Below are positions 1-64,000 of a DNA stretch of 64,000 bases, piece by piece; within the stretch, counting starts at the first letter, position 1, and each line of letters opens with the position of its first letter. The position numbers and the translations under genes are program-made. Under the pieces are notes generated by a model, which ran no database searches, had not been told where the DNA came from, and worked only from the letters and a program-made list of their open reading frames with translations. This stretch comes from Chrysophaeum taylorii. Taxonomy: Eukaryota > Sar > Pelagophyceae > Pelagomonadales > Pelagomonadaceae. The stretch is from the NCBI GenBank assembly GCA_029834535.1, contig JAQMWT010000017.1, forward strand, positions 62,001-126,000. Reading direction: 5' to 3'.

Positions 1-2035
1 CTAGGTGGCTTGGCGTTCCGTCGGCAAGGCTGCTTCCTGGGCCGTTGTGCCCGTAGAGAGAAGAAGCCCTTGTGCATGTCATGGCAGCATGATGGTGATC
101 ACGACCATCAGGGAGAGAGCTCTCTGTTGATAATTCGGAATTTGTCGACTCTCGATCTGCGTCGTTGTGCTTCTTGGTTTCGCTTTGCACGTCGGCAGGG
201 CTGGTGTCTGGGCCGTTGTACCCAAAGAGAGAGGAAGCCCTTGTGCATGCCGTGGCAGCGTGATGGTGGTCGTTACCATCGTAGATAGAGCTGTCTGTTG
301 CCGATTCCGAGGTTGTCGACTTGTCATCGTCGTAGTCTCGATTCTTGGTTTGTATGTGCACTTGGGGAACGTCGCCGGTGGTGGGGGTACGGTCGCCGGT
401 GTTGGATGTACGCCCTCGCAACTCGAGCGCGGGGATGTCGAGTTGGTGTGAACCAGATGGCCAAGGAGGCGAGCGGGTGCAATGGGGGTCAGTGGGTGCC
501 AGAGAGGCGAGGAGTGACTTGGCAGAGGAGGAGGGGCCAGAGATGGCGGGGGTTAGAGGACAGAAAGGCGGAGCGGGTGGTGAACCAGGAGAACCGGGGC
601 CAGGGCATCCGTGGAGATGGTGATGGTACGCGGGTAGGTAGTGCGGGAGAGAGCCATCGGGGAAGGTGTGTGCGGAAGGGTATGAAGGTCGGTGGTGGGT
701 TAAGGAAGGAGGAGAAAGATGCAATGCAGCATCATGGGTGGGGTTGGTGGCATCCAAGGAGGCAAGGATTTTGTGGAGGACGGCGTGGGTTTCGTGGTGG
801 GAGTTGCGGGTGTCAGCGTGGGCAGTTTCGAGTGCCTTGAGCTGGGTGTCCTTGAGATGGAGCTCGGCGTGGGTGGGGGCTAGTTCGTCGGCTTGGGTGG
901 CGAGCTTGGCGGTGGCGGAGGCTAAAGCAGCGTCGGCCATGGTGAGTTTGGCGGTTGTGGAGGACAAAGCGTCGCCCTTGAGGGTGAGCGTTTCATTGGT
1001 CGCGGCCAAATCGGCGGTTCGGGAATCGAGTGCAGCGTGAGTGGTGGCCAACTCGCGTTGGAGCGCAGACGAAGGTGCATGAGAGCTTGGAGAAGAAATG
1101 TCGAGTGATGTTTGGGTGGTGACGGGAGAAGCGTCGCAGCCGTGGAATGCGCAATCACGCGGGTGTAGGTGAAAATCGCGGGGACATGGGCTGTCGAAAC
1201 ATGGAGATCGGACAGGGGGGTCCGATGAGAGGGCGGCGGGAGCTTGAGCCGCGGAAGTGGCTTGGGTAGGAATGGAAGTGCCGGGGCCGTCGTGGCCGCA
1301 GGTGGCATGATCGTCGGGAAGGGAGTGGGTGTTGTGGCGAGTGGGTGGACGAGGATGTTGGGGAACTTGAAGAAATGACGAAGGGGGAGTCGCCGAGAGT
1401 GGAGAGGAAGGCTCCAGTGAAGGAGGTGGAGGCTCCGGTGGAGTTGGTGGGGTGAAGGGGGTTATGAAAAGTGGTGATGGTGGTGGGGTGTTCAACATCG
1501 CTGGTGCGATATTCGAACAAGGTAGAGTGTCCTCGTGAAGGTGGGGTGTGCCAGGTTGTGGAGTAACCGTGGCTATACCGGGGTATGACGGCTGTGAGGG
1601 CCGAGACTTTGACTTTGACGTGGGGTGTTTGACATCCGGCGGGGTGGATGGCAGAAAGAGGTGGTTGTCCATTTACGAGAACGTGTTGGACAGCAGGAGG
1701 GGGGTGACCATCGAGGTGATCGGGTCTTGGGTCGCAACTTCGAGAGAAGGTTGCTTGAGGGGGGTTTCCGCAAGAACAGCTGGTAGGGAGGCCTGTTCAA
1801 GTTGCTCGTCCTGGTCGAGTTGCTCGTTCATAGCTTCGATTCTTGCGGCGAGCTTGGTATTTGCTGCAGCGTGTGTTGCGGCGAGCGCATCACGTTCGGC
1901 AGCGAAATCCGCGGCGTGCCGAGCTTGAAAAGCATCGATCTTTTGCGAGATCCTGATCCGGAGAGCATGTTGTTGTGGAGTGGCGAATCGCGTCGCTATT
2001 TCCAGACTCGCGACTTCGGGGTCGTGAGTCGCCAT
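1..2035 (-). pseudogene. Coiled-coil, proline-rich ORF (E), broken by one stop, open at the window edge
   Basis: One minus-strand frame stays open from the ATG at 2035 to position 1 except for a single TAA at 1675-1673, which is followed at once by ATG at 1672. The first part is Ala/Glu-rich and helical (AARIEAMNEQLDQDEQLEQ). Then come a Pro/Ser/Thr-rich stretch (about 1640-1100), a second coiled coil (about 1066-770, RELATTHAALDSRTADLAAT), another Pro/His/Ser-rich stretch, and a C-terminal 57-residue repeat. The order (coiled coil, then Ser/Asp-rich tail) resembles the 3' ORFs of the copia families in this window, so it may be the 3' ORF of a further family. No sequence match proves this and I do not recognise a host gene. 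The C-family LTR begins 75 bp upstream (2110). Plus-strand frames here are Gly/Trp/Arg-rich shadows. Confidence 0.45.
20..361. repeat. 171-bp tandem repeat, two units, inside ORF E
   Basis: Units 20-190 and 191-361 align from their shared start (gtcggca[a/g]ggctg). The period is 171 bp, or 57 codons, so the reading frame is kept. On the minus strand each unit encodes S-(x)-DG-x-DHHHAA-x-x-CTRASSL and a following GP motif. The units have diverged by scattered substitutions. Confidence 0.7.
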
Positions 2036-2109
2036 GTTGTTGGGGTTGCGTTTTGCGAGTTCCTTGCAAGTTGCTTTCTCCCTTTTTTACCAGTAGCAAG
2101 CGATGAGAC

Positions 2110-2526
2110 TGGAGAGATTTGACCCTCTCCGGGTACATGGTAGAGACCGCGTGCGGTCTTCGGCGTGTACAGACCATTCCGCTTGTCACATGCTACTACA
2201 CAAGGTAGGGATTTAGGCCCTAACTCGTTGAGGACATTAGGTCCCATAGAAGTTTTTACACTGACAACGAGGAACGAAGCTTCTGCTGATTGAGCAGAAG
2301 ACCCCATACCCAACGGTACGCACCTGGAGGATTTCTCCTTCTTGGAAGAAAGCTTCCGACCTAGTTCTTCATAGTCTCGAAAGTAATAATTGCGGAAGGG
2401 TAAGGAAGAGGAAGATATGAGTGAAAGCCGCATTACGGAGAGAAAACCCTCATGTAGAAGGAGTGTAAAAAGAGGTGCGAGGAACTCCAGTGTCGTACAC
2501 ATTATAGTGTAGCTGTCGCTCGCTGG
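2110..2526 (-). repeat. C-family 3' LTR (copy C1)
   Basis: Read on the minus strand the repeat starts TCCAGCGAGC after the polypurine tract GAGGGGG (2533-2527) and ends in a hairpin, GGAGAG-8nt-CTCTCC, followed by A. Matching copies lie at 27439-27845, 47027-47430 and 60557-60957. The 27.4-kb copy is followed by a tRNA primer-binding site, which identifies the repeat as an LTR. An internal palindrome (AGACCGCACGCGGTCT here, AGACTGCACGCAGTCT in other copies) keeps its pairing through compensating changes. The termini depart from the usual TG...CA at the 5' side. This copy is visibly diverged from the 27.4-kb LTR, so the two may not belong to one insertion. Confidence 0.75.
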
Positions 2527-3374
2527 ACCCCCTCGACGTGTGGAAAAGGCATTATGCGTTCCAGACGTTCTTGAGTGCGAAGCTGGTGTACGATACATGA
2601 AAGCATCGAGTAACTTAAACAAAAACAACAACATAAACGAGGAGGTTAAATTACAATTAACATGAGGAGGATGAAGTTGGACGTGTCGTTACGTTAGGTA
2701 ACGAGTCTGCATCCATAGTGTCTGACGTATGGTCCAATTCATCATCACTATCTTCATCAAGCTTCTTTAATTCTGGAGAAGACGTGACATGGTCCTCGAG
2801 ATTGTCGTTATTAGTAGTGTTGTTCACAGCCGTCGCGTCACATAGACCAGCAAGTGGAGAAATGACGGAAGACAGGTAGGACATAGCAGCAGCAGGTGGT
2901 AGAGTACGCTACTCTGCTGCAGGGATCACACGTTCCTGTGCATCAGACATAGCGGTATGTAAACCAACAGCTGTATTTTCGATTATAAGTCGTCGCGCCT
3001 CCTCAAAGGTGTTTGGAGAAGACTGTCCAACTGAAGTGATGAGTGACTTTGGAATGAGGTGAGCTAAAACAGCAAGAGTAGGCAATGTGGCATCCTGGTG
3101 CATCTGGTAGTTAGAAAGCAAATCAGCAAAGAGCGACACATGCTTGGTGTTATCAGTTAATTGCGCGGTGAGAGCATCATTCGCACTTTGAAGTTGAGTG
3201 ATGGTCTCCAAAGCATCGGAAATTCGTTGGTCACGTTCTGATAGTTGCTTATCACGCTTGGCGATGTGCAAGAAAGTGACTGGATATCCTCCTTTATAAG
3301 TCGTGAAGTTCCAGGAACGTTATCGAGAGGTTCAGCTGTAGGGGTAAACACAGCATGTTCATGTTCTTGCTCAA

Positions 3375-3733
3375 CTAACTAACTAACTTCAGACCTCTCC
3401 CGAGCATGGGAGCCAGGCCGGACCGGCAGGAGCCGGTACGGAATCACAGAGGAAAATCACGCAGTTGGGGCAGAGGCGAGGGACGAGGACGGGCTTGTTG
3501 ATGGTGGACGCGCGGAGGTCGTGCAAAAGCGTTGCAGGCCGCGGACGTGTTGTCCACGAACAATCGACCTGTCCGTCGCGTTCTGCCCAACCGAGCGAAC
3601 CCCATCCCAGCGCGGACTTTCCGGGTGCTAACCGGCCAAGGCGAGCAGGCACCGTCTCACTGGCAGGGAGCAAGCGTGTTAGGCGCCGTCCTCCATCGCA
3701 ACCAACATTTGACGATCGCAGGGTTAGGGTTCA
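3375..3733 (-). mobile_element. Short non-autonomous RTE derivative sA-1
   Basis: This minus-oriented element has about 190 bp matching the 5' end of the LINE at 5317 fused to about 170 bp matching its 3' end. It ends (left side) in ctaactaactaact, the complement of a TTAG-repeat tail. It lies head-to-head with sA-2; the 5' ends of both read AACCCTAACCCTGCGATCG. The left flank gttcttgctcaa (3363-3374) recurs inverted in the spacer between the two elements. Short frames inside are remnants of the LINE N-terminus fused to its 3' UTR and are not genes. Confidence 0.85.
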
Positions 3734-3752
3734 TGTCGGAAATTGAGCAAGA

Positions 3753-4145
3753 ACCCTAACCCTGCGATCGCTAACCGTTGGTTGCGATGGAGGACGGCGC
3801 CTAACACGCTTGCTCCCTGCGGCGGCCCCGGCCGTCCCGGAGTGAGACGGTGCCTGCTCGCCTCCCGGGCTGGCCGGTTAGCACCCGGAAAGTCCGCGCT
3901 GGGCTGGGGTTCGCTCGGTTGGGCAGAACGCGACGGACAGGTCGATTGTTCGTGGACCAACACGTTTGCGGCCTGCGACGCTCTTGCACGACTTCGCACA
4001 AGACCGCGCGCAGTGGCGGTCCGTCATCAACGAGTCCTCGTCCCTCGCCTCTGCCCCAACTGCGTCATTGTCCTCTGTGATTCCGGATCGGCTCCTGCCT
4101 GTCCGGCCTGACTCCCATGATCGGGAGAGGTCTGGGGTTAGCTAG
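3753..4145 (+). mobile_element. Short non-autonomous RTE derivative sA-2
   Basis: Plus-oriented copy with the same 5'/3' fusion as sA-1: conserved 5' block, GACCAACACGT junction region, GCACGACTTCGCACAAGACC block, then the 3' hairpins and a degenerate tail (gttagctag). The right flank ttccgaca (4146-4153) is found inverted in the spacer 3734-3754. It is inserted in the C1 3' ORF. Confidence 0.85.
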
Positions 4146-4952
4146 TTCCGACAATTTAGTGTCCGAAAATGAGTCTATTATTACGGAGGGACAACCAGCT
4201 TGGATAAGCACATTCTTGAATGCGGTCTGGTGATCTGGGACTAATTTAAGGAAGTAGTCCACCATCGGCGGCAATGTCTCACGAGAGGAAGTGTGAATCT
4301 GACGTGAGACATCATTAACAAAACACTCAATGAGAACTGCGAGAAGTTCTTCCGGGTTTGTGACGACACAAACTTTGTCTTTGACGGACGGTAATAGTGA
4401 CCAGGGGATGATAAGTATTTCAATATTTGCAATTGAAATATGGGGAAGTTGTAAAAGAAGTGGAGAGTTATCATCGTCGGGGCTGACTACTATGTCAGAG
4501 CTATCAATGTTGTGAACGGCCATGTACTATAGTGGCGCGTATTTGAGCTGTTTGTTAATTGGAATGGACTTTCCAAAGCGCAAAATAGCGGCTCGAATAT
4601 GGGCTGAAGGGTCATTATCACATGAAAGTAGAAACTTGTCTAGACGGCTCTTCATTAATGCGGTACCGTGCTGCGAGAGGTTACACATAACACATATCCA
4701 TAAGTAGACTGGGCGTGCGATATCAAAACAGTGCTCGGCGTGCTGTGCAGGGGATAGGTGCTCTTCGATAAGTTTAGTGACTTCCTCCAATTTTACTTCG
4801 TCCTCAGTACAGACAGCGAGAACCAACGGAGTACCAGGTGCGTCGGTTTTATTGATGCACTTGGTACAAAGCACATGTACTTTGACAACTCCTTTGATTG
4901 GCGGAAATTTGTGTAGGCGTATGCCATCATTTACTGGTACGTTTGGCGCATA

Positions 4953-5316
4953 ACCTTGCGATCGTTAACACGCTTGCTCCCTGCGGCGGCCCCGGCCGTC
5001 CCGGAGTGAGACGGTGCCTGCTCGCCTCCCGGGCTTCCCGGTTAGCACCCGGAAAGTCCGCGCTGGGATGGGGTTCGCTCGGTTGGGCAGAACGCGACGG
5101 ACAGGTCGATTGTTCGTGGACCAACACGTTTGCGGCCTGCGACGCTTTTGCACGACTTCGCACAAGACCGCGCGCAGTGGCGGTCCGTCATCAACGAGTC
5201 CTCGTCCCTCGCCTCTGCCCCAACTGCGCGATTTTCCTCTGTGATTCCGGATCGGCTCCTGCCTGTCCGGCCTGGCTCCCATGCTCGGGAGAGGTCTGAA
5301 GTTAGTTAGTTAGTTA
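4953..5316 (+). mobile_element. Short non-autonomous RTE derivative sA-3
   Basis: Same structure as sA-2, but it lacks about 27-30 bp near the 5' end, where gcgatcgttaacacgcttgc skips the GGTTGCGATGGAGGACGGCG block. It ends in three TTAG-type repeats and is joined directly to the full-length LINE at 5317, giving a tandem short-plus-full arrangement. Confidence 0.85.
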
Positions 5317-8300
5317 ATCGTCAACATTCTGGTTGCGATGGAGGACGGCGCCTAATACGCTTGCTCCCTGCGGCGGCCCCGGCCGTCCCGGAGTGAGACG
5401 GTGCCTGCTCGCCTCCCGGGCTGGCCGGTTAGCACCCGGAAAGTCAGTGCTGGGATGGGGTTCGCTCGGTTGGGTAGAACGCGACGGACGGGTCGATTAT
5501 TCGTGGACCAAAACGTTCGCGGTCTGCGACGCGACGAGAAGAAGGAAGAGTTGTTCGCATATTTACGGCGGCGGGAGATCTTCGCGGCCACGTTGCAGGA
5601 GACATGGCTCACCGGCAACGAGTCGCTCGAGCGACACGGCCACGTCGCTGTTTGTTCCGGTTTGGCAGCCTCTGAGCAGCCTTCCCGCGGCAGCCGAGGT
5701 ATGGCCGTGGTGCTGTCCCCTGCGGCGCAACAGGCGAGGCACGCGAGCGGCAGCACCGTTATCCGCGCATCTGCGCGAGTTATTGCGCTGCGACTCGATG
5801 TCCAGGACGATGACGATCGAGACCTCGGCCTCTTCGTCATGAGCGCTTACGCTCCTGTCGGAACCGCGCCTGACGAGAAGTGGGGCGCGTTCTTCGACGA
5901 CACTGACCTTGCGCTTCAAGCGCGGCGGCCGGACGACATCCTCGTCCTGGGGATGGACGGGAACGCGGCTCTCGGCGTGCGCTCCGAGTACGTCGTCGAC
6001 GGCCCCTGTGGGCCCTGCGGGGCACCTTACGTCAACAACGCTGGCCGCCGTCTCCACACGTTCCTGGCAACACGGCGTCTGGCGTCGGTCGGCACGTTCT
6101 TCCGCAAGCGCGCCTACGCGTCGTGGCTGCACCCGCGCTCCTGGAAGACGTACCAGCTCGATCACATGATCTCACGGCGGCGCGACGTGGACCGGTTCGC
6201 TGATGTGGGTTTGACCAGCAACCTCGTGGACTCGGACCACCGCGCTCTCAAGTGCATTTTGCGCGTCAAAGTCCGCCTCTCACGGCCTCCTGGCACACGG
6301 CCCTCCCTGCCGCGCCTCGACCACGCTCCCTTGCGATCAGAAAGCACGCGCTTCGGATTCCGGCGCCGGTGGTGCTCGAAAGTGCTCGACATCTTAGGCT
6401 TGGGCCGTGGGTCACATGACGACGCGACCGACGACACACCGACCGACGCCACGGACGGGGTACCCGACGCCGACCAGGGCTCGCCGTCCTCGCCGTACTC
6501 CCCCCTTGCGCGGGCGGCGGCCTCGGCATCTGACGCCTTACTGCCGAAGATCCGACGCGTCCGACCCGGATGGTTTGAGGACGCGGCGGAAGAGCTCCAG
6601 CCTCTGATCGAGCGACGCAACTCCCTCCACGCGTTTGTGCTCTCGCTCGGTGCCCGGCGCCGTCTTCGCTCGGCGTCCACGGTCCTCGACGACCTTCGGG
6701 CGATCAAGTCGCGGCTCGCGAAGGCCGTAGCACGGGCGAAAGAGCGATGGATTACTCGTCTGTGCGACGGACTCAACGCGGGAAGCGAGTCGCTCGGCGG
6801 CACCTCGAAATACTGGAGCACGGTCGGACGGCTCCGACGCGGTCTCACGAAGACCACATTGGCTAGGCAGGTACAGATGACGAAGGCCGACGGTAGCAGG
6901 TGCTCGTCGCCACAGGAGAACGCCGACGTGTTCAAGGCGCACTTCAAGCACCTCTACAGTCGACAAGCTCGCTACGACCCCACCGCGATCAACGACGTTG
7001 ACCAGTTGCCGATCCGTCCTGAACTCGGGGAACCACCGACGCAGGAGGAGATAAAACGGGCCGTTGGTCAGCTGAACTGCACCGCGCCGGGCGAATCGGG
7101 CCTGCGCGCGGGGGTCTGGAAGGCGCTCGCCACCGACGCTCGCACACTCCCGCTGTTGGAGCGTGTAGTCCTCGAGTTCTGGGAGTCCGAAGTCCAGCCG
7201 GCCGAGTGGGGTGTAGGCCTCCTCGGGATTCTCCCCAAGAAGGGGGACCTCTCCCTGCCGGGCAACTACCGCGGGATCATGATGCTCGAGGTCGCGCAGA
7301 AGATCGTTTCGAACATCGTCCGTGCGCGACTCAACGTCATCTGCGAGGCCCTCGATCACGAGTCCCAATGTGGATTCCGACCCGAGCGCGGTAAGTCCGA
7401 CGCCACCTTCTCGCTCAAGCTAGCGTTGAAGAAGCGGCGTGAGCACGGTCGGGACTCGTGGGTACTGTTCATCGATTTCGTTAAGGCGTTCGACCGCGTC
7501 CCGCGAGAGCTTCTCTGGGAGGTAATCCTGAAGTTCGGCGTCCCGCCGAAGCTCGTCGAAGTCATCAAGGGCCTCCACCGAATCCAAGTCCACTTCTCGA
7601 TCAGCGGTGTCGTCGCCTCGGTTGACTCGATCATCGGCGTCAAGCAGGGCGACGTCCTGGGCCCCGTCCTGTTCGTGCTGTTCATGGCGGCACTGACGAC
7701 GTCGTTTCGACGACGCCATGGCCGCGCCTCGTGTGTCTACCGTACGCGGGAAGACTTTCAGATGACGAACCGGGGTTGGTCCGCTCGCGGCGACGAGTTT
7801 CCCTTCGATGAATCGGCGTACGCCGACGACGTCGCCTTTCTCTTCTGGGACCGCCACATCGCCGCCAGCGAGACACCGCGCCTCATCGAACACTGCGACG
7901 CCTGGGGCATGGAGGTGCATTGCGGCAACCGACACATGACGGCGGCGTCCAAAACGGAGATTCTGTTCGTCGCTCGCCCGGCACACCTGTACGGCGACCC
8001 AAAGTCGTTCGACGACACGGACCTCTCGGACATCGAGCTCGGGCGCGGCCGCTTCATACCGGTCGTCGACCAGTTTAAGTACCTCGGCTCGGTCCTCTCG
8101 CGCGACTGCCGCGACGACTCAGACGTCGACGCGCGGATCAAGAAGGCGTCTCAGGCCTTCGGTGCCTTGCGGGACTGCATCTTCGCCTCGAAGTCCGTCT
8201 CTGCTCGCGCCAAGCGCCTCGTCTATGTCTCGCTCGTCCTGGCCATCCTCCTTCACGGCGCGGAATCGTGGTGCCTCGCCGAGGTCCTGTTCCGCCGGCT

Positions 8301-8770
8301 GCGGTGTTTCCACGCGCAGTGCGCCCGCGTCATGTGTCGTGTGACCCGGAAGCACACCTGGCTCCACCACACCTCAACGGAGATCCTGCTGCGGCGCCTC
8401 GGCCTCGAGTCCATCGACGTCAACGTCACGCGCCGCCAGCTCCGCTGGGCCGGTCACGTCGCCCGCATGCCCTTCTCCCGACTCCCTCGCAAGATGCTCT
8501 CGTCTTGGGTCCGCTCCAAGCGCCCACCGGGGGCTCCGCATGTGACGTACGGGAGGACGCTCGCCAAGGCACTCCGGAAATGCGACATCCCCTTCAACTC
8601 GTGGCACGACCTCGCACAAGACCGCGCGCTGTGGCGGTCCGCCATCAACGCCTTTTCATCCCTCGCCTCTACCCCAGCTGTGTGATTTTGCTCTGTGATC
8701 CTGGACCGGCTCCTGCCGGCCCAGGCTGCCTCCCATGCCCGGGAGAGGTCCGAAGTTAAGTTAGTTAGTT
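5317..8770 (+). mobile_element. Full-length RTE-like LINE
   Basis: This non-LTR retrotransposon has a short 5' UTR, one ORF (5455-8685), an 85-bp 3' UTR with two hairpins (GACCGGC-TCCT-GCCGGCC and CTCCC-ATGCCC-GGGAG) and a TTAG-repeat tail. A single EN-RT ORF, a very short 3' UTR and a short-repeat tail fit RTE-type LINEs; clade placement is tentative. Left of the cluster the host is C1 3' ORF and right of it C1 RNase H. About 1.1 kb of C sequence present in the C3 copy (about 44,300-45,390) is missing at this site. Confidence 0.9.
5455..8685 (+). CDS. LINE endonuclease / reverse transcriptase polyprotein
   Basis: Uninterrupted 1,077-codon ORF; the first in-frame ATG is 5455 (MGFARLGRTRRT), the frame being open from 5401. 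N-terminal apurinic-type endonuclease: QETWL, GMAVVLSP, MSAYAPVG, GMDGNAALG, YQLDHMISRR, and SDHRAL as the catalytic SDH. Reverse transcriptase from about 6,900: ILPKKGD, NYRGIMML, QCGFRPERGKS, FIDFVKAFDRVPRELLW, GVKQGDVLGPVLF, and YADD at about 7817-7828 with both catalytic aspartates. The C-terminal region has CFHAQC and LRWAGHVARM, as in RTE/CR1-like proteins. The product should nick DNA and prime reverse transcription at the target. With no stop or frameshift and all catalytic motifs present, it could be active. The short sA copies reuse its first codons and its 3' UTR. Confidence 0.9.
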   Translation: MGFARLGRTRRTGRLFVDQNVRGLRRDEKKEELFAYLRRREIFAATLQETWLTGNESLERHGHVAVCSGLAASEQPSRGSRGMAVVLSPAAQQARHASGSTVIRASARVIALRLDVQDDDDRDLGLFVMSAYAPVGTAPDEKWGAFFDDTDLALQARRPDDILVLGMDGNAALGVRSEYVVDGPCGPCGAPYVNNAGRRLHTFLATRRLASVGTFFRKRAYASWLHPRSWKTYQLDHMISRRRDVDRFADVGLTSNLVDSDHRALKCILRVKVRLSRPPGTRPSLPRLDHAPLRSESTRFGFRRRWCSKVLDILGLGRGSHDDATDDTPTDATDGVPDADQGSPSSPYSPLARAAASASDALLPKIRRVRPGWFEDAAEELQPLIERRNSLHAFVLSLGARRRLRSASTVLDDLRAIKSRLAKAVARAKERWITRLCDGLNAGSESLGGTSKYWSTVGRLRRGLTKTTLARQVQMTKADGSRCSSPQENADVFKAHFKHLYSRQARYDPTAINDVDQLPIRPELGEPPTQEEIKRAVGQLNCTAPGESGLRAGVWKALATDARTLPLLERVVLEFWESEVQPAEWGVGLLGILPKKGDLSLPGNYRGIMMLEVAQKIVSNIVRARLNVICEALDHESQCGFRPERGKSDATFSLKLALKKRREHGRDSWVLFIDFVKAFDRVPRELLWEVILKFGVPPKLVEVIKGLHRIQVHFSISGVVASVDSIIGVKQGDVLGPVLFVLFMAALTTSFRRRHGRASCVYRTREDFQMTNRGWSARGDEFPFDESAYADDVAFLFWDRHIAASETPRLIEHCDAWGMEVHCGNRHMTAASKTEILFVARPAHLYGDPKSFDDTDLSDIELGRGRFIPVVDQFKYLGSVLSRDCRDDSDVDARIKKASQAFGALRDCIFASKSVSARAKRLVYVSLVLAILLHGAESWCLAEVLFRRLRCFHAQCARVMCRVTRKHTWLHHTSTEILLRRLGLESIDVNVTRRQLRWAGHVARMPFSRLPRKMLSSWVRSKRPPGAPHVTYGRTLAKALRKCDIPFNSWHDLAQDRALWRSAINAFSSLASTPAV

Positions 8771-8771
8771 T

Positions 8772-10321
8772 GGACTTCCAAGTGATAAGGGAACCAAACA
8801 GAAAAATAGCATAACCAGTTGTGGATTTGCGATCTTGTTCGTAGGAGGGCGCGTTATCAGCGTCGACGAACGCAACCAGTGGATCAAAATTACCTGAATC
8901 CACTTGTTCTTTAGTATAGTCCAACATGGTTGCCATATCAGTGCGATTGCCGATGATAGATCTAAGATGCTCCATTAGAGCGGAAGAACCAGAGTAGTAC
9001 CATAATCGAAGATTGCGATTTTCTGGTTTGCGCAAGTAACGAAGTACTCCTGTTAATACCTGGACGTGCAGATATTCTGGATTGTGCATTCCACGGGAAC
9101 AGCGACTGAGGCTTTGTGATAGATCAGGTCGACAGGCCAACTGTACAAAGGTGAGCTTGCCAAGTAGAGTGGAAAAGGTATGTAGAATGAACTCGTCCAT
9201 ATCAGAGGATGGCTCTCCAGTTTTATATATAGTTGAAGGAGACATAGGAGTAGATGTTGGACGTAAGTTTGCTAGTATAGGGTACTCTTCAAACAAGGCA
9301 TCAATTTTAGCTTGGCAATCGAGTGAGATAGAACCATCAGTAGTGCGTGTGACTCGCATGCCTAGAAGAGTATGAACTTCTTCAAAGTCTTCAACGGAGT
9401 ACTCTTTCTTTATGGCCTGTTGAAATTCGCGACGTAGGCTTTCCGATGTACAGATGACGACAACATCATCCACTGATAAAGTACAAAGTAAAAACGTGGC
9501 GTCGGATTGGACTTGGGCATAGATGTAAGTATTTGTTCGAAAGCGTCGATATCCTAACGTGTCAAAGAAAGCGTTCATTGTTTGGTTCCAGAGTGCAGGG
9601 CTCTGCTGTACATAAAGAGATTTGAGCAGTTTTGGGAGACGTCGTCCCTGGTACTTTGCATCTTCTGGGTCCAGTAGGTGAGTACCTTGTGGCAATTTAA
9701 CGTAAACACGAGAATCTAGGGGGGCTTGGACAAACGCGTATGCCACGTCTATTGGTATACAGGAAGTCGGAGGTGTGCAGCGAGAGCTAGAACACAACGA
9801 ATACCAGTGAGCTGCGCCATTGGACTGAATGTGTTAAAGAAGTCGGTGCCAAGTGAAGCTAAAAATCCCCTCAGGACCAATCGCGCTTTATGCTTGATGT
9901 ACTCGCCGGCGGCGTTGGTCTTTATACGCAATACCAGCCGGGTATCGATGGGCTTGGAGTTGGCCATGGGCAGCGATAACTTGAAGCAGCCAAATTTAAC
10001 AATATCAAAAATCTCCTTGGAAATTGCGGAGATGTAGGCCTTGCGGTCAGCATCTGAGAGACCTTTTAGGCAGGTCAACTCATAGTCATCAATCTCGATA
10101 TCCTTGGCTTGGATCTTATATTCGTCCGGACCAACGGTGCTGGGATCTTGAGCGTGTGTTAGGTGGATGATCGCGTAAGAATCAGCAATAGCGGTAGTAT
10201 GATCGGGATCGGGAGTTTCGACAAATTGAATGACAAGTAGAGGATCATCTCCAAGGTGTGCATCGATATAATGGGACTGCACGGTGATGTGGTCCTCAAT
10301 GGCGGAGAGGCGGGGTTCTGA
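8772..10321 (-). pseudogene. C1 reverse transcriptase / RNase H (copia type), broken
   Basis: Minus-strand copia RT and RNase H. The first part, 10282-9749, contains KHKARLVLRGFLASLGTDFF and FSPMAQLTGIR. A frameshift near 9770 moves to a frame with AFVQAPLDSRVYVKLPQG, GRRLPKLLKSLY, the catalytic box SVDDVVVI (SVDD where most copia elements have YVDD) and RNase H motifs FVDADNAPS and RKSTTGYAIFLFGS. It stops at LITWKSK where the LINE cluster is inserted, so the RNase H C-terminus is lost. C3 (41.9-44.8 kb) is the nearest relative in the window. Confidence 0.85.
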
Positions 10322-10332
10322 GGCGCCATAAG

Positions 10333-10772
10333 CTGCGATCGCTGATCGCTAACCGTTGGTTGCGATGGAGGACGGCGCCTAACACGCTTGCTCCCTGCGG
10401 CGGCCCCGGCCGTCCCGGTGTGAGACGGTGCCTGCTCGCCTCACGGGCTGGCCGCTTAGCACCCGGAAAGTCCGCGCTGGGATGGGGTTCGCTCGGTTGG
10501 GCAGAACGCGACGGACAGGTCGATTGTTCGTGGACCAACACGTCCGCGGCCTGCGACGCTTTTGCACGACCTCGCACAAGACCGCGCGCAGTGGCGGTCC
10601 ACCATCAACAAGTCCGTCCTCGTCCCTCGCCTCTGCCCCAGCTGCGTGATTTTCCTCTGTGATTCCGTACCGGCTCCTGCCGGTCCGGCCTGGCTCCCAT
10701 GCTCGGGAGAGGTCTGAAGATTTAGTTGGCTCCCATGCTCGGGAGAGGTCTGAAGTTAATTAGTTAGGTAAG
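10333..10772 (+). mobile_element. Short non-autonomous RTE derivative sA-4 with duplicated 3' end
   Basis: Same organisation as the other sA copies. The terminal block (ggctcccatgctcgggag...tctgaag) appears twice, at about 10691-10719 and 10727-10755, separated by atttagt, so the 3' hairpin is doubled. Flanks share ataag, consistent with a short target duplication, inside C1 pol between integrase and RT. Confidence 0.85.
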
Positions 10773-10773
10773 T

Positions 10774-12684
10774 TATAAGAAGCATCGTTATAGTCCATGA
10801 TAGCATGGGGCGTTAGCAAAGCGCAAGCATATTGAGCGGGAGGAACTTGAAAAGCTTGGGCGTGTTCGGATATTAGATGAACGCTTGAGCACGAGGGAGG
10901 TGGGAGTCCGAGAGGCAGGCGTCATCGAGGAGATGAACAGGGGTGGCAGCCAACGGATGGCTAAGGTTACTATGACACATACCAGAAGAATAATGGAATA
11001 GCGCTTGAGGAACATGATGATGAAGAGTTCGTGTAAATTCCCCCTCTGGTGGCATAGCCATCCAGTGGATGCCATTAGCAGCATGAAGGGAGTGGAGGGT
11101 GGGGTCGCAGAAGGTAATGTACTGCTTGGAGAGGTCATACTTGAAGTCAGCAAGCGCACCACCAGCTTGTTTATAAGCGGCAACGGTTGGCGAAGCAATG
11201 CGGGTGAGCACAGCGTTGAGATTGGTATTGCGACGAGGCTGAGGGTGATTAGCACCGCGGGTGAGACGAAGGGCGTCTTGTGAATATAAGGACCGATAGG
11301 ATTGTAAGATGGGTAAATCGTTGGACGGCAACTCAGATGCCGTAGGTGTGGCGACAGAAGCAGCGGGAGCACAGGCTGGGACTGAAGTCGGAGCTGGTGC
11401 TGGAGGTGAGGTATTCCCCCTCTCGTGTTCAGTGTCGTTGGACACAGCATTCCCTCTCTGCAACGCATGGCTGGGGGTGCTTAGAACAGAAACGGGTATC
11501 TCAGGTGAAGGTGCGGGTGGGAGATGTTGTTCGTAAGCGGGAGGAGAGTTAGAGGTTAAATGAGGAAAGGTAAGTTTAGATGAGACACGGACTTGGCCGT
11601 TCTCAGGATCAAGGACAACATCAGCTAAGTGGTTAACATGGGGTGTAACCAGCGGGTTAATGACATTAGCGCCACATAAGTAAATGTAGGGACGACAACG
11701 AGGTTCATACTTGTGAAATTCATTAGATTCCAAATGCAAATAACAAATAGAACCGAAAGGTTTGAGGTAGTCTTGTTGGGGAACATTACATTGGTCCAAC
11801 AAAACTTGTTGTGGACTTACCACTTTATTATAGATGCGCTCGAGAGAGACATTAGGGAGGATATTATACGACTGAACGGCATGTATAACAGCCCACGGAT
11901 AGTGTGGGGCCGGATCTGTTAGGGGGTGACCTTTATAGGACACATTGAGCATATGCCGGAGTCGTGTAGACGCAGCAGTTGCAATATGTCCCACAGCGGC
12001 TTCTACTTCGTGATTGAACACATGCAAGTAGGGAGGGAAAGCAGACATGTTAATGCCATGCTCAACACGAAAGGGAGTAGTAATGTGTTGAGACAAATAG
12101 GGTTTAAAAGAGTCACAGTAGATTTGCTTTAATTGCACATGAACGTAAGTGGAACAAAAGTTACGAACAAACTCGAGGGCATTACAAAATTCGCTAGCGT
12201 TGGTAGTACGACAAAAGTAGACTAACAGAAATTTAGAAATGAGACATTTGAAAACTAAAATGTGTCGAAAAGAACCCCATTCGGAGAGAACAGAGACGTA
12301 GCCACCGTCGCATGCCCAGGCTTCACCGGGTTGAAAGACTTTTTCGAATGAGGGTTGCTTGGTTAGGTGATGTGGATGAGGAAAACGTTTTTTATGTAAT
12401 GTACAATCCACACAAAACTTACGGTAGGGCACATCTGAGGGATGATGACCTGGGCTGGCGATAACCTGAACAGCTTTTATAGCTTGAGAATCGCTAGAAT
12501 GATGGGTATTATGGAAGTTCGTTGCACGTCTTTGGGCATCGCGAAAAGCAAGAGTACCTCTGGCATGTACTTTTCTGTCAAAAGAAGCATGTTTCTCGTG
12601 TAACTGTCTTGGGGTTATGAGAGGAATATGTTTCAGATATGTATTAGGAGTGGATGGTTCATCTAAGGATGAGATGTTAGACAT
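10774..12684 (-). pseudogene. C1 integrase region (copia type), 5'-truncated
   Basis: The frame 12684-10873 carries the zinc-binding HHCC region (NFHNTHHSS ... FCVDCTLHKKRFPH) and the catalytic core: WACDGGYVSVLSEWG (first Asp), YCDSFKPYLSQHIT (second Asp) and HVFNHEVEAAVGHI (Glu). The long Pro/Ala-rich linker leading to RT follows. The sequence ends abruptly at 12684, one base before the LTR of element A1. No C protease or methyltransferase sequence precedes it here. A frameshift near 10870 leads to the RT part. Activity is unlikely. Confidence 0.85.
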
Positions 12685-12685
12685 G

Positions 12686-13000
12686 TGCAGAGAAATCTAC
12701 TGCCTCTTACCCTTATCCGTCCGTTGAGAACGTGATCTCTTCCTTACCTTTCTTCTTCCTTTCTACACAATCAAATAGTCCTCTGATTTGTGCCTACGCT
12801 CATCATCATGGTCTAGCGCGTCCCGGGGTATCTAGCACTATACACTTTACCTTTCTCGTGTAGTTCTAGATGCCGCCTGTCGTGTTCTGAGGATATAGGG
12901 AACATACCTTTTCAGTCCCCGAATTAAATACTTCCAGACGTTCACGATGAGACGGGATGGTTTCCCAGGTGACTTACCACTGCTTGCCAACTGCTCTGCA
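12686..13000 (+). repeat. A-family 5' LTR (A1)
   Basis: The 315-bp LTR starts TGCAGAG and ends CTCTGCA, a perfect 7-bp terminal inversion. The first bases also form a hairpin, GCAGA-GAAA-TCTAC (TCTGC in the other copies). Other copies: 28642-28956 (-), 41400-41712 (+), 54853-55541 (+, interrupted) and the related B LTR at 30986-31298 (-). The 3' boundary is fixed by the following primer-binding site and by the B 3' LTR, which diverges from A sequence exactly after TGCA. Confidence 0.85.
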
Positions 13001-13014
13001 GGTTATGGGCCCAG
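13001..13014 (+). other. Primer-binding site complementary to initiator tRNA-Met anticodon arm
   Basis: GGTTATGGGCCCAG directly follows the LTR. Its complement, CTGGGCCCATAACC, is the anticodon stem-loop of eukaryotic initiator tRNA-Met (CAU anticodon inside). Priming by an internal tRNA-iMet fragment is established for Drosophila copia. The same site follows the LTRs at 28628-28641 (-), 41713-41726, 27425-27438 (C family, -) and, with one G missing, 55542-55554. Confidence 0.75.
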
Positions 13015-13137
13015 GCGGGTCCCTGAGAAACCATGTGTTAAAACGCGCACGTAACCTATGGGTGTTGGGTCGTTACCGCGCCGACACAGCCTCGCCACGA
13101 AATCACACTTGTAAATACAACGCCATTACCATTCGGC

Positions 13138-13434
13138 TGTATATAATACTTTTTTGAACACGTGATCGTGTAACCTTGTGTGCACCTGTTCATAGCATCG
13201 TATTGTCATGTCAATGTTGATGTGTGTGTAATTGGCTAACCTGTACTCTTGCACACATGTTATGGAATATTTTGGGTACGTCCACTCGTACATTCCATGG
13301 CAATGCACTTAACAAGCTCCTTGAGAGCACCAAAACTAACCAGCTGCCTGAGTCACTACGCTTAGCGACACTACTCTGGACTCACAGCTTGCACAGTCGT
13401 CAAATAGACACCTTCCATCGAAAACGATGAGTGT
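13138..13434 (+). repeat. 297-bp direct repeat, left copy
   Basis: Starts tgtatataatac and ends gatgagtgt. It is nearly identical to 13523-13819, with a few single-base differences (gaacacg/gcacacg, gtcacta/gtgacta, tagaca/tatac). The same sequence occurs only once in the A3 leader (about 55678-55976). It belongs to the non-coding leader between PBS and gag and contains TATATAA. An 88-bp LINE 3' end separates the two copies. Confidence 0.9.
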
Positions 13435-13522
13435 GTGATTTTTGCTCTGTGATCCTGGACCGGCTACTGCCGGCCCAGCCTGGCTCCCATGCCCGGGAGA
13501 GGTCCGAAGTTAGTTAGTTAGT
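13435..13522 (+). mobile_element. 5'-truncated LINE 3' end (88 bp)
   Basis: Matches the LINE 3' end from GTGATTTTTGCTCTGTGATC through both hairpins to the TTAG tail (gaagttagttagttag). It contains the last 14 or so bases of ORF-end sequence and the 3' UTR only. It lies exactly between the two 297-bp repeats. Confidence 0.9.
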
Positions 13523-13819
13523 TGTATATAATACTTTTTTGCACACGTGATCGTGTAACCTTGTGTGCACCTGTTCATAGCATCGTATTGTCATGTCAAT
13601 GTTGATGTGTGTGTAATTGGCTAACCTGTACTCTTGCACACATGTTATGGAATATTTTGGGTACGTCCACTCGTACATTCCATGGCAATGCACTTAACAA
13701 GCTCCTTGAGAGCACCAAAACTAACCAGCTGCCTGAGTGACTACGCTTAGCGACACTACTCTGGACTCACAGCTTGCACAGTCGTCAAATATACACCTTC
13801 CATCGAAAACGATGAGTGT
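13523..13819 (+). repeat. 297-bp direct repeat, right copy
   Basis: Second copy of the leader segment at 13138-13434, continuing without a break into the gag leader (acatagacaccgatagac), as in A3 and A2. The uninterrupted single-copy arrangement in A3 and A2 shows the pre-insertion state. Confidence 0.9.
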
Positions 13820-13905
13820 ACATAGACACCGATAGACAGACCCCCTTAGAATGTCTAGACAGTGTCAACTGCGTGACTGAACCCACAGGTTCCCCGTCAA
13901 CTGCT

Positions 13906-16832
13906 ATGGCAGAACACGCAGCACGAGCCGCACCCAAGGCGATCACAGGTGCGGATATATTGAAGCTCGAAGCTCCTGTAGTTGAGTTTCTCAACGACGG
14001 AAATCGATTTCAGCTTCAGAATCGCAAGGTATCCTTGCAAATCAAACACATTAAGCAATTATTACGGTCCAGTCATGCCGATGCTTTCCTCGAGTACGAC
14101 TCGTACGAAGCATATACTCGGTCATGCAAGGACTACGAGATCCTCCGGAATCAAATTCTCGATCGCGTTTTCCTGGAATGGAAGACCGATAGGGCTGCTG
14201 ATCTCCGTTTAGCTGTTGATGAATTGCCCCCTGAGTATCAGGAATGGCATTTCACCAACGAAGCTTTCCCCCACTTACCTGATGCAGAAGTAGCTCAGCT
14301 AACTACTGTCTGTTACGACTATGAAGTCAAGGCATTACGTCCTGAAATCAATGCTCGTTTCTTAGAAGAGGAACGAATCTTAAATCGCGCGCACCCGAAG
14401 GCACTAGCTTTCGACACCCGTGTTCGTGCCCCTGTTACCATGTTTTCGTTAACTGCAGCTGACTGGCACACTTACCAGAACACGTACGCTACATTCTTGC
14501 ATACTTACTTCAATCTTGAAAGTGTTGGAAAACCGGCACTTGCGGCCTGGCCCGCCATCAATGAGGTATACAACAAAAGTTATTTACCCAACAAGGCTCG
14601 AGCTATTATGCTCATCGCCTTTAGTCACTACGAGTCTGTTACGACTACTGATGTGTCCTATTTGAAACAGCAATTTAACTCTGTTGTTTATAATCCTAAC
14701 TGGTATGTCCATGTATTTATCGAAGCTGTCCTAGCATTTAGGCAAATCTCTTACCAACTTAACCAGGAAGAGACTGACCTTCAATTCGACTTTGGCACTC
14801 TTTGTGGAAAATCTATGAAGAGATACATCGGCATTATGCCGATAATACCAGCAACAACCGTTACGATCGTGGTTGGGTAGATTGGTGTTATATGTACGAA
14901 ACCCGATCTTCATCTCGACCTGTGCCAGAAGCTGAACGATTGTGTCACCCCACCAACCCTAGCTACATTTTAGAATACGCATTAGACCTTTACAATGTAG
15001 TATCAAATGGATCGAACAAAAGACGCTTAGAACCCCCTGTTTCTTGGCAGCCCTATGTCGAAGGTTTATCATCTCGACCAAAGCCAAAGTTGCTACTTAC
15101 AAACACTTTGGACTCATCAGACAAAAGTCTGACTCAAACTGCTAACACACTCGCCTTCATCACTTCGTCCCAACCTGGTACATCTTCCACGTTTAATGCT
15201 AGACGCTTGCGTAACACTAATGATGCTCGCCAGCCTTTCTCTCGCAGCGATTTATCGTACTATCGTCCTGGTGATTCTTACGTCACCAAGAAAACTGCCG
15301 GACAGTCCCATGACCGTCCAATTTACCCCCGCACTTTTGACAGGTCCTCTCGGTCTAACATGAAATTATTAGATCGAACAAACCACACCTTAAACGCCCT
15401 GCGAGAACAGTGTGGTGAACTTGCAAAACATGTGACAACGAAGAAAACTGCCGGACAGTCCCATGACCGTCCAATTTACCCCCGCACTTTTGACAGGTCC
15501 TCTCGGTCTAACATGAAATTATTAGATCGAACAAACCACACCTTAAACGCCCTGCGAGAACAGTGTGGTGAACTTACGAAACATGTGACAGATAATGATA
15601 CCACGACTCAGCTACAACATAATATCAACAAGTTATTTGAGACTCTATTACAATCAGCTGACATTCTGTCAACGACATCTACTGAGGACAACAGTAGTTT
15701 ACTTCGTCTAAACGAACAGCTCATGTTTGCAGAAGACATCATTTATGATGTAGACGTTCATCTATCCTCGACCGAAAAGTCGTTAAACTACGTGGAGCCA
15801 CAACACCATACTGTCGTTACTGCTCCCACCCCAACAACAACTCCTCCTACTACAAACACACAGGGTAATCCTTCCAATACTGTGTCTAACCTCTTTACCG
15901 CTTCCGCCATCTCGGCTTTACCACCAGCATTATTGTCCTCGCTATCTTCACAGGTCCAATCTGCCCTCAACACACCATCACAAACCGAACCCAAAAGGGA
16001 TGCCGATCATACTTCGCTATCGTCATTTGATGAAAAGCACGGCATGGCTGATGAGGCTGACGAACCATCACCACCTGTTCAACCGATCATTATTCCAACG
16101 AATCTGTTATTGCTGAAGAACTTCTTTACAGCCAGCCTCTCCACTACTTGCCCACATTCGGAAAACGCCTTCCTCACCAACTACATGAAGGTAAACAGTG
16201 TCCCTCCACATTGCTCTTTTCTATATTTTGACTCTTGTGCTACCATCTCATTGATGTCCACCTACGATTTCGCAATACCCAATCATATAATTCCATTGGA
16301 CTCCAAATACGCGCCGATTGTTATTCAGACGGCTACAGGACAACAACGGGCATCACACATGATGTTAACACGCAACATCGTTATTCCCCTACCAGATCAT
16401 CCACAAGTTGGCTATGTTAAGATCGACTTCGCTTTATGTCTTCAGCCAGTGCATGACCGACATCTCGCTATCCTGAGCATGCTCGAGTGGAACCAGACGA
16501 ACCTGACCACTGTGTTCAATGATCGAGCTGAGCCAAAGCTCAGCGCTGTCACGAGCCGCATAGACAAAGATGTACGTATACCCATACACTATGTAGCAGC
16601 TAATTTACCTGCTCTCCCTTGTCTCACTTACAACATCGCGCGCGACAAGCGGCTGGAACTTCGCTCTCTCGCATTTCCCCTCAAGCGATACCATGAAAAC
16701 AGGGATCTACTGGCATACTACAACTACCTACTCCAAAGAGTTTTACCAGATCGCCCGTGGATTCGCCCTTTGGTTCTCAATCTTCGGAAACAGAACAAGT
16801 TTGTTCAGCAAAACACGCAGCCATTAACCTGA
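13906..16832 (+). pseudogene. A1 gag-protease, one frameshift
   Basis: Gag starts at ATG 13906 (MAEHAARAAPK), shared with A3 and A2; an upstream frame opens at a GTG. Gag is mostly helical (FLEYDSYEAYTRS, DWHTYQNTYATFLH, YLPNKARAIMLIAFSHYES) and has no CCHC knuckle. A one-base deletion near 14806-14812 relative to A3 breaks the frame; the rest runs 14802-16832. The protease is C-terminal: LYFDSCATISLM at about 16221-16256, with the catalytic Asp at 16230-16232, then IVIQTATGQQRASHMM and HLAILSMLEWN. DSCA replaces the usual DSGA/DTGA. The frame ends PLT-TGA and is followed in frame by the methyltransferase module. A putative cleavage motif SLNY lies at 15770-15791. Confidence 0.85.
15288..15593 (+). 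repeat. 153-bp in-frame tandem duplication in A1 gag
   Basis: Units 15288-15440 and 15441-15593 each encode 51 residues beginning KKTAGQSHDRPIYPR and ending GEL(A/T)KHVT. A3 has this segment once (about 57,443-57,595). The units are almost identical, so the duplication is recent. Confidence 0.9.
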
Positions 16833-16835
16833 CTA
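16830..16835 (+). promoter_or_regulatory. Candidate stop-codon readthrough site TGA CTA (A1)
   Basis: The gag-protease frame stops at TGA (16830-16832) and the same frame is open for 718 further codons. The next codon is CTA. UGA CUA is an established leaky context, for example before the alphavirus polymerase. The stop and context are identical in A3 (58850-58855) and B (39964-39959, minus). Confidence 0.65.
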
Positions 16836-18989
16836 CTCTCACGCCAAGTGTTTCTCTCACAAGAGTCCAATCTCCGCAAACCCTCTGTCATGTTACTTTG
16901 GTCTGGTTTGTCAACTCCGGCGTTCCTGTCTCAAGCCACTAATGACTTAGGCTTAAATATCAATGTAAAAGTTGTTGTTGAGTCTGATGATACGCTTGTT
17001 CGTATGTTACGCCACCGTTTTCCTACTGTATTGTTATTTGAGTCTCTCCCCGCCTTTATTAACCACCTCCACCTAATCTCACCAGAGGAAAGGCGCACAT
17101 TCTATTGTGATATAATTGAGATCACTCCTCCCTGCACAAACAGGAATTTACTAAAACAGCATAAGACGGAAGACTTACACAGCCTGCTGGACGACTCTCT
17201 TTTCGACAGCATGTTGTCTGTCATCAAGCTACTCCAGCCCTTGGTACTACTGGCTGAGATGACGCCTCCGCATAAATACTGTCATCAAGACCACATCACA
17301 GTGGCCAACCTTATCCATACTACACTTGATTACTGTGTCGATGTTGTTGATAGGCTCCCGACCTACCTCTGTGGCGACTACCAATCTAGAGAAAGATGGA
17401 TATGCATCGCACGCAGATATTCTACTGGACCAATTAAACTATTATCGTGGCCCATCCTCCATCCACGCCCCTTCCTAAAGATCGTGGATGATCTACAAGC
17501 TATTCCCAAGCGCCTTTGGCTACCTAACCACGTATCCAAAGACTGGATCCGGGTGTTCCCCGATCCTCCATATATATCCGTTCCTAAAACGTTTGCACCT
17601 TACTCTCGCACAGGTTCTGCTCAGCTTACTATGGCTGACCTTGAATCCCTCAATATGTTACTGCTTCGCCTTCACTCACAACAGGCTCACGAACAACGTA
17701 CTCACTCTGTTCAATCCGAGTGTACTTATCATCAGTTGTGCTTTAAACGCTCCTCTATGGAGCCATTACCCAATGCAACACATCCTATACACGTCAAGGT
17801 TTTTACAATCCTCTATAACTTGTTTGCCAGCTTACACACTAACTCACCCACTCCTGTGTCCTATTACATAACCGTTTTCGAAACTAACCAACCGTCACAC
17901 AGGTTATTACTTACAACCTCATCAACATCACACAACTCCTACTTCTTAACTGGTGGCCACCATTCCGACGGCAACCTCACCATAGAGAACGCCACCACCA
18001 ACCAACAAACCCCCATCAACGCCTTTGGAAGCACGTATACGTTCACTGCTTCCGACATCCCCCGCGACCGGGACAGGTCCATATATTTGGAGCCGTTTAT
18101 GGGTTACTTGTGGATAGTCCAAGCCCTTCCCCAAGTTGGCTCCGCTGCCACCTATGGCACCGCCATACAAAAGCTCTTGTCCAGATGCTCTCTTGTGATG
18201 CCTGGCTGCCTTACCTACAAGGCCACCGACAACTCTTTCGATTACAAGGATTCTCTTTTTGCTCTGGAAGATCACCACTTATCTCATAGTCGCTATATAG
18301 GGTACCTTCGTGGAAGTGACCGCAAACTCGGCTCTAAAATCCACTCAATGCTTGCTCCATTGCCAACCGTCCGAGGGTATGCCAATATTATTTTACTCGA
18401 CCCTCGCAACGGGAAATTACGCTACCCCACTCGACCGGAGTTGATTCGTGCTAACAACCACACCAAACAACAGGAATCCTTCCTCTTGTCTCTACGCCAT
18501 GACCTTTGCTGTGACATGCTCAGCAATGCTCTGCCTGCCGGTACGTACAGCACTCTGTACAAGCACCTTTCGCTCCTCGTTGCCGATATTAAATCCCTTA
18601 TGTTGGACCCTACCTTCCAACATACTGCTGCCGTGACGAAGAAATCCTATGTATCCAATTTCATGACCATTAATCAAGCTTCCACCACGTGCAGCACAGA
18701 TACCTTGTCTTTAGCACAAGCTTTTATGATGTCTATTTCCAGCAACTGCTTGACCGAAATGTCGTTAAACTATATATCTTCGTCCTACGAAGATACTCTC
18801 GTTACTCGTGATGATGAGGATGCACCTCCAAGTGACCCTGCTGTGCACCAGGATGACGACGCACCGCCTTCCCCTGCCTTAGACACCGAACTCAAGTTCG
18901 ATGTTCGGCGCAAACGGCACATTCCCGCTCATCCCATTCCTCGTAAGTCACTTGCACACGGATCCACCGAACATCTCAATGCCAAATAA
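16833..18989 (+). CDS. DNA cytosine-C5 methyltransferase-like module of A1 pol
   Basis: Numbering from the first ATG, 16848. Motif I-like LLWSGLSTPAF (16-26); motif II VVVESDD (42-48); motif IV ITPPCTNRN with the catalytic Cys at 96; motif VI LVLLAEMTP with Glu 137 in the ENV position; motif VIII QSRERWICIARR (179-190). A 320-residue variable segment could be the target-recognition domain. Then LAPLPTV (502-508), motif IX-like GKLRYPTRPELIRAN (522-536) and motif X-like MLSNALPAGTYSTLYKHL (557-574). Motif order is exactly that of C5 methyltransferases. Expected role: methylating cytosine in DNA, perhaps element cDNA or target chromatin (inference). It is probably made by readthrough of the TGA at 16830 and released at SLNY (18752-18773). 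The TAA at 18987 is a point change; A' and B have GAA there. No disabling change is seen. Confidence 0.75.
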   Translation, partial: LLSRQVFLSQESNLRKPSVMLLWSGLSTPAFLSQATNDLGLNINVKVVVESDDTLVRMLRHRFPTVLLFESLPAFINHLHLISPEERRTFYCDIIEITPPCTNRNLLKQHKTEDLHSLLDDSLFDSMLSVIKLLQPLVLLAEMTPPHKYCHQDHITVANLIHTTLDYCVDVVDRLPTYLCGDYQSRERWICIARRYSTGPIKLLSWPILHPRPFLKIVDDLQAIPKRLWLPNHVSKDWIRVFPDPPYISVPKTFAPYSRTGSAQLTMADLESLNMLLLRLHSQQAHEQRTHSVQSECTYHQLCFKRSSMEPLPNATHPIHVKVFTILYNLFASLHTNSPTPVSYYITVFETNQPSHRLLLTTSSTSHNSYFLTGGHHSDGNLTIENATTNQQTPINAFGSTYTFTASDIPRDRDRSIYLEPFMGYLWIVQALPQVGSAATYGTAIQKLLSRCSLVMPGCLTYKATDNSFDYKDSLFALEDHHLSHSRYIGYLRGSDRKLGSKIHSMLAPLPTVRGYANIILLDPRNGKLRYPTRPELIRANNHTKQQESFLLSLRHDLCCDMLSNALPAGTYSTLYKHLSLLVADIKSLMLDPTFQHTAAVTKKSYVSNFMTINQASTTCSTDTLSLAQAFMMSISSNCLTEMSLNYISSSYEDTLVTRDDEDAPPSDPAVHQDDDAPPSPALDTELKFDVRRKRHIPAHPIPRKSLAHGSTEHLNAK
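18752..18773 (+). other. SLNY putative protease cleavage site, methyltransferase/integrase border
   Basis: The 22-bp motif encodes T-E-M-S-L-N-Y and lies between the last methyltransferase-like block and the acidic stretch before integrase. Almost the same DNA and peptide occur at other module borders of A and B elements (see findings). Resemblance to retroviral S-x-N-Y sites suggests processing by the element's protease; this is inference. Confidence 0.5.
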
Positions 18990-20543
18990 CGTGCCAATCG
19001 CCTTCACCGGGTGCATCACTGCCCCGACAACGTCGCTGCCAAGGCCCCCAACGTACTTGCTCGCCCTGGATTCTCTGCTTCTGGCATACCATATCGCGAC
19101 TTATGCACCGACTGCATCGCACACGACAAGCGCCACCCGCACAAGCATTTCAATGCGACCAAGCCTTATTTTGAGCAAACTCACAAAGCCGGCGAAATCT
19201 GGGCGTGCGACGGCGGTTATGTGACCATCCCATCAGAATGGGGGGGGCTTCACACATATCATCGTCTTCAAGGAACTCATTTCGAAATTTCTCTTGGTAT
19301 ACTTTACACGCACCACCAACGCCACGGAGTTCACTCAAGCTCTGGATTTTGTGTATGACTTCTGTCGTACACAACTCAACGTGCACATGCGCACCCTCTA
19401 CTCCGATGCATTCAAGCCCTACTTCAGCCAACACATTACCTCCCCGTACCGCGTCGATAAGGGCATTCAACTCATTGCCTTCCCGCCGTGCATGCATCAC
19501 TTTAACGTTGAAGTTGAGTCTGCCATCGGTTTCATCGCCCCCGCCTCCTCAACTCGCCTTCGTTCTCTCCTTAATGCTCACTATCGTGGCGCCAAGATCG
19601 TAGAGCCCGCTATCATGCTCCCATGGGCGGTGATACACACCGTTCAAAGCTATAACCTTCTCCCGAACGCCACGCTCGAGCGCATTCATCATGCTATTCT
19701 GAGTCCGCAACAGCTACTCTACAACCAATTCAGCACTCCCCAACACGATATGCTCAAGATTTTTGGCGCTGAATGTTACCTCCTATTGGAGCCCCATGAA
19801 CACCACAAGTGGGAACCGTGCCGCCGCAAATATCTGTATCTCTGTTGCGCCAACGCGCACCCCCCCCCCTTCTCCCCACGCGTCGACCATCTCGCTGACG
19901 TCGTCCTCAACCCTGAAAACGGACAAATTCGTGTTTCGTCCAAGCTGCAATTCCTCTACATGTTGCAGCATCCTACTCCTGATCCTGAACTAGCTCCTCC
20001 GCCTCACGCTCCTGCCGCGCCTTTCTGGCTCACACCCCACACCACTATCCAAGACCATGTCATTCAGAGGGGGACAAGGACTCCTCATCCTCAGAGGGGG
20101 CACTGCGTTGTTGGCTCGTCTTCTTCTCCCGTTGCGCACTGACTTACTTGCCCGCTACCCGCACGTCGATGGTTACTTCGCCCACGCCAAGTGCGCATCC
20201 AGCATCCTAGCTGCAACCTTTTAACTGCGGATGGTTCACCTACGTGCCCTATTCCTCAGCCCCTTTTATCTGCGTTCACTGAACACGCTGCTGCCTTCGG
20301 CACTTCTTCCTTACAATATGCACTTACGTACCTGGCGCCGACCAGCTTTATTGATCACAACTCATCCGAGTTTGGCGCTACATCTGCATCTCTGGCTGAC
20401 TTGGAGGAATACCTTCTGGTCTCTACAGAGTTTATCACCCAGGTCTTACGTACCGACCCTACTATCCATATCCAACTGGAATCTGCCCCTACTACTCCTA
20501 CTGACGCTGTTTCCGCTTATCCCGAAGTTGCGCACACTGCCTC
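18990..20543 (+). pseudogene. A1 integrase (copia type), frameshifted
   Basis: The zinc region HRVHHCPDN...DLCTDCIAHDKRHPH and catalytic-core motifs WACDGGYVTIPSEWG, YSDAFKPYFSQHIT and HHFNVEVESAIGFI give the D, D and E. The second Asp sits in SDAF rather than the usual SDNG, and the Glu is in EVES. Frames are 18990 to about 19260 and 19294-20142, with a run of seven G at about 19240-19246 and a stretch of C at 19860-19868 as likely slippage sites. A deletion near 20100 removes part of the linker seen in A'. The SLNY motif at 20544-20565 marks the border to RT. Confidence 0.85.
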
Positions 20544-22366
20544 GACCGCAACGTCGCTAAACTATAATTCACCAGCCATTGTTGGTCCTGACGAATATAA
20601 GGTCCAAGAAGCGGACGTTTCCATTGACGAATATAAACTTAAGTGCCTCCACGGTTTGTCGCCTGAAAACAGGCACGCCTACCTCAAGGCCATCGCCAAG
20701 GAACTCCACGACATTATCCGCTTTGGCTGCTTCAAACTTTCCTTACCCGACGGTGTCTCTCGTCCTATTGACAGCAAGATGGTGCTGAAGATTAAAACCG
20801 ACTCTGCAGGCAAATACGTTAAGCACAAGGCTCGCCTGGTACTACGTGGCTTCCTAGCATCTCTTGGCGCCGATTTCTTTGGTACCTTCAGCCCCATGGC
20901 CACCATGACCGCAATCCGGGTACTACTAGCTATTGCAGCATACAAGCAATTGCCTGTCTACCATGCAGACGTCCCGATCGACCCCGATGACGCTAAGTAC
21001 AAGGGCCGACGTCTACCGAAACTGCTGAAGTCACTTTATGGACTTCGGCAATCACCATCTCTTTGGAACAAATAGATAGTCGGCTTCTTCCGTAGCCTTG
21101 GTTACAAGCGCCTGCATTCGGACTCTGGCCTATATGCTCGAGTATCCGCACATGCTAAGTTCGTCGTGTGCAGTCTGTCTGTAGACGACATTGTTATTGT
21201 GTCCAATGACGACCCTCTTCGTACAGAATTACAGGATGCCCACCACAAACGGTATGCTGTAGAGCAGTTTGAACTTGTCCATACCCTCCTAGGCATGCGT
21301 GTGTGTCGCTCATCTGACGGCTCCATTTCTCTGGATGTGCCAGCCAAGCTGGATGAACTCTTCGCTGATCACCCTAGTCTTGCAGCAACTGACCCCGCTT
21401 AAATATCCTATGTCATCGTCCTTCAAATATAAAGATGGCTCTCCCAGCTCCGAAACAGAGTTGTACATCAATTCGCACTTTGCCACCCTCCTTGGCAAGC
21501 TGGTGTTCATGCAAGTTGCCTGCAGACCTGACTTCTCGCAAGCCTTGGGCAGATGTTCGCGTGGAATGCATGCACCCACGTATGCTCACGTCCAAATGCT
21601 AGAGCATTTGCTTCGCTACCTCAAGAAGCCGGAAAACCGCTCACTTCGCCTTTGGTTCCATCCTAAAGGTAATGCCATTGAAGCTCACCTTCGCACTGTC
21701 TCCGCTAATCGAATTGATCTCTCCACTGTGGTCGACTACCAACCGCAGGATGTATCTACTGGACAGTTTGACCCCTTAGTTGCCATGGTTGACGCTGACA
21801 TTGCCCCTTCCTTAGCACAGGATGATAGGAAATCTACCACCGGGTTTGTCTTCTATCTTTACAACTGCCTTATTGGTTGGAAAAGCCAACTTCAACCGAT
21901 TGTCTCCTGCTCAACTCACGAAGCTGAGTTGATTGTCCTCAGTATCTGTGCTGATGCTGTTTGGCTACGCAAGCTGCTGTTGGAACTCTCCTTTGTCGTC
22001 AACCCCACCTTCTACGTCAACAATGCTGATGGTGAGAACACCGCTGACCCTGTCGACTTCGATGACAATGACAACCCAATTGCTGAAGATATGCGCTTCA
22101 TCAGAAGCCTACCTCTCTTGTCTGACAATGCTGCCGCTGTTCACACCTCTAATAACCCAGATGGGTCCTCTCGATCCAAGGCACTGTCGACCAGATGGTT
22201 TAAAATCCGCGAGTACATCTCGCTACAGAAAATACGAGTCCATCATGTTCCCGGCAAGCTGAACGTGGCGGATGGTTTTACAAAGCCACTTGCTGCTGAG
22301 TTCTCCACTTTTCGTTCTCTACTCGGCATGCATCATGCCTCTCACGACAATCCTTTACAGGATTGA
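20544..22366 (+). pseudogene. A1 reverse transcriptase / RNase H, broken
   Basis: RT: KHKARLVLRGFLASLGADFF, FSPMATMTAIR, LPKLLKSLYGLRQSPSLWNK and SVDDIVIV (catalytic pair at 21184-21189). Relative to A' there is an in-frame loss of 22 residues near 20975 (NAFVQSDIDANV and following), a stop right after LWNK (21073), and a frameshift near 21400. RNase H (to 22366): MVDADIAPS, RKSTTGFVFYLYN, CSTHEAEL, and C-terminal VPGKLNVADGFTKPL. Non-functional as it stands. Confidence 0.9.
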
Positions 22367-22469
22367 AGATGTCTAACCCTAGTGACCGCAACGTCGTTAA
22401 ACTAGCAAACTAGCCCTGGCTTTTCTTCCTTTTGCCACAATTTTTTTACGTGTCGTGTGAGTGTCGCTC

Positions 22470-23163
22470 ATGTCTTTTTCTTGGCACTCCCGTGGCCGTG
22501 GCCGTGGCATCTCTCCAGTCGTTCGAAGGACAATTCCACGCTCGCTTTCCACGACCGAGCCTTCTCCCAAGTTGTCTCAAAAGCGACAACCCACAACCTC
22601 TGTCACTCCTACTACCTCCCAGGCTGCTACTGTCTCACCGACACCAGCTGAACCTGTTTTAATACAATCCCTAACACTCCAGGATGGCCTCAACATGGAT
22701 TTTGCCCTGATTGAACGAGGATTCTCTCTTTCTGAGAGCTTCCGTACTCCTGCTACCCCCTTTCTCTCGTCTGTTATGCGAGCGGAAATCTCTACGGCGC
22801 TCAATTCGATCTATGAATCTGCTGACTCTTTACTGTTTGTGGAACTAACGACATTCATATCCATGCGCCTACCCATTACTACATTTTGGGAAGCTGCTCC
22901 TGCTATTACTTCTATTGGCTGCTACAGAGGCCCCAAACGTGAACGTTTAATTCTGCCATCCTACTGTATGCAATGCCTCAACGATTTGGGGCAGCCTACA
23001 TTTCTTGCTTCCACCACATATAATTCGAAGTCACAAGCACCGAGTGAACTCCCCACTGAAGTGCTGAGTCACCTCAACACAGATGACCACAATAAGAATG
23101 GTCACATCCCCATCTCAACTATCACCACTAACATTTGTTGCGCTTGTCACAACACCGATCAGA
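22470..23163 (+). pseudogene. A1 3' ORF, N-terminal part, truncated
   Basis: Starts at ATG 22470 with a basic Arg/Gly-rich N-terminus (SWHSRGRGRG), then a helical region (DFALIERGFSLSE) and a zinc-like CMQCLND ... NICCACHNTDQ. Homology to A' stops at about 23163, where C gag DNA begins in the opposite orientation. It lies about 100 bp beyond the pol stop, in another frame. The same architecture occurs in B and C. No function is known; the RG-rich and zinc parts suggest nucleic-acid binding (inference). Confidence 0.7.
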
Positions 23164-23693
23164 CAGGACGATCGAAGCTGGTACCTTTGACGTTATAATT
23201 TGAAGGTGGACGATAGTACGACGTGTCACGGGGTGGGATTGTCGATGCTTTATCTTTTGCATTACGAAGCTTACGAGCATTGAAGCCAGACTGTCCAGCT
23301 ACAGTAGCTAACAGCGAGTAAGCGTTGTTTAGAGAATCGTGGGATTGATGAATAGTGTCCATCAATTACCTTAGGTGGCTTTGTAGCGGTAGTACCAGGG
23401 ATGTAAGGGATCCAAGAAGCGGGTTTATCCAAGCGTCGGTTAGAAGAAAACTTTGTCTCATTATATATCTTTAACAAGAATTCCAATAGTGGACGAACGT
23501 CGTTAGGATCAACTAGCCTTAACAATTCGGGATCGTGACTCGAGTTGTTTCTAGAGTGTGCCTCGTAGAGATTACACCATTCCAATAATGATTGAGAATA
23601 GCGCTCGTGATCCGAGGGATTAGCATATAGACGGCAGATATCCTAGTGAGCTTTAAGAGTGATTATGGAGTTATTAAATTGGATTGATGCTTC
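23164..23693 (-). pseudogene. C2 gag, C-terminal part
   Basis: Minus-strand pieces MEWCNLYEAHSRNNSS, VDPNDVRPLLEFLLKIYNE and LDKPASWIPYIPG align with A gag (DWCYMYETRSSS, YILEYALDLYN, VSWQPYVEG). After a frameshift near 23,350 come SGFNARKLRNAKD and DTSYYRP, matching A FNARRLRNTNDAR and DLSYYRP. It is bounded by the A1 truncation on one side and an inserted LINE at 23694 on the other. Confidence 0.8.
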
Positions 23694-25062
23694 TAACTAA
23701 CTAACTAACTTCGGACCTCTCCCGGGCATGGGAGCCAGGCTGGGCCGGCAGTAGCCGGTCCAGGATCACAGAGCAAAAATCACACAGTTGGGGTAGAGGC
23801 GAGGGATGAAAGTGCGTGGATGGCGGACCGCCACTGCGCGCGGTCTTGTGCGAGGTCGTGCCACGAGTTGAAGGGGATGTCGCATTTCCGGTGTGCCTTG
23901 GCGAGCGACGTCCCGTACGTCATCTGCGGAGCCCCCGGTGGGCGCTTGGAGCGGACCCAAGACGAGAGCATCTTGCGAGGGAGTCGGGAGAAGGGCATGC
24001 GGGCGACGTGACCGGCCCAGCGGAGCTGGCGGCGCGTGACGCAGACGTCGATGGACTCGAGGCCGAGGCGCCGCAGCAGGATCTCCGTTGAGATGTGGTG
24101 GAACCAGGTGTGTTTCCGGGTCACACGACACATGACGCGGGCGCACTGCGCGTGGAAACACCGCAGCCGGCGGAACAGGACCTCGGTGAGGCACCACGAT
24201 TCCGCACCGTGAAGGAGGATGGCCAGGACGAGCGAGACATAGACGAGGCGCTTGGCGCGAGCAGAGACGGACTTCGAGGCGAAGATGCAGTCCCGCAAGG
24301 CACCGAAGGCCTGAGACGCCTTCTTGATCCGCGCGTCGACGTCTGAGTCGTCGCGGCAGTCGCGCGAGAGGACCGAGCCGAGGTACTTAAACTGGTCGAC
24401 GACCGGTATGAAGCGGCCGCGCCCGAGCTCGATGTCCGAGAGGTTCGTGTCGTCGAACGACTTTGGGTCGCCGTACAGTTGTGCCGGGCGAGCGACGAGC
24501 AGCATCTCCGTTTTGGACGCCGCTTTCGTGTGTCGGTTGCCGCAATGCACCTCCATGCCCCAGGCGTCGCAGTGTTCGATGAGGCGCGGTGTCTCGCTGG
24601 CGGCGATGTGGCGGTCCCAGAAGAGAAAGGCAACGTCGTCGGCGTACGCCGATTCATCGAAGGGAAACTCGTCGCCGCGAGTGGACCAACCCCGGTTCGT
24701 CATCTGAAAGTCTTTCCGCGTACGGTAGACACACGGGGCGCGGCCATGGCGTCGTCGAAACGACGTCGTCAGTGCCGCCATGAACAGCACGAACAGGACG
24801 GGGCCCAGGACGTCGCCCTGCTTGACGCCGATGATGGAGTCAACCGAGGCGACGACACCGCTGACCGAGAAGTGGACCTGGATTCGGTGGAGGCCCTTGA
24901 TGACTTCGACGAGCTTCGGCGGGGCGCCGAACTTCAGGAGCACCTCCCAGAGAAGCTCTCGCGGGACGCGGTCGAACGCCTTAACGAAATCGATGAACAG
25001 TACCCACGAGTCCTGACCGTGCTCACGCCGCTTCTTCAGCGCTAGCTTGAGCGAGAAGAACT
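23694..25062 (-). mobile_element. 5'-truncated RTE-like LINE (RT C-terminal half)
   Basis: Minus-oriented copy of the LINE at 5317, beginning inside RT (FSLKLALKKRREHG), with FIDFVKAFDRVPRELLW, YADD and LRWAGHVARM, then the 3' UTR and a ctaactaactaac tail. The frame is open from about 25,060 to the stop at 23780 but has no endonuclease or RT N-terminus, so it cannot act alone. The flanks share GAAGCA, a short target duplication, in C2 gag. Confidence 0.9.
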
Positions 25063-25344
25063 GGTGCTTCATCATTATTTAATTGCTTTGCCTGAGATTG
25101 AAAGGAAAGGAGTTGTTCGACGAATACATGGGCATACCAATTATTATTTAGAGACATTCGATTAAACTGAGATTTAAACTCAGTTACATCTGTACAAGAC
25201 ACTGTCTCATAGTAATGATAGGCTAAAAGCATTACAGCACGTAATTTATTGGGATGGATGTGCGGGGATTGCATAAATTTCCTTTAGTTGAGGCCACATA
25301 GCGAGAGCGGGCTTTTCCTCGGACTCCAGGTTAAAAAATGTACA

Positions 25345-25690
25345 AGTGCAGGCCAGTAAGTTCACCTAGTCCCAATCTCTAACCCTAGTAAGTTCAGGTC
25401 TGGTCCCAGTAAGTTCACCTGGTCAGTTAGTTCACTTAGTCCCAATCTTTATCCCGGCGTAAACCCACTCGTGCTCACACCCACTCACCCCACTCTCCTT
25501 CGAGCTCGTCGCTCTCACCTCCGCTAATCTAAGCTGCTTTGATCCGCACGCGCCGCTAACCTTCGAGTTTGAGTTGTCAAAAAACTCCAGTAAGCTCACC
25601 TGGTCCCAGTAAGTTCACCTGGTCACTCAGTTCACTTAGTCCCAATGTCTAGACCCAGTAAGTTCACCTGGTCCCAGTAAGTTCACCTAC
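25345..25690. repeat. Degenerate AGTAAGTTCACCTGGTCC repeats
   Basis: Two blocks (about 25347-25460 and 25583-25690) hold several copies of agtaagttcacctggtccc, with variants such as cagttcacttagtcccaat, separated by about 120 bp of unique sequence. They follow the helicase motif VI of the Helitron remnant and may be its 3' subterminal repeats. Confidence 0.7.
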
Positions 25691-26378
25691 AGTGCGCGTG
25701 TAGACGCCGGGAGGGGACTTATCGGTATTGCGCAGCACGTGTGGGGTAGGGTGGAGTCGTCGACTCAGAAGAGCATATCCTCGGGGTTGCCGATCGACAG
25801 AGAGCCACGTAGAGCTGGACGTGACAGAAGACGGGCTTGGGCGAGAGGACGCCGACCTCGCGGGGCGTCTGGCCCTGGCTCTTGTCGATCGTTTGGCGTC
25901 GGCGGGCCTTAAGGGATACAGGTTGGAGGAGCCTCGGTGACACCACACGATCGATCATATATCTGGTACCGTTGCAGTGGCCGTGCGGCGGGTCGAGGTT
26001 GCGAAGACTTTAAGCTCGCGATCAAAGTCAGCATGCCGTTGGTTGTCAGGGAGTTGGAAACTCGACTGTAAAGAGCGAGGCGTCGTCTTCCGACCCAACC
26101 TAGTCGGCCGAAAAGAACTCCGACGCCTCGTCTCCGGGAAAAAAAAGGCCGCGGTCATGCGCGCGTTGTCAGCATCGACAACATCGTTTCGACGGGGCGT
26201 GAGAATGGCGCGCCGAAAGAGCTGCCGCGGGTCGTGGAAATAGTCTGCGAGGTCGCCGTAGACGGCTTGGAGGATCACTGTCTGGCTCGCGGGCCAACCT
26301 GATCCTTACCCTAAATCGAGGGACAAAGAGACAAACAGACAAACAGACAGACAAACATCTGTCGATTAGTAGTTAAGA
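25345..26378 (-). mobile_element. Helitron helicase C-terminal remnant
   Basis: On the minus strand: a TGTC/TGTT-rich start (26359-26318), then AVYGDLADYFHDPRQLF and RAILTPRRNDVVDADNARM (Pif1/Helitron helicase region ILTPxNxDVDxxN), then frames with frameshifts, and finally TIDKSQGQTPREVGV and PVFCHVQLYVALCRS. The last is the Helitron helicase motif VI (KSQGQT ... FxHxQLYVALSR). It ends in degenerate repeats of AGGTGAACTTACTGG. It sits inside C2 gag; exact ends are not defined. A second copy starts at 60958. Confidence 0.75.
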
Positions 26379-27438
26379 TATAAGAAACCAGCGTAAATTT
26401 CGCAGTGTTTGATCCAGTCAGCATTAGAGAGACCTGTAAAGGATATGTTAGTTAGAGATGAATCATACACAATTGATTTAGGAAATCGGGTGTCTAATAA
26501 AGTAAGGACATTTTTTAACATCCTCATTTAAGTCAGGACGGACAAGGTTGTACGACTCTTGGTAGTAAAGTCGTTCAAGGCTATTACGGGCATCAACCGT
26601 TAGTTGATGAGAAGAGTTGACGTGCAAAGTCTTTAAATGTTCGGGCAGGGCATCTTCATCAAGTAAGTTTGAATCGTTAACTTGTTCAGCTTTCCATTGA
26701 GCGAAGATGATATCAACTTCTTGTTCAAGGATTTGATTATATTCCGGAGCATTCCGGGTGTAAGCTTCATATGAATCAAAGCAGAATAACGCGTCCACAT
26801 ATGGACTTGTCATATGCCTGCGAAGCGTTTCAATTTGCAAGCTTACCTTAGTTGAATTATCTTGGAAACGCAATCCTGCGTTGATCTTATCAACGAGGAT
26901 TTGTTATTGTTTGTAGATATCAGTGGTAGATATTGTTTTTTGTTTTGACATGATTGTGGCCTATTAAGGGATAGGTTAGAGGATTGATAGACAGATTCAA
27001 CACATAAGAATGAAGGGTTTCTCAAGTGCGGGTTCTATGTACAGTACGCGATTTTTAAAACGTAGGCTTATTGACAAGACCAAACAAATCAGCATGCTAT
27101 TTAAAACAGGGTGACTTGAGACTGAAGAATGGATTAGTTCTCGAGCAGCCAGTCTTTTGTTGGGGAGTGGAAGGGAAAAACCCATACAAGTTTCCGCGGC
27201 TTGTATAGGAAAAACTTTAATTTTATTCGTCATGCGAGTGCATATGACCAGTGACCGACCCAACTCGGTCACAAACCAATTTAACTGGTTGGCACATACC
27301 GTCACACAACAAATATGTACAGTAGACCACCGCCAATCACATTGTCGCATTGTACTCGTGATCAGGCGTAAATTGATCATTCGATTTAGACGTACAACAC
27401 AGTTGGGCTGACACACCTACGCATCTGGGCCCATAACC

Positions 27439-27845
27439 TGGAGAGATTGGACCCTCTCCGGGTACATGGTAGAGACTGCGTGCAGTCTTAGGCGTGTACA
27501 GACCATTCCGCTCGTCACATGCTACTACACAAGGTAGGGATTTAGGCCCTAGCTCCTTAAGGACATTAGGTCCCATAGAAGCGTTTACACAGACAACGGG
27601 GAACGAAGTCTCTGTTAATTAAACAGAAAACCCCGTACCCGACGGTACGCACCTGGAGGCCTACTCCATGTTGGAAAAGAGCTTCAGACTGGGTTCTTCA
27701 TAGTCGTGAAAGAAAAGGGGCGGAAGGGTAAGGAAAGAAGGAGAGAGGGAAAGCCGTATTACGGAGAGAAAACCCTCGTGTAGAGATAGGTGTGAAATGT
27801 CCCGGTGTCGCACACATAATAGTGTAGCTCTCTGGACTTCTAAGA
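27439..27845 (-). repeat. C-family 5' LTR (C2) with PBS
   Basis: Minus-strand LTR from TCCAGAGAGC (27845) to CTCTCCA (27439), followed directly by GGTTATGGGCCCAG (27438-27425), the tRNA-iMet type primer-binding site. The upstream flank is A-family gag (A2), so C2 was inserted into A2 gag. The 3' partner is not certain. Confidence 0.8.
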
Positions 27846-28121
27846 AACGAACATTGATTTCAGGACGTAATGCCTTGACTTCATAGTCGTGACAGACAGT
27901 AGCTAGGTGGGCTACTTCTGCATCAGGTATGTTGGGGAAAGCTTCATTGGTGAAGTGCCATTCCTGATACTCAGGGGGCAATTCATCAACCGCTAAACGG
28001 AGATCAGCAGCCCTATCGGTCTTCCATTCCAGGAAAACGCGATCGAGAATTTCATACCGGAGGATAGTATGTCCGCACCTGTGATCGTCTTAGGTGCGGC
28101 TCGTGCTGCGTGTTCTGCCAT
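27846..28121 (-). pseudogene. A2 gag fragment
   Basis: ATG at 28121 (MAEHAARAAPKTITGADIL). An internal deletion of about 190 bp near 28070 joins GADIL to the region of SSGMKFSIAFSWNG, which is read out of frame. From 27981 the proper frame returns (PPEYQEWHFTNEAFPNIPDAEV ...) and runs to the C2 LTR insertion at 27845. Only the start of gag is left. Confidence 0.8.
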
Positions 28122-28641
28122 AGCAGTTGACGGGGAACCAATGGGTTCAATCACGCAGTTGACACTGTCTAGACATTCTAAGGGGGTCTGTCTATCGGCG
28201 TCTATGTACACTCATGCGTTATCGATGGAAAGACGTCAATTTGACAACTGTGCAAGCTGTGAGCTCAGAGTAGTTCCGCTAAGCGTAGTCACTCAGGCAG
28301 CTGGTTATTTTTGGTGCTCTCAAGGAGCTTGTTAGGTGCATTGCCATGGAATGTACGAGTGGACGTACCCAAAATATTCCACAACATGTGTGCAAGAGTA
28401 CAGGTTAGCCAACTTACACACACATCAACATTGACATGACAATACGATACTATGAACAGGTGCACACAAGGTTACACGATCACGTGTGCAAAACATGCTA
28501 TATACAGCCCAATGGTAATGGCGTTATATTGACAAGCGTGTCTACATGGCGAGGCTGGACCGGCGCGGTAACAGTCCAAAACCCTTAGGTTACGTGCATG
28601 CTGACACATGATTTCTCAGGGACCCGCCTGGGCCCATAACC

Positions 28642-28956
28642 TGCAGAGCATTTAGCATGCAGTGGTAAGTCACCTGGGAAACCATCCCGTCTCATCATGA
28701 ACGTCTGGAAGTATTTAATTCGGGTAATGAAAAGGTATGTTCCCTATATCCTCAGAACACGACAGGCGGCATCTAGAATTACACGAGAAAGGTAAAGTGT
28801 ATAGTGCTACATACCTCGGGGCGCGCTAGATCATGATGATGAGCTTGAGCACAAATGAGAGGACTATTTGACCGTGTAGGAAGGAATAAGAAGGGTAAGG
28901 GAGAGATCACGCTCTCGACGGACGGATAAGGGTAAGGGGCAGCAGATTTCTCTGCA
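28642..28956 (-). repeat. A-family 5' LTR (A2) with PBS
   Basis: 315 bp, TGCAGAGAAATCTGC...CTCTGCA on the minus strand, followed by PBS GGTTATGGGCCCAG (28641-28628) and a non-coding leader (28627-28122) that holds the uninterrupted form of the 297-bp segment duplicated in A1. Confidence 0.85.
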
Positions 28957-29025
28957 ACAACATAGTGCACGATTTTGTGAGGGTTTAGTGTCGAGTTCGC
29001 AGTTCGGCCATGCAGGAGGGCCAAA

Positions 29026-29161
29026 GACGCGTCGATCGGCATCCCGGCCTAAGCTGGATTCGTCGATAGCACACATCTAGTCTAGGAGTAAAAACTACTT
29101 TTGTCTGTAGAATCTGCTCAGCGTCGCCACTGCCTTAGGCCAGGATGCCGATCGACGCGTC
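29026..29161. repeat. Imperfect inverted repeat, 28-bp arms, 80-bp spacer
   Basis: Arm 29026-29053 (gacgcgtcgatcggcatccc...) and arm 29134-29161 (...ggatgccgatcgacgcgtc) are complementary except near the C/A mismatch. They could form a long hairpin. The surrounding 28957-29341 shows no gene; it holds this palindrome and, at about 29265-29345, a degenerate (t)agggagtaaattta repeat. Confidence 0.75.
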
Positions 29162-29341
29162 CTCGACCTCCCTTTGACATCCAATATCAATTTTAACCCA
29201 AAACCCTCCCAAATTCCTGCACGCGTCGTGTCAGGGTGAGCTGGTGAGCACGCAGGGCGCTGGGTCGTAAGGAGTAAATTAAAGGGCTAGGGAGTATATT
29301 TAAGTGGTAAGGGAGGAACTTATAGGGTTAGGGAGTAAATT

Positions 29342-30843
29342 TCAGAGGTTAGAGTTTGCTGTGTTTTCTTGATTTTCGCGTGGCGTGCGACTCGTATTCG
29401 ACACCACGGCCATCGCTGCGTGTGTACCTTCGAGTGCCTGCTGGCTGCGCGGTGAGTTCGGGTTCGCGGCGAGTTCGGGTTCGCGGCGAGTTCGGGTTCG
29501 TGTTCGTGGCGAGTTCGCGTTCGCGCGCTGTTGGGATGCGAACCACAGCGAACGCGGACCGAGTTCGCGCGTCGAACGCGAACCATGTCGTGGTTCGTTG
29601 CTTCCTTTATTGCATTGATGACGGAACTTAGTGTCATCACAAATCGTCGAGAATTGGATCGTCGGGAGTCGCGTCGAAGCGAGGAGGAACGACGACTCAT
29701 CTGGTCTTGTCGTGTGACAGAGGTCCTTAGGAAAAGGGACTTCGGTACGTGCCTTGAAGTGAGTTCCGATGTAGCCAGGGTAGCCATGGGAGACGTGACC
29801 GATACGAATCGAAACAGATATTGTCGGCGGTGGAAAACGAATGCGCCGTCGTAATTTGAACTGGGTGAAATCATCGAATTGCAGGTGAGGCGGAGAGATC
29901 GTGGTTGCGGAACGAGCGCAGAGCCGGACGGCGGTCGGAGTGGTTGCGTAAACGGTGACTGAGACGACAGTGTGGTGCTTATCTTGAACCAAAAGGTGTT
30001 CGGGCATCGTACTGCGCAACAAGTGAGCGTGCATCTCAGTCGGCTGTGAGTGTACCATGAGGATGGCGCAATGTTGGTAGTCTAAACCGGGAGGGGCGGT
30101 GAACGTGCCGTCGCGAGTGCATAGGAGCCTGTGCGGTGTCTGGGCTGTAATCGGAATATGACGTATGACGTCATACAAGGCGATGGGTGCTGAATGAGAC
30201 GTGATGGGACTGGCTAACAGTGCCGGGAGCAGCATGTCGGGGGTAACGCCCAGATATGGGGTGGAACGCAGTCCACGTCTATCTTGGTTGCCGTATGTGG
30301 CGGTAATATGAGCGTAAACATCTGGCATGAAGGAAATGCTTGTGTCCCACACGAGAATGCGGGTATAGTCGCATGGGAAGGTTGCATCTTGTCTCTGCTG
30401 CGATCAATAGCTAAGGAGGAAACCAATGGAGAAACCATGAGCACATGGGTGGCTTCTGGTGGCCAAAGTTTATGTGGGATAGGATGAGGTGGCTCCAAAG
30501 CAGGATTCCTTCTTGGGTATGACTCAAGCGTTGCGATGAGTTCGTGCTCGAGATCATAGTCGTCCAATAGACGACATGAGGTGGTCGTGAATGAGCAATG
30601 CGTCGACCTGGTGTCAGGGGAGACAGAGGTAGAGCTGTGACCTGTCTGGCTGAGGTGGCCGTGCTGGTATCTTACCAGCGGCTGTGCATAACTCTGGCGA
30701 GTGCTGACATTGGCTTGTGCCTGATCTGCAGTCGTGCAGGGAGGCGAGATCGTCTGTGCTGGTGCGGATTGCAGCGACAGGGGCGGGTCAGGTGCCTGGG
30801 AGTCTGGAAGGCGGCGTTTGTCTTCCTGAGGCGGAGGGAGCAA
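29342..30843 (-). pseudogene. ORF D: divergent, degenerate relative of the methyltransferase-like ORF
   Basis: Two overlapping minus frames, 30843-30214 and 30352-29342, with a frameshift between 30352 and 30214. Resemblances to A1, in the right order: DDYDLEHELIATLESYPRR (cf. ESDDTLVRMLRHRFP); THVLMVSPLVSS at the position of DIIEITPPCTNR, so the catalytic Cys is absent; YGNQDRRGLR (cf. DYQSRER); VSVTVYATTPTAVRL (cf. VSYYITVFETNQPSHRL); VSHGYPGYIGTHFKAR (cf. LSHSRYIGYLRGSDRK). The C-terminus is Arg/Thr/Asn repeats from a simple-sequence DNA tract. The alignment is weak and by eye; it could be unrelated. Confidence 0.4.
29450..29530. repeat. Short tandem repeat gcgagttcgggttcgcg
   Basis: Three to five degenerate copies of ggcgagttcgggttcgc in a row. 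On the minus strand they encode the RT/RR-EPEL-AAN repeats at the end of ORF D. No other feature is seen. Confidence 0.75.
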
Positions 30844-30985
30844 GCAAAGCTGTAGCTCATCTCATCGTGGTCAGATAGGCGCAATGAGCTAGTGCGCGTA
30901 ATCGTGGTGCGCTTACCTGTATCTTCATGATGTACCTGTGCGTCCTGCGGTGGTGCTTCTGCGAGCGGGACATGTCTGAAGTATT

Positions 30986-31298
30986 TGCAGAGTATTCCGC
31001 TAGGCAGTGGTTAGATCACTGAGAGACCACCCGTCTCACCGCGCGAGTCTGGCAAAAGGTAGGTTCCAGGGAACCCAGGCAGTGGTCCCCCTAGCCTTTT
31101 CACACGACAGACGATACATAGCAACACATCAGTGTAACATGTAATTACTACGTACCTGCGGGGCGCGCTAGACCATGATGTTGAGCGTGAGCACAGATTA
31201 GAGGACTATTCGACTGTGTAGAAAGGAAGGAGAAGGTAAGGAAGAGATCGCGTTCTCGACGGACGGAATAAGGGTAGGAGTGAGCAGATTTCTCTGCA
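30986..31298 (-). repeat. B-family 3' LTR
   Basis: 313 bp, minus strand, TGCAGAGAAATCTGCT...CTCTGCA (the + strand reads tgcagagtattcc at 30986). It follows the polypurine tract CGAGGCGG (31306-31299). It is homologous along its length to the A LTR but clearly diverged. The sequence beyond TGCA is not a primer-binding site but flank leading to ORF D, so this is the 3' LTR of the B element, which appears to be inserted upstream of ORF D. The stretch 30844-30985 between LTR and ORF D shows nothing recognisable. Confidence 0.8.
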
Positions 31299-31433
31299 CC
31301 GCCTCGAGATGTCTTGTGGTTGAGGAACATGACATCTCTAGAGAAATGTGATGGAGGACGAGATCAGGATAAACAAGAAGTGCACTTCAGAGGTCACATA
31401 AAGTGGCACAACAGGTTCATCAGCAGACAGATG

Positions 31434-33414
31434 TTAGGGCTTGGACTTGGTGATAACACTCGGAATGCTTTTGGCAAGGGGAACTTTAAAAGAGGGAAGT
31501 GAACGTGATGAGGCAGATGTCAATGATAACGGTGAGGAGATTGCTTGGTCCTCTTGGACTTCACATATGGCGGGAGCGTCATCATCTTCAGGTTCAGAAG
31601 GATGATTGATGCTCTTTGCAGAGCAATGTTGAGGTATGATCCTGTGGGTAAGAGCGAGCAGGTGATGCAAGATTCGAGGGATAAGGCTGCTCAATTGTAA
31701 TTCATCGAGGTTATTCTCGAGGAACTGTGGAATGGTGAAAGGATCTTGGAGGGACTCAGTTTGTTGTAAGGCAGGATGATGTGTCGTGCGGATTAACTCG
31801 TTTCGGAGTTGAAGGAGAGTATCATCAGGCAAGCCAAACACCAAGTCGTGTTGGGCATTCAAAGCAAGAGTGAGTCTGTTGAGTAACTCACACACCTTGA
31901 ATAGGGTTACCAGCAAAATATTGGTATTGGTAGTGGCTGGAAATAGCCGATTTTCCATGTCACGGAGGTTTGTGACAGCAGTGGTTAAATCAGACCGTAA
32001 AGCGGCATTTTCGGTAGTTAAGGTGTGGAGGCGTTGGTCCAGTTGCCCATATGAAGTTTGGAGAGCCATAACCTGTTGGGTAAGTTGAGTCACCTGAGAG
32101 GATAATGCCGCAAGATCTGGAGAGGTAGTAGTAATAGGTTGTGTTGGTGCCGGGGCAGTAGGTGCCACTGGCGGGTAGTTTACTGACTTTTCGGTCGCAG
32201 CGGTAAGTTCGTTATAGAGATCGGGGTAGCGTGATGATAAGAGCTTAGCAAAATCTTTGCGATCGGTGTCGCAAAAGGTAGTTGGTGAAGATATTTCGTC
32301 AAAGATAGATGGTGGTCGTTCATCATGTGCCAGTGTGTTGTACTCAGCAATGTGATGTACGAGAGAGCGGCAGAGAGCGTGAACCAAAGGCTGATAAGCG
32401 CTTGCCTTAATAATCGACTGCTTCTTTACATGTGTGCGAACAATTGTCACAATAAGCGACAGGTGTTCCAGATGAAGCCGAGAAATAAACTTGAGGTTGA
32501 AGGGGTAGGCCACCGCATTTTGTGAATCTGTTGTGACTGGGGAAGGCATAATAATATCAGCGGGTAGTGCGTGTTCCTTGATTAGTTCTTGGAGCAGTGC
32601 TTGCAGATCCAATGGGAGAAAGAAAACACGGAGGATGGTGGCACGGAGGTGACCAGCGGGTGATGACTCACAAGGAAAAAAAACAAACAACTATACGTGC
32701 GTTCCACGCGAGCAAAAGAAACGAGAGGGCAATGTGGTCAGAGTTCCTACACGCACAACACATACCCATCGTCGGAGTAGAGACAGGTATGAAGGCATTG
32801 CGAATAGGTGATTCGCTGGCGAGATGTTCTAGGACAGCAGCAGGTAGCTCGTCTATCTCCCCTTTAAGTTGGAGACAGATTTGGAGCGGTTTGCCGTCGT
32901 TGTCGAAGCATTGAAGGCAGTGAAATGAGGATTGCTGGGTCTCCTTCTTGAGACCTCGATAGCAAAGTGTAGCGTATATTGAAGGTGCAGAAGGCAGAGG
33001 GAAGACGACTGGTGTTCTGACTGAGCAAAAGTTCGACAGTTCCATGAAGATCTGGTAGTCCAAGTGATCGCGAGATGCGTATATGGAATCAAGTGCCTTG
33101 AATAGGTCCGTACGTAGAAAGGACGATAAGAGACCGGTGAAAGGAGTTTTGAAATTCTGGTCTGACGTGATAGATGATCCATGTTCATGCTGAGAAACAT
33201 TTAAAACGACAGCATCGGCAAACGTGGCTAGGGGGTTGGAGCCAGGCCGGATCGCAGCAGCAGAGGATGATGAGAGACAAGTAATGTCGTCGCGATTCGG
33301 TTTCCTACGGTTCGGTGGAGTGTAGGTAGACGACTCAGCGGGCGTTAGTGTGCGAGGTAGCTCGCGTCGGGCGGGCGTGACTCCACGTGGGTGGTTGCTG
33401 CGCCAGTGATGCAT
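31434..33414 (-). pseudogene. B 3' ORF (zinc, coiled coil, acidic), one frameshift
   Basis: First frame 33414-32668: basic N-terminus (MHHWRSNHPRGVTPARRELP), helical middle, zinc-like HCLQCFDNDG ... GMCCACRNSDH. Second frame about 32690-31434: helical region, SVNY at 32196-32175, coiled coil (LTQQVMALQTSYGQLDQRLH, ENAALRSDLTTAV), a conserved block FLENNLDELQLSSLIPRIL, and the acidic PSEPEDDDAPAI. The frames meet at a run of eight T (minus) near 32675-32682, which may be a mutation or a slippery site. It lies just downstream of pol in another frame, as in A and C. The 3' UTR (31433-31307) ends at the polypurine tract. Confidence 0.7.
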
Positions 33415-33488
33415 TGGCGACGACGTACACCAAAATTAGTAGCTAAAGATGAGGGCTAGTTTAATGACATTGCGATCAGGGCTAGAGA

Positions 33489-35733
33489 TTAGGTATCTTC
33501 TTGGTCTGAGTCAGTAGCATGGTGCATACCTAGAAGAGAACGGAACGTGGTAAAGTCTGCTGCAAGGGGCTTTGTGAAGCCATCAGCTACGTTTAACTTG
33601 CCAGGGACATGGTGAACGCGAATTTTCTGTAGTGCGACATATTCGCGAATTTCGAACCATCGAGTGGAAAGGGCTTTGCTACGAGAAGAACCGTCAGGAT
33701 TGTTGGAAGTGTGCACAGCTGCTGCATTATCAGACAAAAGGGGTAGGCTTCTGATGAAGCGCATATACTCGGCAATAGGACTGTCATCAGCGTCAAAATC
33801 GGAAGGATGGTCAGTTTGCGTGTTCATATAGAATGTCGGATTAACAACAAACGAGAGCTCAAGAAGTAACTTACGGAGCCAGACTGCATCGTCAGCGCAG
33901 ATGCTGAGAGCGATAAGCTCAGCTTCGTGGGTAGAACACGAAACTATGGGTTGTAGTTTGCTTTCCCTTACCCTGATCGCCGACTACGGTTGCGATGGAG
34001 GACGGTGCCTCATGAATCCTGAGCCTTGCGAGGGCATCCGCCCTCCCGGCGTAGGTTGGCACCTAGTCGCCTCCCGGGCGGGCCGGTTGGCAGCCGGAAC
34101 GTTCGCAGTGGGACGGGGTATGGCCGGGGGGCGAAGACGGAAGGTTATCGACGAGTTGGTTGTCAGTCACATCGCGGTCTCCTCGTCGCATGGCGACAAG
34201 CTTGATGGTCACTCTCCGCCGACCGACCTTTCGGCGCTCCTCGTCTACAGGCCCGTGATTCCGGACTGGCTCCTGTCGGTCCGGCCTGGCTCCCATGCTC
34301 GGGAGAGGTCTGAAGTTAGTTAGTTAGTTAGTTAGTAGTTCCCAGGCGATGAGGCAGTTGAACAGGTAGAAAACAAAGCCAGTAGTGGACTTTCTGTCTT
34401 CCTGTTCCAGTGAAGGAGCATTGTCGGCATCCACCATAGCAACCAGAGGGTCGAACTTGCCAGCAGCGATGTCTTTGTCCCGGTAGTCGATTATTGTTGA
34501 CAGGCCAACTCTATTAGATGAAATAAAGCGTATATGATTTTCGATAGCACCCCCTTTAGGGCGAAACCAGAGACGAAGGGCTCGATTGGCAGGTTTGCTG
34601 AGGTACCTTAGGAGGTGACAGAGCATTTGGACATGCACATAGGTGGGAGAGTGCATACCTCGGGAACAGCGTCCTAGAGCTTGGGAGAAATCGGGGCGAC
34701 AAGCAACTTGCATGAAGACCAATTTGCCAAGTAGAGTAGCGAAGTGATCGTGGATATAAATTTCCACGTCGGTAGAAGGGGAGCCTTCTTTATAAGTAAA
34801 AGTGGATGACATAGGATACCGTAGTGGAGTGAGTTTTTTTAGTATGGGATGGTCGGTAAATAATGCTTCTAGTTTGGCTTCGACATCTAACGATATGGAT
34901 CCATCCGACGTTCGGCAGACACGCATTCCCAGAAGAGTATGTATGAATTGTTCCACAGAGAAGCGCTCATGTAACGCTTCTTGTAACTCTGTGCGGAGAG
35001 TGTCATCATTTGACACTATAACAATGTCGTCCACTGATAAACTGCAAATGACAAAGCGAGTGTGGGATGTGCGCACATATAAGCACGTATCCGCATGGAG
35101 TCGCTTGTATCCAAGACTCCGAAAGAAGCCGTCGATCTCTTTGTTCCAGAGAGAGGGAGATTGTCTGAGTCCATAGAGGGATTTCAGCAACTTGGGTAAG
35201 CGGCGGCCACGGTATTTATCGTCGTGAGGATCAAGTAGTTTGATGCCATCCGGGAGTTGGACGTAGACGTGTGCGTCGATGTCGGACTGAACGAACGCGT
35301 TGGGCACGTCACTATGGTAGACCGGTAGTTTTTGTACGCCGCAATTGCTAAGATGACACGTATGGCGGTCATAGTTGCCATAGGGCTGAACGTCCCAAAG
35401 AAATCAGCGCCAAGTGAGGCTAGAAATCCACGCAAAACTAATCTGGCCATGTGCTTGATGTAATCGCCAGACGCGTTCGTCTTGATCTTGAGGACGAGCC
35501 GGCTGTCAATTGGACGAGTAGAGGCATCAGGTAGAGATAGCTTAAAGCAGCCGAAGCGCACTATATCATGTAGTTCCTTTGCGATGGCCTTGACATAGGC
35601 TTGTCTGTCTTCAGGAGAAAGGCCTTGAAGACACTTGAGCTTGTACTCGTCGATGGATACGTCGGCCTCTTGGACTTTGTATTCGTCCGGACCTACAGTG
35701 GCTGGAGAGCCATAGTTTAACGACGTTTCGGTC
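33489..35733 (-). pseudogene. B reverse transcriptase / RNase H, interrupted by sB-1
   Basis: From SLNY (35733-35712): VGPDEYKVQ, MARLVLRGFLASLGADFF, a frameshift near 35310, then AFVQSDIDAHVYVQLPDG, LPKLLKSLYGLRQSPSLWNK, SVDDIVIV and MVDADNAPS, with FYLFNCLIAWE ending at the sB-1 insertion (34336-33965). Beyond it SKLQPIVSCSTHEAEL, VPGKLNVADGFTKPL and the end HHATDSDQEDT (stop at 33489). Short flank overlap (ttccc) fits a target duplication. Otherwise well preserved. Confidence 0.85.
33965..34336 (+). mobile_element. Short non-autonomous element sB-1
   Basis: About 370 bp: 5' end CCCTTACCCTGATCGCC then GGTTGCGATGGAGGACGG (shared with the sA/LINE 5' end), a private middle with GAGGGC-ATCC-GCCCTC and CGACCTTTCGGCGC, and a 3' end shared with the LINE (GGCTCCTG, hairpin CTCCC-ATGCTC-GGGAG, TTAG repeats). 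The matching autonomous LINE is not in this window. Its frames are not genes. Confidence 0.85.
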
Positions 35734-37883
35734 GAAGCAGTGTAGAGGACTTCAGGATATGCGTGAGTGGCACAAGTGGAAGGGGTAGAGTGGTCAGGTT
35801 CCAAGGCAACAACCAGAAGGGGTTCCTCCTGAAGTACCTGGGTGATGTACTCGGTAGAGCATAGGAGGTATTCCTCCAGATCAGACAGTTCAGCGGATGT
35901 AGCGCCAAACTCAGATGGCGAGTGATCGATGAGACTGGTGGGTGCCAGGTAACAGTAAGCGTATTGCAATGGAGAGACACCAAACGCTGAAGCATGTTCC
36001 ATGAACATAGCGACAAGTGAAGGCGGGAGGTGGCCACTAGGAGTGGCATCGGTGAGGAGGTGTGTAGCTACTGGGATGCTGGATGCGCATTTGGTTTGCG
36101 AGAAAGCACCGTCGAGTACGGGGTAGCGAGATAGAAGGTCGGTGCGCGATGGAAGGAGGTGTTTGACCAGCAGAGCTTGTCCCCCCTCTGGGCAGAGAGC
36201 CGTCCAGTGGATGCCACCAGAGGTGAGGAGGGAGGAGAGGGTGGGTGATTTGAAATCGAGAAAGCGATGTTGAAGGTCCCAGCGGAAGTCAGCGAGTTTG
36301 CCGCCAGCGGCTTTATAGGCACCAACCGTAGAAGCTTGGAGCCGAGCATTGACAGAGGTCATGGAGGAGGCTTACGCTGGTTGGGGCGCTTAGTCCCCGG
36401 GACAAGTTGAAGGTGGTCTTGAGAGAACAAGTCCTTGTAAGAAGGGAGAATTGGCGGTGGCGAGATGGTATTGTCGTCAGGAGAAGTAGTGTCGCCAGCA
36501 GGTGGTGAGGCTGCGGGCACAGTAGGCTTAGGAGAAGGAGGCGGAGTTGGCAACGGAGCAGGAGCGGGGGTGCGCCCCCTCTCAGTATGAATCCCCCTCT
36601 GCAACGCATCATCGGGGTCTTCATCGCGATGAGGGTTAATGTCGAAGGATACTGGCGGAGCATCAGGTGGAGGAGCATGTTCAGGATCCAAGGTGGAGCG
36701 GCGGATCATGTAGGTGAAGGTCAGTTTAGAGGTGATGCGAAGCTGGCCATTTTCAGGGTTAAGGACAACATCAGCTTGATGGTCAACATGAGGAGAGACA
36801 AGTGGGTTTTGGGAGTTGGCGCAGCACAGGTAGAGATAGCGGCGCCGAGAGGGCTCATACTTGTGGTGTTCATGAGGCTCAAGGAGGAGGAAGCACTCGC
36901 TGCCAAAGATCTTGAGGAGATCATGTTGAGGTGTTGCTAGTTGATTATAGAGAAACTGTTGAGGACTGATGATGGCGTGGTGAATGCGTTCGAGTGAGGC
37001 ATTTGGCAATAGATTGTATGATTGGATGGTGTGGATCACAGCCCACGGGAAGTGGATGGCAGGTTCCACGATCTTGGCGCCACGGTAATGGGCATTGAGA
37101 AGGTTACGGAGGCGAGTAGAGGAGGCGGAGGCGATAAAGCCTATGCTCTGTTCGACTTCGTGGTTAAAATGGTGAAGGTAAGGTGGGAAAGCAACAAGGT
37201 TGATGCCGTGTTCGACCCTGTAGGGAGTAGTGATGTGTTGGCTGAAGTACGGCCGGAACGCGTCGGAGTATACTGTGCGTAGATGCACATTGAGTTGAGT
37301 TTTGCAAAAGGCATACAGGTAGTCTAATGCTTGCGTAAATTCGGTGGCGTTAGTAGTGCGAGTGAAGTAGGCGAGTAGGAACTTCGATAGTAGTTCTTTG
37401 AAAACGACAATATGGGAGAAGCCGCCCCATTCAGAAGGTATGGTTACGTAGCCACCATCGCAAGCCCAGACTTCACCAGGTCGGTGGGTCTGTTCAAAGT
37501 TGGGCTTGGTTTCGTTAGTATGGGCGTGGCGGTGACGTTTGTTGTGGCAAATGCAGTCTATGCACATATCCCTGTAGGGAATATCGGATGCTGAGAAGCC
37601 AGGGCGAGCAAGGACGTCTGGGGCTTTGGCGGCAGCGTTATCAGGACAGTGATGTACATTGTGGAAGCGGTTGGCGCGTTCTTTGGCATTTTGGTATTCG
37701 ACGGTGCCATGGGCGAGTGAATTGCGAGGGATAGCTCTGACCGGGATGTGTTTCTTCCGACGGACATTGAATTTGAGCTCTGTGGATGCGTCTAATGATG
37801 GGGCATCAGGATCATCGTTAGTGTCAGCATCATCAGCAATGAGTTATAGCAAGGGCTTTTTCATGTGTTGTTCCTGAGGAACG
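35734..37883 (-). pseudogene. B integrase (copia type) and linker
   Basis: After the SLNY motif (37905-37884) come basic KFNVRRKKHIPVRAIPR, the zinc region HHCPDN...DMCIDCICHNKRHRHAH, and the catalytic motifs WACDGGYVTIPSEWG, YSDAFRPYFSQHIT and HHFNHEVEQSIGFI. The core is intact in 37567-36359. The linker with Pro/Ala-rich sequence follows, and a frame change near 36360 continues 36362-35184 (TSVNARLQASTVGAYKAAGG). A stop soon after SLNY (HC-TGA near 37840) is another break. Confidence 0.85.
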
Positions 37884-37905
37884 GTAGTTTAACGACTTTT
37901 CGGTC

Positions 37906-39961
37906 CAGCTGCAGTTGGAAATGTGACTCATGAATGCAGCCGCCTGGAAGATAGTGTCTGAGCTGTGACTGGAAAGAAGCAGTTCACAGGTGAGGAAGGT
38001 AGATACGCTAGTCTTCTTCTAGGTAGCACTGTCATGTTGAAAGGAAGGGTTCAACATAAGCGACTTCATATCGGCGACCACGCGACAGATGTGGGTGTAA
38101 AGGATGTGATAAGTGCCCGCAGGTAGAGCATTGCTGAGTAGGTCGCAGCATAAATCTTTCTTCAATGAAAGTAAGAAGGACGTCTGGAGGCGAGTGTGGT
38201 TGTTGGCTTTGATAAGTTCGGCTCGCGTGGGGTAGCGGAGTTTGCCGTTACGAGGGTCCAACAAGATGATGTTGGCATATCCTCGGATAGTTGGCAATGG
38301 AGCCGACATAGAGTGAATTTTGGATCCGAGCTTGCGGTCGCTGCCGCGTAAGTAGCCAATATACCTGCTATGAGACGGATGGTAATCTTCCAATGAAAAA
38401 TATATGTCCTTGAAAGTGAATTGGTCGGAGGATGGGTTGTATGAGAGACAGTCAGGCATAACAAGAGAGCACTGTTGGAGTAAGTTGCGGATAGCAGGGA
38501 CAGTGTTGTGGGCTGCGTTGACAAGGGGGTAGGCTTGCACTAGCCATAGGTATCCCTGAAACGAGTCGAGATGGAGCTTCTTATCGGCGGGATTGTCGCT
38601 GGCGGTTAGGGTGTAAGTAGATCCATATGCGTCAATGGAAGCCTGATATTTGCTTGCTTTGTTCTCAACTAGTAAGTTGCCATCAGTGTGGTGTCCACCG
38701 GTAGGAGTGTGGATATTGAAGGTAGATGAGGAAGTTGTAAGAAATAGCCTAGGGGCGGGCTGGTTAGTTTCGAAAATCGCAACATAGTAAGATACAGGTG
38801 TAACGTTGTTCGGCGAGATTCTGGCGAACAAATGGTATAGAGTGATAAATGCCTTGAGGCGGAGAGGATTTGATGATCCGAGTAGTGGTTGATTATAGGA
38901 CCTATTGAACCCAAGGTGATGATAGGAACACTCCGAGTGCGTTTTATGTGTATGTTGTTAGAAAGCTTGCTGTGAATGAAGCCGGAGGAAGAGTAGGTTG
39001 AGGATCTCAAGCTCATAGAAGCTCAACCGAACGGGGCCAGTACGAGAGTACAGGGGAAACGTCTTGAGGGAGTGAACCAGTTGTGGATCTGGGTAAGTGC
39101 GAACCCAGCCTTGAGACAGAGTCTTGGAGAGCCAGAGGGTTTTAGGCACGGAGTTAACGTCATCTGCTATGTCAAAGAAGCGCTTCGGGTGCTGGTTCGG
39201 CCAGGACAGGATGTCCATGGGTCCAGTGTTGTACCTGCGAGCAATGCAGATCCATCGTCCCCGAGATTGGTAATCGCCGCACAGATTGGTAGGGAAGCGG
39301 TCGACTACATCAACGGTGTAGTCAAGTGTAGCGTGAATGAGGTTAGCTACGGATATGTGATCCCTGTGAATACACTTGTGAGGGGGTGTCATCTCCGCAA
39401 GTAGGACTAAGGGTTTGAGTAGTCTGATGACGGAGAGCATACTGTAAAAGAGGGCGTCATCGAGCAAACTGGCCAAGTCGGATGTTTTGGTGCTCTTGAG
39501 GAGATTTCGGTTGGTACAAGGGGGAGTCACAAAGTTTGATCAACGATTACAAGTTTGGTCACACAGCCTCCAAGTTTGACCATACACACGCATCAACATG
39601 CGAATACTCGCAGAACAACATCCACAAACAAGGCCTGCGTAAGACAGCGCTGATACCACGCTGTTGTGATTTCTATCACATCACAGTAAAAATACCGTCT
39701 TTCATCCTCCGTTATAGACGGCAGGTGATTGAGGAAGGAGGGTAGAGATTCGAAAATAATAATCTTTGGAAAGTGTTTGCGTAACATGCGTACAAGCGTT
39801 TCGTCGGACTCAACAGCAATCTTAACGTTGATGTTTAAGCCCAAGTCATTGGTGGCCTGTGACAGAAACGCAGGTGTTGACAATCCAGAGCATAGTAACG
39901 TGACAGTTGGTTCGCGAGAGCCATCGTTGGTAGTTGATAGGAATGCTGGACGAGTGCGTAG
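37906..39961 (-). pseudogene. B methyltransferase-like module, interrupted by a 138-bp insertion
   Basis: In frame after the TGA at 39964-39962: CSGLSTPAFLSQATND (motif I), IAVESDETL (II), FYCDVIEIT, then the insertion (39665-39528), then PPCTNRN (IV), LVLLAEMTP (VI) and YQSRGRWICIARR (VIII, QxRxR with the second Arg changed to Gly-Arg). The second part has SHSRYIGYLRGSDRK, APLPTIRG, GKLRYPTRAELIKAN (IX) and LLSNALPAGTYHILYTH (X). A frameshift near 38,940 separates 39530-38958 from 38831-38019. Motif conservation between A and B supports selection on the enzyme before this copy decayed. Confidence 0.75.
39528..39665 (-). mobile_element. 138-bp insertion inside the B methyltransferase motif IV
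   Basis: Sequence absent from A1 and A3 splits the codons just before PPC. On the plus strand it starts with three degenerate aagtttg[a/g][t/c]ca repeats. On the minus strand its other end reads GTGGTATCAGCGCTG and TCTTACGCAGG, faintly tRNA-like. No clear target duplication beyond gt is seen. It may be a small SINE-like or other mobile sequence. Confidence 0.5.
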
Positions 39962-39964
39962 TCA
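39959..39964 (-). promoter_or_regulatory. Candidate stop-codon readthrough site TGA CTA (B)
   Basis: The minus frame reads PPLT-TGA-CTA-CGC and continues as L-R-T-R-P-A-F-L-S into the methyltransferase-like module. The position, stop codon and following CTA are the same as in A1 and A3 although the neighbouring codons differ. Confidence 0.65.
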
Positions 39965-41395
39965 GGTGAGAGGTGGTGTGTTGTTCCTTACATATTCATT
40001 CTGCTTCCGAAGGTTGAGAAGTAGAGTACGCAGCCACGGTCGAGTTTCGAGCTTGGTGACCAGGTAATTGTAATAATGGCAAAGGTCACGGTTTTCGTTG
40101 TACCTCTTCAGCGGGAAGGATAGTGAACGTAGCTCAAGGTTCCTATCGCGCGCAAGTGTGTAGGGTAGACACGGTAGTGCCGGGAGGTCGTGGTCAGCGT
40201 AGTGAATGGGCACATGCACGTCTTTATCAAGTAAGCTAGTGAGATGCGACATATTTGGCTGTTCACTGTCATTGAGAGTGACAGTTAGCTGAGCCTTGTT
40301 CCACTCAGGGGCACTTAGGATAAATAAGTGTCGACCCTGCACCGGTTTGAGGAATAGGGCATAGTCAAGCTTGACGTAGCCGATGCCTGGGTGAGCAGGT
40401 AAGGGGGATACTATATTTTTTGTAACCATGACATGCGATACCTGCTGTTGTCCAGTGGCGGTTTGGACAACTGGGGCACATTTAACGTCAATGGGGACAA
40501 TGTGATTCGGCAAAGCAAAATCAAATGTGGTCATCAGCGAGATGGAGGCACTAACTAACTAACTAACTTCCGACCTCTCCCGAGCACGGGAGCCAGGCCG
40601 GACCGACAGGAGCCAGTCCGGAATCACGGGCCTGTAGACGAGGAGCGCCGAAAGGTCGGTCGGCGGAGAGTGACCATCAAGCTTGTCGCCATGCGACGAG
40701 GAGACCGCGATGTGACTGGCAACCAACTCGTCGATAACCTTCCGTCTTCGCCCCCCGGCCATACCCCGTCCCACTGCGAACGTTCCGGCTGCCAACCGGC
40801 CCGCCCGGGAGGCGAATAGGTGCCAACCTACGCCGGGAGGGCGGATGCCCTCGCAAGGCTCAGGATTCATGAGGCACCGTCCTCCATCGCAACCGCAGTC
40901 GGCGATCAGGGTAAGGGTATTGTGGAGGCACAACTGTCCAAATATAGAAATATGGAAATGGAGGGGAAGATTATGGTCTCTCCGGTATTTGGTGAGAAAA
41001 GCGTTTTCGCGAGGTACACTGGTAGAAGGGATGCTGGCTGCGAACAAATTCGTTTGAGTGAGCAGTTTTGAGGTGACCACAACTTGTGAAAAGGTAATAG
41101 GAACGACGGGCGCGGTAGGTTCCCCGTTGTCCTTGCCGAGACCGTTGTTAAGATCGAAGGGTGAGCGAGCGCGTGGGTTACTCGACAGTGTAGTATTGGC
41201 CACAGCTTGATCGGAACTCCTTCGGCACATTGCTGCAGTGACATGTGACGAGAGCTCCGTAAGTCGCTCAGGTGACAATTTTGCTATGGTGTCAGCAGTA
41301 AAATTGACTGATTCCGCGGTAGCAGTGGCTGGTGAAGAGCGGATGCCACTTGTGTTAGATGGAGTAGAGGTGTTGGGTGCAGACGTGGTAGGTTG
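39962..41395 (-). pseudogene. B gag C-terminus and protease, interrupted by sB-2
   Basis: The fragment starts at the A-type LTR (41400). Gag end: VVTSKLLTQTNLFAASIPST and ENAFLTKY, matching A FFTASLSTT and ENAFLTNY. The protease active site FLYLDSCAS (Asp codon 40938-40936) is split by sB-2, and ISLMTTFDFALPNHIVP resumes at about 40550. TSD tggaggcac flanks the insertion. The rest, VVQTATGQQQVSHVMV and LRKQNEYVRNN, runs to PLT-TGA. DSCA is thus shared with A. Confidence 0.8.
40552..40917 (-). mobile_element. Short non-autonomous element sB-2
   Basis: Same family as sB-1, minus orientation, starting (left) ctaactaactaacttc and ending at GGGTAAGGG. The 9-bp target duplication tggaggcac is visible on both sides, inside the B protease active-site codons. 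Confidence 0.9.
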
Positions 41396-41399
41396 GTCT

Positions 41400-41712
41400 T
41401 GCAGAGAAATCTGCTGCCTCTTACCCTTATCCGTCCGTTGAGAACGTGATTTCTTCCTTACCCTTCTTCTTCCTTTCTACACACTCGAATAGTCCTCTGA
41501 TTTGTGCCTACGCTCATCATCATGGTCTAGCGCGTCCCGAGGTATGTAGCACCATACACTTAACCTTTCTCGTGTAGTTCTAGATGCCGCCTGTCGTGTT
41601 CTGAGGATATAGGGAACATAACCTTTCATTCCCCGACTTAACCTTCCAGACGTTCACGATGAGACGGGATGGTTTCCCAGGTGACTTACCACTGCTTGCT
41701 AAATGCTCAGCA
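41400..41712 (+). repeat. A-family 5' LTR with PBS and partial leader
   Basis: TGCAGAGAAATC to CTCAGCA, PBS 41713-41726, leader to about 41855. There, at TGTATATAATATT, it is fused to C-family integrase sequence. It was inserted into B gag; the rest of its own element is missing. In sequence it is closer to the A LTR than to the B LTR. Confidence 0.85.
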
Positions 41713-41859
41713 GGTTATGGGCCCAGGCGGGTCCCTGAGAAACCATGTGTCAACATGCACGTAACCTATGGGTATTGGACTGTTACCGCGCCAGTTCAGC
41801 CTCGCCATGTGACACGCTTGTCAATATATCGCCATTACCATTGGGCTGTATATAATATT

Positions 41860-44784
41860 TAAACCCTTTAATAACACCACATGTTAATCATTTAGCCGAT
41901 GTTGTCCTTAATCCTGAAAACGGGCAAGTCCGTGTTTCTCCTAAACTGACTTTTCCTCGTCTTATTTCCAAATGTCCTCCTGATTATGAACAGCACCCAC
42001 CTCCCGCACCTTCACCCGACATTCCCTTCTCTGTTCACAGCACCCCCAATGATGCGGCACAGAGGGGGGATGCTATGCCTACCGACACTGACCATGATAG
42101 GGGGACTTCTTCTTCTCATTTCAATGCCCCCTCTCCCGCTCCCGCATGTGCTTCAGCTGCTTCTGCACCCGCCGCTTCCGCCACACCTACATCTGACGTG
42201 TCTTCCAACACATTGCCACCTTTACCATCTTGTCGGTCTCTCTATTCCCAGGATGTGCTACGTCTCGCCCGTGGTCCTCATCACCCTCCGCCTCGTCGCA
42301 AAACCAATCTCAAGGATGTTCTTACTCGTATTGCCTCGCCGACTGTTGTCGCTTATAAACACGCCGGTGGTACGCTTGCCGACTTCAAGTATGACCTCTC
42401 CAAGCAGTACATCACATTCTGCGACCCCACCCTCCACTCCCTTCATCTTGCTCATGGCATCCACTGGACGGCTATACCTCCAGAGGGGGAATTCACACCA
42501 TCCTTTCATCACCATGTGCACCAAGCGATCTCATAGTCCTCTTCAGTTATGTGTCATAGGAGCTATAGACACCCATCGCCTGATCCTCATGTTCACTTCT
42601 GCGACGACACCAACCTTGCAGACTTTCACCCCCCTCGAGCTCTCGTTCATTTAATTTATGAACATGCTCACGCCTTTCAAGTTCCTCCCGCTCAATATGT
42701 TTGTGCTTTGTTCACGCCCCGTTCCATTTTGGATCATAATGATGCTTCTTATGGTGCCTCCGAGCCTCATCTCTCCGCCATCGAAGACTATATCATCGTG
42801 CAATCGCATTACATCGAGGCCCACCTTGGTGATCCTCCTCTACTAGTCGTTCAACTTGTCGAAGATCCCGATCGCGCTCATCTGCCCGATACTGTCGCTT
42901 CTTACGCAATTACTCATCTGACGACGACTCATGACCCCAGCACGGTTGGTTCGGACGAATACATGATGCAAGCCAAAGATATCAAAATTGAGAATATGAG
43001 TTGAACTGCCTCAAAGGTCTCTCAGACACTGATCGCAAAGCTTATGTTGCTGCCATCTCCAGAGGGATTTTTGACATTGTTAAGTTTGGCTGCTTTAAAC
43101 TAGCGCTGCCAATGGTCAACTCAAAGCCTATTGACACCCGTCTCGTCCTACGTATAAAAACCAACGCTGCTGGTCAGGACATTAAACATAAAGCACGCCT
43201 GGTCCTACGAGGATTCTTAGCCTCTCTGGGCACCGATTTTTTCAACACATTCAGCCCTATGGCACAGCTTACTGGCATCCGTTGTGTTCTGGCGCTAGCA
43301 GCTCATCTGCGACTTCCAGTCTACCATGTCGATGTCCCTAACGCTTTTGTTCAAGCTCCCATCGATTCTCATGTCTATGTCAAACTGCCACAAGGCAGCT
43401 ACCTTCTCGATCCCGAAGATACCAAATACCAAGGCCGTCGTCTCCCAAAGCACTTAAATCTCTCTATGGATTACGTCAGAGCCCTGCCCTTTGGAATCAA
43501 ACCACAAACGGCTTCTTTGATTCATTAGGCTATACACGATTTCGAACAGACACATGCATTTACGCTAAAGTCCAAGCTGACGCTACATTTCTAATTTGCA
43601 CACTCTCGGTAGACGACGTCGTCATTACTTGCACTTCGGAAACTCTACGTCGTGAGTTCCAGCAAGCCCTGGAAAAGGAATACTCAGTCGACACCTTCGA
43701 GGAAGTCCATACTCTCCTAGGCATGCGCATAACGCGTACAACTGATGGTTCTATATCACTGGACTGTCAGGCTAAACTTGATGCATTGTTCGAAGAGTAC
43801 CCCATTTTAATGCAGTTACGTCCCACTTCCACACCGATGTCACCATCAGCCACGTATAAAACTGGAGAGCCATCTTCTGATATGGACAAGTTCATCCTTC
43901 ACACCTTCTCTACTCTACTCGGCAAGCTCACGTTTGTCCAATTGGCCTGTCGCCCCGATTTATCACAAAGTCTTAGTCGTTGTTCTCGAGGAATGCATAA
44001 TCCAGCATTTCTACATGTTCAAGTACGAACAGGGACGCTCCGCTACTTGCGCAAGCCCGAAAATCGTAATCTTCGCCTCTGGTACTACTCTGAATCTTCC
44101 GCTCTAATGGACCATCTTCGGCTTCTTATCGGTAATCGTACTGACATGGCCACCATGTTGGATTACACTAAAGAACAAGTTAATTCAGGTAATTTTGATC
44201 CACTGGTCGCGTTCGTAGATGCCGACAATGCACCCTCTTATGGACAAAACCGCAAATCTACAACCGGCTACGCTATCTTTTTGTTTGGTTCTCTCATTAC
44301 TTGGAAGTCTAAGTTGCAGCCTATTACAGCTACTTCTACGCATGAGAGTGAACTTATCGCCCTTAATATGTGTGCCGATGATGTGGTCTGGTTACGCAAA
44401 TTGTTAACCGAAATGGCATTCGCTATAAATCCTCACTTCTATCTCCGCCAACCTTCAGGGAAAGACTTGCTACTAGATTATGATGCTCGCGACAATCCCC
44501 TCCCATCGGACATGTCGTTCATACGTAACAGTCCTATACTGGGAGATTCTGCCTCTGCTATTCATCTTTCCAACAATCCCGACAGTGCGACTAAGGCCAA
44601 AGCTATCAGCACACGCTGGTTCCGTATTCGTGACTACGTACAGTTAAAACGTATACGTATACATCATGTTTCCGGTACCCAAAATATCGCCGATGGATTT
44701 ACTAAACCCGTTGGAGCGCCGCTCTTCAGCAGATTTCGCACGTTACTCGGCTTACAACAACCCATCGCTCAACAAGATGGATAA
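41860..44784 (+). pseudogene. C3 integrase C-terminus, reverse transcriptase, RNase H
   Basis: Begins inside the integrase C-terminus (TPHVNHLADVVLNPENGQV), continues through a Pro/Ala-rich linker and several frames (42075-42536, 42549-43004, 43001-43528, 43723-44784). One deleted base near 43457 breaks LPKLLKSLYG. The RT box is SVDDVVIT. RNase H is intact: FVDADNAPS, RKSTTGYAIFLFGS, ATSTHESEL and VSGTQNIADGFTKP. It stops at 44784. C pol lacks the SLNY motif at the integrase/RT border (SYAITHLTTTHDPSTVGSDEY instead). Confidence 0.85.
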
Positions 44785-44900
44785 ACCTTACCCATCATTA
44801 TGTCCAAAATGACTTTATACTAACCCTGCTATGCAAAGGAATACTGGCTCGCTAAAATGTGAAATGCAATGGAAGATGTGATGTGGATATTATTTTCACG

Positions 44901-46910
44901 ATGAATCCCACTAAAAACAAAGATGCTGCGAGCCGGCGCCATTCTACCCTGAACCGTGGTCGTGGTGGTGCACTGTCACTATCCCCACCTTTTAATGCTC
45001 TAACTCCAAGCGCTGCACCAACTAGTTCCCCTAATCGGAAGCATCAAACCTATTTGTCGGTGGCTCAAGGACATCAATCTACGCCCGTTGCGCCTAAGGC
45101 ACCCAAGGCAACTGTCCAACAACCGTCTAAATCGCAACCATCAAAGTCTGAGTATTTCCTGTTTAAACATTGCAAATTTGACGCACTTGCGATGATGTCA
45201 GGGAACACATCTACCCTTGGTGCATCCCCGCCAAACTTCCTCATCCCTCAACATAAAAATCCTCAGTGTTGGCTTAAGTCTGTGCAGCAGCTGCTTACCG
45301 AAGCACAACAGACAGACTTTGTGGACGATATCCAATATCTTAGTTCACTGCTGTGCGTCAAAGCAAAGCGCATTCGGAACGCCCCCGCTATATCTCCTAA
45401 TGAAGGCATTCGCTTTCACCGCTTTCCACCCACTAAAGGGGTTGTCAAAGTGCATGTGGCATGTACAAAGTGCTACAACAATACTGATATGCCAGGCACA
45501 CCCTTCGTGCCCATCATCTGTACTGAAGATGAGATTAAAACTGACAGGATTCGCCAAATTATTGAGGATCATCTCGCGTCTGAGCAACATGCATCGCACT
45601 GCTTCGATGTACCGCGCCCTTTCTTTTTGTTGATTTGTGTGATGTGTAACTTGTCGAATCATGGGATAGCGTTAATTCGCAACAATCAGCAGCCCTTCCA
45701 GCTCTCGTGTTATAATGATCCAGCTGCCCACATACGCGCTATAATCCTAAGCCTTGGAAAGTCCATTGCTATTAACAAGCTGCCCAAAGAGGTAATCATG
45801 CAGACTGCAACATCCCATAACGCTGATGCTTCTAAAATTCTCGTCAATCCTGACGCAAACTCCATGCTCTTATTGCAGCTGCCCTTCATTTCGAGTGTAA
45901 ATCTTGAGATTCGTGTGGCAGCTTGGTCTTTGTTACAATCTGTGGAAGATAAAACCTGCGTAGTCGCCAATCCTGAGGAGTTACTTAACGTGCTTATCGA
46001 GCGCTTTGTTAACGATGTGTCTCATCAACTTGACGCAACTTCTTCCGAGACGGTACCGCCAATGCTACACTACTTTCACCAACTTCCACCTAATAAACAA
46101 CTGGCATTTAAAAACGTGTTAATCCAGGTTGGCTACCCATCCCATATCATTGACACTTTCTATAATAATACCCCTTCTGAAGATGTGTCACCAGCGCCGA
46201 TCGATAATCCACACGCTGAGCCCACGCCAGATAAAGCTAACGACAATATGGCTGCATCCTCACACCAATTAAAAGAAGAGATTCCGACCTTATCCCTACG
46301 TCTCACTAACACCGAACAGCAATTGATGGCACGAGAACATCAACTATCACTTGCTCTAACGTCTCTTACACAGCTGCAAGAAAACAACGAAGCCCTTATT
46401 ACTCAAGTGACCGAGAACATTAAACATGTCTCTTTGTTAGATAACATTTTGTCAATTCTTCAAATGCATCAGAACACCATAATACCGACCTCTGCTGTAT
46501 TTGTCCATATCATTTCTCGGTCGCTTATCTCGTATATTGGACAGCTCCCTCCCGATACGTATAATGAGGCACAGCGAGTTCAAATCGACGCAGCAGCTCA
46601 TCACCTCCACACAGCTATGTCTGATGCACATGATCGTGTTATTCCTGCTTTGGATCTACACGCTCTTACACCAGATGCTGCTATGTCTTTCCTTTCGTCT
46701 GTCATGTCACCCTTGGTCACCTTGAGGGATGCAATGACTACGCACAATACCAACACTGCTAACGACCTATCCTCCGATGATCATAATTCGTCTTCTCCAG
46801 AGTTAAAGGAACTGGACGATAATAGCGAGGATGAATTGGACCACACATCTGATGTTGTGGATACCGATACAGCTTCTTTGCGCAACATCACAACACGCTC
46901 GACATCATAA
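44901..46910 (+). CDS. C3 3' ORF: basic, zinc-binding, coiled-coil protein
   Basis: Intact frame. First ATG 44901 (MNPTKNKDAASRR); the frame is open from 44859. The N-terminus is basic and RG-rich (NRGRGGALS). Zinc-like motif CTKCYNN ... EQHASHCFDVPRP ... CVMCNLSNHG at about 45,455-45,670. Helical middle, then a coiled coil (LTNTEQQLMAREHQLSLALT, 46,300-46,440), HVSLLDNILSILQMHQ, and an acidic tail (SPELKELDDNSEDELDHTSD) ending at 46910. It lies 117 bp downstream of the pol stop in its own frame. Gag of these families has no zinc knuckle, so this protein may supply RNA binding or packaging; that is inference. An envelope-like role is unlikely, as no signal peptide or membrane segment is seen. 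No known family recognised. Confidence 0.7.
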   Translation: MNPTKNKDAASRRHSTLNRGRGGALSLSPPFNALTPSAAPTSSPNRKHQTYLSVAQGHQSTPVAPKAPKATVQQPSKSQPSKSEYFLFKHCKFDALAMMSGNTSTLGASPPNFLIPQHKNPQCWLKSVQQLLTEAQQTDFVDDIQYLSSLLCVKAKRIRNAPAISPNEGIRFHRFPPTKGVVKVHVACTKCYNNTDMPGTPFVPIICTEDEIKTDRIRQIIEDHLASEQHASHCFDVPRPFFLLICVMCNLSNHGIALIRNNQQPFQLSCYNDPAAHIRAIILSLGKSIAINKLPKEVIMQTATSHNADASKILVNPDANSMLLLQLPFISSVNLEIRVAAWSLLQSVEDKTCVVANPEELLNVLIERFVNDVSHQLDATSSETVPPMLHYFHQLPPNKQLAFKNVLIQVGYPSHIIDTFYNNTPSEDVSPAPIDNPHAEPTPDKANDNMAASSHQLKEEIPTLSLRLTNTEQQLMAREHQLSLALTSLTQLQENNEALITQVTENIKHVSLLDNILSILQMHQNTIIPTSAVFVHIISRSLISYIGQLPPDTYNEAQRVQIDAAAHHLHTAMSDAHDRVIPALDLHALTPDAAMSFLSSVMSPLVTLRDAMTTHNTNTANDLSSDDHNSSSPELKELDDNSEDELDHTSDVVDTDTASLRNITTRSTS

Positions 46911-47026
46911 TTAATTTGTCCTGTTCTGTTGTTGTTTGTTCCACTGTGCACTGTTCTCATGTATATTGCACAAGTTCCGCTTCAATAACGTCTGAAATGC
47001 ATAACCATTTTCACACGCTGAGGGGG

Positions 47027-47430
47027 TCCAGAGAGCTACACTATTATGTGTGCGACACTGGAACATTCACACCTATCTCTACACGGGGGTTTCTCTCCGT
47101 AATACAGCTTTCCCTCGTTCCTCCTGTCCTTCCTCCCTTACCCTTCCGCAATTATATTTTCCTGACATTGAAGAACCCAGTCTGAAGCTCTTTTCCAACA
47201 TGGAGTACGCCTCCAGATGCGTACCGTCAGGTACGGCGTTTTCTGTTTAATTAACAGAGGCTTCGTTCCTCGTTGTCAGTGTAAACGCTTATATGGGACC
47301 TAATGTCCTAAAGGAGTTAGGGCTTAAATCCGTGCCTTGTGTAGTAGCATGTGGCAAGCGGAATGGTCTGTACACGCCCAAGACTGCACGCAGTCTCTAC
47401 CATGTACCCGGAGAGGGTCAAATCTCTCCA
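47027..47430 (+). repeat. C-family 3' LTR (C3)
   Basis: Follows polypurine tract AGGGGG (47021-47026). Starts TCCAGAGAGC and ends GGAGAG-8nt-CTCTCCA. The next base continues directly with a reversed A LTR end (47431-47460). The UTR 46911-47020 between ORF and LTR shows no gene. Confidence 0.8.
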
Positions 47431-47460
47431 TAAGGGTAAGAGGCAGCAGATTTCTCTGCA
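47431..47460 (-). repeat. 30-bp remnant of A' 3' LTR, with polypurine tract
   Basis: On the minus strand, polypurine GAGGGGG (47467-47461) is followed by TGCAGAGAAATCTGC and 15 more LTR bases before C3 sequence takes over. It marks the 3' end of the A' element. Confidence 0.8.
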
Positions 47461-47694
47461 CCCCCTCGAGATGTCTTAAGCGCAGGGTGCGTCTATAGAA
47501 CATCTCTTGAGAAAGATGATGATGCAGGAAGAAAAAAAGGGGAATACAGTCTTGATGGTCGCAGAGGTCACATACGAAGCATCAATAGTATGGAAGGGTC
47601 TTAGGACTTGGAAATGGTGGAGCTGAGAGTCGATTTGACCCTTTTGAACAGAACATTAAGAAACACAGATACAACAGACAGTGTGTTAGGATTA

Positions 47695-49645
47695 TCAATC
47701 ATCGTCAGCTTCAGCTGTAAAGTGGTGAACACCAATAGCTGAATGATGTGGTGCCAAGAGAAGGGTGAGTGCAAGTAGAGCATTCAGTATGGATGGCGAC
47801 AGAAAATCTAGTTGAAAGGTGTCCAGTTGGTTTTCCAAAAAGTTGGACTTGGCGAACGAAGATAGAAGAGTCTTCAGATTCACATGAGAGCTGACGGAAT
47901 GCTCTGAAGCACGAGAGCAACTTGTCACGTAGATGAATGAGGTGATCGTCCGGGGAGGAGTGGTTGGCAGCATGTTGGTCATGAGCGGTGAGTGTTAAGC
48001 GAGACAACAGCTCTGTGATCTTGTACAGTGTTATAAGTAACACGTGGGTGTTGACTGTAGGAGGGAAGAGCCGGTTCTGCAGGGAGGTTATTGAAGCAAT
48101 GGCAGCCTCGGTAATATAGATTCGAAGAGTTTCCTGGAGTTGGTCGACTTGTTGGCACAAGACGTCGAAATCAGAAAGCGAAGCGGAAGACGTAGGTAAC
48201 AATGGCGAGGATATCCCCAGAGTAGCGTCTAGCATGGAGTGTGAGTAGTTTAACGACGCTTCGGTCAACGTTAAAAAAAAAGGGGGCGCAGGAAGTCTTA
48301 ATGTTCTGCCTGAGTATAAGTGTGGCCGAACATTACATCCCGGAGTGATAGCGGTTCTGTATCATCAGAGGATGATGCGTAGTCGTCGAGATGTTGTACA
48401 CGCGATCGAGCAACTGTAGTAATCAAATGTTGAATGGATGGCGTGCATAGCCTGAGCTGTGCGACTCTGTGTTCGAACAAGAGTCACAAGTAAGCTGATC
48501 GGTGTTGTGACAAGCGCAGCAAATGTTCGTGGTAATGGCAGAAATGGGGATGTGACCATTCTTCTTATGGTCGTCCGTGTTGAGGTGACTCAGCACTTTA
48601 AGTGGGGAGTTCACGAGGTGTTTGTGCCTTGGAACTGTGTAACTGTACGTGGTCAAAACTAGGAAAGTCGGTTGTCCACGACCATTGAGGCACTGCGTGC
48701 AAAAAGGAACGCGACAAAATGAAACGTTCGCGTTTGGGGCCTCTGTAGCAGCCAATAGAAGCAATAGCAGGAGCAGCTTCCCAAAGTATAGTAATGGGTA
48801 AGCGCACGGATATATACCCTGATCGCCGACTGCGGTTGCGATGGAGGACGGTGCCTCATGAATCCTGAGCCTTGCGAGGGCATCCGCCCTCCCGGCGTAG
48901 GTTGGCACCTATTCGCCTCCCGGGCGGGCCGGTTGGCAGCCGGAACGCTCGCAGTGGGACGGGGTATGGCCGGGGGGCGAAGACGGAAGGTTATCGACGA
49001 GTTGGTTGTCAGTCACATCGCGGTCTCCTCGTCGCATGGCGACAAGCTTGATGGTCAGTCTCCGCCGACCGACCTTTCGGCGCTCCTCGTCTACAGGCCC
49101 GTGATTCCGGACTGGCTCCTGTCGGTCCGGCCTGGCTCCCATGCTCGGGAGAGGTCTGAAGTAAGTTAGTTAGTTAGCATGGATATGAATGTGGTCAGGT
49201 CTACAAACAATGAAAAGTCAGTAGACTCATAGGGCAGTGTGAGTTCCACTCGCATAAAAGAAGAGAGAAATGGGGTGACAGGGACACGGAAGTTCTCGAG
49301 GAGTGAGATTCCTCGCTCGTAAGCAGCATAGTCAATACTGAGGCCGTCCTGGAACGTCAGCGACTGAGGTGAGATATGCACGGCTGGTGTCGGTGCAACC
49401 GCAGCAGCCAGTGTGGTAGCAGTAGTAGCAGTCATGGTTCGTTGCTTTTGCGACAACCTGGGGGAAGGTTCGGCCGTGGAGAGCGAGAAAGGACTGTCCT
49501 TCAACCGACTAGGGAGATGCCGCGGCCACGGGAGTGCCAAGAAAAGACATGAGCAACACTCGCACGCGTACAATAAGTTTGTGGCAAAAGAAGGTAAGGC
49601 CAGGGCTAGTTTAACGACGTTGCGGTCACTAGAGTTAGGCATCTT
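47695..49645 (-). pseudogene. A' 3' ORF, several frames, interrupted by sB-3
   Basis: Begins just after the pol TGA (49647-49645), with ATG two bases later. Frames: 49648-49178 (SDRNVVKLALALP ... LQDGLSIDY-like and LTTFISM), sB-3, 48816-48423 (CTQCLNGRGQ ... NICCACHNTDQ zinc-like), 48480-48298, then SLNY at 48266-48245, a coiled-coil-like stretch to about 48,000, and FLENQLDTFQLDFLSPSIL with EADDD (47982-47695). A run of T (minus, 48279-48271) precedes the SLNY site. It corresponds to the B and C 3' ORFs. Degraded. 47468-47694 is 3' UTR. Confidence 0.65.
48817..49177 (+). mobile_element. Short non-autonomous element sB-3
   Basis: Same family as sB-1. The flanks share atatcc[a/g]tgc (minus sense), a target duplication of about 10 bp in the A' 3' ORF. 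The 5' end lacks the first CCCT of the other copies. Tail gtaagttagttagttag. Confidence 0.9.
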
Positions 49646-51972
49646 CAATCCTGTAAAGGCTTGTCGTCAGAGGCATGATGCATACCGAGTAGAGAACGAA
49701 AAGTGGAGAACTCAGCAGCAAGTGGCTTTGTAAAACCATCCGCCACGTTTAGCTTGCCGGGAACATGATGGACTCGTATTTTCTGTAGCGAGATGTACTC
49801 ACGGATCTTAAACCATCTGGTCGACAGTGCCTTGGATCGAGAGGACCCATCTGGGTTATTAGAGGTGTGAACAGCGGCAGCATTGTCAGACAAGAGAGGT
49901 AGGCTTCTGATGAAGCGCATATCTTCAGCAATTGGGTTGTCATTGTCATCGAAGTCAACAGGATCAGCGGTGTTCTCACCATTAGCATTGTTGACGTAGA
50001 AGGTGGGGTTGACGACAAAGGAGAGTTCCAACAGCAGCTTGCGTAGCCAAACAGCTTCATCAGCACAAATACTGAGGGCAATCAACTCAGCTTCGTGAGT
50101 TGAGCAGGAGACAATCGGTTGAAGTTTGCTTTTCCAACCAATAAGGCAGTTGAAAAGATAGAAGACAAACCCGGTGGTAGATTTCCTATCTTCCTGTGCT
50201 AAGGAAGGGGCATTGTCAGCGTCAACCATGGCAACTAAGGGATCAAACTGTCCAGTAGATACATCCTGCGGTTGGTAGTCGACCACAGTGGATAGATCAA
50301 TTCGATTAGCGGAGACAGTGCGAAGGTGAGCTTCAATGGCATTACCTTTAGGATGGAACCAGAGGCGAAGTGAGCGGTTTTCCGGCTTCTTGAGGTAGCG
50401 AAGCAAATGCTCTAGCATTTGGACGTGAACATACGTGGGTGCATGCATACCACGCGAACATCTGCCCAAGGCTTGCGAGAAGTCAGGTCTGCAGGCAACT
50501 TGCATGAACACCAGCTTGCCAAGGAGGGTGGCAAAGTGCGAATTGATGTACAACTCTGTTTCAGAGCTGGGAGTGCCATCTTTATACTTGAAGGACGATG
50601 ACATAGGATATTTAAGCGGGGTCAGTTGCTGCAAGACTGGGTGATCAGCGAAGAGTTCATCCAGCTTGGCTTGCACATCCAGAGAAATGGAACCGTCAGA
50701 TGTGCGACACACACGCATGCCTAGGAGGGTATGGACAGGTTCAAACTGCTCTACAGCATACCGTTTGTGGAGGGCATCCTGTAACTCAGTACGAAGAGGG
50801 TCGTCATTGGACACAATAACAATGTCGTCTACAGACAGACTGCATACGACGAACTTAGCATGTGCGGATACTCGAGCATATAGGCAAGAGTCCGAATGCA
50901 GGCGTTTGTAGCCAAGGCTACGGAAGAAGCCGTCTATCTCTTTGTTCCAAAGAGATGGTGATTGCCGAAGTCCATAAAGTGACTTCAGCAGTTTCGGTAG
51001 ACGTCGGCCCTTGTACTTAGCGTCATCGGGGTCGATAAGCTTGATGCCGTCTGGTAACTGAACATAGACGTTGGCATCAATGTCAGACTGAACGAAGGCG
51101 TTCGGGACGTCTGCATGGTAGACAGGCAATTGCTTGTATGCTGCAATAGCTAGTAGTACCCGGATTGCGGTCATTGTGGCCATGGGGCTGAAGGTGCCAA
51201 AGAAATCGGCGCCAAGAGATGCTAGGAAGCCACGTAGCACGAGGCGAGCCTTGTGCTTAACGTATTTGCCTGCAGAGTCTGTTTTAATCTTCAGCACCAT
51301 CTTGCTGTCAATAGGACGAGAGACACCGTCGGGTAAGGAAAGTTTGAAGCAGCCAAAGCGGATAATGTCGTGGAGTTCCTTGGCGATGGCCTTGAGGTAG
51401 GCGTGCCTGTTTTCAGGCGACAAACCGTGGAGGCACTTAAGTTTATATTCGTCAATGGAAACGTCCGCTTCTTGGACCTTATATTCGTCAGGACCAACAA
51501 TGGCTGGTGAATTATAGTTTAGCGACGTTGCGGTCGAGGCAGTGTGCGCAACTTCGGGATAAGCGGAAACAGCGTCAGTAGGAGTAGTAGAGGCAGATTC
51601 CAGTTGAATATGGATAGTAGGGTCGGTGTGTAAGACCTGGGTGATAAACTCTGTAGAGACCAGAAGGTATTCCTCCAAGTCAGCCAGAGATGCAGAAGTA
51701 GCGCCAAACTCGGAGGAGTTGTGATCAATAAAGCTGGTCGGCGCCAGGTACGTAAGTGCATATTGTAAGGAAGAAGTGCCAAAGGCAGCAGCGTGTTCAG
51801 TGAACGCAGATAAAAGGGGCTGAGGAATGGGGCACGTAGGTGAACCATCAGCAGTTAAAAAGGTTGCAGCTGGGATGCTGGATGCGCACTTGGCGTGGGC
51901 GAAGTAACCATCGACGTGCGGGTAGCGGGCAAGTAAGTCAGTGCGCAACGGGAGAAGAAGACGAGCTAACAA
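49645..51972 (-). CDS. A' reverse transcriptase / RNase H (intact frame)
   Basis: The best-preserved copia RT here: 775 codons without a stop. Order: linker, SLNY at 51535-51514, VGPDEYKVQ, KHKARLVLRGFLASLGADFF, FSPMATMTAIR, NAFVQSDIDANVYVQLPDG, LPKLLKSLYGLRQSPSLWNK, SVDDIVIV (catalytic pair near 50823-50829), LGMRVCRTSDGSISLD, then RNase H MVDADNAPS, RKSTTGFVFYLFN, SCSTHEAEL and LNVADGFTKPL, ending HHASDDKPLQD-TGA. The N-terminus is joined to integrase by a frameshift near 52160, so it is not made as part of a full polyprotein. SVDD instead of YVDD is shared by all three families. Confidence 0.85.
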   Translation of the reverse strand: MLARLLLPLRTDLLARYPHVDGYFAHAKCASSIPAATFLTADGSPTCPIPQPLLSAFTEHAAAFGTSSLQYALTYLAPTSFIDHNSSEFGATSASLADLEEYLLVSTEFITQVLHTDPTIHIQLESASTTPTDAVSAYPEVAHTASTATSLNYNSPAIVGPDEYKVQEADVSIDEYKLKCLHGLSPENRHAYLKAIAKELHDIIRFGCFKLSLPDGVSRPIDSKMVLKIKTDSAGKYVKHKARLVLRGFLASLGADFFGTFSPMATMTAIRVLLAIAAYKQLPVYHADVPNAFVQSDIDANVYVQLPDGIKLIDPDDAKYKGRRLPKLLKSLYGLRQSPSLWNKEIDGFFRSLGYKRLHSDSCLYARVSAHAKFVVCSLSVDDIVIVSNDDPLRTELQDALHKRYAVEQFEPVHTLLGMRVCRTSDGSISLDVQAKLDELFADHPVLQQLTPLKYPMSSSFKYKDGTPSSETELYINSHFATLLGKLVFMQVACRPDFSQALGRCSRGMHAPTYVHVQMLEHLLRYLKKPENRSLRLWFHPKGNAIEAHLRTVSANRIDLSTVVDYQPQDVSTGQFDPLVAMVDADNAPSLAQEDRKSTTGFVFYLFNCLIGWKSKLQPIVSCSTHEAELIALSICADEAVWLRKLLLELSFVVNPTFYVNNANGENTADPVDFDDNDNPIAEDMRFIRSLPLLSDNAAAVHTSNNPDGSSRSKALSTRWFKIREYISLQKIRVHHVPGKLNVADGFTKPLAAEFSTFRSLLGMHHASDDKPLQD

Positions 51973-53672
51973 CGCATGTTTCCCCTCTGAGCAGATAGCA
52001 GACCAGAGGATACCACCATTGAGATGAAGGGCGGAGAGGGCGGGAGACTTGAACGTAAGAAAGTGGTGGCGAAGATCCCAGCGGAAATCGGCGAGTTTGC
52101 CACCAGCGGCTTTGTAAGCACCAATAGTAGACGCTTGCAGCCGGGCTTGGATATTTTCATAGAAGTTGCCTTGCGGGTGTTGGGCTGTTTGGAACCTGGG
52201 ACAAGAATGAGGTCATCTTGTGCAAAAAGGTCTTTGTAAGAAGGAAGCAAGGGCGGCGGTGACATAGAGCCAGAATCGTCGGCGAGAGCGTCAGAAGAGG
52301 GAGAAGAGGCAGGAGTAGGGGACGAAGAAGGAGCTGAAGGAGGTGGGGAGTGCCCCCTCTGAGGATGAGGAGTCCGTGTCCCCCTCTGAATGACATGGTC
52401 TTGGATAGCGGCGTGGGGTGTGAGCGAGAAAGGCGCGGGAGGAGCGTGAGGCGGAGGAGCAAGTTCAGGATCAGGAGTAGGATGCTGAAGCATGTAGAGG
52501 AATTGCAGCTTGGACGAAACACGAATTTGTCCGTTTTCAGGGTTGAGGACGACGTCAGCGAGATGGTCGACGCGTGGGGAGACGAGCGGGTTTTGCGCGT
52601 TGGCGCAACAGAGATATAAGTATTTGCGGCGGCACGGTTCCCACTTGTGGTGTTCATGGGGCTCCAATAGAAGGTAACATTCAGCGCCAAAAATCTTGAG
52701 CATGTCATGTTGGGGAGTGTTGAGTTGGTTGTAGAGTAGCTGTTGCGGACTCAGGATAGCATGATGAATGCGCTCGAGCGTGGCGTTCGGGAGAAGGTTG
52801 TAGCTTTGAACGGTGTGTATCACCGCCCACGGAAACATGATGGCTGGTTCCACGATCTTGGCGCCACGATAGTGAGCATTAAGGAGAGAACGAAGGCGAG
52901 TTGAGGAGGCGGAGGCGATGAAACCGATGGCGGACTCAACTTCAAAGTTAAAGTGGTGCATGTACGGCGGGAAGGCGATGAGTTGAATGCCCTTATCGAC
53001 GCGGTACGGGGAGGTAATGTGCTGGCTAAAGTAGGGCTTGAAGGCATCGGAGTAGAGGGTGCGCATGTGCACGTTGAGTTGTGTACGACAGAAGTCATAC
53101 ACAAAATCCAGAGCTTGAGTGAACTCCGTGGCGTTGGTGGTGCGTGTAAAGTACACCAAGAGAAATTTCGAAATGAGTTCCTTGAAGACGATGATATGTG
53201 TGAAGCCTCCCCATTCGGATGGGATGGTCACATAGCCGCCGTCGCACGCCCAGACTTCGCCGGCTTTGTGAGTTTGCTCAAAGAAGGCTAGGTCGCATTG
53301 AAATGCTTGTGCGGGTGGCGCTTGTTGTGTGCGATGCAGTCGGTGCATAAGTCGCGATATGGTATGTCAGAAGCAGAGAATCCAGGGCGAGCAAGTACGT
53401 TGGGGGCCTTGGCAGCGACGTTGTCGGGGCAGTGATGCACCCGGTGGAAGCGATTGGCACGTTCTTTGGCATTGAGATATTCGGTGGATCCGTGTGCGAG
53501 GACTTACGAGGAATGGGATGAGCGGGAATGCCGTTTGCACCGAACATCGAACTTGAGTTCGGTGTCTAAGGCAGGGAGGCGGTGCGTCGTCATCCTGGTG
53601 CGCAGCAGGGTCACTTGGAGGTGCATCCTCATCATCACGAGTAGCGAGAGTATCTTCGTAGGACGAAGATAT
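51966..53672 (-). pseudogene. A' integrase (copia type), two frameshifts
   Basis: After SLNY (53694-53673) come the acidic DDEDAPPSDPA and basic KFDVRC region (a frameshift near 53540), NAKERANRFHRVHHCPDN, the zinc region, then the intact core 53348-51966 with WACDGGYVTIPSEWG, YSDAFKPYFSQHIT and HHFNFEVESAIGFI. The GAA in NAKER corresponds to the TAA at 18987 of A1, which shows that methyltransferase and integrase were one frame. A second frameshift lies near 52160. Confidence 0.85.
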
Positions 53673-53694
53673 ATAGTTTAACGACATTTCGGTC

Positions 53695-54852
53695 AAGCAG
53701 TTGCTGGAAATAGACATCATAAAAGATTGTGCCAAAGACAAGGTATCTGTGCTGCACGTGGTGGAAGCTTGGTCAACGGTCATGAAATTGGATACATAGG
53801 ATTTCTTCGTCACGGCAGCAGTATGTTGGAAGGTAGGGTCCAACATAAGGGATTTAATATCGGCAACGAGGAGCGAAAGGTGCTTGTACAGAGTGCTGTA
53901 CGTACCGGCAGGCAGAGCATTGCTGAGCATGTCACAGCAAAGGTCATGGCGTAGAGACAAGAGGAAAGATTCCTGTTGTTTGGTGTGGTTGTTAGCACGA
54001 ATCAACTCCGGTCGAGTGGGGTAGCGTAATTTCCCGTTGCGAGGGTCGAGTAAAATAATGTTGGCATACCCTCGGACGGTGGGCAATGGAGCAAGCATGG
54101 AGTGGATTTTAGAGCCGAGTTTGCGGTCACTTCCACGAAGGTACCCTATATAGCGACTATGAGATAAGTGGTGATCTTCCAGCGCAAAATGAGAATCCTT
54201 GTAGTCGAAAGAGTTGTCGGTGGCCTTGTAGGTAAGGCAGCCAGGCATCACAAGAGAGCATCTGGACAAGAGCTTTTGTATGGCGGTGCCATAGGTGGCA
54301 GCGGAGCCAACTTGAGGGAGGGCTTGGACTATCCACAAGTAACCCATAAACGGCTCCAAATATATGGACCTGTCCCGGTCGCGGGGGATGTCGGAAGCAG
54401 TGAACGTATACGTGCTTCCAAAAGCGTCAATGGAAGCATGATATTTGGTGGTGGCGTTCTCTATGGTGAGGTTGCCGTCAGAATGGTGGCCACCAGTTAA
54501 GAAGTGGGAGTTGTGTGATGTTGATGAGGTTGTAAGTAGTAACCTGTGTGACGGTTGGTTAGTTTCGAAAACGGTTATGTAATAAGACACAGGAGTGGGT
54601 GAGTTAGTGTGTAAGCTGGCAAACAAGTTATAGAGGATTGTAAAAACCTTGACGTGTATAGGGTAGGTTGCATTGGGTAGCGGCTCCATAGAGGAGCGTT
54701 TAAAGCACAGCTGATGATAAGTACACTCGGATTGAACAGAGTGAGTACGTTGCTCGTGAGCCTGTTGTGAGTGAAGGCGAAGCAGTAACATATTGAGGGA
54801 TTCAAGGTCAGCCATAGTAAGCTGAGCATAGCTTGTGCGAGAGTAAGGTGCA
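53695..54852 (-). pseudogene. A' methyltransferase-like module, C-terminal part only
   Basis: Starts abruptly at APYSRTSYAQLTMADLES (A1 residue 250) next to the plus-strand LTR at 54853 and continues through SHSRYIGYLRGSDRK, APLPTVRG, GKLRYPTRPELIRAN (IX) and MLSNALPAGTYSTLYKHL (X). Motifs I-VIII are absent here but are found in opposite orientation at 58853-59617, ending at the same residue. Confidence 0.8.
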
Positions 54853-55541
54853 TGCAGATAAATCTGCTGCCTCTTACCCTTATCCGTCCGTTGAGAACGT
54901 GATCTCTTCCTTACCCTTCTTCTTCCTAACTTAACTAACTTCAGACCTCTCCCGAGCATGGGAGCCAGGCCGGACCGACAGGAGCCAGTCCGGAATCACG
55001 GGCCTGTAGACGAGGAGCGCCGAAAGGTCGGTCGGCGGAGAGTGACCATCAAGCTTGTCGCCATGCGACGAGGAGACCGCGATGTGACTGACAACCAACT
55101 CGTCGATAACCTTCCGTCTTCGCCCCCCGGCCATACCCCGTCCCACTGCGAACGTTCCGGCTGCCAACCGGCCCGCCCGGGAGGCGAATAGGTGCCAACC
55201 TACGCCGGGAGGGCGGATGCCCTCGCAAGGCTCAGGATTCATGAGGCACCGTCCTCCATCGCAACCGCAGTCGGCGATCAGGGTAAGGGCCTTCTTCTTC
55301 CTTTCTACACAATCAAATAGTCCTCTGATTTGTGCTTAAGCTCATCATCATGGTCTAGCGCGTCCCGAGGTATGTAGCACTATACACTTTACCTTTTCGT
55401 GTAGTTCTAGATGCCGCCTGTCGTGTTCTGAGGATATAGGGAACATACCTTTTCATTCCCCGAATTAAATACTTCCAGACGTTCATGATGAGACGGGATG
55501 GTTTCCCAGGTGACTTACCACTGCTTGCTAAATGCTCTGCA
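54853..55541 (+). repeat. A-family 5' LTR (A3), interrupted by sB-4
   Basis: TGCAGATAAATCTGC to CTCTGCA, with sB-4 (54928-55289) and its 13-bp target duplication ccttcttcttcct inside. PBS at 55542-55554 has one G fewer than in the other copies. Leader 55555-56060 is non-coding and contains a single copy of the segment duplicated in A1. Confidence 0.85.
54928..55289 (-). mobile_element. Short non-autonomous element sB-4
   Basis: Minus-oriented, tail aacttaactaact at left, 5' end GGGTAAGGG at right. It is flanked by ccttcttcttcct on both sides, the clearest target duplication of the sB family here. Confidence 0.95.
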
Positions 55542-56060
55542 GGTTATGGCCCAGGCGGGTCCCTGAGAAACCATGTGTTAAAACGTGCACGTAACCTATG
55601 GGTATTGGGCTGTTACCGCGCCGGCCCAGCCTCGCCACGTAAACACGCTTGTGAATATTACGCCATTACCATTGGGCTGTATATAACACATTTTGCACAC
55701 GTGATCGTGTAACCTTGTGTGCACCTGTTCATAGTATCGTATTGTCATGTCAATGTTGATGTGTGTGTAATTGGCTAACCTGTACTCTTGCACACATGTT
55801 ATGGAATATTTTGGGTACGTCCACTCGTACATTCCATGGCAATGCACTTAACAAGCTCCTTGAGAGCACCAAAACTAACCAGCTGCCTGAGTGACTACGC
55901 TTAGCGACACTACTCTGGACTCACAGCTTGCACAGTCGTCAAATAGACATCTTTCCATCGAAAACGATGAGTGTACATAGACACCGATAGACAGACCCCC
56001 TTAGAATGTCTAGACAGTGTCAACTGCGTGACTGAACCCACAGGTTCCCCGTCAACTGCT

Positions 56061-58852
56061 ATGGCAGAACACGCAGCACGAGCCGCACCCAAGGCGATCA
56101 CAGGTGCGGATATATTGAAGCTCGAAGCTCCTGTAGTTGAGTTTCTTAACGATGGAAATCGATTTCAGCTTCAGACTCGCAAGGTATCCTTGCAAATCAA
56201 GCATATTAAGCAATTGTTACGGTCCAGTCATGCCGATGCCTTCCTCGAGTACGACTCGTACGAAGCATATACTCGGTCATGCAAGGACTACGAGATCCTC
56301 CGGAATCAAATTCTCGATCGCGTTTTCCTGGAATGGAAGACCGATAGGGCTGCTGATCTCCGTTTAGCTGTTGATGAATTGCCCCTGAGTATCAGGAATG
56401 GCATTTCACCAACGAAGCTTTCCCCAACTTACCTGATGCAGAAGTAGCTCAGCTAGCTACTGTCTGTTACGACTATGAAGTCAAGGCATTACGTCCTGAA
56501 ATCAATGCCCGTTTCTTAGAAGAGGAACGAATCTTAAATCGCGCGCACCCGAAGGCATTAGCTTTCGACACCCGTGTTCGTGCCCCTGTTACCATGTTTT
56601 CGTTAACTGCTGCTGACTGGCACACTTATCAGAACACGTATGCTACATTCTTGCATACTTACTTCAATCTTGAAAGTGTTGGAAAACCAGCACTTGCGGC
56701 CTGGCCCGCCATCAATGAGGTATATAACAAAAGTTATTTACCCAACAAGGCTCGAGCCATTATGCTCATCGCCTTTAGTCACTACGAGTCTGTTACGACT
56801 ACTGATGTGTCCTATTTGAAACAGCAGTTTAACTCTGTTGTTTATAATCCTAACTGGTATGTCCATGTATTTATCGAAGCTGTCCTAGCATTTAGGCAAA
56901 TCTCTTACCAACTTAACCAGGAAGAGACTGACCTTCAATTCGACTTTGGTACTCTTTGTATAAAAATATATGAAGAGATACATCGGCATTATGCCGATAA
57001 TACCAGCAACAATCGTTACGATCGTGGTTGGGTAGATTGGTGTTATATGTATGAAACCCGATCTTCATCTCGGCCTGTGCCAGAAGCTGAACGATTGTGT
57101 CACCCTACCAACCCTAGCTACATTTTAGAATATGCATTAGACTTATATAATGTAGTATCAAATGGGTCGAACAAAAGACGCTTAGAACGCCCCGTTTCTT
57201 GGCAACCCTATGTCGAAGGTTTATCATCTCAACCAAAGCCAAAGTTACTACTTACAAATACGCTGGATTTAGCAGACAAAAGTCTGACTCAAACTGCTAA
57301 CACACTCGCCTTCATCACTGCGTCTCAACCTGGTACATCTTCCACGTTTAATGCTAGACGCTTGCGTAACTCTAATGATGCTCGCCAGCCTTTCTCTCGC
57401 AGCGATTTATCGTATTATCGTTCTGGTGATTCTTATGTCACCAAGAAAACTACAGGACAGTCCCATGACCGTCCAATTTACCCCCGCACTTTTGACAGGT
57501 CCTCTCGGTCTAACATGAAATTATTAGATCGAACAAATCACACCTTAAACACCCTGCGAGAGCAGTGTAGCGAACTTACGAAGCATGTGACAGATAATGA
57601 TACCACGGCTCAGCTACAACAGAATATCAACAAGTTATCTGGGACTCTATTGCAATCAGCTGACATTCTGTCAACGACATCTACTGAGGACAACAGTAAC
57701 TTACTTCGTCTAAACGAACAACTCATGTTTGCAGAAGACATCATTTGTGATGTAGACGTTCATCTATCCTCGACCGAAAAGTCGTTAAACTACGTGGAGC
57801 CACAACACCATACTGTTGTTACTGCTCCCACCCCAAAGGCAACTCCTCCTACTACAGACACGAAGAATGCCCCCAACACACAGTGTAATCCCCCCAATAT
57901 TGTGCCTAACCTCTTTACTGCTTCCGCCATCTCGGCTTTACCACCAGCGTTACTGTCCTCGCTATCTTCACAGGTCCAATCTGCCCTCAACCAACCACCA
58001 CAAGCCGAAACCAAAAGGGATGCCGATCATACTTCGCTATCGTCATTTGATGAAAAGCACGGCATGGCTGATGAGGCTGACGAACCATCACCACCTGTTC
58101 AGCCGATTATTATTCCAACTCATCTGTTATTGCTGGAGAACTTCTTCACAGCCAGCCTCTCCACTACTTGCCCACATTCGGAAAACGCCTTCCTCACCAA
58201 CTACATGAAGGTAAACAGTGTCCCTCCACATTGTTCCTTTCTATATTTTGACTCTTGTGCTACCATCTCATTGATGTCCACTTACGATTTTGCAATACCA
58301 AATCATATTATTCCACTGGACTCCAAATACGCGCCGATTGTTATTCAAACTGCCACTGGACAACAACGTGCCTCACACATGATGTTAACGCGTAACATCG
58401 TTGTTCCCCTACCAGATCATCCACAAGTTGGCTACGTTAAGATCGACTTCGCTTTATGTCTTCAGCCAGTGCACGACCGACATCTCGCTATCCTGAGCAT
58501 GCTCGAGTGGAACCAGACGAACCTGACCACTGTGTTCAATGATCGAGCTGAGCCAAAGCTCAGCGCTGTCACGAGCCGCATAGACAAAGATGTACGTATT
58601 CCCATACACGACATAGCAGCTAATTTACCTGCTCTCCCTTGTCTCACCTACAACATCGCTCGCGACAAACAACTCGAACTTCGTTCCCTCGCATTTCCGC
58701 TCAAGCGATACCATAAAAACAGGGATCTACTGGCATATTACAATTATCTACTCACAAGAGTTTTACCAGATCGCCCGTGGATTCGCCCTTTGGTTCTCAA
58801 TCTTCGGAAACAGAACAAGTTTGTTCAGCAAAATACGCAGCCATTAACTTGA
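56061..58852 (+). pseudogene. A3 gag-protease, one frameshift
   Basis: ATG 56061. One base is missing in a run of C near 56384 (GAATTGCCCCTGAG, against GAATTGCCCCCTGAG in A1), after which the frame continues to 58852. It covers the gag helices, the undivided region broken in A1 (LCIKIYEEIHRHYADN), one copy of the 51-residue segment, SLNY at 57772-57793, protease LYFDSCATISLM (Asp 58250-58252) and TATGQQRASHMM, ending PLT-TGA. Confidence 0.85.
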
Positions 58853-58855
58853 CTA
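58850..58855 (+). promoter_or_regulatory. Candidate stop-codon readthrough site TGA CTA (A3)
   Basis: Same position, frame and context as in A1: PLT-TGA-CTA-CTT, open into the methyltransferase-like module. Confidence 0.65.
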
Positions 58856-59617
58856 CTTTCTCGCCCAGTGTTTCTCTCACAAGAGTCCAATCTCCGCAAA
58901 CCCTCTGTCATGTTACTGTGTTCTGCTTTGTCAACTCCGGCGTTCCTGTCTCAAGCCACTAATGACTTAGGCTTAAATATCAATGTAACAGTTGTTGTTG
59001 AGTCTGATGATACGCTTGTTCGTATGTTACGCCACCGTTTCCCTACTGTATTATTATTTGAATCTCCCCCTGCCTTTATTGCCATCTTCACCTAATTTCA
59101 CCAGAGGAAAGGCGCACATTCTATTGTGATATAATTGAGATCACTCCTCCCTGCACGAACAGGAGTTTACTAAAACAGCATAAGACAGAAGACTTACACA
59201 GCCTGCTGGACGATCCTCTTTTCGACAGCATGCTGTCAGTCATCAAGTTACTCCAGCCCTTGGTACTACTGGCTGAGATGACGCCTCCGCATAAGTACTG
59301 TCATCAAGACCACATCACACTGGCCAACCTCATCCATACTACACTTGATTACTGTGTCGATGTTGTTGATAGGCTCCCGACCTACCTCTGTGGCGACTAC
59401 CAATCTAGAGAAAGATGGATATGCATCGCACGCAGGTATTCTACTGGACCAATTAAAGTATTGTCGTGGCCTATCCTCCATCCACGCCCTTCCTAAAGAT
59501 CGTGAATGATATACAAGCTATTCCCAAGCGCCTTTGGCTATCTAAACACGTATCCAAAGACTGGATCCGGGTGTTCCCCGATCCTCCATATATCCCCGTT
59601 CCTAAAACGTCTGCAGG
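58853..59617 (+). pseudogene. A3 methyltransferase-like module, N-terminal part only
   Basis: LLCSALSTPAFLSQ (motif I, SGL changed to SAL), VVVESDD, EITPPCTNRS (IV), LVLLAEMTP (VI) and YQSRERWICIARR (VIII). Frameshifts near 59085 and 59490. It stops at CCTAAAACGTCTGCA, exactly where the A' half begins, and is followed by C-family integrase sequence. Confidence 0.8.
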
Positions 59618-60423
59618 ATCAATGTAATGTTCCCCTACAGGACTACCTCAATCCCTTTGGTTCTGTTTGTTATCTGCATTTGGAACCCAACGAATTTCAT
59701 AAATATGAGCCTCGATGTCGTCCTTACATCTACTTATGTGGTGCTAATGTCACAAACCCATTAATAACACCCCATGTTAATCATTTAGCTGATGTTGTCC
59801 TTAATCCTGAAAACGGCCAAGTCCGTGTCTCCTCTAAACTTACCTTTCCTCACCTCATTTCTAAAACTCCTCCTGATTATGAACAACATCCCCCTCCCGC
59901 ACCTCCGCCTGACATTCCCTTCTCTGTTCACCGCACCCCCAATGATGCGGCGCAGAGGGGGAATGTTATGTCCACCGACACTGAACACGAGAGGGGGATC
60001 CCTTCTTCTCCTACCCATGCTCCATCTCCCGTTCCCGCATGTGCTCCAGCTGCTTCTGCACCCGCTGCTTCCGCCACCACACCTCTATCTGACGTGTCCT
60101 CCAACACTTTGCCCCTTCTGCCATCTTATCGGCCTCTCTATTCCCAGGATGTCCTCTGTCTCACTCGTGGTCCTCATCACCCTCAACCTCGTCGTAAAAC
60201 CAATCTCAAGGACATTCTTGCTCGTATTGCTTCGCCGACTGTTGCCGCTTATAAACAAGGTGGTGGCACGCTTGCCGACTTCAAGTATGACCTCTCCAAG
60301 CAGTATATAACCTTTCGCGACCCCACCCTCCACTCCCTTCATCTTGCTCATGGCATCGACTGGACGGCTATACCTCACAGTACCGCTTCTTTACGCAATA
60401 TCACGACACGCCCGGCCTCTTAA
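59618..60423 (+). pseudogene. C4: integrase C-terminus fused to the end of the 3' ORF
   Basis: Integrase DQCNVPLQDYLNPFGSVCYL, TPHVNHLADVVLNPENGQV and the linker up to GIDWTAIP. At 60376 it jumps to TASLRNITTRPAS, the last residues of the C 3' ORF. Compared with C3, RT, RNase H and most of the 3' ORF (about 4.4 kb) are missing. 60424-60556 is 3' UTR. Confidence 0.8.
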
Positions 60424-60556
60424 ATTAATCTGTCGTGTTACCTCCCCATGTCTTGTTGTTGTTTGTTCACCTGTTCGCAGCTCCTATGTACATTACCCAA
60501 GTTCGCCCTCAAGAACGTCTGAAATGCATACACCCTTCATTCACACGTTGAGGAGG

Positions 60557-60957
60557 GCCAGAGAGCTACACTATTGTGTGTACGACACTGGAACTTTTCA
60601 CTCCTTTCACACCTATCTCCACAAGAGGGTTTTCTCTCCGTAATACGGCTTTCCCTCTTTCTTTCCTTACCCTTCCGCCCTTATTTCTCAGATTATGAAG
60701 AGTTAGATCGGCAGTTCACTTCCAACAAGGAGTAGACCTCCAGGTGCGTACCGTCAGGTATGGGGTTGTCTGTTTAATTAACGGAGGCTCCATTCCTCAT
60801 TGTCAGTGTGAACGCTTCTATGGGACCTAATGCCCTTAAAGAGTTAGGGCCTAAATCCCTACCTTGTGTAGTAGCATGTGACAAGCGGCATGGTCTGTAC
60901 ACGCCTAAGACTGCACGCAGTCTCTACCATGTACCCGGAGAGGGTCAAATCTCTCCA
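60557..60957 (+). repeat. C-family 3' LTR (C4)
   Basis: Begins after GAGGAGGG (GCCAGAGAGC) and ends in the GGAGAG-8nt-CTCTCC hairpin plus A. It is followed directly by Helitron-type sequence starting TC. Confidence 0.8.
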
Positions 60958-61407
60958 TCTATGGCCTCAAACAGTCAGCTTTGTTGTCCTTACTACTAAT
61001 CGGCAGATGTTTGTCTGTCTGTCTGTCTGTTTGTTTGTTTGTTTGTCCCTCGATTTAGCGTAAGGATCAGGTAGGCCCGCGAGCCAGCCAGCCATTGATC
61101 CTCCAAGCCGTATACGGCGACCTCGCAGACTGTTTCCACGACCCGCGGCGGCTCTTTCAGCGCGCCATTCTCACGCCCCGTCGAAACGATGTTGTCGATG
61201 CTGACAACGCGCGCATGACCGCGGCCTTTTTTTCCCGGAGACGAGGCGTCGGAGTTCTTTTCGGCCGACTAGGGTCGGAAGACGACGCCTCGCTCTTTAC
61301 AGTCGAGTTTTCAACTCCCTGACAGCCAACGGCATACTGACTTTGATCGCGAGCTTAAAGTCTTCGCAACCTCGACCCGTCGCACGGCCACTGCAACGGT
61401 ACCAGAT
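60958..61407 (+). mobile_element. Helitron helicase remnant, second copy
   Basis: Shares ACTACTAATCG[G/A]CAGATGT, the TGTCTGTCTGTTTG tract and AVYGDLADCFHDPRRLF ... RAILTPRRNDVVDADNARM with 25345-26378. After a frameshift it reads SEDDASLFTVEFSTP, then in another frame NSLTANGILTLIASLKS, fitting the Helitron helicase region after the ILTPxN motif. It ends at GGTACCAGATG, where homology to the other copy stops. The 5' TC follows an A, as Helitron insertion predicts, but the boundary is uncertain. Confidence 0.7.
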
Positions 61408-61704
61408 GTGGCGGCACAGAAAAACTTCCCGACCCCCGGGTGACAAAGGGGGTACTCACCGACTCGTCCTAGACCTCACTTAACGAGGAAAACACGGACT
61501 CGGGGTCGGGTATGCTCGCCACACACCTTGCTCACGCTCACCAAGCCTCTCAACAAGATGGAGAGATGGAATATGATAGCAAGGAAACTACAAGAATACA
61601 GCAAGAATGCTTCTCAAAAAAGAGAGGCATGATGTCACTAAAAAGAGCGGGAAAAGTGTCCCGTTGAACGGGTATCAAGCCTCGAGAGAGAGGGGGGGTA
61701 AGCA
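61408..61704. other. Non-coding gap, possibly gypsy 3' UTR/LTR
   Basis: No gene seen. It contains CCCGTTcaACGGG (hairpin, minus sense) near 61,660, a run gagagagaggggggg (61683-61699) and GACCCCCGGGTGAC. It lies downstream of the gypsy integrase frame, so it could hold that element's 3' end, but no second LTR copy is present to prove it. Confidence 0.4.
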
Positions 61705-64000
61705 TTAGCGGTCAGGAGTTGCCGCCACAGGACCCCCCTGGTGAGAACACGAGCTGCCCTCCGCGAGTCCGGCGAGAAGCACGAGCCTTAAGACTCGAGA
61801 ACGAATCTTCTTGTAGGCACGTTCAACGACAGGTTCAGGAACGCGTCCACCACGTAAAGTGAACTTAGGAATAAACACATCGATCTCGTGCGGGGCGAAG
61901 TCGGTGACACAAGGAGTGGTACTGTTGTTGACCTTGGTCTTGTCGGTAAAACTGCGACCGTCCACGTCCTTGTATTCCGGCTTAAGCTTGCGAGTAGAGA
62001 GATGTGAAGTAGGCTTGTAATAAGAAACCTTGTCATGGGGACCGAGATCAGCATAGAAATGCAGAGCGACTCGATCATTCACAAAATCATAGGGTTCATA
62101 AACTTCAGCGACATAAATCTTCTTTCGCCAATCGGACCGTTTATTATCCGGAATCCGAAAGATAGCGAACTTACCATGCTTGTAATCACCCCGAAAGGTC
62201 ACCTTGGGTTTGGGCACAGCTCGATCGACCACTGGAGAAACCATCACAGGGGTAATCTGACTAGCATGAACACAACGGCGTTCGGGAGGATAATCAAGAG
62301 ACTCAATCCTGTAAGTGACCGGGGACAAGCGTTCCAAAATAACGAATGGACCGCGCCATTCCGGTCGAAGCTTGTTCGGAAGAAAAGGGATGTAGAGCAG
62401 AATGTGAACCTTCTTCATACTCCACATCAACATGGTCCGCATTATAGGCGAGACGTTGTTTACGAAGAGCCTTCTCACGAGCTTCGTTCACCGTAGCGGT
62501 ATAGAACATCAGCCTCTCGCGAGTCTCTGCCACAACATCGGAGCGAGTTTTCGGCAGGCGGCGGACATCAAGATCCATGATCGTGTAATCGGTTGGCAAT
62601 AAAGGCTGCCGGTTAAGACGAAGCATGGAAGGTGAGATCGGAGTCCCCGGAATAAATTTACGATTGTAACAGAAAGCAATGTACTCCGCGAATTCGGGCC
62701 ATTCCGTGATCTTGCGGTTTTGAAGGCACGCACGGAGGAAAGCCTTGATAAAGCGGTTGACCCTTTCCGCAGGATTAGCCTGAGCATGATGCGGAATCGT
62801 GGTACTATACCGAACATTGAAAAGATGACAAAACTCTTCCATCAACTTGTTGACGAACTCTTTCCCATTGTCGGTACGAATCCTCTAAGGTAGATAACCT
62901 TTGAGTAATATATTCGCGACAAAAGACTCGAGGATTGACTCCGCAGTCTTATGGTGTAGTACGTCAAGAATCAAGAAATGAGAAAATGGATCAAAAAAGA
63001 CGATGAGATATGTCTCGGGACCAGCACTGGGCAAAGGTCCAAACAAATCCATACAAAGTACGACACAATCACCATCATACACCGGTTGCTGAAGCAGACC
63101 TGCTCTCTTTGGTTCAGGCGTACGAGCTTTCTTGCACACTATGCAACCAGCAATGTAAGCACCCACCTCATTGGACATATGACTAACTAACTAACTTCAG
63201 ACCTCTCCCGAGCATGGGAGCCAGGCCGGACCGACAGGAGCCAGTCCGGAATCACGGGCCTGTAGACGAGGAGCGCCGAAAGGTCGGTCGGCGGAGAGTG
63301 ACCATCAAGCTTGTCGCCATGCGACGAGGAGACCGCGATGTGACTGACAACCAACTCGTCGATAACCTTCCGTCTTCGCCCCCCGGCCATACCCCGTCCC
63401 ACTGCGAACGTTCCGGCTGCCAACCGGCCCGCCCGGGAGGCGAATAGGTGCCAACCTACGCCGGGAGGGCGGATGCCCTCGCAAGGCTCAGGATTCATGA
63501 GGCACCGTCCTCCATCGCAACCGCAGTCGGCGATCAGGGTAAGGGTAGATGATAGACATATGAGGCCACCAAAAACGTTCAAGTATCGACTGCACTGTAC
63601 TTTGACGACCCATATGACCACCATTGAGAGGTGTGTCATGGTACAATCGGATGATGCGCGTCCGTGAAGTTCGGGGTGCGACTATCATCGGGTGTAAGTC
63701 GGGTGCGGCACGGTAGAGAACTCCTTTCGCCACTTGATAGCGATAATTGGCTCCGTACCGACGAAGAGAATGGCCCTGAGCCATGCGATAACGAATGTCC
63801 TCGCAAGTAGCATCAGTGATCTGCTCTTTGGCTATCTCTTCCAAAGTCAAATTATCCGGAATCTGGTCGATGTACTCTTGGTAATCATCGGCATCACGGA
63901 AAATACTAGGCTGGGTCTGAAGTCGTTGCTTCCGACGTTGTTTCGTAGCATGAGACGTGACCAATTGCATCGGATCATCGAGGTCTTCCTCCTCTTCCTC
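61705..64000 (-). pseudogene. Ty3/gypsy integrase, partial, interrupted by sB-5 and a stop
   Basis: Frame open from the right edge (acidic EEEEEDLDDP) through helical YQEYIDQIPDNLTLEEIA to the H2C2 zinc domain: HDTPLNGGHMGRQ, FWWPHM, then after sB-5 NEVGAYIAGCIVCKKAR. The core has CMDLFGPLP (Asp), then a TAG near 62886 after KGYLP, then RTDNGKEF (Asp) and PAERVNRFIK (Glu). A frameshift near 62,400 leads to the C-terminal part: WRGPFVILERLSPVTYRIE, then IYVAEVYEPYDFVNDRVALH, a chromo/Tudor-like strand pattern. The gypsy RT, upstream, is outside the window. Confidence 0.85.
63183..63545 (-). mobile_element. Short non-autonomous element sB-5
   Basis: Same family as sB-1, minus orientation, inserted between the codons for WWPHM and SNEV of the gypsy integrase. 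Flanks share about nine bases around catatgtc; about nine extra bases (tatcatcta in minus sense) sit at the 5' junction. Confidence 0.9.

Follow-up and report, generated by a model that had tools for sequence, protein, structure and literature searches.

Introduction

Transposons are the usual targets of cytosine methylation, and elements that bring an enzyme of their own turn the question round. DNA methyltransferases (DNMTs) have been described for Symbiodinium, where LINE and DIRS elements carry them, and for a Gypsy element of Klebsormidium, and in the available parts of that study, which also cites two earlier reports linking DNMTs to reverse transcriptase (RT), the Copia elements of Symbiodinium are given as lacking a DNMT (PMC5890265). 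Tested in yeast, the Symbiodinium enzymes of DIRS type methylated CG, and those of LINE and Gypsy type gave no detectable methylation, a result that the authors call inconclusive (PMC5890265). An effect of the Symbiodinium elements on the host methylome has also been suggested (PMC5890265).

The locus treated here carries a methyltransferase-like module in a copia element. The initial annotation of this DNA pointed to precedents in a dinoflagellate and a charophyte, which are real but belong to the LINE, DIRS and Gypsy classes and not to copia (PMC5890265). Retrotransposon DNMTs are thus already known, and the copia form is a new variant. That it looked undescribed, as was then remarked, has held: an earlier description of a methylase-bearing copia form did not turn up among the papers listed in searches of the openly licensed literature, and the available portions of PMC9998398 and PMC3145265 report no copia element with a methylase. 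The available text of PMC12344493 does mention DNMT3 in “LTR Copia and DIRS” elements, citing PMC5890265; though a prior mention, we take it to be a slip, because the cited study says Gypsy.

Organization of Element A1

The window is the whole stretch of DNA analysed, 64,000 nucleotides of a Chrysophaeum taylorii contig (JAQMWT010000017.1). Its elements are Ty1/copia LTR retrotransposons; RVT_2, integrase before RT, LTRs and a 5-bp target duplication were observed over A1 and copies elsewhere in the genome taken together. The features of element A1, followed by those of the further module copies in the window, are listed below in window coordinates.

12686..13000, + strand: 5' LTR of A1, 315 bp, TGCAGAG...CTCTGCA; outer boundary common to window positions 41400 and 28956 and to L042; LTR ends taken from L041, L042 and L045 of another copy
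13816..14880, + strand: gag-like ORF, 5' piece; A1 has a frame change here; without Pfam match
14802..16829, + strand: gag/protease-like ORF with the motif FDSCATIS, which we take to be aspartic-protease-like; without Pfam match
16830..16832, + strand: conserved in-frame TGA, followed by CTA
16833..18773, + strand: predicted C5 cytosine methyltransferase module of A1, motifs I-X, from homology, motif conservation and selection
17124..17141, + strand: motif IV block TPPCTN; the catalytic-type Cys is residue 101
17247..17270, + strand: motif VI block LLAEMTPP; its Glu stands opposite the C-lineage ENV when the two profiles are aligned
17382..17399, + strand: motif VIII, QSRERW (QxRxR), from the copy alignment
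18426..18542, + strand: stretch from motif IX (PTRPELIRAN) through motif X (LSNALPAG); the A-C profile alignment shows it to be colinear with the C lineage
18774..20142, + strand: integrase and SH3-like region of A1, with frame changes; SH3_retrovirus match in 19294-20142; rve and SH3 in the longer copy L039
20191..22366, + strand: reverse transcriptase and RT/RNase H region of A1, with frame changes; RVT_2 in 20191-21075
37884..39961, - strand: module of element B, its two N-terminal pieces separated by about 134 extra bases, with stops in addition; TGA-CTA at 39962-39964 just upstream
53673..54851, - strand: element A2, which has the C-terminal residues 255-647 of the module; 96% identity
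58853..59615, + strand: element A3, which has the N-terminal residues 1-255 of the module, with two frame changes; TGA at 58850-58852

The module is an open frame of 647 codons, within which all the motif blocks quoted in the initial annotation were located by residue and in the quoted order: SGLS begins at residue 24, VESDD at 49, TPPCTNRN at 98, LLAEMTPP at 139, QSRERW at 184, PTRPELIRAN at 532 and LSNALPAG at 563. The long variable segment described there is likewise present, but its length between QSRERW and PTRPELIRAN is 342 residues and not about 320. The placement of the module inside a copia polyprotein also stands in part: it does lie between a protease-like region and integrase, but the two are not one uninterrupted frame in A1, because the upstream frame stops at the TGA. 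The 3' LTR of A1 was not found. A 364-bp repeat considered as the LTR of the element was rejected, its tail, flanking duplications and positions inside elements pointing to a separate short retroposon.

Other Copies and Lineages

Elements B and A3 carry the same blocks as A1, as far as each reaches, in keeping with what had been noted for them. B and subfamily D are 46-47% identical to A1 and show the same blocks, with SPC replacing PPC in D and QSRGR in B; the motif IX-X counterpart in D reads RHYSTRELARANN and IANAIPAG. The C lineage is a second copia lineage of the same genome, in which the module reads TLPCQH and ENV.

Longer copies place the module among the other domains. In the A-element copy L039 (contig C42; flanks L041, L042 and L045), the outer ends of the LTRs lie 11.85 kb apart and are bordered by the target duplication GATAA/GATAG (four of five bases match); a 1691-aa frame beginning right after the TGA holds the module, rve, SH3 and RVT_2, and the gag/protease part of this copy has stops of its own. 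The C element is flanked by a 5-bp duplication, CTCAC on either side, and in its copy L040 a single frame of 1952 aa runs through the protease-like region, the module, integrase and RT, with PF00145, rve and RVT_2 in that order and gag in another frame. In both copies rve precedes RVT_2, the rve matches (E 0.008 in L039 and 0.006 in L040) being under the cut-off. RVT_2 itself is matched at E 1.1e-17 in A1, 7.7e-42 in L039 and 1.6e-38 in L040.

The genome (70.8 Mb in 697 contigs) was searched for further copies. At least 72 match rows were obtained with P0001 (68 of 1614 candidates scored), at least 105 with P0002 (105 of 1056 scored) and at least 79 with the C-lineage protein P0003 (68 of 830 scored), the P0001 and P0002 lists overlapping. 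When 156 of the 177 rows of those two lists were paired with the best 150 RVT_2 places, 44 of the 150 were preceded by a listed module no more than 9 kb upstream on the same strand, and 40 of these 44 pairs were 3891-5115 bases apart; since both lists hold best matches only, this proportion says nothing on the number of copia elements without a module. The listed places further included three module/RT pairs on opposite strands within 8 kb of each other and a single RT that lies upstream of a module.

Homology to C5 Methyltransferases

Searched alone, the A1 module has no match of any kind in Pfam or NCBIfam and none to a methyltransferase among PDB sequences, and the A profile brought out no methyltransferase match for A1 either. 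A check against PF00145, proposed at the outset, therefore gave nothing for A1 itself, and the connection runs through intermediates. Over 355 residues the algal transcript protein P0002 shares 42% identity with A1 (E 5e-81); its own match to PF00145 has an E-value of 4.4e-4 and, with 20.2 bits, falls just short of the 22-bit cut-off. Further along the chain, P0002 is 25% identical to the C-lineage protein P0004 over 327 residues (E 3e-8); both pairwise E-values come from a five-sequence comparison with composition correction off. Within the C lineage, P0003 matches PF00145 at E 1.1e-9, and P0004 matches TIGR00675 dcm at E 2.9e-8 (33.7 bits, below the cut-off of that model). Moreover, an alignment of the A profile with the C profile is colinear over 482 columns spanning motifs I to X, IX and X included (E 2.8e-5, probability 74).

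Other comparisons gave less. Used as a query, the C profile fails to detect A1 (E 22) and finds no PDB sequence at E 1; PF00145 is absent at E 0.1 from the long frames L039 and L060, and the D module L061 reaches it only at E 0.08. In the A alignment, which has 14 members, two reach PF00145 with an E-value no higher than 1. A homologue search with P0001 returned a single protein, P0002, at E 0.001 (8000 candidates scored); searches with P0003 and with the 1691-aa L039 frame returned none, nor did a search of viral contigs with P0003.

By way of P0002, the C lineage and the A-C profile alignment, sequence comparison shows the module to be homologous to C5 methyltransferases, and it is very probably one itself. 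The original proposal of a C5-methyltransferase-like module between protease and integrase is accordingly borne out by homology, motif conservation, selection and domain order taken together.

The host has DNMT-like genes of its own, L001 and L002, which match PF00145 at E 4e-19 and 8e-18. They were considered as the source of the module and rejected, no closeness being detectable in the sequence comparison. A chlorophyll a/b-binding gene adjoins L001, which fits an algal genome.

Predicted structure agrees with the C5-methyltransferase reading but does not decide. The full-length AlphaFold model of the module has a pLDDT of 33. The lobe spanning motifs I-VIII is modelled, at middling quality, as Rossmann-like, and this model matches DNMT1 and EhMeth about equally to many unrelated Rossmann proteins; most of its structure matches are dehydrogenases and reductases. 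No C5 methyltransferase appeared among the best 50 Foldseek rows, and in VIA-align the listed C5 methyltransferases did not rank above unrelated rows.

Motif Conservation and Selection

C5 methyltransferases are recognized by a series of motifs numbered I to X, and the module has motifs I, II, IV, VI, VIII, IX and X in order. Two are atypical: motif VI reads EMT for ENV, and motif IV reads PPCTN (SPCTN in D) for PPCQ. All 31 aligned copies have the motif IV Cys, the motif VI Glu, the Q, R and R of QxRxR and the Asn of motif X; the Pro of motif IV is present in 30 of 31 and the Gly of motif I in 28 of 30. These counts cover copies at least 75% identical, with one copy (L015 = L039) counted twice and matches below 75%, including B, left out. 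The Cys, Glu and QxRxR are also kept in B (as QSRGR), D and P0002. In the set at or above 75% identity, mean identity is 98.2% over the 49 motif columns against 93.1% elsewhere, and 63% of the motif columns are fully invariant against 45% of the others, so that conservation of the motifs exceeds chance.

Comparison of A1 with B gave pN/pS values of 0.17/0.82 in motifs I-VIII and 0.16/0.70 in motifs IX-X; the variable segment gave 0.30/0.74. The SH3, RT and RT/RNase H pieces gave 0.12-0.18/0.75-0.87, and gag-protease 0.30/0.82. Synonymous sites between A1 and B are near saturation, and the values consequently show constraint and not exact ratios. Across 435 pairs of 30 copies the median dN/dS is 0.21, and 0.15 where dS exceeds 0.2. 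The module is under purifying selection of a strength similar to that of the integrase/RT pieces. Both the earlier statement that the motifs are constrained and the A-B comparison suggested for checking it are thereby answered in the affirmative. To judge from the residues retained, the module is probably catalytically competent.

A Conserved TGA before the Module

Junctions upstream of the module were collected from 46 distinct copies (47 sources; L015 = L039), of which 43 could be aligned. TGA directly precedes the module in 42 of these 43, which belong to A, B and D, the call in four of the 42 (L016, L026, L030 and L035) being taken from a single alignment; TAA and TAG are never found there. 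The one exception, L010, is without TGA at the junction. Outside the 43 are L036, which has a disrupted junction, and L033 and L037, in which the junction was not seen. The codon after the TGA (n = 42) is CTA in 20 copies, CGC in 12, ATG in six, ATA in two, and CCA and CTG in one each. Moreover, the TGA is retained between subfamilies with differing surroundings, PLT*LLS versus PPV*RKV. Among the three stops UGA has the highest readthrough, which is promoted by a C next to it (PMC12233894), and in human genes UGA CUA is the high-readthrough consensus (PMC4359377). Four copies were examined for a stable RNA structure downstream of the TGA, and none showed one (z 0.2 to 0.7).

Because the TGA stands in 42 of 43 copies, across subfamilies only 46% identical, the methylase-pol part is probably reached by a stop bypass of some kind. 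The C lineage, represented by L040, is without a TGA before the module; its protease-like region, module and pol lie in one frame, which means that the C and the A/B/D lineages control Pol differently.

CpG Footprint

Lasting CpG methylation of the element DNA would be expected to lead to CpG decay. The observed/expected ratio of CpG is 0.80-0.96 in the A and B pieces (lowest, at 0.80, in the A1 module), 1.0-1.07 in the C pieces, 0.96 in the window and 1.26 and 1.46 in two host loci. In 97 copy pairs less than 4% apart, which are not independent of one another, transitions were counted at 774 of 15558 CG (0.050), 1209 of 23732 CT (0.051), 829 of 20903 CC (0.040) and 844 of 26887 CA (0.031), the CG value not exceeding that of CT and lying somewhat above those of CC and CA. 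Neither the CpG ratios nor the CG-versus-CT transitions of these 97 close pairs reveal a CpG-decay footprint. It follows that the target may be non-CpG, that the mark may be brief or on RNA, or that the enzyme may be idle.

Discussion

We favor, with a probability of roughly 0.6, a reading in which these are Ty1/copia elements with a divergent C5 methylase as the N-terminal unit of Pol, reached by stop bypass and methylating the cDNA of the element itself. A divergent but conserved C5 cytosine methyltransferase would thus head the Pol half. Most ribosomes would end at the TGA and yield Gag-protease, and occasional bypass would yield methylase-integrase-RT. The methylase would then enter the particle together with Pol and, no later than integration, methylate cytosines in the cDNA of the element itself, such that new copies might arrive already marked and be quietly tolerated. 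We infer, as the initial annotation did, that the purpose is to methylate element cDNA or daughter copies; for the cDNA to be the main substrate we would give slightly less than even odds. A broader formulation, which we put forward tentatively and think more doubtful, is that the methylase is an ancient integral part of copia Pol, acquired once before the split between A/B/D and C and kept since, dosed by the UGA in A/B/D so as to be made only with integrase and RT, and acting in the particle on its own nucleic acid (non-CpG cytosines or RNA) as a step of the replication cycle.

Several alternatives concern what the module is and what it acts upon. It could be a generic Rossmann domain, no methyltransferase at all, whose short motifs match by chance; A1 does lack a direct Pfam match and the structure matches are mostly dehydrogenases and reductases, but this reading is already disfavored and very improbable given the homology chain to PF00145, the ordered motifs I-X and the invariant catalytic-type residues. 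A catalytically dead or structural module, only binding DNA in the manner of DNMT3L and so giving Pol a domain for targeting or packaging, would account for the atypical motifs IV and VI and for the missing 5mC-decay footprint; a dead enzyme would nonetheless be expected to lose the Cys, Glu and QxRxR, which persist in 31 of 31 copies and beyond, and we hold this to be improbable. About as little favored is an enzyme acting on RNA, either packaged element RNA or primer tRNA. DNMT2, with the same fold acting on tRNA, counts in its favor, as do the lack of a DNA-decay footprint and the presence of RNA inside particles, but a long segment between motifs VIII and IX (about 340 residues here) and QxRxR are more typical of DNA-type enzymes. 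We give similarly little credence to an enzyme that mainly alters the host, stray Pol methylating chromatin or blocking silencing to the indirect benefit of the element: the high copy numbers found here and the host-methylome effect suggested for Symbiodinium elements (PMC5890265) speak for it, but the position behind the TGA with integrase and RT suggests a low-level, particle-bound enzyme.

A separate matter is how the TGA would be passed. Termination and reinitiation, or a separate Pol message, in place of readthrough would suit the TGA-ATG junctions (six of 42), which fit re-initiation as well, and the TGA-ATA ones (two of 42). The same holds for the lack of RNA structure downstream in four copies and for the finding that the gag-UGA-pol flanks of Tca2 did not direct readthrough in yeast (PMC2194720). 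Set against this, 34 of the 42 junctions are TGA-C (20 of them TGA-CTA), with no ATG directly after the stop, and TGA is the sole stop used; we consider this route unlikely, if less so than the alternatives for the module's nature.

The enzyme is found in one genome in at least two copia lineages that are deeply split, under selection about as strong as that on RT. The case is compact and testable: the domain has a clear candidate for the catalytic Cys and exists in many natural variants, and bypass of the stop would set its dose.

Comparison with Known Systems

Dcm-type C5 methyltransferases (PF00145, TIGR00675) share with the module the ordered motifs I, II, IV, VI, VIII, IX and X. They are stand-alone enzymes with PPCQ and ENV, in contrast to the PPCTN/SPCTN and EMT of A, B and D, and the C lineage keeps PCQ and ENV. 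Tca2 of Candida albicans is a retrotransposon of the Ty1/copia type. Like the elements described here it has a UGA, placed between gag and pol, but its stop follows gag and not gag plus a protease-like region, and a methyltransferase goes unmentioned in the available parts of its description (PMC2194720). SymbioDIRS-Dnmt3 and SymbioLINE-Dnmt of Symbiodinium are, again, DNMTs encoded by retrotransposons in many copies of an algal genome; they differ in belonging to the DIRS and LINE classes, and the SymbioLINEs are CpG-depleted, a footprint without a comparable one here (PMC5890265). DNMT-bearing retrotransposons in general have the DNMT in the coding region and under purifying selection (de Mendoza 2018), and both were found here. 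KnitGypsy-Dnmt3 of Klebsormidium nitens likewise has a C5 methyltransferase in the Pol polyprotein of an LTR element, under purifying selection and in many copies; it is a Gypsy-type element with a DNMT3-family enzyme, whereas the present elements are Ty1/copia, with a more divergent enzyme and about 340 residues between motifs VIII and IX (PMC5890265). What further sets A, B and D apart from KnitGypsy-Dnmt3, as far as the available parts of its description go, is the conserved TGA before the methylase.

Copia copies and possible rearrangements

Features of the Copia copies of the window, with those of two non-LTR reverse transcriptase frames, are as follows.

Copia and non-LTR features (window coordinates)
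49177-54852, minus: A2, subfamily A copy
54853-59615, plus: A3, subfamily A copy
8454-12684, minus: remnant (integrase-RT) of the related subfamily D
41861-44784, plus: subfamily D remnant (integrase-RT)
13138-13819: A1 duplication at leader/gag start, 297 bp twice, spaced 385 bp
15285-15590: A1 tandem duplication, 153 bp, in gag-like ORF
5401-8685, plus: RVT_1 (non-LTR type) reverse transcriptase ORF
23780-25075, minus: RVT_1 (non-LTR type) reverse transcriptase ORF

Projected onto A1 coordinates, A2 starts at 17594 and A3 ends at 17597, while A2 adjoins the LTR start of A3; because of this match and this abutment, A2 and A3 look like halves of a single A element set in inverted order, perhaps by self-integration or inversion. 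The cut end of the first D remnant directly meets the A1 LTR, which starts at 12686. At 41400-41860, an A-type LTR and leader are joined at 41861 to D-type sequence, as if by template switching. A 1365-bp stretch recurs in both RVT_1 ORFs, 97% identical and inverted in one relative to the other.

A young short retroposon

A short retroposon of 364 bp with an (ACTA)n tail is present in five copies inside the window.

Copies of the 364-bp retroposon
33965-34332, minus
40550-40917, plus
48813-49177, minus
54926-55289, plus
63182-63545, plus

These are 98-99.7% identical to one another, and three are flanked by duplications (read by eye). Genome-wide, at least 42 matches were returned at 97-100% identity (40 scored of 1767 candidates); the retroposon is young.

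Host genes and protease-like sites

PF00145 is present in two host DNMT-like genes (L001 and L002); the L002 domain takes up about 380 residues of a long frame. Read by eye, the putative protease active site is DSCAT in A (14802-16829) and DGGAS in the C lineage, a second copia lineage (element L040, 3097-3500). The usual protease motif is D[ST]G, and both sites are odd beside it.
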